Shown: one piece after another, positions 1-32,655 of the stretch
Numbering within the stretch: position 1 is the stretch's first letter
Layout of the letters: the number at the start of each line of letters is the position of its first letter
Assembly (NCBI GenBank): GCA_029263395.1
Contig: JAJCXO010000291.1
Coordinates: 1 to 32,655 of the forward strand
DNA from: Acidobacteriota bacterium
Lineage (GTDB): Bacteria; Acidobacteriota; Thermoanaerobaculia; Multivoradales; J023
Length of the DNA stretch: 32,655 bases
Direction: 5' to 3'
The notes under the pieces: model-generated
The model's input: only the letters and a program-made list of their open reading frames with translations
Databases searched by the model: none
Told to the model about the DNA's origin: nothing
Made by a program: the position numbers and the translations under genes

Positions 1-2520
1 GTACCACTGGTGAACGGCTGGCCGTTCAAAGTGATCGTCACCACGTCCAGGTGGGTATCAGTCACAGCGATCACGGGCACAACATCCACATTCACACAAT
101 CACCATCCGGCACGTCGCTGATCGTGATCGATGGGTCCGTCTTGTCGATCGTGAACGTCCGGGTTTCACTCGACGAATTGCCTGCCACGTCGCTGGCCAT
201 CACCACCAGCGTGTAGTCACCTTCCGCTGTCACCACCGTACCGCTGGTGAACGGTTGACCGTTCAACGTTGTCGTTACCGAATCCAAGTGCAGGTCTGTG
301 ACGTCGATTTCGGGCGTCACGTCCATATTCACGCAGTCACCATCAACGAACCCGGTGATCGTAATCGCGGGTGGCGTCTTGTCGATCGTGAACGTCAACG
401 TCTCCGACGAGCTGTTGCCACAGTCATCAGCCGCCGTCACAACCAGCGTATAGTCACCTTCGGCGGTGATTTGCGTTCCGCTGGTGAACGGCTGACCGTT
501 CAGCGTAATCGTTACCGTACCCAGATGCGTGTCGGTGACATCAATCACGGGCACAACATCAGTGTTGACGTTAGCACCGTCGGTAATCCCGGTGACCGTG
601 ATCGCGGGTGGCGTCTTGTCGATTGTCCAACTCTGCGTCTCGCTCGACGCGTTGTCACAATCATCGGCCGCTGACACCGAAAGTGTGTAGTCACCTTCCG
701 CCGTCACGGTTGTGCCGCTGGTGAACGGTTGACCGTTCAGCGTGATCGTCACCGGACCCAGGTGCGTGTCGGTGACGTCGATCAACGGCGTCACATCCAC
801 ATTCACACATTGGCCGTCCGGCACATCGCTGATCACGATCGCCGGATCCGTCTTGTCGATCGTAAAGGTGCGTGTCTCGGTCGTGCTGTTCCCCGCCTGG
901 TCGCTGGCATCGACGACTAGAGTGTAATCACCCTCCGAGCTGACGACCGTGCCACTGATATAAGGCACCCCATTGAGGGTCGTACTCACAACGTCGAGAT
1001 GGAGATCCGTCACCGCGATCACGGAGGTGACATCGACGTTGACACAGTCGGCATCAGTAAATCCGGTGATCGTCACAGCGGGCGGCGTCTTGTCAATCGT
1101 GAAGGTTATGGTCTCGCTGGCGCTGTTGCCACAACCGTCGGCCGCCACAACCTCGAGCGTGTAGTCACCCTCGTCAGTCAAGATCGTGCCACTGTCGAAA
1201 GGTACGCCGTTGACGGTAACGGTCACTGGGCCAGGATGAAGGTCGCTCACCGAAATCTCCGGCGCAACGTCCGTGCTGATGATCGACCCATTGACGACCC
1301 CGGCGACGGAGATCGCGGGTGGTGTTTTGTCGATCGTGAAGCTCAGCGACTCGGTGGCATTGTTGCCACACTCATCAGCGGCAGTGATCGCCAATACGTA
1401 GTCACCCTCGGCGGTGATCGTCGTGCCGCTGGCGAATGGCTGGCCATCGAGCGTAATCTCGACCACGCCGAGATGATCGTCCGTCGCCGCGATCACCGGC
1501 ACCACATCTGTATTGACACACGAACCATTGATGACGCCGGTGACCTGAATCAGTGGCAGCGTGCGGTCGATGGTGAACGTCACCGTTTCACTGGCGACGT
1601 TACCCGCCGTGTCGGTCGCGGTTGTGATCAGGATGTAGTCACCTTCCGGTGTGACCGTCGAGCCGCTAGTGATCGGCTGACCGTTGAGGGTCGTACTTGA
1701 TCCTTCCAGATGGTCATCGGTCACGGTGATCACCGGCACAACGTCGGTATTCACACAGGCGCCGTCTACGATACCGGTGATCACGATATCCGGCGGCGTT
1801 TTGTCGATGGTGAACGTCACCGTCTCGGTGGAGCTGTTGCCACAGTCATCGTTAGCGTCGATCTCCAAGGTGTAGTCACCTTCGGCGGTGATGGTTGTGC
1901 CACTGACGAACGGCGCACCATTCAACGTCATCACCACCGGTCCGAGATGCACATCCGTGACGTCGATGAGTGGGGTCACATCGGTGTTGGTGATGTTGCC
2001 ATCCGCGACACCGGTGACAGTGATCAACGGCGGGGTGACGTCGATTGTCCAGCTGCGGGTCTCGATTGTGATGTTGCCACAGGCGTCGGCAGCCTGGATC
2101 TCGAGGGAGTAGTCACCTTCCGCAGTCACCGGTGTGCCGCTGGTAAACGGCTCGCCGTTGAGCCTGAACGTGACTGAGCCGAGATGATCGTCGGTGACTG
2201 TCAATTCTGGCGTGACCGGAACGTTGACACACTGCCCGTCCGGTACGCCGACGACCTCGACCACCGGCGTCGTCTTGTCGATGGTGAACGTCACTGTCTC
2301 GGTGGCGCTGTTGCCGAATTCGTCGACCGCGGTCACCACTAGGGTGTAGTCGCCTTCCGCGGTCACCGGAGTGGCGCTGTCGAACGGCTGATCGTTGAGG
2401 GTCGCACTGATCTCGAACCGACTCTCGTCATAGGCGATGTACACCGGGACCACGTCGGTATTGACACAACCGCCGTCAACGACGCCGCTGATCTCGATCT
2501 CCGGAGGTTCTTCGTCAACC
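1..2520 (-). repeat. Tandem 79-aa bacterial Ig-like repeats (237 bp, ~10.6 copies, continuing past edge)
   Basis: The plus-strand mark cttgtc (or its equivalent) recurs at 141, 378, 615, 852, 1089, 1326, 1563, 1800, 2037, 2274 and 2511, every step exactly 237 bp with no indel. Each unit encodes one bacterial Ig-like domain. The consensus pieces are [18 protein letters not shown], a D-x-(C/A)-GN turn and TFTIDKT. Copies toward the left edge (C-terminal) are the most alike, and the first copy at about 2510 is the most diverged. Cysteine occupancy cycles with a period of three repeats (see findings). This resembles stalk-forming Ig arrays of bacterial adhesins of the Big_3 kind; the exact Pfam family was not checked. 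Confidence 0.95.
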
Positions 2521-5500
2521 GGCAAGATGTTGACCTGAATCAACGCCGTGGCGCTGCCACCGTTGCCATCCGTGATGGTGTACGGGAAGTTGTCGACCCC
2601 GACAAAACCTGGAGCCGGCGTGTACGTCAATGTGCTGTCGGGATTTGCTATCACCGAACCGCCAAACGGCTGCGGCGTCTCGACCAAAACCAGTGGATCC
2701 CCTTCAGGATCACTGTCATTCGCCAACGGACCGATCACCACCGGCAGGTCCTGATCGGTCTGGTACAGATCGTTCACTGCCACTGGCGGATCGTTGATCG
2801 AAACCACCGTGACCGTCACGGTGGCCGTGTCGGCACCGCCTGTGCCGTCGGCGATGGTGTAAGTGAAGACATCGCTGCCGAAGAAGTCTGCCGTTGGGGT
2901 GTAGAGCACCGCGCCGTCGGGTTGGACCTCGGCGGTACCGTTTGGAGGATCCGAGACCTCGGTGACGGCCAGTAAATCGCCGTCGTCATCAGAGTCGTTG
3001 GCCAACACCTCGATCGATACCGGCTGATCTTCATCGGTGGTCGCCACATCATCCACCGCTACTGGATTGTTGGTCCGCCCGTTGGTATCGCTGGCGCTAT
3101 TGTTCTCGGGGGTCGGATCCGGCCCGCCCAATCCGTCATCGGTGACGGTCGCGGTATTGATGAACTCGGTGACGGTCGGCGGCAAGTCGGTGGCAACTTG
3201 GGCGACGAGCGTTCTCTCGACGCCGGCAGCGGACGCTAGGCTGATCGCCGGCCAGGTGACCACACCGCCGTTCTCCGTGCCGCCGTCACTAGCACTGACG
3301 AAAGTCAACTGCGGCGGCAGGGTGTCGATCAATACAACACCGGCCGTATCGCGGGTACCGACATTGGTGACGGTCAAAGTGTAGGTGAGCTGCAGACCCG
3401 GCACCACGCCGTCTCGGCCATCATCTTTCGTCAAGGTCAGGTCGGGCACCGTCGGTACGGTGAAGCTCAGAGAGTGCTGATTGTTGTTTTCGTCACACTC
3501 CCGCACCGTCGCGCCGCCAGCACCATCATCGTCGACGACCACGAAGACGGTAAAGTCGCCGGGCGCGGGTGCCGGGGACCAGACGAAGCGGACGTCCTCG
3601 AAGTCCTCGGGGTCGAGCACCCGGCTCGTCGCCGCCACGCCGATCAGCGTGCCGCCAGCTGACGGGTCACCATCATAGAAAGCGACCGGTAAACCAGCGG
3701 GTACGAAGATGGCACCGCCGTTGCCGATGCGGGCTGTGATCGGGATCTCGACCCCAGGATTCGCCAAGTCGACCGCGAGCATCGAAGCCGTGAGATCGGG
3801 TGTCGCCAATACGCTGGTATTCAACCGGTTCAGTCGGTAGGAATTGTGCTCCAGCCAACTCGGCTCCTCACGACGCGGGATGCTGGAGTCGTCGGCGATA
3901 TTACCGATGTGGTAAGTGTGCTGATTCCAGATCCGCCGGGTTGGCACCCAGCTGTCGGTGGAGTCGCCAATCACCAGGACGCCACGCTCGTTGCCGAATC
4001 CGAACGAATCGTTGGCTACAACCACGATCTCGGCATTGCCATCAGCATCAACATCCGCGACAACCGGCATCTCATAAACCGTGCCTGAGCCGCGTGGAAG
4101 CTGGTACAACACGGTGCCGTCGATCCCCGAATAGATCCGCAGGAACAGCTCGTCAGCATAGACCACCTCGGCCGAGCCATCACCCTCGAAGTCGAAAACC
4201 GAGGAACCCGTGACCTGAGAGGAACCATCCTGAATCACGGCTTGCCACTTGACGCTGCCGTCAGTCTCGAAGATGACGTATCGGCTACCGCCTGCAACGC
4301 CGATCTCGGGCTGGCCGTCGCCATCGACGTCGGCTACGGTCGGCGCGCCGCCACGACCACCGCCCGGCAACGTCACCGGCCCCCATTTGACGGACCCATC
4401 ATGCTCGAGCAGATAAACCGAGCCGTTGTCGACCAACACCACCTCGGGGAACTCGTCGGCATCAAAGTTACCAACAGCGTTGAAGCCATCACTCAAGCCG
4501 GCGTTCCAATAGATGCTGCCGTCAGCGCGGTAGGCGACGTTGCCCGCCACTACCTCGGAACCGCCGACGAGGTCGAGATCGACGACCAGCGGCAATCCAC
4601 CGACCGTACCGTGATTGTCACCACGGCTCGATGACGCGGACCAGCGACGGGTGCCGTCGTTGTTCAACACATCTGAGCCGAAGACGATCTCGGGTACGCC
4701 GTCTGAATCGAGATCAGCAATCGCCACACCGCCACCACCAGCGGTCCCGCGCACGCTGTGACTGCGCCATTTGAAGCTACCATCGTGTTCGAAGGCGATC
4801 AGTCGATTCTTGGATTCCGCCAGGGTTACGATCTCCGGCTGACCATCGAGATCGATGTCGCCGACCGCGATGTCGGCACCGCCGGAGATGTCCAGGGCCG
4901 GGTCGCTGACGGTGAAGAGCTCACTGCCGTCGCGGCCGTCTACCGCCCGCAAGTGGGCATTGGCGGTCCAGGCGTTACCCGTGAAAGTCGGGAAGATCAC
5001 TTCGGGCACGCCATCAGCGGTGAGATCGATCACCGCCGGCGTCGACATCACTTGGTCCGAGTTCGCCAAGATAGAGCTGCCGCTCCAATGCCATTCGACG
5101 GTCGGTGTGAACTGCCCTGCAGGCGCCTGCACCTCGCACAAGGCACCGGTCGAGTTGAGGTTGTTGTCCTCGTCGCGCTCGGCGATGACCTCGCCCGAAT
5201 CCACAAAGGCATGGATCACATTGTCGCGGAACGCGACGGGGCCGCTGACCGGTACCGTCAACGTCACGGTCTGGTCTGCGGCAACGGTACCGCTGTGGAC
5301 TGCCTGGCCCAGCACATTGTCGACCGCGACGTTGAGCTCGCCATCGCCATCGACGTCTTCCCACAACGTCACGGTGAAGTCGTCGGTGACACTCAGGTTG
5401 CCCTGGTTGCGCAGATCGACCGCCAAACTGCCGGAGATCTGCAGCGTCTGTAAATCGGTCACCGCAGCACTGCGATCCATCGCCGGGATCAACAAGTCCG

Positions 5501-8500
5501 GCGCCGGAATTACGATCTCGATGTCGGTGTTGTTGGCACGATCGCACTCTTCGACGGTGCCTTGGTCGGCGCCAGTGCCGTCATCATTGGCGACCACATG
5601 CACCGGATGGGTACCGGCCGGCGGCGACTGCCAAAACAGACGAATGTCTTGGAACTCGCCCGGCGCCAGACGCAGCAGGTTGCTATACAGCGTGATCAGG
5701 TTACCGCCGATCGACGGATCAGCATCGTAAAGCGCCACCGGTGTGCCGGCCGGCGTCGCCGCGTCCCCGCCGTTTCCGATACGGACGGTGAATTCGATTT
5801 CGTCGAGTCGGTGGACAACATCGAGAAACTCGGCAGAAAGATCAGGCAACCCGCTGCGCGGCTCGACAGTGACATCGAACACGATCGGTGTATCGCCAGC
5901 TGGTGATGGCAGGAAATTGAGCTCGAGCTGCAAGAAGCGACCGTCAGGCACCTCGATCTCGAGCCCCTTCTCTACGTCTACCCAGGCACCTGCCGTGACC
6001 GTACCCGCTGAGTCACCGCTACGCACCCGAGCACTCAGACCGGCACCGGCTGGCACATAGGCGCTCCATTTGACCCGACCCCAAGGCGTAACCGCCTGGC
6101 CGCTATCGTGGATCACCGACCAACGGCCCTGAGGCGCGGTGCGGCCGAGAGCTACAGCACCCGTCATATCACTGTAATTGTAGGGCGTCGCGCCACCACC
6201 GAGGCTGACCGTGAGGTCAACGCTATTGGTTGCCGGGTCGATCCGCATCACGTTGTTAGAGCTGAAGTTGGTGACCCACACCTTGCCTGCAGCGTCCACT
6301 GCGACTCCAGTCGGAGTGCTGCCAACCCCGATGGTGGCCAGCAAGTCACCATCGTTGGACAGCCGAGTGACCGTGTTGGAACTGGAGTTGGCAATCCAAA
6401 CATTGTCGTCGCCGGTCACCGCCACACCGCGAGACTGACCACCACCGGTCTGGAAGACATCACGGATGGTGCCATCCGGCGCCAACTGGGTGACTGTGCC
6501 ATCGGTCCATTGGCTGTTCCAGACATCACCCTCGCTATCGACCCCCAAGCCGTAAGAATTCGGTGCGTCGATACAGTCGAACGTGTCGGCCACCGGGTTG
6601 TAGCGCAGCAAGGTACGAGCTGACCACAAGGTACCGTCGGGATGGACAAACCCACCGTAACCACCACACGCCGGGCGAATGGTGTCGAGAATGACGCCGG
6701 TGTCGCCGTCGACCAAATCGTGGACTCGATTCGACAAGCCACCGATCCACACATCGTTGTCTCGGTTGACCGCTACCGTGCGCACGCCAGTACCTGTGGT
6801 CCGCAGATAGTGCAAGATGCACTCGTCCTCGGCAGTGATAACACCACCGTTGTTATCGACACCGCCGGCATTCGCCCACGGCCGAATGTCGCCCAAGCCA
6901 GCGGAAGTATCGATCACCCCGTTGCCGTTGCGGTCGATACATTGGAAGGCTTCCGCCAACCCGATGTGGACTGCCGAGCCCTTGCTGCCGGAGCTCTCGG
7001 CGCGGTTGCCGACCCAAGCATTACCGTTCAGGTCCACCGTAGTGCGTGAAGGATCGCGGCCACGGCCACTCGGCGCGGAGAGATACTCGCCCAGAATCTG
7101 CCCACTCACGGTGTCGATCTTGATTACCGTGCCACGCCCCGACGCCGCCACCCAAAGGAAGGGGAAAGGCTCGGTGATGCGATTCAGTCGCAGTTCGTCG
7201 TGATGTGGTGGATTGTGGTTGACGTTGAACAACACACCCTCGTCGAACTCGGCGTCGAGGGTGTAGGTGCGGCTCGGTAGGACCGTCTGCAGCCGGCAGT
7301 CGGCACCGGTCGACAGCAAGTTGTTGCTCTCCTCGACTTCTGCAATATCATCGCGACTGTCAACAAGAGCCCAGATCAGATCTTCGGGGAAACGCACGAC
7401 CCCAGTGACGTTCACCGGCACAGTGAGTGTTGCACTCGCGGCAAACGGACCCGGTACCTCGGCGGCGCCCAGGATCTGGTCAACGTCCGCGGTGTACTCG
7501 CGGTCGAGATCGGTATCTTCGAACACCGTCACCTGGAAGGTTTCGGTTATGTCGTCGCCACCTTGGTTGGTGATCTCGACGCCAACCGTGCCGCTCACCG
7601 TCAAGTCTTCCGGATCCACCACCACACCGCTGCGGTCGAGCGTCAAGATGGTGAGATCGGGCGGCGTGCCAGAGGTATCCCCACCGGTGTCATCGTCGGG
7701 ATCACCGGGTTTGACGTCCGGTCCTTGACCACCATCGTCGACTACCGACACGGTGTTCTCGATCACCGCACCCACCGGCAGCACAAAATCCGCCTGCAAG
7801 GTCAAGATCAGCACCCGGGTCTCCCCCGGCTGCAAACTCGCCAGTGTCCAAGTGGCGGTGTCGGTCAGCGGATCGTAGACACCGTCGTCGGACGCCGCGA
7901 CGAAGCTGGTGAAGTTGGGCAGGGGATCGGTCACCTCGATGCCGGTTGCTTCCAGGGTGCCATTGTTGAACACCGTGATGGTGTACTCCAGCACTTCACC
8001 CGGCGCGATGATCGCGGCCTCCGCACCGCTTTCTTTGGTCAGTCCGAGGTCGAGCACTGCATTGATCTGGAAGCTGTCACAACCGGTACCGCCATCGTTG
8101 TCGGTGACACAGACCTCAACCACGAAGTTCTCTTCAGTGGCGTAGGTGTGGGAACTGGCGACGGTGCCGCTGCCGCCAACCTCGGTAACCGTGCCGGTGG
8201 CAACCGTGCCGTCACCCCAATCGACCGTCGCGGTGTGAGTGTCGAGGACGCCGCTGTCGGTGAATGTCGATGGCTCGAGGGCAACCGGCTCACCCGCCGC
8301 CAGCAGCAGTTTCTCGCCCGCCTCGACCACCGGTGGTAGGTTGCGAACGGTGACCGGTACATCGCCGCAGCCGACACCACCATCATCATCGGTGACGCAC
8401 ACTTGGAGGATGAAGTCGCCGTTGTCGGGATATACGTGGCTGCCAACGACGAAGTCGAAGTCTTCGATCGCACCGAGACCACCGTCCGCCAAGGCAGAGC

Positions 8501-11500
8501 CATCTCCCCAATCGAGGGTCGCAGTGTGAGTATCGAAAATACCGGCATCGGTGAAGGTCACCCGAGCGTCCACCGGCTGCCCTTCGTCAGCGATTAGCGA
8601 CACGACACTGAAACCGCTGTAGGTCACATCAGCCTGAGAGTAGCCGTAGAAGGCGACTCGACCATCGGGGAAGTCACCCGCAAGATCGGCCTCGAGCACA
8701 CCATCGACGAACACCTGCAGTCGGTTTGGGCTCGACACCAGGCTGAAGGCGTAGTCACGATCGTACTGCCAGCCCGTGTCGCCCAGGTTGGTGCCACGGG
8801 CCAGCTCTTCGACCCGGTTTTCGAAACCGTTGCAGTCCCGATCGTCGTGTGCCCAGAGCTCGGCATCCGTCGGAATGCCGCTAACGCGTGACACCGCCAG
8901 TCCCCTGGCCCCCTGAGCAGCACCACCGCAGCCAAAATTGAAGCTCTGATCTTCTCGCCGCCAATCGATCAGCAGATAGTCTGCGTCCGGGTTCTCGGTA
9001 TCACCGGGGGAGAATCCAAGGACGAAACCGACGAAATCGCCGTTGCCGACACCGGTGGGATCGGTCACCCGAATATTGCCTTCGACGCGAGTGCCGACCG
9101 CCAAGAAGTTGCTGTAGAACATCGTGGGTACGCTGTTCTGCGCCTGCGTGACACTGCTGCCATCGGGCGCCACGGTCCACACTGCCTCGCTGTCGTAACA
9201 CGACAGATGTGACTCCGCTCGCCAAGCGGTGAGGTCGAAAGTACCCGTGCCCTGAACTACCGGAGCGGCATTCTCCACCGTCGCCGCAAAACTGTCACAG
9301 GCTTCCGCACCGTCGTTGTCTGCGACACAGATCTCGACCGTGAAGTCGCCTTCGTCGGGGTAGATGTGGCTGCCCGATACGGTACCGGCGGTCGATGTGC
9401 CACCAACGACGCCAACCTCGACGGTGCCGTCACCCCAGTTGATGGCCGCCGTCTGGGTGTCGTCGCGACCTGGATCGACAAAGGTCGAGGCGACGTCCAC
9501 CGCATCACCTTCGAGCGTTGTCCGGTCGGCGCCAGCGTCGATCACCGGTGCCACATTCGAGACATCAACCTGGGAGCTGGCGAAGTCTTGCAGTCCGTCT
9601 GCGGCGGTGACTCGCAGGGAGACCGTGAAGCTGCCCTCGTCGTCGAAGGTCACGGTGGGATTCGGACCCGACCCATCGTTGAAGAAGCCGTCACCGTCAA
9701 AGTCCCACTCGTAGGCCGTGACCTGGCCCTGCGGATCGATAGTGCCGGAGGCATCGAGCTGGATCGCCGTGCCTTCGTCGCCGGTATACGGACCATTGGC
9801 GTCGGCGCGGAAGACCAACAAGTCATTGACGTCGGTGGCGGTGTTGTTCTGCGGCGTCGGATCGGCGCCCAGGCTGCCATCGTCAGTCACCGTCGCGCTG
9901 TTGGTAATCGACCGCACGCCTGGCGCCACGGTGGTCGCTACCTGCACGGTGAGCGTCCGAGTCGCCGTCTCCCCGGCACCGAGGTCGAAAGGTGGCCAGG
10001 CAACAGTTCCCGGCGGCAACTCGACGCCATCGTCCGAGGCGGCCCCGAAGCTAGTGTTCGCCGGTAGGGTATCGCTCAAGACAACACCGGTGGCGGTCGA
10101 CGGGTAGTAGTTCGTGACCTCGAGGGTGTAGGTGGTGGCATCACCGATGTGCACCGAAGGCTGACTATCGGTCTTCTGCAAGAAGAGTCCAACATCGGAC
10201 AAGTCGTAGGCAAAAGCGTAGACGTTGTTGGCCTCGTCACACTCGGTCTGGAAACCTTGTCCCGTGCCGTCGTCATCAACCACGATGAAAACCGTGCCCG
10301 GCGCCAGCGGCGGCGCTGGCCACACCACACCGACATCCGAGAATCCGCCCGGCTCCAGGTCGCCGACGGTGGTGGTTGCGATCAGTTCACCGCCAGCCGC
10401 CGGATCGGCGGTGTAAAAGGCAACCGGGATACCGGCCGCGACAAACGTGCCGCCGGCGTTGCCGACGCGGACGGTGAAACCAAGGGTGGTCGGGAAGTCC
10501 GAGACATCGACCCGACCACGGGAGGCGGTGAGGTCAGACGCCGAAAAACTCACTTCAGGCGGGGCCACTTGAGCGCGATAGGTGTTGTGAGTCAGCCAGC
10601 TGAACTCAGGCTGACTCGGAATCCGTGCATCGTCGCGCACATTGGCGACATGGTACTGATGCTGGTTCCAGATCGTCCGCGTGCCGACCCAATTGTCGTT
10701 GGCGTCGCCAAAGATCCAGATGCCGGCAGTGCGTGCCGGGAAGCCGGAAAAGCCCGGCGCCCGATCGCTCGAGATGATGATCTCGGCGTTGCCGTCACGG
10801 TCGACATCGGCCACCACCACCTCTTCGTTGAAGGTCTGGGAGCTGATCGCTTCTTCGAACAACACCACGCCGTCAGCACCACGGTAAATCCGCAGATACT
10901 GCTCGTCGCGATAGATTACCTCGAACAAACCATCACCATCGAGATCGAAGACGGTGGAACCGGTCATCGCCGAGCTGGCATCACGGGTGGTGCTCTGCCA
11001 TTTGACGCTGCCATCGGTCTCGAACACCGTGTACGTCGTGGAGCCGGCGACACCTATCTCCGCTGCGCCGTCACCGTCGAAGTCGGCGACGGTTGGCGCA
11101 CCTCCGGCCTCGGGGCCCGCCCCCGGCAACTCCACCGGGCCCCAGATCAGGGTGCCGTCGTGCTCGTGCAAACGCACCGTGCCACGGGACACCACCACGA
11201 TCTCGGGATTGGGATCGCTGTCGAAATTCGCCACCGCTGGATAACCATCATCCATCGCCAGCTGCCACAGAATCGAGCCATCGGAACGATAGGCCGTGTT
11301 GCCGGTCACCAGTTCCTGGCCGCCGACCAAATCGAGGTTGGCGACCAACGAAATGGCACCGCCGCGGGGATCCTCCAGATTGTCCACCGATTGGTAGGCA
11401 TGGCCGCCGGTGCCACGCCAACGCAGCGAACCGTTGTTGTTGAACACGTTGGCGCCAACGATGATCTCCGGCACCCCGTCACCGTCGAGATCAGCGATGG

Positions 11501-14500
11501 ATGGATTGTCGCGGTTGGTGAGGGTATCGCCATCGGGATGGGTGCTATACGAACTCGAGATCCATTTCTGAGAACCGTTGTGCTCATACGCTATGAGGCG
11601 GTTGGGACGTCCACTTGGGCCGCGGAAGTCAAAAGCCGAGAACACGATCTCCGGGCGACCGTCGTTGTCGATATCGCCGGCCGCCGCACCGGTCAGGGTG
11701 GTGATCAGAAAGTTGGAGACCGGTGGGATGACATCCCACAGCCGCGCCCCGGTGTCACCGCGGATCGCCCGGATGCGCGGTTGCGGATTGAGCGGGAAGG
11801 TCAGGTCGATGGTGACGAAGACAATCGAGGGTACGTCGTTCTCGTCGTATCGACCGTCACCGTTGTCGTCGGTCAGCGGCACGATGATCGGCGTCGAGAT
11901 CGAATCCCGGGAAAAATCGACCTCTACATTGCCACCATCGTCGGGCCAACGTAGCTCAACCACTGGGTTAAAATCTTCAGGTGTCGGAATAGCCTGGCAA
12001 GCTGCAACCGAGCTGCTGACATTGTTGGTCTCGTCGAGCTCCGCAACCACCTCGGCACTGTCGACAAAAACATGAATCGGAGAGCCACGGAAAGCTTGTT
12101 GGCCGGACACCGTCACCGCGAAGGGAGTCGTCTGACCCGCGGCAAGGGGCACACCGAAAGGCTCCTCTCCGAGGACGACATCACTGCCGGCGGTGTAGAC
12201 CCCATCGCCATCAGCATCCTCGAAGACGGTGACCGTAAACGGCGACGCATCGAGGTTTCCTCCATTCTCGAGCTCGAGCAGCAGGCTCCCGGAAAGCGTC
12301 AATGTCTCCAGATCGAGGACTGTCGCCGAGACGTCGACACTCGGCACGGTGAGATCTGGCAAGCGAGTTACAGTGGTGAGATCGCTAGCCGAGTTGTTCG
12401 ACGGATCTAGATCGGCACCGTTGGCCCCGTCATCGGTGGTGGTGGCGGAGTTGTTCAGCACCAGCAGACTCGGCGGCAGCGGGTCGTCCAGTCGTAGCGT
12501 CACTTCGTAAACTACGCTGGCGCCGGCCGATAGCTCGATCGGCGGCCAATCGACCACTCCGTCGCGCTCGATACCATCGCCGCTGGCGGCGAAGAAGGTG
12601 ATCGCTGGCGGCAGTGTATCGCTCACCGTCACCCCGGTCGCCGCCTGCGTGCCGACGTTCTCGAGTGTCAACGAATACCGCACGATAGCGCCGGGTACCA
12701 CGTTGTCGAGGCCATCGGTCTTGGTGAGCGATAGGTCAGGAGCAGCGTCCACGGCGTCGGTTTCGACCGAGTCGTTATCCTGCGGCGACGCGTCAATGCC
12801 TTGGCTGGCGTCGTCCCGCACGCTGACGCTGTTGCTCGAGGTGTCGACGCCAGCGGGCAGCGCGGAATCCATCTGGACCGTGACGATGCGGGTAACACTG
12901 GCACCGGTTGCGAGGTCGAAGGGCGGCCAGGTCACTACCCCGGAAACGCCCGACTCCACGCCGCCATCGCTAGCCGCGACGAAACTCGAGTTCGGTGGCA
13001 GGGTGTCGGTGACTCTCACTCCAGTGGCAGTTTCGGCACCACTCGAGCTGACGGTCAGCACGTAGCTAACGATCTCGCCAGCGGCCACGGTATCGGTCCC
13101 GTTATCCTGGCTGACCGCCAAATCGACATTGGCAGTCGTCGTCAGATCGAGACGCTCGTAAAGAGCATCGCGCCACAGCGCGGTCTGATCGGCGTCGGCG
13201 CCAGCAATCTTGAAGACGATGGTGTCGCCGATCACGCCGCCCTCGACCTCGGGGGTGTTGACCTCGTCCCCGGGAACATTGAGGGCATATACCGGTACAG
13301 CGTTCTCGAGCCGCAACGGAACCTCGGCGCACAGCTCGCCGTTGATCCAGGCGGTGATCAAGGTGCCCTCGGGAATTGCGATGCCACCAGCGCTCACCGT
13401 GCCATAGAAGCCGGCTGGCAGCGGCGGCGAACCATCCTGGCTAGTCGTGTGGGGCGCTGTACCGCCGGTGATCTCATGACCGGTGAGGTTCTGAAACTCT
13501 GGAGAACTCAACGTGACCGGCCCCAGACTGAGAGCTTCTGGTGACGAAGGCAGCCGAGCATCAGCACGGTCGGCACTGCTAGCACTTCGACTGCTGAATC
13601 TCAGACTTCTACCAGCGAGCCCTCCGGTAAGTGGCCCGGCAAAAGGCTGCGCAGCGGTCTGCCAAGGGTCGAAGAGCACGTTGTTACTGACCGTGTCGCC
13701 GGTACCCGACGGATTGAGAGTGGGATGCAACGGCCCGCTGGACGCCCCCCACCAACTGCCGCGGGCATCGATGGTGGCGACGCCGATGTTGTCGAGACCG
13801 AACGTGGCGTTGTCGGTAAAGCTGCTGGCGGTGATCGGTGGCAGCATCGAGGTGATATTCGCCCGCAGGCCGGCAGTGGCACTGTGCTCGAAGGAGCAAG
13901 AGTCGATCACCGCCGCCGCGGTATCCAGGCGCAAATTGCCAACAATTCCGCTGATGTCGGTCGCGCCGCCGTAGGCGATCACGCAGTGGCTGAGGCGGTT
14001 GCCATGACTCACTCCACCGAGGAATACTTGCCCCCAATCACCCGCTGCCGGACTCGATGCGGCGCCGTCACCGTTCGAGTCGCCGCCCCTCGTATCGTCT
14101 CGTATCGAAGTGAAGACGATCGGTTGAGCGGCGGTGCCCTCGGCAATCAGCTGACCGGCGATCACCAGCTCCCGATCCCCCGCAGTGCCCTTAAAGATTG
14201 TCCCGGGAGAAAGCGTCAGTCGACCCTCGAGCTCAACCCGCAGATCCTCGTGTAGCCGCAGGGCTAGGCCGGTCTGCTGCGACCAGTCGATGTCGAAGGG
14301 ACCGGTGATACGACCGCGCACGCCGACGGTGTTGAAGGGATTGCCAGAAGCACCGTTACTGATCGCCGTGATCTGGCCATGGACATCTTCGAAATCGAAG
14401 AACGCGGCATGATCGCCGTTGTCCATGAAGGTGTTGCCGGTCAGAGTCGAATCGACCTGGCCGTGGAGGTCGTTGAAGAACAACGCATTGTCTTCATTGG

Positions 14501-17500
14501 ATTCGAAAACAACCCGCGAGACATCAAACGTTGCGTCCTGAGCTCGAATACCATCTCGCGCCGAGCCGCGGACCAAGCCGTCCGACATCGACACGTCACT
14601 GACGTCGGAACGCAAGATCGCCAACGTGCTGGCGTCGGTCGTCGAGCCACCCCAGGCAAGCACAAAATGCCGCAGCAGGTGACCAGAGCTGCCAACCCGG
14701 AGCCACACCTGCCCCCAATCACCAGCAGCCGGAACAGTGGCACCACTATCGCCGTTGGTATCGCCAGCGTAGTTATCGTCGGCCAGCGAGGTGAAAACCA
14801 CCGGCTGGGAAGCGGTACCGTCGGCCACGAGCGAGCCGAAGACATGTAAATCGTTCGAGGGGCTAGTCCCCTTGACCACCGTTCCCGGGGACAGATCCAG
14901 GGTTGCTCCCGACTGTACCGTGAGATCGCCGTTCAGACGCAACGCGAGGTCAGCCTGGGCGCTGAGATCGATCGCCAACAAACCGTAAACCGATCCGACG
15001 ACACCGATGCCGTTGGTGCCGTTGCCCGACACCGCATTCCCTCGAACCGTGACTTGCCCATTGACTTCGTGCAGATCCAAGTCGACGGCATGTCCACCAT
15101 TGTCCTTAAAGGTGCCGCCGTCGAGGACCAGATCCAACTGCCGGGTCAGATTTTCGAGTCTCAGACCGTTCCCGGCATTGTTCTCGAGCCGGACCCGCGT
15201 CAAGTCGATGTCGATGTTGAAGCCATAGATACCATCCTGGGCGGAATGCTCAACGAGGGTATCCTCGACCAGCAGATTTTCGGTATCTACTCGCAAGATG
15301 GCCTCAACGGCACTCTGGCTTGCGGATCCCCCATAGGCCAACACAACATGGCGCAGTAGGTTGTCCGATCTGCCAGCGCGCAGATAAATGTGGCCCCAGT
15401 CGCCGGGTGCTGGACTGGTCGCCCCACCGTCACCATTGGTGTCGCCGCCGCGGCTATCGTCCTGCAACGAAGTGAACACGACCGGTTGAAACTCGGTTCC
15501 CACTGCGGTCAAGGTGCCACGCACGTCGAGATCGTGGCCGGCGGCGCCAACTTTGAACACCGTACCCCGTGACAGAGTCAGATTTGCACCTCGACGCACA
15601 AAGAGGTCGCCGGTCAGCCGCAGGGCGAAGTCTGCCTGACCGCTCCAGTCGACATCCAACCCGCCGACGATCGTGCCAGCAAGGGCTACACCATTGGTGG
15701 CGTTGCCACTGGCGGTGTTACCACCCGAGACGATCCGCCCCGCCACCTCTTCGAGATCGAGGAACACGGCATGGTCGCCATTGTCGCGGAACACATTGGC
15801 GTTCATCGTCAAGTCGACTTCGCCGGTGAGGTCGGTGAACAAAGCGCCTGAGAAGACATTGTTCTCGATCGTCATTCCGGTCAGATCGAAGCTCCGGTTG
15901 AAGCCATAGATCCCGTTCTGTGCCGAATGACGGACCACGGTGTCAGAAATCTGCAACCGATCGGTGTCGACCCGCAATAGAGCCACCGTATTGGTAAACC
16001 CAGCGGCGCCGCCATAAGCCAATACACAGTGGTTCAACACGTTGGCTGTGCTGCCGACGCGTAGCTGGATCTGCCCCCAATCGCCGGCAGCCGGACTGCT
16101 CGCGGCGCCGTCGTTCTCGGTATCACCACCGTACGAGTCGTCATGGATCGAAGTGAAAACCACCGGCTGGGCGGCGGTGCCGACAGCATTCAAGCTGCCC
16201 CAGACCTGCACATCTTGACTACCACTGGCACCCTTGATCACCACACCAGGAGACAATGTCAAGCCTGCGGACGGGCGAACCGTGAGGTCCCCCGCCAGCG
16301 CCAGTGGCAAGTTGACTTGCTGGCTCCAGTCGAGCTCGAGGTCGCCCGTGATGGTTCCGACGATGCCAACCGCGTCGGTACCGTTATCGGCAGTGACATT
16401 GTCCCGGGCCGTGATCTGACCGGCAACCTCATCGAGATTCAGAAACACCGCATGATCGCCGTTGCGCAAGTAAGTCACGCCCAACAGACTCAGATCGACC
16501 CGACCTCGCAAGACGTTGAATATCGCGCCGTGCTCGGCATTGTCTTCGATCCGCACCCCCGTGAGGTCAAACGTCGCCTTCGAGGCATAAAGACCATCTT
16601 GCTGTGAGTGCTGAATCACGGTGTCGGACAACGTGAACTGATCGCTGTCGACCCGTAACGCAGCCAGGGTGTCAGTCACGCTGGCACCACCGTAGGCCAA
16701 TACGGTATGGCGTAACTCGTTACCGATACTGCCAGCGCGCAGCCAAATTTGCCCCCAGTCGCCGGCCGCCGGGCTAGAGGTATTGCCGTCGCCATTAGTA
16801 TCGCCACCTTGGGAGTCGTCTTGGAAAGACGTCAAAACCACCCGTCGGCCGGCGGTACCGTTCGCCACCAACCGCCCCCTAATGTGCAGATCGCGAGTCG
16901 CTGCGTCACCCTTGAGCACCGTACCCTGAGAGAGAGTCAAGGTGGCTGCCGAGGCAACCGTCAGATCACCGACCAGTCGCAGCGCAAAATTCACCTGCTC
17001 GCTGGAATCGACCGTGAAGTCGCCGTAGATCGCTCCACGGATGGCGGCTCCGTTGGTGGTGTTGCCGGCCGCCGCGTTGCCCGCCAAGGTGACGCCACCG
17101 GTGGCATTGATCAAGTCGAGGAATACAGCGTGACCACCGTTATTGAGGAACGTGTTGTCTCGCAGACTCACAGGTGCCCGGCCCAAGGTGCTCGAGAAAC
17201 GAACTTGCACGCCATGGCTGCCGTTGGCTTCGAACCGCGAATCGAGAATCTCGGGTGACGCCCCGGAGGCAAACAAACCGACTTGGGCGGATTCGGTCAC
17301 TGTGCAGCCGTCGACCGTCAACGCACTGGTATCGGTTCGAATCTGAGCCAAGTTTCCAGCCGCGGCGTTGCCGCCATAGGACACGACACAATGTTCGAGC
17401 CGGCTGCGCGGGCTGCCGGTGCGGAAGTAGATCCGTCCCCAATTACCCGGGCTCGGGCTCGAGGTGTTGTGGTCATTGTTGGTGTCCCCGGCAACCGAGT

Positions 17501-18893
17501 CATCGCGGATCGAGGTAAAAACGATCGGCTCGTCTGCGCTGCCGACGGCGTTCAAGATGCCGTTGACGATCAGATCCGACGAGCCGCTCTGTAGCTTGAC
17601 CACCGCTCCCGGAGTGATCCGCAGCTCGCCGCCCCCGGTCACCGTCAGATCGCTCGAAATCACATAGGGGAGCTGAGGATTGATCCCCCATTGCACCAAG
17701 CCGGCCAGGGTGCCGCTCACTTGCACGCCAGAAATCTCGTTTCCTGTACCGACATTACCGCTGACCTCGCCGGTGGCGCCGTTGACGTACTCGAGCTCCG
17801 CCGCAGCGCCATGATTGTCGACAAAGGTATTGTCGGTGACTCTGGAGGCGTTGGACCGCGATCGTGCGGTCAACTTCACCGCCGCCCGATCATTGCCGCG
17901 GAAGGTCGAGTCCTCCACTGTTACCAGGCCATCGTTGCTCCACAAACCAAGCTCATCGCTGAACGCCAGGGTTGAGCTCAGCAGGCTCACGCTGGCACCC
18001 TGGGCGACGTAAACCAGCGCATCGAAGCTATCGAGCGTCGAGCCGCCGTACTCCAGCCGGGCGTGCTCGAACCTCGCTTCACCGCCGCTGGTCACATCGA
18101 TGCCATCCCAATCACCACGCCGCAAGCGGCTGCGGTTGGAGGTGAAGACCGGCATGCGGGCTGCAGTACCCTCGGCCAGCAGCGTGCCCTGGACCACCAT
18201 GCCAATCTCGCTATTGAACTTGACGACGGTGCCGGGCTCGAGGGTCAGCGTGATGCCACTCGGAATGACCACGTCACAGGTCACGATATACGGGCCGTCG
18301 AGCACCATCCACGTGGTGTCGACAGCGATCGTCCCACAGACAAAGGTTGGGCCACGGGTGACCAGATTTTCATCGGTGACGGCGTTGTTTCCGGGAGTCT
18401 TGTCAGGACCATGCAGGCCGTCATCACCAATCTGCGAGGTGAAGCTGATGGTGGTGCCGACCGGTACGCTGGTCGAGACCGTCACTGCGAACAGCGCCGC
18501 ACCAGTTTCGGCTACCTCGAGATCGAATAGATCCAAGGTGTAGGTGCCGTCGGTTCCCGCCTTCAAGCGCCAACCATCGGAGCTCTCAGCGGGATTGAAG
18601 GTGGTGTTGTCGGGGACGGTGGCAGTCAAAACCACCCCGGTGGCGATGTCGACCCCCTGGTTGGTGTAGACCAGCTGGTAGACGTCGGTTGCACCCTTGG
18701 CGGTGATGGTGCTGCCGTCGTCGGGCTCGAGTACAAGATCGGCTCCCGGACACTCAGGACAGGTCGACCCGGTGAACGAGAAGTCCGGCACCGGCTCGGG
18801 TGGCGCTGGATTAGAAGCCACAACCATCGGTGCGAGTGCGGCGCAGAGCGCCACCCGCAGCATCGATAGGACCATGGATCGGCGTCGACTCAT
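1..18893 (-). CDS. Giant exported multidomain surface protein (partial, C-terminus beyond left edge)
   Basis: The frame is open without a stop from the ATG at 18893 to the left edge, at least 6297 codons. I translated it throughout. Residues 1-26 form a signal peptide (Arg-rich start, hydrophobic core, VVA/S cleavage site). The order after that, in approximate residues, is: DUF11-like 55-182; beta-helix of seven ~226-aa repeats 183-1755, capped by a WWGASSGPL motif; beta-sandwich 1782-1918; two DUF11 1917-2177; CARDB 2178-2300; FG-GAP propeller 2302-2769; CARDB; DUF11; two PKD 3024-3211; thrombospondin-C-like lectin 3215-3424; two PKD; DUF11; CARDB; Vgb/NHL propeller ~3870-4265; beta-sandwich; two CARDB; second FG-GAP ~4595-5012; CARDB; DUF11; two Big_9/cadherin-like; then 79-aa Ig-like repeats to the edge. 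No catalytic domain is evident. An adhesin or matrix role is inferred from architecture. Its C-terminal anchor or sorting signal is not visible. It is translationally coupled to the upstream giant gene. Confidence 0.93.
2520..3070 (-). other. Two Big_9/cadherin-like domains in the giant protein
   Basis: Two consecutive ~90-aa units show the usual marks of the Big_9 / tandem cadherin-like family: AVDDxxTTDED or [11 protein letters not shown] near the start, VLANDSD or PLANDSD, YTPxxxFxGxDxFxYTI in the second half, and INDPPVA at the junction. They link the last DUF11 domain to the 79-aa Ig array. The D-rich loops suggest calcium binding, as in related domains; this is inferred, not shown. Confidence 0.85.
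3860..5110 (-). other. FG-GAP/VCBS beta-propeller, second copy
   Basis: This ~415-aa block contains repeated calcium-loop motifs of the FG-GAP type ([44 protein letters not shown]). It ends in the motif [11 protein letters not shown] followed by SWLEHNSYR. It is flanked by CARDB domains on both sides and followed by DUF11, the same neighbourhood as the copy at 10590-11990. It is a paralogous duplicate inside one protein. FG-GAP propellers occur in integrin alpha chains and many bacterial surface proteins, where they mediate adhesion. Confidence 0.88.
6100..7320 (-). other. Vgb/NHL-like beta-propeller domain
   Basis: About 400 residues show repeated blades of the virginiamycin-B-lyase/NHL kind. 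Examples are [59 protein letters not shown] and [11 protein letters not shown], each a variant of the D-x-x-G-x-VW blade motif. It includes a D-x-N-x-N-G calcium-type loop (DRNGNGVID). It follows a CARDB domain and is followed by an unsplit beta-sandwich (about 5860-6100). No evidence of lyase activity; a binding role is more likely. Confidence 0.8.
8625..9250 (-). other. Thrombospondin C-terminal-like lectin domain between PKD halves
   Basis: About 205 residues resemble the L-type-lectin fold of the thrombospondin C-terminal domain, with [19 protein letters not shown] and a late LQVFVDGVL strand. The domain is preceded by the conventional PKD opening NAAPVV and followed by [15 protein letters not shown], which continues a PKD domain. 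The lectin-like domain therefore seems to be inserted in the first loop of a PKD domain. Family recognition is by motif only. Confidence 0.7.
10590..11990 (-). other. FG-GAP/VCBS beta-propeller, first copy
   Basis: This ~465-aa block has at least six Ca-loop motifs ([55 protein letters not shown]) and ends with [11 protein letters not shown] followed by SWLTHNTYR. It lies between two CARDB domains and is followed by DUF11. It parallels the copy at 3860-5110 blade for blade, which indicates an internal module duplication. A long plus-strand open frame across this block is only an antisense effect of the Asp/Gly-rich codons. Confidence 0.9.
13640..18345 (-). repeat. Seven ~226-aa right-handed beta-helix repeats in the giant partial protein
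   Basis: The landmark GDWGxI (or a variant) falls at about 18100, 17435, 16749, 16072, 15389, 14709 and 14030, spaced 665-686 bp. Each unit carries LTV-like coil rungs, a hydrophobic VVFTSxxDDS strand, a DTNGDG calcium-type loop, SSPAxGDWGQI, a V(L/V)AYGG turn, VDT-x-x rungs and DNGxHAVFLD. The block ends with a WWGASSGPL cap, seen at 13720-13766. This is the pectate-lyase/parallel beta-helix type of repeat; no catalytic site is evident. Confidence 0.88.
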
Positions 18894-18902
18894 CAGTACC
18901 CC
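18891..18902 (-). promoter_or_regulatory. TGATG stop-start overlap with weak Shine-Dalgarno
   Basis: The TGA of the upstream giant gene (18895-18893) shares its A with the ATG of the downstream giant gene (18893-18891). A GGGG run at 18902-18899 lies five bases before the ATG and is the only Shine-Dalgarno candidate. This is the classical layout for termination-reinitiation coupling. It implies that the two giants are made from one transcript at linked levels. Confidence 0.88.
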
Positions 18903-21900
18903 AAAGAAACGCTCCGCAACACCGGACTGGAGGCGACGGTACCGCGCAGGGTCGCACGGAATTGCACATAACGGCCGGACGGCAGTCCTTGGGCCTGGTT
19001 TTGAGTCAATCGCACCCAGCCCTGTTCGATCTGTGGCGTACCCGGTGGACCGCCGGGCGGTGGACTCGGGCTGGTGCACATACCTGCCTCCGCAGCCTCA
19101 ACCAAGGCCTGGACTTCGGCTGCCGTCAGCGCACGATCGAAGATCGCCAACTCGTCAACCCGACCTGGGTAGTACCGGCTGTCGAAGCTGGCGCGCGAGC
19201 CAATTCCGATGTTTTGCGTGCATTGGGTCATGGCACCGGAGTAGGCACCACTCGCCACCAGCACACCGTCGACGTAAAGCCGGATGCGTGAGCCATCGTA
19301 AGTACCGGCTAGATGCGTCCAGGACGCCAACGGTACCGCGTTGTCAGCCTCCACCGACCGCCACACGCCGTTGACTTGCACAAATTGTCGCGGACGCTGA
19401 CCGTTGTTGCCTTCGTTCAACACGGTCAGCAAGCCACAATTCGCACCATCCCCCTCCTTGTAGGAAAGGATGCTCTCTCGGGTGTTGGTGGCACCTTCGC
19501 GATAGACCCACATCTGAACCGAAGCGTTGGTGAAGGTGCCGAAGTTGGCAACTTCGGCCCGGTCGTTCGAACCGTCGAATTGGAAGGCCTGACCGACCAG
19601 ACCGTCGGCATAGGTAGCACCCCCGGCCAAGGTGGCATCGTTGGCGTTGATCGCGTCACTGCCATCACTCTCGGCACGCCACCAAGAGACGGCGCCGGAT
19701 GGGATATCGAAACAGCTTCCCACCACACAACCGGCGGCAGTCACCGCGGTCTGTGCAGGAGTTGTTGGGCAGGCGTCACTGGTATCCGCCACGCCATCAC
19801 CATCACTGTCCGGCTGACACATACCGGCACCACCCGCTTGATATAGCTCGTCGATCGCCGGCGCGTCCAGCGCCGTATCGAAAAGCGCCACGTGCTGAAT
19901 ACGACCGTTCATATAGTCACTGCTGGCATCGTTCGAGAAGCCGATGTTGACTCCCGTCTGGCCAGTGAAATTCGACGACGACTTAGAGCCGGAAGCGCGT
20001 TGGACACCGTCAACGTAGAGCTTCTGCCCACCCACACTGCCTCCGAAAACATGCACGACATGGTGCCAAGCATCATCGGAAAACGTTGTGCCGGAGGTAC
20101 AAACCACCTCGTTGTTCCACACCCGCCCACAGAGGTTGCCTCCCGACAGATAAAGGTGGCGGTCGTGACCGCTGGCCCCCAGGGCTCCGGCATCAACGGA
20201 GAACAGGCCACAACTGGCACAGGTGGTCCGGAACCACAGCGAGAGGGTGTAGGAGGTCTCGGAGACATTGATATCGACTTCGACGTAGTCATTGGTGCCG
20301 TCGAAGAGGAAAGCCTGAGCATCTGCGAGACCATCGGCAAACCGTGTGCCGCGGCGCAGAACGCTATCGCGATCACCTTGGATGTCCCGCGAGTTGCCGT
20401 TACCAGGCCACCAGGCTGACAGACTGGCCGGCGGTGCGGCGCAGCGTGCGGCGGAGATCGATCCGGGAGCGTCAGCAGCGCGCACCTCGATGGTCAGCTC
20501 TCCCCCCGCAATCGTATCCACCGTCGTGCCTGGTAGCTCGAGAGCGTTCCACGCAAGTGTTGTGAGATCGGCACCAGCCGGCAACTCCAATATGCCGGAC
20601 GTGACCTGCCCTTCAGTGACGCCCGCGTCCAGCACCGCATGACCAGCCGCATCTACCATCACACCGTCGAATGTGGCGCCAGCCCACGGCGCTTGTTCGG
20701 CCAAAGCTCCACCGGTCGCATTGATTAAAGCCGAAGCCTCGACCTGGTTGCCGTCCGTGTTGCCGTCGGCATCCACCGCCTGCAGGTTGAAATACCAGCG
20801 CTCGGCGGACAAGCCAGGGACCGTCAATTCCAAGCTATATCCCGCCACACCAGCCACCGGCGCGACGGCAAGCAAGCTGCGAGTGGCCGAACTCGAGGGA
20901 TCGACCGGGGTCAAGGTGCTGTAATAGACGTTGTACAACACCGACGACTGGGCATCGGATGCCGGTTCAAAATGCAATGTCGCAAAACCGTCCCCAGCTT
21001 CGACAAATTGCACTCCAACCAAATCGTTCCAAGTCGGCACCGCAAGATCGTTCTTTGGTGTGACGCAGACTTCCCGTGACGGCTGGCTCTCTCGGCCCTG
21101 GCCATCTACGGCTCGCACTCGGTAGCAGTACTCGGTTTGATTGACTAACCCGCGATCGACAAAGATCGGATTCGCCGACACCTGCACGAGATCAGCATTA
21201 ACTCGCACTTCGGCCCCAACCGGCAGCTGACGTCGGAAAACGGCATAACCGGCTAGATCAAGCTCGCTATTGGCTTGCCAACTAACCGTCGCTTCACCAC
21301 CACCGGGCTGCACCGTGAGCATAGCGGGCGGCACCGGTACATGGGCGCTGAGTTCCAACCAGCCGCTGAAGTCGACGTTGTTGCTGACCCGATCACCGAG
21401 CCCGGCCGGGTTGAAGAAGCCACCCGATGCGGAATCGTCGGAGTCATCCAACGGACCGCTGGCATCACCCCACCAGTTGTTGTTGGCGAAGAGGAGCGTA
21501 CCGGTGTCGTTACGGATACCGAACGCCGTATTGTTTTCGATATCGCTGTTGCTGATCTGCGGCGAACCACTGGTGACCAAACGTAGGCCGTGAACGTTTT
21601 GCAACAAGCGGGCGCCAGTGATCGACGGGCTGGCTTCCGCAACCAAGATACCGTCGTGACTGCTGGCTCGTGACGTAACGCCGACCAACGTTGGCGTCGA
21701 CCGGTAAACCGTGAGGTTGGCACCAAGAGTGCTCGATGCGCTGACGTAACCTCCGTATTCAACCGTACAGTCGACCAAAAACTGGTCGCTACTGATCGCC
21801 TGATCACGGTAGCTCAGACCCTTCCAGAAGCCCGGGGTGGGAGTCGAGGTGTTGGCGGTGAAAGTGACACCGGTGGCCTGTAGCCGACCCGCGTAGCCAA

Positions 21901-24900
21901 GCAAGTTGGAATCGCGACCGATGATCAATCCGGTGCCGGCATTAAAACGCACTTCGCCACCACCCTGAATCAACAGCGTGCTAGTGCGATCACTGCTGGT
22001 TGCAGCATCACCCCGAACCGTCAAATCGGCGAGCACGATGTAGGGCAAATCGGTCGGCCAGACTCGCGTCTGAACGTCGCTGCCACGCCCCATGATGCCG
22101 CCATCGACCGCGATACCCGCGGATTCGAAGGCATAACCTTCCAAGCGATTGCCTTGGATTGCGGTCAAGACCGTATTGGGACCGATACCGATCGGGAAGG
22201 TGCCACCACGCAACGTGCTGCCGGACACCGTGATGGTCGAGCCATTGAGCGCTCGCACCCCGGGCCCGGCACCACCCTCGATCTCACTCTCGGTGATCGT
22301 CGCCACCGAACCCGAGGTCAAATATACCCCCGCGCTCGATGTGCCGAGCACCCTGGTATTGCGCAGATTGACGCTGGCGAGACGAATCTGTACCGCCCCG
22401 CTGGCGCTGCCCCCCGCCCATTCGACCGTGCAGTCGTCGAGATAGCTACCAGACGATGTGGTATCGCGAAAGTAGATACCTTGCCACGCACCTGGAACCG
22501 GTACTTCGGTATTGGTCGTGAACACCACCCCGGTGGCTTCGAGCCGACCGGCGAAGCCGGCAAAATTGTTGTCATCGTAACCGATGAACAGCCGCGTCCC
22601 GGGGGCGAAGCGCACCGTCGTGTCCGCGCCCACGATCAATGTACTGGTGCGGTCAGTGCTGGTCGCGGCAGTGCCCCGAACTTCGACCGACCCCAGCACG
22701 ATGTAGGGCAAATCACCGCCCGGCCAAAAGCGTGTCTGGAGTCCAGAGCCTGCACCCATGACGCCGCCATCAACCGCGATACCGCCTCGATCAGTTGCGT
22801 ATCCTTCCATGCGGTTGCCGCGCAGATACAGCAGCTCGGAATTCGGTCCAATCCGCACCGGATAGGAGCCAGAACGCAACGTCGTATCGGCCAGCGACAA
22901 ACGCCCGCGATCACGAATGCGGATCGCGGCATCCGAGCCGCCTTCGATTGTGCCACCGGTGATGACGGCGGTCGAAGCATTGGAACCACTGAGATAAACG
23001 CCAGCAACCGACGAGCCAAGCACGCTGGTCTCGAACAACCCAACCGTGGTCTGATTGACCTGCACCGCGCCGCTGGCCCCGCCCCCGGCCCATTCCACGG
23101 TGCAATGGTCGAGGTAGGTTTCACGTCGGTCGGCGAAAGCCGAATTCCGAAAGTAAATCCCCTGCCAGAAACCAGGGACAGGAGACTCCGAGTTGGCCGT
23201 AAAGACAACCCCTGTCGCCTGCAGCTTGCCAGCGAAGCCGGCCAGGGTACTGGAATCACTACCGATGAAGAGCCGGGTATCGGCCGCAAAACGCACCTCG
23301 GTATCAGCGCCGATAATCAAGTTACTGATCCGGTCGCTGCTGGTCGCAGCATCACCCCGAACTTCGATCGATCCCAACACAATGTACGGCAAGTTGCCCC
23401 CGGGCCAAACCCGGGTCTGCACACCGCCGCTTGCACCCATGATCCCGGCATCCACCGCGATTCCCGCATGCTCGAAGTCGTAACCCTGCATGAGATTGCC
23501 GCTCAGGTGAGTGAGATTCGAATTGGGCCCCATGCGGATCGGATAGGCGCCGCTCCGCAATGTCGAACCGGACATTGCCAGGACGGCTCGGTCACGGAGG
23601 CGGACTGCGGCGTCCGAGCCACCTTCGATCTCGCCGCCGTTCACAAAGCCGGAGGTGGCGCTCGAACCCGTCAGGTAAAGACCTGCCGACGAGGTGTTCA
23701 GGATTCGCGATTCATGGATCCCGACCGCAGTCCGGTTGATTTCCACTGCGCCGTTGGCTCCACCGCCCGCCCACTCCACCGTGCAATGATCCAAATAGTT
23801 CTCGATGCGATCGGCGGTCGCTGAGTCTCGGAAGTAAATGCCACCCCAGAATCCAGGGGTTGGGGTATCGGAGTTGGCGGTGAACGTCACTCCCAAAGCG
23901 TTCAACCGGCCGACGAATCCCCCTAACGTGCTGCTGTCACTGCCGATCAACAACCGGGTACCGGCGTCGAACCGCAATGAAACTCCTTCGCCCAGAAACA
24001 GCGTGCTGGTGCGATCGCTACTGGTCGACGCATTACCGCGCACTTCCAAGTTGCCACGGATCAGATAGGGCATGCCACCTGCCGGCCAAACCCTTGATTG
24101 CGTGCCACTACCATTGCCGATCACACCGCCATCAACCCCAATCCCAGCCCGTGTCGGGATATAACCCTGTGCGACGTTGCCTTGAAACCGTGCGATCGAG
24201 ACATTCGCCTGCATGCGCACCGGATACGAACCACCTCGCAGCAGGCTGTCGCTCATGGTCAAAGATGAGGTGCCGAAGATCCGGACACCGGCATCACTAC
24301 CGCCTTCGATCTCACTGTCGCTGATCGTGACCGACGATTCATTGACCACGTAAACACCTGCTGTTTGCGGAGCCAGGACCTTAGTACGACGCAAGGTCAG
24401 GCCCATCCGCACCACTTCGATGGCGCCAACAGCGCCACCACCGCCGGCCCACGAAACTTCGCACCCGTCCAATAGATTGTTGGCGGCACCGTTGCGTGCC
24501 GAATCGCCAAAATGGATGCCTTTCCAGAAGCCTGGGGTCGGTGTTGTGCTGTTGGCGGTAAAGGTCACATCGTTGGCCAACAACCGTCCTTGCCACCCGC
24601 CCAGAGTGCTGTCATCGCGCCCAATCCGTAGCTCGGCATCGGGCTCGAAACGAACCTCCGTCGGTATCTCGCCGCCGATGCGCAGGGTGCTCGTGCGATC
24701 GCTGCCGGTGGCCGCATTGCCCCGCACTTCGATCAATCCGAGCACGATGTAATCCAGGTCTCCGGGCCAAATCCGGGTCTGGGTACTACTGCCAGAGCCC
24801 ATGATGCCAGGCTCGACTGCGATCCCGTCTCGGGTTGGCCCGTAACCCTCGATGGTTGTACCGCCGAGGGTCCGCAGAACGACGTTGGGTTGGATAATGA

Positions 24901-26590
24901 TCGGATAGGTACCACCGCGCAGCGTCACTTCGACCAGTGACAGTTGCGATCGGCTAATGGCACGCACCCCTTCGGCGGCACCGCCTTCGATCTCACCACC
25001 GTACATGGTCACGGACGAGCCACCACGGTTGAGGTAGAGGCCACGATTACCGGTGGTCCGGATCACCGATGCGTTGCGTAGATCCAGAGCCGAATCTCTG
25101 ACCGTCACCGCGGCGCTGGTACCGGTACCGCCACCGCCCTCCACCACACACGCGTCGAGAAAATTGCTGACCGATGAGTCGGCGAAGTAGAGCCCTTCCC
25201 AGAATCCCGGGGTTGCAACCGCCGGTCGGGTGGTGAAGGTCACTTCGGTCGCCTTTAGGGAGCCTTGAAAACCTGCCAATGTATTGTCATCAGTACCGAT
25301 CGTGAGCCCGGCATCCGCAGCGAAACGTACCGTCGTCGGCATTCCTTCGCTACCGATCACCAAAGTCGAGGTTCGATCGCTGCCAGTCGCCGCGTTGCCG
25401 AGCACTCGGACGTCCCCGAGGATCAGGAACGGCAGGTCGCCGCCTGGCCAAGTCCGAGTCTGGGTGCTGCTCGAGTTGCCGATCAGGCCACCGTTGACCG
25501 CCACCCCGGCCTGCTCCAAGGCATAACCATCCAACGTGTTGCCGGACAATGCCGAAATCGCCACATTGGCATCGATCAGGGCTGGGAAACTGCCACCGCG
25601 TAGGGTGTTGCCGGTCAACGTCATCGACGACGTGCCTTGCACCCGCACCGCGGGTAGCGTGCCGCCGCCTTCGATCTCGCTATCGGTAATAGTCGCCGCT
25701 GCACCGGTGGTGACATGGACTCCGCTGGACAAAGAGTCGCGGACGATGGTGCCGTTACGGAACACCGGCCGCGAGCGGTTGATGACCACCGCTCCACTGA
25801 CGTCAGCGCCGGCAAACTCCACCACACAGCCGTCGAGGAAATTGTTCGAGCCACCGTCAGTGGCCGAATCGTCGAAGCGGATCCCCTGCCAGTCGCCGGC
25901 GGCCGCAGTGGAGCGATTGGCGGTAAACGTCACCCCTGTCGCCTGCAGGCGGCCGCGAAACCCGGGGAGGGTATTTGTCGAGCCTATGATCAGTCGCGTC
26001 CCGCGCTCAAAGTAGACAGTGACGCCGGATTGGATGATCAACGTCGAGGTCCGGTCGCTGCCCGAGGCCGCATTACCTCGCACCTCGACGACGCCGGTCA
26101 CCACATAGGGGCTGTTGGCGACCGTCCAAGTGGTTGTTCTCGGACTCGATGAGCTGCCGATGATGCCACCACCGACGAAAGTGCCAACCCGCGGTGTCGC
26201 CCAGTCTTCGTTCGACACACCACTTTCACCGGTGCCGTCCACCGCGGTCGCGACGTAATAGTACGAAGTGTTGTTGGCGGCCGCGGCGTCGGTGAACGAC
26301 GTGCCAGTGAGTCCACTGGCCAGCACCGCACCATAAGGACCACCCTCCGTGGTGCTGCGATAAACGTTGTAACTCGTGGCGCCGGTCACCGCGGTCCAGG
26401 TGACGATCGCCTGCGCATTGGCGGGGCGGGCAGCAAGGTTTGTGGGCGCAGCGGGTGCAGCAAACGCAGGTGGGGCGATCAAGCCAAGGACCGTGGCCGC
26501 TGCCAAACATAGCCCCCCAGGCAATCCTGCCAGCACTCTGCCCAAAGAAGCACGAGTGCCCTGCCAAACACTGTACTGCAATCGCAACAA
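18893..26590 (-). CDS. Giant exported beta-helix/LamG surface protein (2565 aa)
   Basis: The signal peptide covers residues 1-44 (long hydrophobic stretch, APPAFA/APA cleavage). Then follow an Fn3 domain 45-135; seven ~226-aa beta-helix repeats about 139-1720, ending in a WWGDASGPL cap; two Fn3-like domains about 1753-1948; the first half of a beta-sandwich about 1977-2041; LamG about 2054-2258; a thrombospondin type-3-like Ca loop ([15 protein letters not shown]); a second LamG about 2297-2504; and the second half of the beta-sandwich 2521-2565. No catalytic motif is seen. The likely role is a cell-surface or secreted adhesin that binds glycans or matrix through the LamG domains; this is inferred. 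The start is TTG: an in-frame TAG lies at 26605-26603 and a strong GGAGGG at 26599-26594. TTG 26587 has slightly better spacing. First gene of the two-giant operon. Confidence 0.95.
18896..20660 (-). other. Beta-sandwich apparently split by an inserted LamG-TSP3-LamG cassette
   Basis: The segment at about 20660-20470 reads like the first strands of a beta-sandwich seen in many surface proteins ([35 protein letters not shown]). The expected closing strands ([24 protein letters not shown]) appear only at 19030-18896, after two LamG domains and a type-3 Ca loop. LamG marks are WWPGNGN or WWRAES, FDGxNDYVEV or [15 protein letters not shown] or [16 protein letters not shown] and I(G/A)FSND-like strands. 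An intact relative is at about 5860-6100 in the other giant. Confidence 0.72.
21395..26180 (-). repeat. Seven ~226-aa beta-helix repeats in the 2565-aa protein
   Basis: Unit starts marked by G(I/V/L)(I/M)G-x-G/S near 26175, 25497, 24814, 24134, 23452, 22774 and 22107 are 667-683 bp apart. Each unit reads [16 protein letters not shown], a [15 protein letters not shown] strand, FTANSxTPTPGFWxGIYF, [12 protein letters not shown], a turn to ITxSEIEGG, and LRGGSYP-IRxGPN. The last copy is truncated and ends in [11 protein letters not shown]. The repeats are homologous to those of the downstream gene but lack its DTNGDG loop insertion. Confidence 0.9.
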
Positions 26591-26599
26591 ATACCCTCC
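26587..26599 (-). promoter_or_regulatory. Strong ribosome binding site deciding a TTG start
   Basis: GGAGGG at 26599-26594 precedes TTG at 26590 (3 bases) and a second TTG at 26587 (6 bases). The frame is closed upstream by TAG at 26605-26603, and no ATG exists in the frame before the signal peptide. The two tandem TTG codons are therefore the likely start of the 2565-aa protein. TTG starts usually lower expression, perhaps useful for so costly a protein (inference). Confidence 0.8.
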
Positions 26600-26802
26600 G
26601 ATCTATCGTCTTACCGACGAAGACATCGAGGTCTCCACTACACCCTATTATTTTGTCACATTATTACCAGTTTCCGCAAGTTGCTGGCTCGGACCGAGCC
26701 TGGAGCTCCAATCGAGCGCCCTCAGTGTTGCGAATGCCAACCCATGATGCGCCGTAGAACATCAAGACACTTCAACGTTCGATTCTCGATTTGGAGCACG
26801 GC
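26600..26802. other. Divergent intergenic region with AT-rich patch
   Basis: This 200-bp gap separates the minus-strand giant operon from a plus-strand small gene. The stretch 26638-26680 is the most AT-rich of the area and lies where the promoter of the giant operon should be, but I found no convincing -35/-10 pair. The 5' leader at 26603-26625 can form alternative small stems (TCGTC with GACGA; GTCTT with AAGAC). No RNA gene seen. Confidence 0.4.
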
Positions 26803-26961
26803 ATGACTGATCCGCAAGACCCGAAACCGCCCTCTAAAAAGTCCTCGACCGTCGGCATCGGTATCGCTCTGGGGGTGGCCTTCGGCGTTGTGTTCAACAA
26901 TCTCGCAATCGGCATTGCGCTCGGGGTAGCCTTCGGCGCCGCGCTGTCCCGCCGACCCTGA
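26803..26961 (+). CDS. 52-aa glycine-zipper membrane protein, function unknown
   Basis: The ATG at 26803 is preceded by GGAG at 26793-26796 with good spacing. A hydrophilic Pro/Lys/Asp N-terminus of about 16 residues is followed by two nearly identical hydrophobic segments. Both contain GIALGVAFG (residues 20-28 and 37-45, 51 bp apart in DNA). The GxxxG-type spacing fits a glycine zipper that packs as a two-helix hairpin or oligomer in the membrane. The final SRRP gives a positive end. It stands alone, divergent from the giant operon and 120 bp upstream of the PPOX gene. No family name can be given with certainty; it may be any of the many small glycine-zipper proteins. Confidence 0.72.
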   Translation: MTDPQDPKPPSKKSSTVGIGIALGVAFGVVFNNLAIGIALGVAFGAALSRRP

Positions 26962-27080
26962 GCGGCCATCACAGTGGGGAAAGACCCAGGGTGTTATGGA
27001 GAGTGCAGCCGGTGGTTTGATACGGTCGCTCGGCAACAAACCGAACACCTCGACCGACCACACACCTAGGGAGCCAACAG

Positions 27081-27650
27081 ATGGGCAAAGTGTTCGACAG
27101 CATCGACGGCAAAGTCAAAGCGTTCATCGAACGTCAGCATCTCTTCTTCGTCGCGTCCGCGCCGCTCGCTGGTGACGGATTGGTTAACCTTTCTCCGAAA
27201 GGCCTCGATAGTTTCAAGATCCTCGGGCCACGCACCGTCGCCTACCTCGACCTGGTGGGTAGCGGCGTCGAAACAATCGCCCATCTGCGCGAGAACGGAC
27301 GCATCGTCATCATGTTCTGCGCCTTTGACGGCCCGCCGAAGATCGTCCGCCTCAATGGCCACGGCGAGGCCATCGAGCCCGGCCACCCGGAGTATGAAGA
27401 CCTGGTCGCGCAGTTCCCGACCTACGAAGGCACGCGGTCGGTAATCCGGGTCGAATGCACCCGGATCTCGGACTCCTGCGGTTTCGGTGTACCGGTGATG
27501 GCCTTCCAGAGCAACCGGACTCAGCTGCCGGACTATGCAGAACGTAAGGGCCCAGAAGGGATCGAGGCATACAAAAGGCTCAAGAACGCTGCCAGTCTCG
27601 ACGGCTTGCCGGGGTTGGCTAATCTGCCCCCAGCCGAGCCCGCACCGTAA
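27081..27650 (+). CDS. Pyridoxamine 5'-phosphate oxidase-family protein (FMN-binding split barrel)
   Basis: The 189-aa product matches the single-domain PPOX-like family in length and in the order of its motifs: an early FFVASAP strand, VNLSPKGLDSFKILG, VAYLDLVGSG, the IVIMFCAFDGPPKIVRLNGHG strand pair, and a C-terminal SCGFGVPVM plus YAERKGPEG. Such proteins bind FMN or F420-type cofactors and act as small cytosolic oxidoreductases or flavin-binding proteins; the substrate is not predictable. AGGGAG at 27068-27073 sits seven bases before the ATG. The gene overlaps the convergent PEGA-protein gene by 32 bp at its 3' end. It is probably monocistronic; no terminator was recognised. Confidence 0.87.
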   Translation: MGKVFDSIDGKVKAFIERQHLFFVASAPLAGDGLVNLSPKGLDSFKILGPRTVAYLDLVGSGVETIAHLRENGRIVIMFCAFDGPPKIVRLNGHGEAIEPGHPEYEDLVAQFPTYEGTRSVIRVECTRISDSCGFGVPVMAFQSNRTQLPDYAERKGPEGIEAYKRLKNAASLDGLPGLANLPPAEPAP

Positions 27651-28020
27651 GCTCTTTACCAACGCGACAGCTGACAATGCGGTGCCAGAGCGCCGAACCC
27701 TGTTTCTCGACGACAATCGCAATCTGCTGCCCCTCGTCACACGCGACGTTGGCGAACAACGGCGTCTTGCCGCGCTCTGCGCCGTCCAGGGATACCGTCC
27801 CACCGCTGGGCTCGGAGGTGATGCGCACCAGGAAACCTTTGGCCGGCGCCGGGCGCCACAGCTGCGGCAGGTCGAGCTGCTGAACTGTCGGCGCGACGCT
27901 CGGGCCCAAAGTCCTCGTCAAGGGCCGCCAGAAAACAGCACAGGCCAGGACCACGAGTGCAAAGCCCGCCACGATCCGCAGACAGCCAGCCGCACGGTAC
28001 CTGGTGACGCTATATCTCAT
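27619..28020 (-). CDS. Membrane-anchored PEGA-domain protein
   Basis: The 133-aa product has a positively charged N-terminus, one transmembrane segment at about 12-31, a Pro-rich linker, and then a PEGA-like domain at about 62-130. The PEGA marks are VRITSEPSGGTVSLDG, KTPLFANVACDEGQQI and a final LTVRARL strand. PEGA domains are small extracytoplasmic beta-domains, often on surface or regulatory proteins. Two cysteines (94 and 118) could form a disulfide. It lies 28 bp downstream of the GspE-like ATPase on the same strand, so the two are probably cotranscribed. This suggests a role beside a pilus or secretion machine (inference). Its 3' end overlaps the convergent PPOX gene by 32 bp. Confidence 0.78.
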   Translation of the reverse strand: MRYSVTRYRAAGCLRIVAGFALVVLACAVFWRPLTRTLGPSVAPTVQQLDLPQLWRPAPAKGFLVRITSEPSGGTVSLDGAERGKTPLFANVACDEGQQIAIVVEKQGSALWHRIVSCRVGKELTVRARLGAD

Positions 28021-28048
28021 GCCAAATATCTCATGCAGCTGTGGCCGC

Positions 28049-29563
28049 TCACCGGACCACCCTCAACGCTTCGTCGAGGCTGATGGTGCCGGCCACCGCT
28101 TCCAGGATGGCAGCACGGAGCAGCGGTGTCATCCCTTCCTCCTCCGCGGCCTGGGCAATGGTTGGCGTCGCCACCTTGTCAGTGACTAGATTTCTCAGAC
28201 GCGGGGTCATCCGCAACAGCTCGAAAATTGCGGTCACGCCAGCCACCCCGGTCCCGTCGCAGGCCTTACAACCTGGAGCGGCGTAAAATGACAGGCTCTC
28301 GGCGGCGGTGGCGTTGATTCCGGCCTGGATCATCTGCCGTGTTGCTTTACGATCTCGCTCGACCGGACGACGGCACTCGACGCAGAGCCGGCGCACCAAC
28401 CGCTGCGACACCGCGGCTAGCACTGACGAAGAGGCCAGGAAAGGTTCGATACCCATATCGATCAACCGATTGAACACCCCCGCCGTAGACTCCGAATGTA
28501 GGGTGGTCAAAATCAGGTGCCCGCTGAGTCCGGCTTCAACCGCGGTGTCGGCGGTTTCTTGATCGCGAATTTCGCCCACCATCATCACGTTGGGATCTTG
28601 CCGCAACACCGCCCGCAACGTCTGGCTGAACGACAAGCCAACCGTATGATCCACTTGCGTCTGGCTGAGAAAAGGCAAATCGATCTCGATCGGATCCTCA
28701 ATGGTGGCGATCGAGGTAGTCTCGCCACGGTTCAGGTGGATGTGGGAGAGTGCACTGTACAGCGTTGTGGTTTTGCCGCAGCCGGTTGGCCCGGTGAACA
28801 CAATCAGACCCTGCGGCTGCGTCAACAGGTCTTCGAAGTCCAGCCTCAGGGACTCCGGCATACCCAACTGCATCAGATCGATCAGACCATGGCCGGCACG
28901 GGCCAATCGCAGCACTACTTTTTCACCGTGGTGGGTCGGCAGCACCGACACTCGCACATCCACCGCACCCTTTGGGGTCTCGATATTGAGACGACCATCT
29001 TGGGGTAGGTCGGTCTGATACGTCGTCAGACTCGACAAAATCTTCAGGCGTCGCACCACCAATTCATGATGCGCCCGCGGCACTGTCAACACCTCCGTGA
29101 GCTCTCCTCGGACCCGCCAGGCGACGCGAGTGTGGAGATCCTGCGGTTGAATGTGCACATCGCTGGCACCGACGGTAATAGCGGCGCTCAGCAACTCATC
29201 CACGAAGGCGGGCGCATTCGGCCGTCGCTTGAAATGGCGCCCGAAATCGAGATCTTTTGAGACCAAACGTGCCGACATCGGTGCCGCACGGCTCTCCGGC
29301 GCCAACTCGACCAACGAAGCTTGCGGGGCCCTTTCGCCAAGGTGGGCGCCCTGATCCAGCAACCGCGCCCCTATGGTCGCCACCACTGCCAGCCCGGCGG
29401 CAACCTGGACGACGCGGGACGATAGCGCGATCGTTCCTAGGTCGCGAAGAATTATCCAGGCGGCGGATAGATCGGCGGGACGCCAAAAGAGGTAAAGACA
29501 AACCAACCCCGTCACCGTGACGAGCACAGCCAACCATCGAAGCAACCTGGCAAATCGGTCCAC
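28049..29563 (-). CDS. GspE/PilB-like type II secretion/type IV pilus ATPase with N-terminal membrane helices
   Basis: This is a secretion-superfamily ATPase. Counting from an upstream TTG at 29659 (536 aa), it has Walker A GPTGCGKT at 290-297, Asp box TIEDPIE at 319-325, Walker B NVMMVGEIRD at 357-366, His box LTTLHSEST at 384-392, and a zinc-type tetracysteine C426-x2-C429 / C464-x2-C467, as in GspE and PilB. The N-terminus is unusual: two hydrophobic segments (about 40-58 and 78-101) stand where GspE/PilB proteins normally have a soluble MshEN/N1 domain. I prefer GTG 29563 (504 aa), because the TTG extension crosses 13-bp tandem repeats that look non-coding. No strong Shine-Dalgarno supports either start. 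First gene of a pair with the PEGA protein. The pilins or other T2SS genes are not in the window. Confidence 0.88.
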   Translation of the reverse strand: MDRFARLLRWLAVLVTVTGLVCLYLFWRPADLSAAWIILRDLGTIALSSRVVQVAAGLAVVATIGARLLDQGAHLGERAPQASLVELAPESRAAPMSARLVSKDLDFGRHFKRRPNAPAFVDELLSAAITVGASDVHIQPQDLHTRVAWRVRGELTEVLTVPRAHHELVVRRLKILSSLTTYQTDLPQDGRLNIETPKGAVDVRVSVLPTHHGEKVVLRLARAGHGLIDLMQLGMPESLRLDFEDLLTQPQGLIVFTGPTGCGKTTTLYSALSHIHLNRGETTSIATIEDPIEIDLPFLSQTQVDHTVGLSFSQTLRAVLRQDPNVMMVGEIRDQETADTAVEAGLSGHLILTTLHSESTAGVFNRLIDMGIEPFLASSSVLAAVSQRLVRRLCVECRRPVERDRKATRQMIQAGINATAAESLSFYAAPGCKACDGTGVAGVTAIFELLRMTPRLRNLVTDKVATPTIAQAAEEEGMTPLLRAAILEAVAGTISLDEALRVVR

Positions 29564-29608
29564 GGTCGCAGTGTACCGGACCCAGTGCAGAGGCGACAGA
29601 ACCTGACG

Positions 29609-29647
29609 AGTGCTTGTCGACAGTGCTCGTCGACGGTGCTCGTCGAC
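29609..29647. repeat. Three 13-bp tandem repeats (RGTGCTYGTCGAC)
   Basis: Units 29609-29621, 29622-29634 and 29635-29647 are contiguous 13-mers, each ending in the palindrome GTCGAC; a partial fourth follows. A 13-bp unit is not a multiple of three. They lie between the divergent GspE-like gene and the short repetitive ORF, so they are more likely regulatory or non-coding than part of the ATPase N-terminus. Confidence 0.8.
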
Positions 29648-29722
29648 GGTGCGTGCCAATAGGACACCTGCAGACTGGCAGTGTCGCCTCGATCACTCCT
29701 GAAAACGGCCAGGGACCTCGAA

Positions 29723-30019
29723 ATGAGTCAAATAGTTAGTCCATTCGACTCCCCCACCCCGTTCGCACCCGAAACTATCGCGTCCGGTAAATTACCGAGA
29801 GCCTCTGCAACGGAAACAGTCACGCCCGGTAAATTACCGAGAGCCTCCGCAACGGGAACCGTCGCGCCCGGCAAGTTACCGAGAGCCTCCGCAACGGGAA
29901 CAGTCGCGCCCGGCAAATTACCGAGAGCCGCAGTTCCGCAGAAACACGGCATCGCGAAGCACGGTCTCACGACGCCTTTGGCAACCCCTCAGCCGAGGGG
30001 GTACTGGAAAATCAGCTAA
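29723..30019 (+). CDS. Short repetitive ORF of unknown function (98 aa, 14-aa repeats)
   Basis: The ATG at 29723 is preceded by AGGGA at 29711-29715 with seven-base spacing, which is the main support for translation. The product carries about four copies of a 14-aa unit (GKLPRASATGTVAP) between residues 21 and 74, then a basic, Pro-rich tail ending WKIS. It has no signal peptide, membrane segment or known domain. Most differences between repeat units fall in third codon positions, but the minus-strand frame has the same third positions, so this does not prove plus-strand selection. The DNA repeat may instead be the functional object (see the palindrome array). Divergent from the GspE-like gene, convergent with the cpYpsA gene. 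Confidence 0.42.
   Translation: MSQIVSPFDSPTPFAPETIASGKLPRASATETVTPGKLPRASATGTVAPGKLPRASATGTVAPGKLPRAAVPQKHGIAKHGLTTPLATPQPRGYWKIS
29786..29930. repeat. 42-bp tandem repeats each containing the palindrome CGGTAA-A-TTACCG
   Basis: Units begin at 29786, 29828, 29870 and 29912, all exactly 42 bp apart; a partial unit precedes at about 29765. The first two contain the perfect dyad GGTAA-A-TTACC, and units three and four carry it with one or two changes (GGCAA-G-TTACC, GGCAA-A-TTACC). The remaining 30 bp (gagcctccgcaacgggaac...) is also well conserved. Forty-two bases is close to four DNA turns, so the palindromes lie on one face of the helix. Confidence 0.92.
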
Positions 30020-30043
30020 GCCTCGACGCCCAAACCAGGAAAC

Positions 30044-30556
30044 TCAGATCCTCTCAACCACGCCTCGAAGAACCTCCAACATTAACCGATAGGTTGAGTC
30101 GCCGATTCCAGGAGCTGAAGATTCGCTGGGACCGCCGACGTTGAGCACACGGATCCCCAAAACCCGTATCCAATCCACGATCTTCTCTTCAGCGTCTGGA
30201 TCACTGGGATCACAGATATGGATCGGCCGCTGATAGCGCAACGCAACCGTCGACATCCAATCGGTCCCGGGATCCCGAATACCCGCAAGATTCTCTGGCT
30301 TCAGAACCAACGTCGCATCGGAGTCGCGGACGTTCCATTCCGTCCGCTGAGATCTCGGGACATCTGGCGCAAGCTCGCTGCGTTCATGCGGTGTCTCAAT
30401 CAGTGGAAAGATCTCGGGAATCACCCCGCCTTCCGAGTGTCGACCAGGCGGACACCAACCCCCGATCGCCAGCCCAGCCGTGAAGGCGGCACGGAGCGCG
30501 GCCTGGTCGACACCGGTTTGACCTCCAGAAACAAGGCGTCGAAAAAGCTCTTGCAT
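30044..30556 (-). CDS. cpYpsA / putative molybdenum-carrier SLOG-family protein
   Basis: The sequence has the family signature of Pfam PF12694 (circularly permuted YpsA, formerly MoCo_carrier): SGGQTGVDQAAL near the N-terminus, GGWCPPGR, IPEIFPL, RTEWNVRDSDATLVL, and LNVGGPSESSAPG near the C-terminus. Length is normal for the family. SLOG-type Rossmann-like domains bind nucleotides or nucleotide-derived ligands. The molybdenum-carrier label is historical and the true ligand is unknown. I chose ATG 30556 because family members start only a few residues before SGGQTG. An upstream TTG at 30580 would overlap the preceding gene's stop by four bases (TTGA). It follows the GNAT gene in the same operon. 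Confidence 0.85.
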   Translation of the reverse strand: MQELFRRLVSGGQTGVDQAALRAAFTAGLAIGGWCPPGRHSEGGVIPEIFPLIETPHERSELAPDVPRSQRTEWNVRDSDATLVLKPENLAGIRDPGTDWMSTVALRYQRPIHICDPSDPDAEEKIVDWIRVLGIRVLNVGGPSESSAPGIGDSTYRLMLEVLRGVVERI

Positions 30557-30576
30557 CGCCCGACGAAGACCACAAA

Positions 30577-31389
30577 TCAACCGAGCCCATATTCAGAAAA
30601 GTAGCCACAGGGTTCGAAGCCGAGGCGTTCGTAGACCGGCTGCCCTTCTGCTGAGGCTTGTAACGCCCCGACCGTCAGCCCCGCTCGACGGCCTTCGTCG
30701 AGAACCTTCCAGGTCAGCGCCATGCCCAAGCCGCGTCGACGGAAGGCTTCGGCGGTTGCAACCATGTGGACGCCCGCGATGCCGCCGCCGATAAAAAGCT
30801 CGCTGACCGCGGCGGGCTCGCCATCAACGGTGGCGACGAAGAGGCGCATTGGGCACTCGGACACGAGCACAACCTCCGCGGCTCGCTCGAAGAAGTGCTG
30901 GATATCGCGGTCGGGCGGATCACCGAGGTTGGCCAGGACGCTGGCGAAGTCGGCGAGCTGTGCCGCGGTCGCAACCCGCTCGATCGTGGTGGCGGCGGGC
31001 AGGGGCACCTGATCAGGCACCTTGGTGAGATCGATCGTCATGCCGAGCTCACGCTCCTGCTCCCGCAGACCGCGACGACGCAGCCGCGCTTCCAAATCCA
31101 CTGGCCGTGAACACGGACCAACCCACCAGGTAAAAGGTCGCCCGGTCTGCCGCACATCGGCGAGAGCCTCGTCGATCCGTGCGTCCGCATCACGCTCTGC
31201 CAGACGGGCGGCGAGGATCTTGTTGAAAGTATCTACCCCGAGCCCAGAATCAACAACAACCAAACCGTCGCGACGCTCCACATCCATATCCGGAAGACGG
31301 TCCTGGATAAGGACCACATGTCCGAGGAGGTTCTCCTCGACCGCTTCGACCAACGGGCTAGGGGCGGTATCGATGACGGATTCGTACAT
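30577..31389 (-). CDS. GNAT-family N-acetyltransferase
   Basis: The 270-aa product has a C-terminal GNAT fold. LFVATVDGEPAAVSELFIGGG forms beta strands, VHMVATAEAFRRRGLGMAL carries the acetyl-CoA P-loop motif (RRRGLGMA, 217-224), and ASAEGQPVYERLGF (245-258) is the usual last strand/helix. The N-terminal 120 residues look like a degenerate GNAT-like half, giving a tandem architecture. The substrate (small-molecule amine or protein) is not predictable. Start ATG 31389 has no clear Shine-Dalgarno sequence. It is the upstream gene of a pair with the cpYpsA protein. The five-core repeat array starts 43 bp upstream. Confidence 0.88.
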   Translation of the reverse strand: MYESVIDTAPSPLVEAVEENLLGHVVLIQDRLPDMDVERRDGLVVVDSGLGVDTFNKILAARLAERDADARIDEALADVRQTGRPFTWWVGPCSRPVDLEARLRRRGLREQERELGMTIDLTKVPDQVPLPAATTIERVATAAQLADFASVLANLGDPPDRDIQHFFERAAEVVLVSECPMRLFVATVDGEPAAVSELFIGGGIAGVHMVATAEAFRRRGLGMALTWKVLDEGRRAGLTVGALQASAEGQPVYERLGFEPCGYFSEYGLG

Positions 31390-31431
31390 GGCGGAGAGGT
31401 TAGCAGGTCCAGGAAAGAGCCCAGAAAGCTC

Positions 31432-31641
31432 GATTGAACGTCGATTGTGGTCTCGGTACCGCTGGGAGACCCGGATCGAGCATCGATCCTACGTTAGGCA
31501 CGGTCGGGATACCCCGATTGAGCCTCGATCGCAGTCTCGGTACCGTTAGAAGTCCAGAGTCGAACATCGATCGCAGTCTCCTCGACGTCGAGAGACTACG
31601 ATTGAGCGTCAATTGTTCTCGCGTCTACGACGGTCTACCAT
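31432..31641. repeat. Five degenerate dyad cores spaced exactly 42 bp
   Basis: Cores at 31432, 31474, 31516, 31558 and 31600 share the 16-mer GATTGARCRTCGATYG (with variation). Each is an imperfect or perfect dyad ATYGA-N3-TCRAT. The copy at 31474 is perfect (ATCGA-gca-TCGAT). The copy at 31600 is perfect with paired changes (ATTGA-gcg-TCAAT). A second partly conserved block (cagtctcggtaccg) follows in some units. No ATG-started ORF with a good RBS fits. The array fills most of the gap between the GNAT gene and the integrase. Confidence 0.85.
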
Positions 31642-31665
31642 ACGTCTCCATATCCTACGTAAACG

Positions 31666-31704
31666 TTGCTATTAAACGCTTTGCGGTGATAGTATGTCTA
31701 CTAT
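31666..31704 (+). promoter_or_regulatory. Probable integrase promoter with operator-like inverted repeat
   Basis: TTGCTA (31666-31671) and TAGTAT (31690-31695) are 18 bp apart and each match the sigma-70 consensus at four of six positions. The perfect inverted repeat ATAGTA-tgtc-TACTAT (31689-31704) overlaps the -10 element and fits an operator for a repressor, or the integrase itself. The surrounding 100 bp is the most AT-rich part of this gap. Confidence 0.5.
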
Positions 31705-31771
31705 GGAGCACGCCAAAACGCTACCGAAATCGACCTCGCGTGTTTGCTCATAGTTTGCTCGCCAGAAGACC

Positions 31772-31777
31772 AGGAGG
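31772..31777 (+). promoter_or_regulatory. Strong Shine-Dalgarno of the integrase
   Basis: AGGAGG is six bases before GTG 31784 and fixes this start. The GTG also overlaps, as GTGA, the stop of an upstream repeat-spanning frame that I do not accept as a gene. Confidence 0.85.
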
Positions 31778-31783
31778 TGACCC

Positions 31784-32655
31784 GTGAAGCCAGGTTTGAC
31801 GACCACCCTTGAGACAGCAGCCAGCGCGAAACGACCCAAGAGGGCTCCCAACAGAAGGAAGCTAACCAAGCGGGTGATCGACGCTGCTCGGTATAAGTCG
31901 CCCACTTCGCATCCTCGTGGTGCCTTCTACATCTGGGATACCGAGTTGGCTGGTTTCGGCTTGCGTGTCTACCCATCCGGGCGGAAGGTGTTCCTTCTGA
32001 CTTATCGGATCAAGGGCAAGCAGCGATTCTACCAACTCGGTCGCTATGGGGAGCTCACCGTCTACCAAGCCCGCACAGAGGCTCTTGACGCGCTCAGGCA
32101 GGCACGACAGGGCACCGATCCTGCTGCGGATCAGATGGCGTATCGCAGGTCTCCCACCATGGCAGATCTGGCGGAACGATTCATCGAAGAGCATTCGAAA
32201 ATCAACAAGAAACCAGTCTGCGTCACGGCAGATCAGCGGAGGCTCCGCAAGCACATCCTTCCCCGCCTCGGTCATCGCCGGGTAATCGATATCTCCCGCA
32301 CCGACGTCGCAGAGCTGCACACCAGCATGGCAGCAACACCTGGCGCAGCGAACACTACGCGGGACTTGTTGTCAAAAGCTTTCAGCCTAGCTGAAGTTTG
32401 GGGCTGGCGTCCTGAAGGCAGCAATCCGACCCGGCACGTCAAGGGATACAAGATGCCAAAACGGGAACGCCATCTTTCGCCGACCGAACTGGCACGCTTG
32501 TCTGAGATCTTGGCCGAAGGTGAGCGGACAGAATCGATATCGCAGGAACCGGTTTCGGCAATCCGGCTTCTTATCCTCACTGGCTGTCGACTGATGGAGA
32601 TCCTGGCGCTGAAATGGGAATACGTAGATTTCGAAGGCCATTGCCTTCGACTGCC
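31784..32655 (+). CDS. Tyrosine-type site-specific integrase (partial, runs off right edge)
   Basis: At least 290 residues are visible. A basic N-terminal tail is followed by a DUF4102-like arm-binding domain (about 45-105: FYIWDTELAGFGLRVYPSG, LTYRIKGKQRFYQLGRYG, LTVYQARTEA). Then comes a SAM-like core-binding domain (about 125-210) and the start of the catalytic domain. TGCRLMEILALKW (about 266-278) contains the first catalytic Arg, R269. The remaining catalytic residues (Lys, HxxR, His/Trp, Tyr) lie beyond the window. Such integrases insert phages and genomic islands, commonly at tRNA genes. The start GTG 31784 has a strong AGGAGG. A likely promoter with an inverted repeat and a 42-bp-spaced repeat array lie just upstream. 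Confidence 0.93.
   Translation, partial: MKPGLTTTLETAASAKRPKRAPNRRKLTKRVIDAARYKSPTSHPRGAFYIWDTELAGFGLRVYPSGRKVFLLTYRIKGKQRFYQLGRYGELTVYQARTEALDALRQARQGTDPAADQMAYRRSPTMADLAERFIEEHSKINKKPVCVTADQRRLRKHILPRLGHRRVIDISRTDVAELHTSMAATPGAANTTRDLLSKAFSLAEVWGWRPEGSNPTRHVKGYKMPKRERHLSPTELARLSEILAEGERTESISQEPVSAIRLLILTGCRLMEILALKWEYVDFEGHCLRL

Follow-up and report, generated by a model that had tools for sequence, protein, structure and literature searches.

A noncoding 42-bp tandem array and a dispersed, mostly intergenic set of arrays of similar unit length in two genomes of one Acidobacteriota genus

Introduction

The described elements closest to the array reported here are MIRU, LTRR and REP/BIME. 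MIRU are minisatellite-like tandem units dispersed between the genes of one bacterial genus, and they form one related family with longer units. LTRR (long tandemly repeated repetitive sequences) have a unit of 37 bp and belong to a single sequence family, and the REP/BIME of enterobacteria often sit behind genes. A passage of PMC2267715 names MIRU, with a 2000 reference, and links REP/BIME to protein binding and to effects on mRNA; a passage of PMC2408588 presents the LTRR of filamentous cyanobacteria as short tandem units that are intergenic and dispersed. Among the full-text literature matches listed, taken by title and opening of the abstract and with subscription journals mostly outside, none describes a set of 42-bp intergenic arrays in a bacterium.

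Here we follow up a 42-bp repeat array in a window of 32,655 nucleotides (the whole stretch of DNA that was analysed) from an Acidobacteriota bacterium. We compared it with the rest of its genome (G000), with the sole same-genus genome (G001) and with further relatives.

Results

The initial annotation had described exact 42-bp repeats, and this array is real. TRF places the tandem array, which we call family A, at 29778-29929, with 3.6 copies, 90% matches and 0 indels; its units lie at 29786-29827, 29828-29869 and 29870-29911, followed by a partial unit from 29912, with start-to-start spacings of 42 and 42. In the gap that holds it, the lag-42 identity is 0.92 over 84 bases and the best lag besides 42 and 84 reaches 0.48, a periodicity far beyond chance. 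The whole 42-bp unit repeats, without the unique spacers of a CRISPR array.

The array lies between a gene for cpYpsA (circularly permuted YpsA, SLOG family; 30044-30580, minus strand; PF12694, E 1.4e-41) and an ORF for a PilB/GspE-type secretion or pilus ATPase (28049-29659, minus strand; PF00437, E 7.5e-103), upstream of the latter. TIGR02533 and TIGR02538 match the PilB-type ORF below their curated cut-offs, and its true start may lie further in; the codon model starts the gene at 29533. A 13-bp repeat, AGTGCTCGTCGAC, occurs in 3.4 copies at 29609-29652, at the 5' end of the listed ORF. Elsewhere in the window, an ORF of ~6,290 codons on the minus strand (3-18875) runs to the window edge; it contains 237-bp repeats (3.6 copies, 1-863), and its scanned part has beta-helix, DUF11 and CARDB domains. 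A 2,565-aa ORF on the same strand (18893-26590) has beta-helix, fn3, TSP_3 and laminin-G-like domains.

The palindrome CGGTAA-A-TTACCG had been assigned to every repeat, and it is perfect in two of the four window units. The 13-bp dyad CGGTAAATTACCG is found in unit 1 (29785-29797), unit 2 is likewise perfect (29827-29839), and the dyads of units 3 (29869-29881, CGGCAAGTTACCG) and 4 (29911-29923, CGGCAAATTACCG) each have one mismatched pair and keep 5/6 pairs. The proposed phasing agrees with 42 bp being four turns at 10.5 bp; since 43-bp families also exist (L115, L203), strict helical phasing is not required.

Two features go beyond the initial annotation. A second, decayed 42-bp array of about five units, which we call family E, lies 1.5 kb from the first (31428-31637); its lag-84 identity is 0.68 and its lag-42 identity 0.67 over 84 bases, and the best other lag gives 0.44. 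An inverted-repeat module, GAGTCGAATGGACTAACTATTTGACTC (29725-29751, minus strand), adjoins the first array. With up to 3 mismatches allowed, the 27-bp module pattern has 6 matches in the own genome, the window included, vs 0 for a reversed control. Its conserved tail, ATTTCGAGGTCCCTGGCCGTTTT (29702-29724, minus strand), was compared in seven copies set side by side and is partly changed in contigs C138 and C282. The module at 52.5 kb of C164 is accompanied by a family-A unit remnant at most, and beside the module at C282 no family-A unit was seen by eye.

A protein search located the family-A array at three further places of the own genome (C164, C120 and C138), and among 98 genomes, own included, it was found outside the own genome only in G001 (C312, E 8e-22). 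That search gave matches at E<=1 in 91/98 genomes, the best besides own and G001 being 6.4e-4, and we read the weak matches outside these two genomes as composition noise. Across the five family-A arrays (window, C164, C120, C138 and G001:C312), a perfect dyad is present in 4/22 units, one of the 22 being partial; the loci do not differ in the right half of the unit (columns 9-14, ACCGAG), whereas they do in the left half. The good conservation of the module and of the half-unit ACCGAG could mean function.

The repeat is in frame with the 98-aa ORF (29723-30019, plus strand), as had been observed: the ATG at 29723 and the first repeat GGT at 29786 share a frame, which reads through the array as GKLPRASATGTVAP units. 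A real small repetitive protein of 98 residues, or the repeated-core peptide precursor that had been suggested, would fit with the frame being open through the array in 3/5 family-A arrays and with the RBS-like AGGGA that precedes the ATG, but the remaining evidence makes it hardly credible. The codon at the ATG place is ATG in 2/5 family-A arrays only (window and C120), and in-frame TGA occurs in 2/5, once in C120 and twice in C138; the C164 and G001 arrays have none in their matched part. Differences between family-A loci per codon position were 0.289, 0.270 and 0.336, so that substitutions among the five arrays revealed no codon-position bias (permutation p 0.23). A codon model trained on long own-genome ORFs gave the 98-aa ORF -0.076 log-odds per codon vs +0.162 for the PilB-type ORF, and the 98-aa ORF has no Pfam match. 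We rejected a protein-coding repeat gene on the start codon, frame and codon evidence: neither frame, nor start, nor synonymous bias is kept among the family-A relatives.

Instead, the 98-aa ORF is most likely a by-product, a chance open frame over a noncoding array; its presence would follow from 42 being divisible by 3 and from the chance lack of a stop in that frame in the unit of this array. A by-product of stop-free repeats had been one of the readings offered at the outset, and the paralogues without ATG or with in-frame TGA bear it out. In the proposed contest between frame and DNA, the DNA wins in that paralogues break the frame and keep the 42-bp spacing; against this, the spacing is better preserved than the dyads. 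In other ~42-bp arrays there are single units of 38-45 bp, and these too speak against a kept frame. A further ORF of 80 aa across the array (29728-29970, minus strand; no Pfam match) is judged a by-product too. Its codon score of +0.044 is near that of the cpYpsA gene (+0.049), and codon score alone is insufficient to exclude it; its frame is lost in C120 and interrupted by a stop in G001, both of which count against it.

We then surveyed 72 own-genome stretches (1,324,985 bases, picked by contig number and place and thus non-random), 20 stretches of G001 (231,727 bases) and 20 stretches of family relatives (14 from G006, 3 from G002 and 3 from G004; 400,000 bases together). TRF was run on all of them and arrays of period at least 24 were counted. 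In the own genome 23/54 arrays had a period of 41-43, 82, 84 or 126, and in G001 5/11 had a ~42-bp period or a multiple of it, weak rows being included (L107 with 70% and L207 with 66% matches; L119 and L129 with only 2.0 copies). None of the 11 arrays from the G006, G002 and G004 stretches had such a period; the pooled rate predicts 7.2 for 0.40 Mb (P of none 7.5e-4). The sampled density of ~17 arrays per Mb extrapolates, as a rough figure, to ~185 for the 10.68-Mb genome, and the number of such intergenic arrays in this bacterium is probably well above one hundred.

Autocorrelation of 370 own intergenic stretches (134,579 bases) revealed the same period, with lag 42 at the top (z 7.8) and lags 84 (z 4.9) and 126 (z 3.4) also raised. 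After masking of TRF arrays, lag 42 was still first (z 4.5), just above 15 (4.2) and 21 (3.7). Lags 15 and 21 were raised in the relatives too and probably come from uncalled coding sequence, and lag 42 lay outside the eight top intergenic lags there. In G001 the unmasked profile was unreliable, with a high background and possibly N runs; with arrays masked, lag 42 was first (z 2.7), hardly above 21, 15 and 30.

When 31 unit consensuses were aligned circularly, with a threshold that 0.1% of shuffled pairs pass, 31 of the 465 pairs were joined by an edge; this gave 14 clusters, six of which hold two or more arrays. The clusters have no detectable sequence relation, yet a period of 41-43 bp is common to them. 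Families A, B and C are similar by eye around GGCATTTTACC; A did not join the others, and A-B pairs stayed under the threshold. Single units of 38 and 45 bp, the extremes in the segmented arrays, occur at decayed ends.

Among the genomes searched, dispersal is confined almost entirely to the genus. Family-B arrays, first reached through weak protein matches as arrays of the same period and other sequence, are present on 9 own contigs and 3 G001 contigs, and in these 2/98 genomes only; their middles are uniform and their ends decayed. Family E was found in 2/148 genomes of the class (G000 and G001). A 1132-base query made from 12 array pieces was searched with E up to 0.01. It gave 91 own-genome matches (sources included), 33 in G001 and a single weak one in G002, with no match in G003 to G006, and therefore several groups that are single in the sample are dispersed too. 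An exact 19-mer of family B occurs in 9 stretches elsewhere, titled Chitinophagaceae and allies, Legionella, Gilliamella and Micavibrio, in a contig collection possibly without close relatives, and we read these as chance.

Other repeats were seen during the survey. At two composite sites (L140:3990-4361 and G000:C121:39568-40247) two array families abut or lie side by side. A dispersed repeat of ~220 bp (L137:6956-7178) has matches in 13 other own loci among those examined, 70-90% identical and some short, and is also present in G001 (L159:2493-2713 and L160:5050-5234). GC-rich intergenic inverted-repeat elements with GCCCGGGGCTGG and its complement were recognised by eye at L140:3680-3935 and L163:690-1000 (approximate positions).

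Genes were called with our own codon model (~89% of the own sample), and the calls are imperfect, the cpYpsA gene having been missed. By these calls, 25/27 of the ~42-bp arrays of the own genome and G001 are intergenic vs 12/35 arrays with other periods (24 to 90; Fisher p 4e-6). The count of 27 omits one array, of period 126, that overlaps a weak ORF call. The arrays show two marks of dispersed intergenic minisatellites of the MIRU/LTRR kind: they recur at many sites as head-to-tail repeats with a single unit length, and they lie between genes and are noncoding, as judged by our gene calls and by the family-A frame not being kept.

Flanking pairs were convergent, tandem and divergent in 16, 20 and 5 of 41 cases vs 36, 129 and 75 of 240 own-genome background gaps of at least 200 bp, so that arrays favour convergent pairs (p 7.6e-4) and are depleted between divergent ones (p 0.014); the 41 include 18 hand-picked family-A/B loci, among them two where the module lacks a clear array. 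Several of the 41 come from G001, though the background is from the own genome only. The sampled arrays alone gave 8, 11 and 4 of 23 (p 0.034 and 0.23). Eleven rows found later gave 4, 5 and 2, two of them being one locus and one a weak match in G002. Ten flanking genes, the PilB-type ORF and nine next to sampled arrays, were scanned and showed no shared function. Beside one array is an ADOP-family permease, a TIGR03434 match below the curated cut-off; this family hints at Acidobacteriota. The convergent enrichment could mean a role at 3' ends and not mere tolerance.

Raw folding z means of the arrays were -1.43 and -2.03 vs -0.51 for control stretches, with a shuffle that destroys tandem repetition. 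When the unit was shuffled and then repeated, the mean z of 25 arrays was -0.70 (p 0.005), and arrays of other periods under a repeat-preserving shuffle gave -0.10 in genes and -0.22 between genes. The window unit had z values of +1.55 and -0.42, the family-B unit -1.04 and -2.95. In family E (40 units) the dyad centre had 385/713 Watson-Crick cells, the next best centre 224/673, and 413.6 were expected under column independence, which argues against covariation; family B showed none at its dyad centre either (500/1086 cells vs 494.8 expected). The largest excess in family B (398 vs 376.4) was at another centre, ~2 sd among 42 centres, and is read as chance, and family D (13 units) had 94 cells vs 87.2 expected. 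RNAalifold found no structure for families E, B and D, and for F a 7-bp stem without covariation. The palindromic stem kept by compensatory change that would mark REP/BIME was accordingly not seen in these families. Against Rfam, nine array loci had no gathering-level match, and window positions 29500-31900 gave one sub-threshold match, which lies outside the arrays. Compensatory hairpins had first been suspected by eye in several units, and the counts did not bear them out. Dyads are thus present in the sequence, and selection for pairing is unsupported.

At orthologous sites in G001, the picture differs between the two window arrays. The cpYpsA orthologue (66% identity) is accompanied on the corresponding side by a family-E array (L217:2180-2364); in the window a GNAT gene is interposed between cpYpsA and the family-E array. 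The PilB orthologue (80% identity) has no 42-bp array within 1.5 kb upstream. The match to this orthologue (G001:C467:25675-27228, L213) is reported with one internal TGA. Because the PilB and cpYpsA orthologues are on different contigs in G001, no empty site is demonstrable for the window array, and for this reason array mobility is inferred. Another orthologous gap holds different repeats in the own genome and in G001 (L102 vs L163).

Discussion

Our data show that the array is real and, by the tests applied here, noncoding, and that arrays of its kind, in many sequence groups, lie dispersed and for the most part between genes in the two genomes of the genus. The window array is probably a noncoding intergenic minisatellite, one of a genome-wide set whose unit is ~42 bp whatever its sequence and which has so far been seen only in this genus. 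We infer that such arrays lengthen, shorten and homogenise via replication slippage or unequal recombination, as the uniform middles and decayed ends of the family-B arrays suggest. Units or modules may occasionally be copied to new sites, and arrays would build up at sites that tolerate insertions, mostly behind genes. If the arrays have an effect, it would resemble that of REP/BIME, on mRNA 3' ends or local DNA topology, rather than that of a specific operator. The slightly stronger folding of array units than of unit-preserving shuffles counts against this explanation, and the period common to unrelated sequence groups is not accounted for by slippage alone.

For the shared period, common descent with similarity lost is the conservative answer and a physical or enzymatic ruler the bold one. 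In the latter case a genus-specific process would impose a pitch of 42 bp, or four turns, on unrelated intergenic sequences; hypothetical candidates include a polymerising nucleoid protein with a 42-bp step and an enzyme whose copying or recombination of DNA proceeds in such steps. The 14 clusters with their period of 41-43 bp throughout, the prominence of lags 42, 84 and 126 across intergenic DNA and the absence of ~42-bp arrays from the sampled relatives are consistent with such a process. However, 43-bp families and units of 38-45 bp occur, and the likeness of A, B and C around their shared motif leaves room for common descent, so that we regard a ruler as unlikely. The reading of the arrays as RNA, with each unit a transcript hairpin or the array forming or protecting mRNA 3' ends, gains from the enrichment at convergent pairs, from the family-B z of -2.95 on one strand and from the average z of -0.70 over 25 arrays. 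We give it only a slight chance, since the folding excess shrinks in the repeat-preserving shuffle, the window unit has z values of +1.55 and -0.42, families E and B lack covariation, E, B and D yield no RNAalifold structure, and Rfam has no gathering-level match in nine array loci. The initial annotation had likened the repeats to a cooperative operator or iteron array; that such an array controls the PilB-type gene or a replication origin is very improbable. The four-turn unit, the two perfect dyads and the position upstream of the PilB-type gene agree with it, but 18 of the 22 family-A units lack the perfect dyad, the half-unit ACCGAG being invariant between loci, family A sits by other genes too, the same period recurs with unrelated sequences at many sites, arrays are rarer between divergent genes than the background (5/41 vs 75/240), and the G001 PilB orthologue lacks a 42-bp array in the 1.5 kb upstream. 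A specific operator is therefore unlikely.

The minisatellite reading has a practical side as well: gene finders are warned that a repeat unit free of stops, if its length is divisible by 3, can yield a convincing false small-protein gene. At the sampled density, with nearly all arrays intergenic and near 42 bp, many unrelated sequences and none in the sampled relatives outside the genus, the set would be a bacterial counterpart of satellite DNA, with unit length kept better than sequence. If the ruler were true, an unknown machine or structural constraint would build or keep unrelated intergenic DNA as arrays of 42-bp pitch, much as a protein wrapping or copying DNA in 42-bp steps would do. 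Whether a length ruler, be it helical phasing, a nucleoid protein or a copying mechanism, shapes noncoding DNA thus becomes a testable question.

Comparison with known systems, drawn on organisation, places the arrays as follows. Iterons and phased operators resemble them in tandem spacing near whole helical turns and in the dyads of some units; here, in contrast, there are many sites, unrelated sequences and a poorly kept dyad. REP/BIME are likewise palindromic elements dispersed between genes, often behind them, and differ from the fixed-pitch tandem arrays described here, with their many sequence groups and no covarying stem. LTRR share the short tandem units dispersed between genes, but belong to another lineage, have another unit length and form a single sequence family. 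MIRU also consist of tandem units dispersed intergenically in one genus, as here; they are one related family with longer units, whereas the present arrays fall into 14 clusters with one period.
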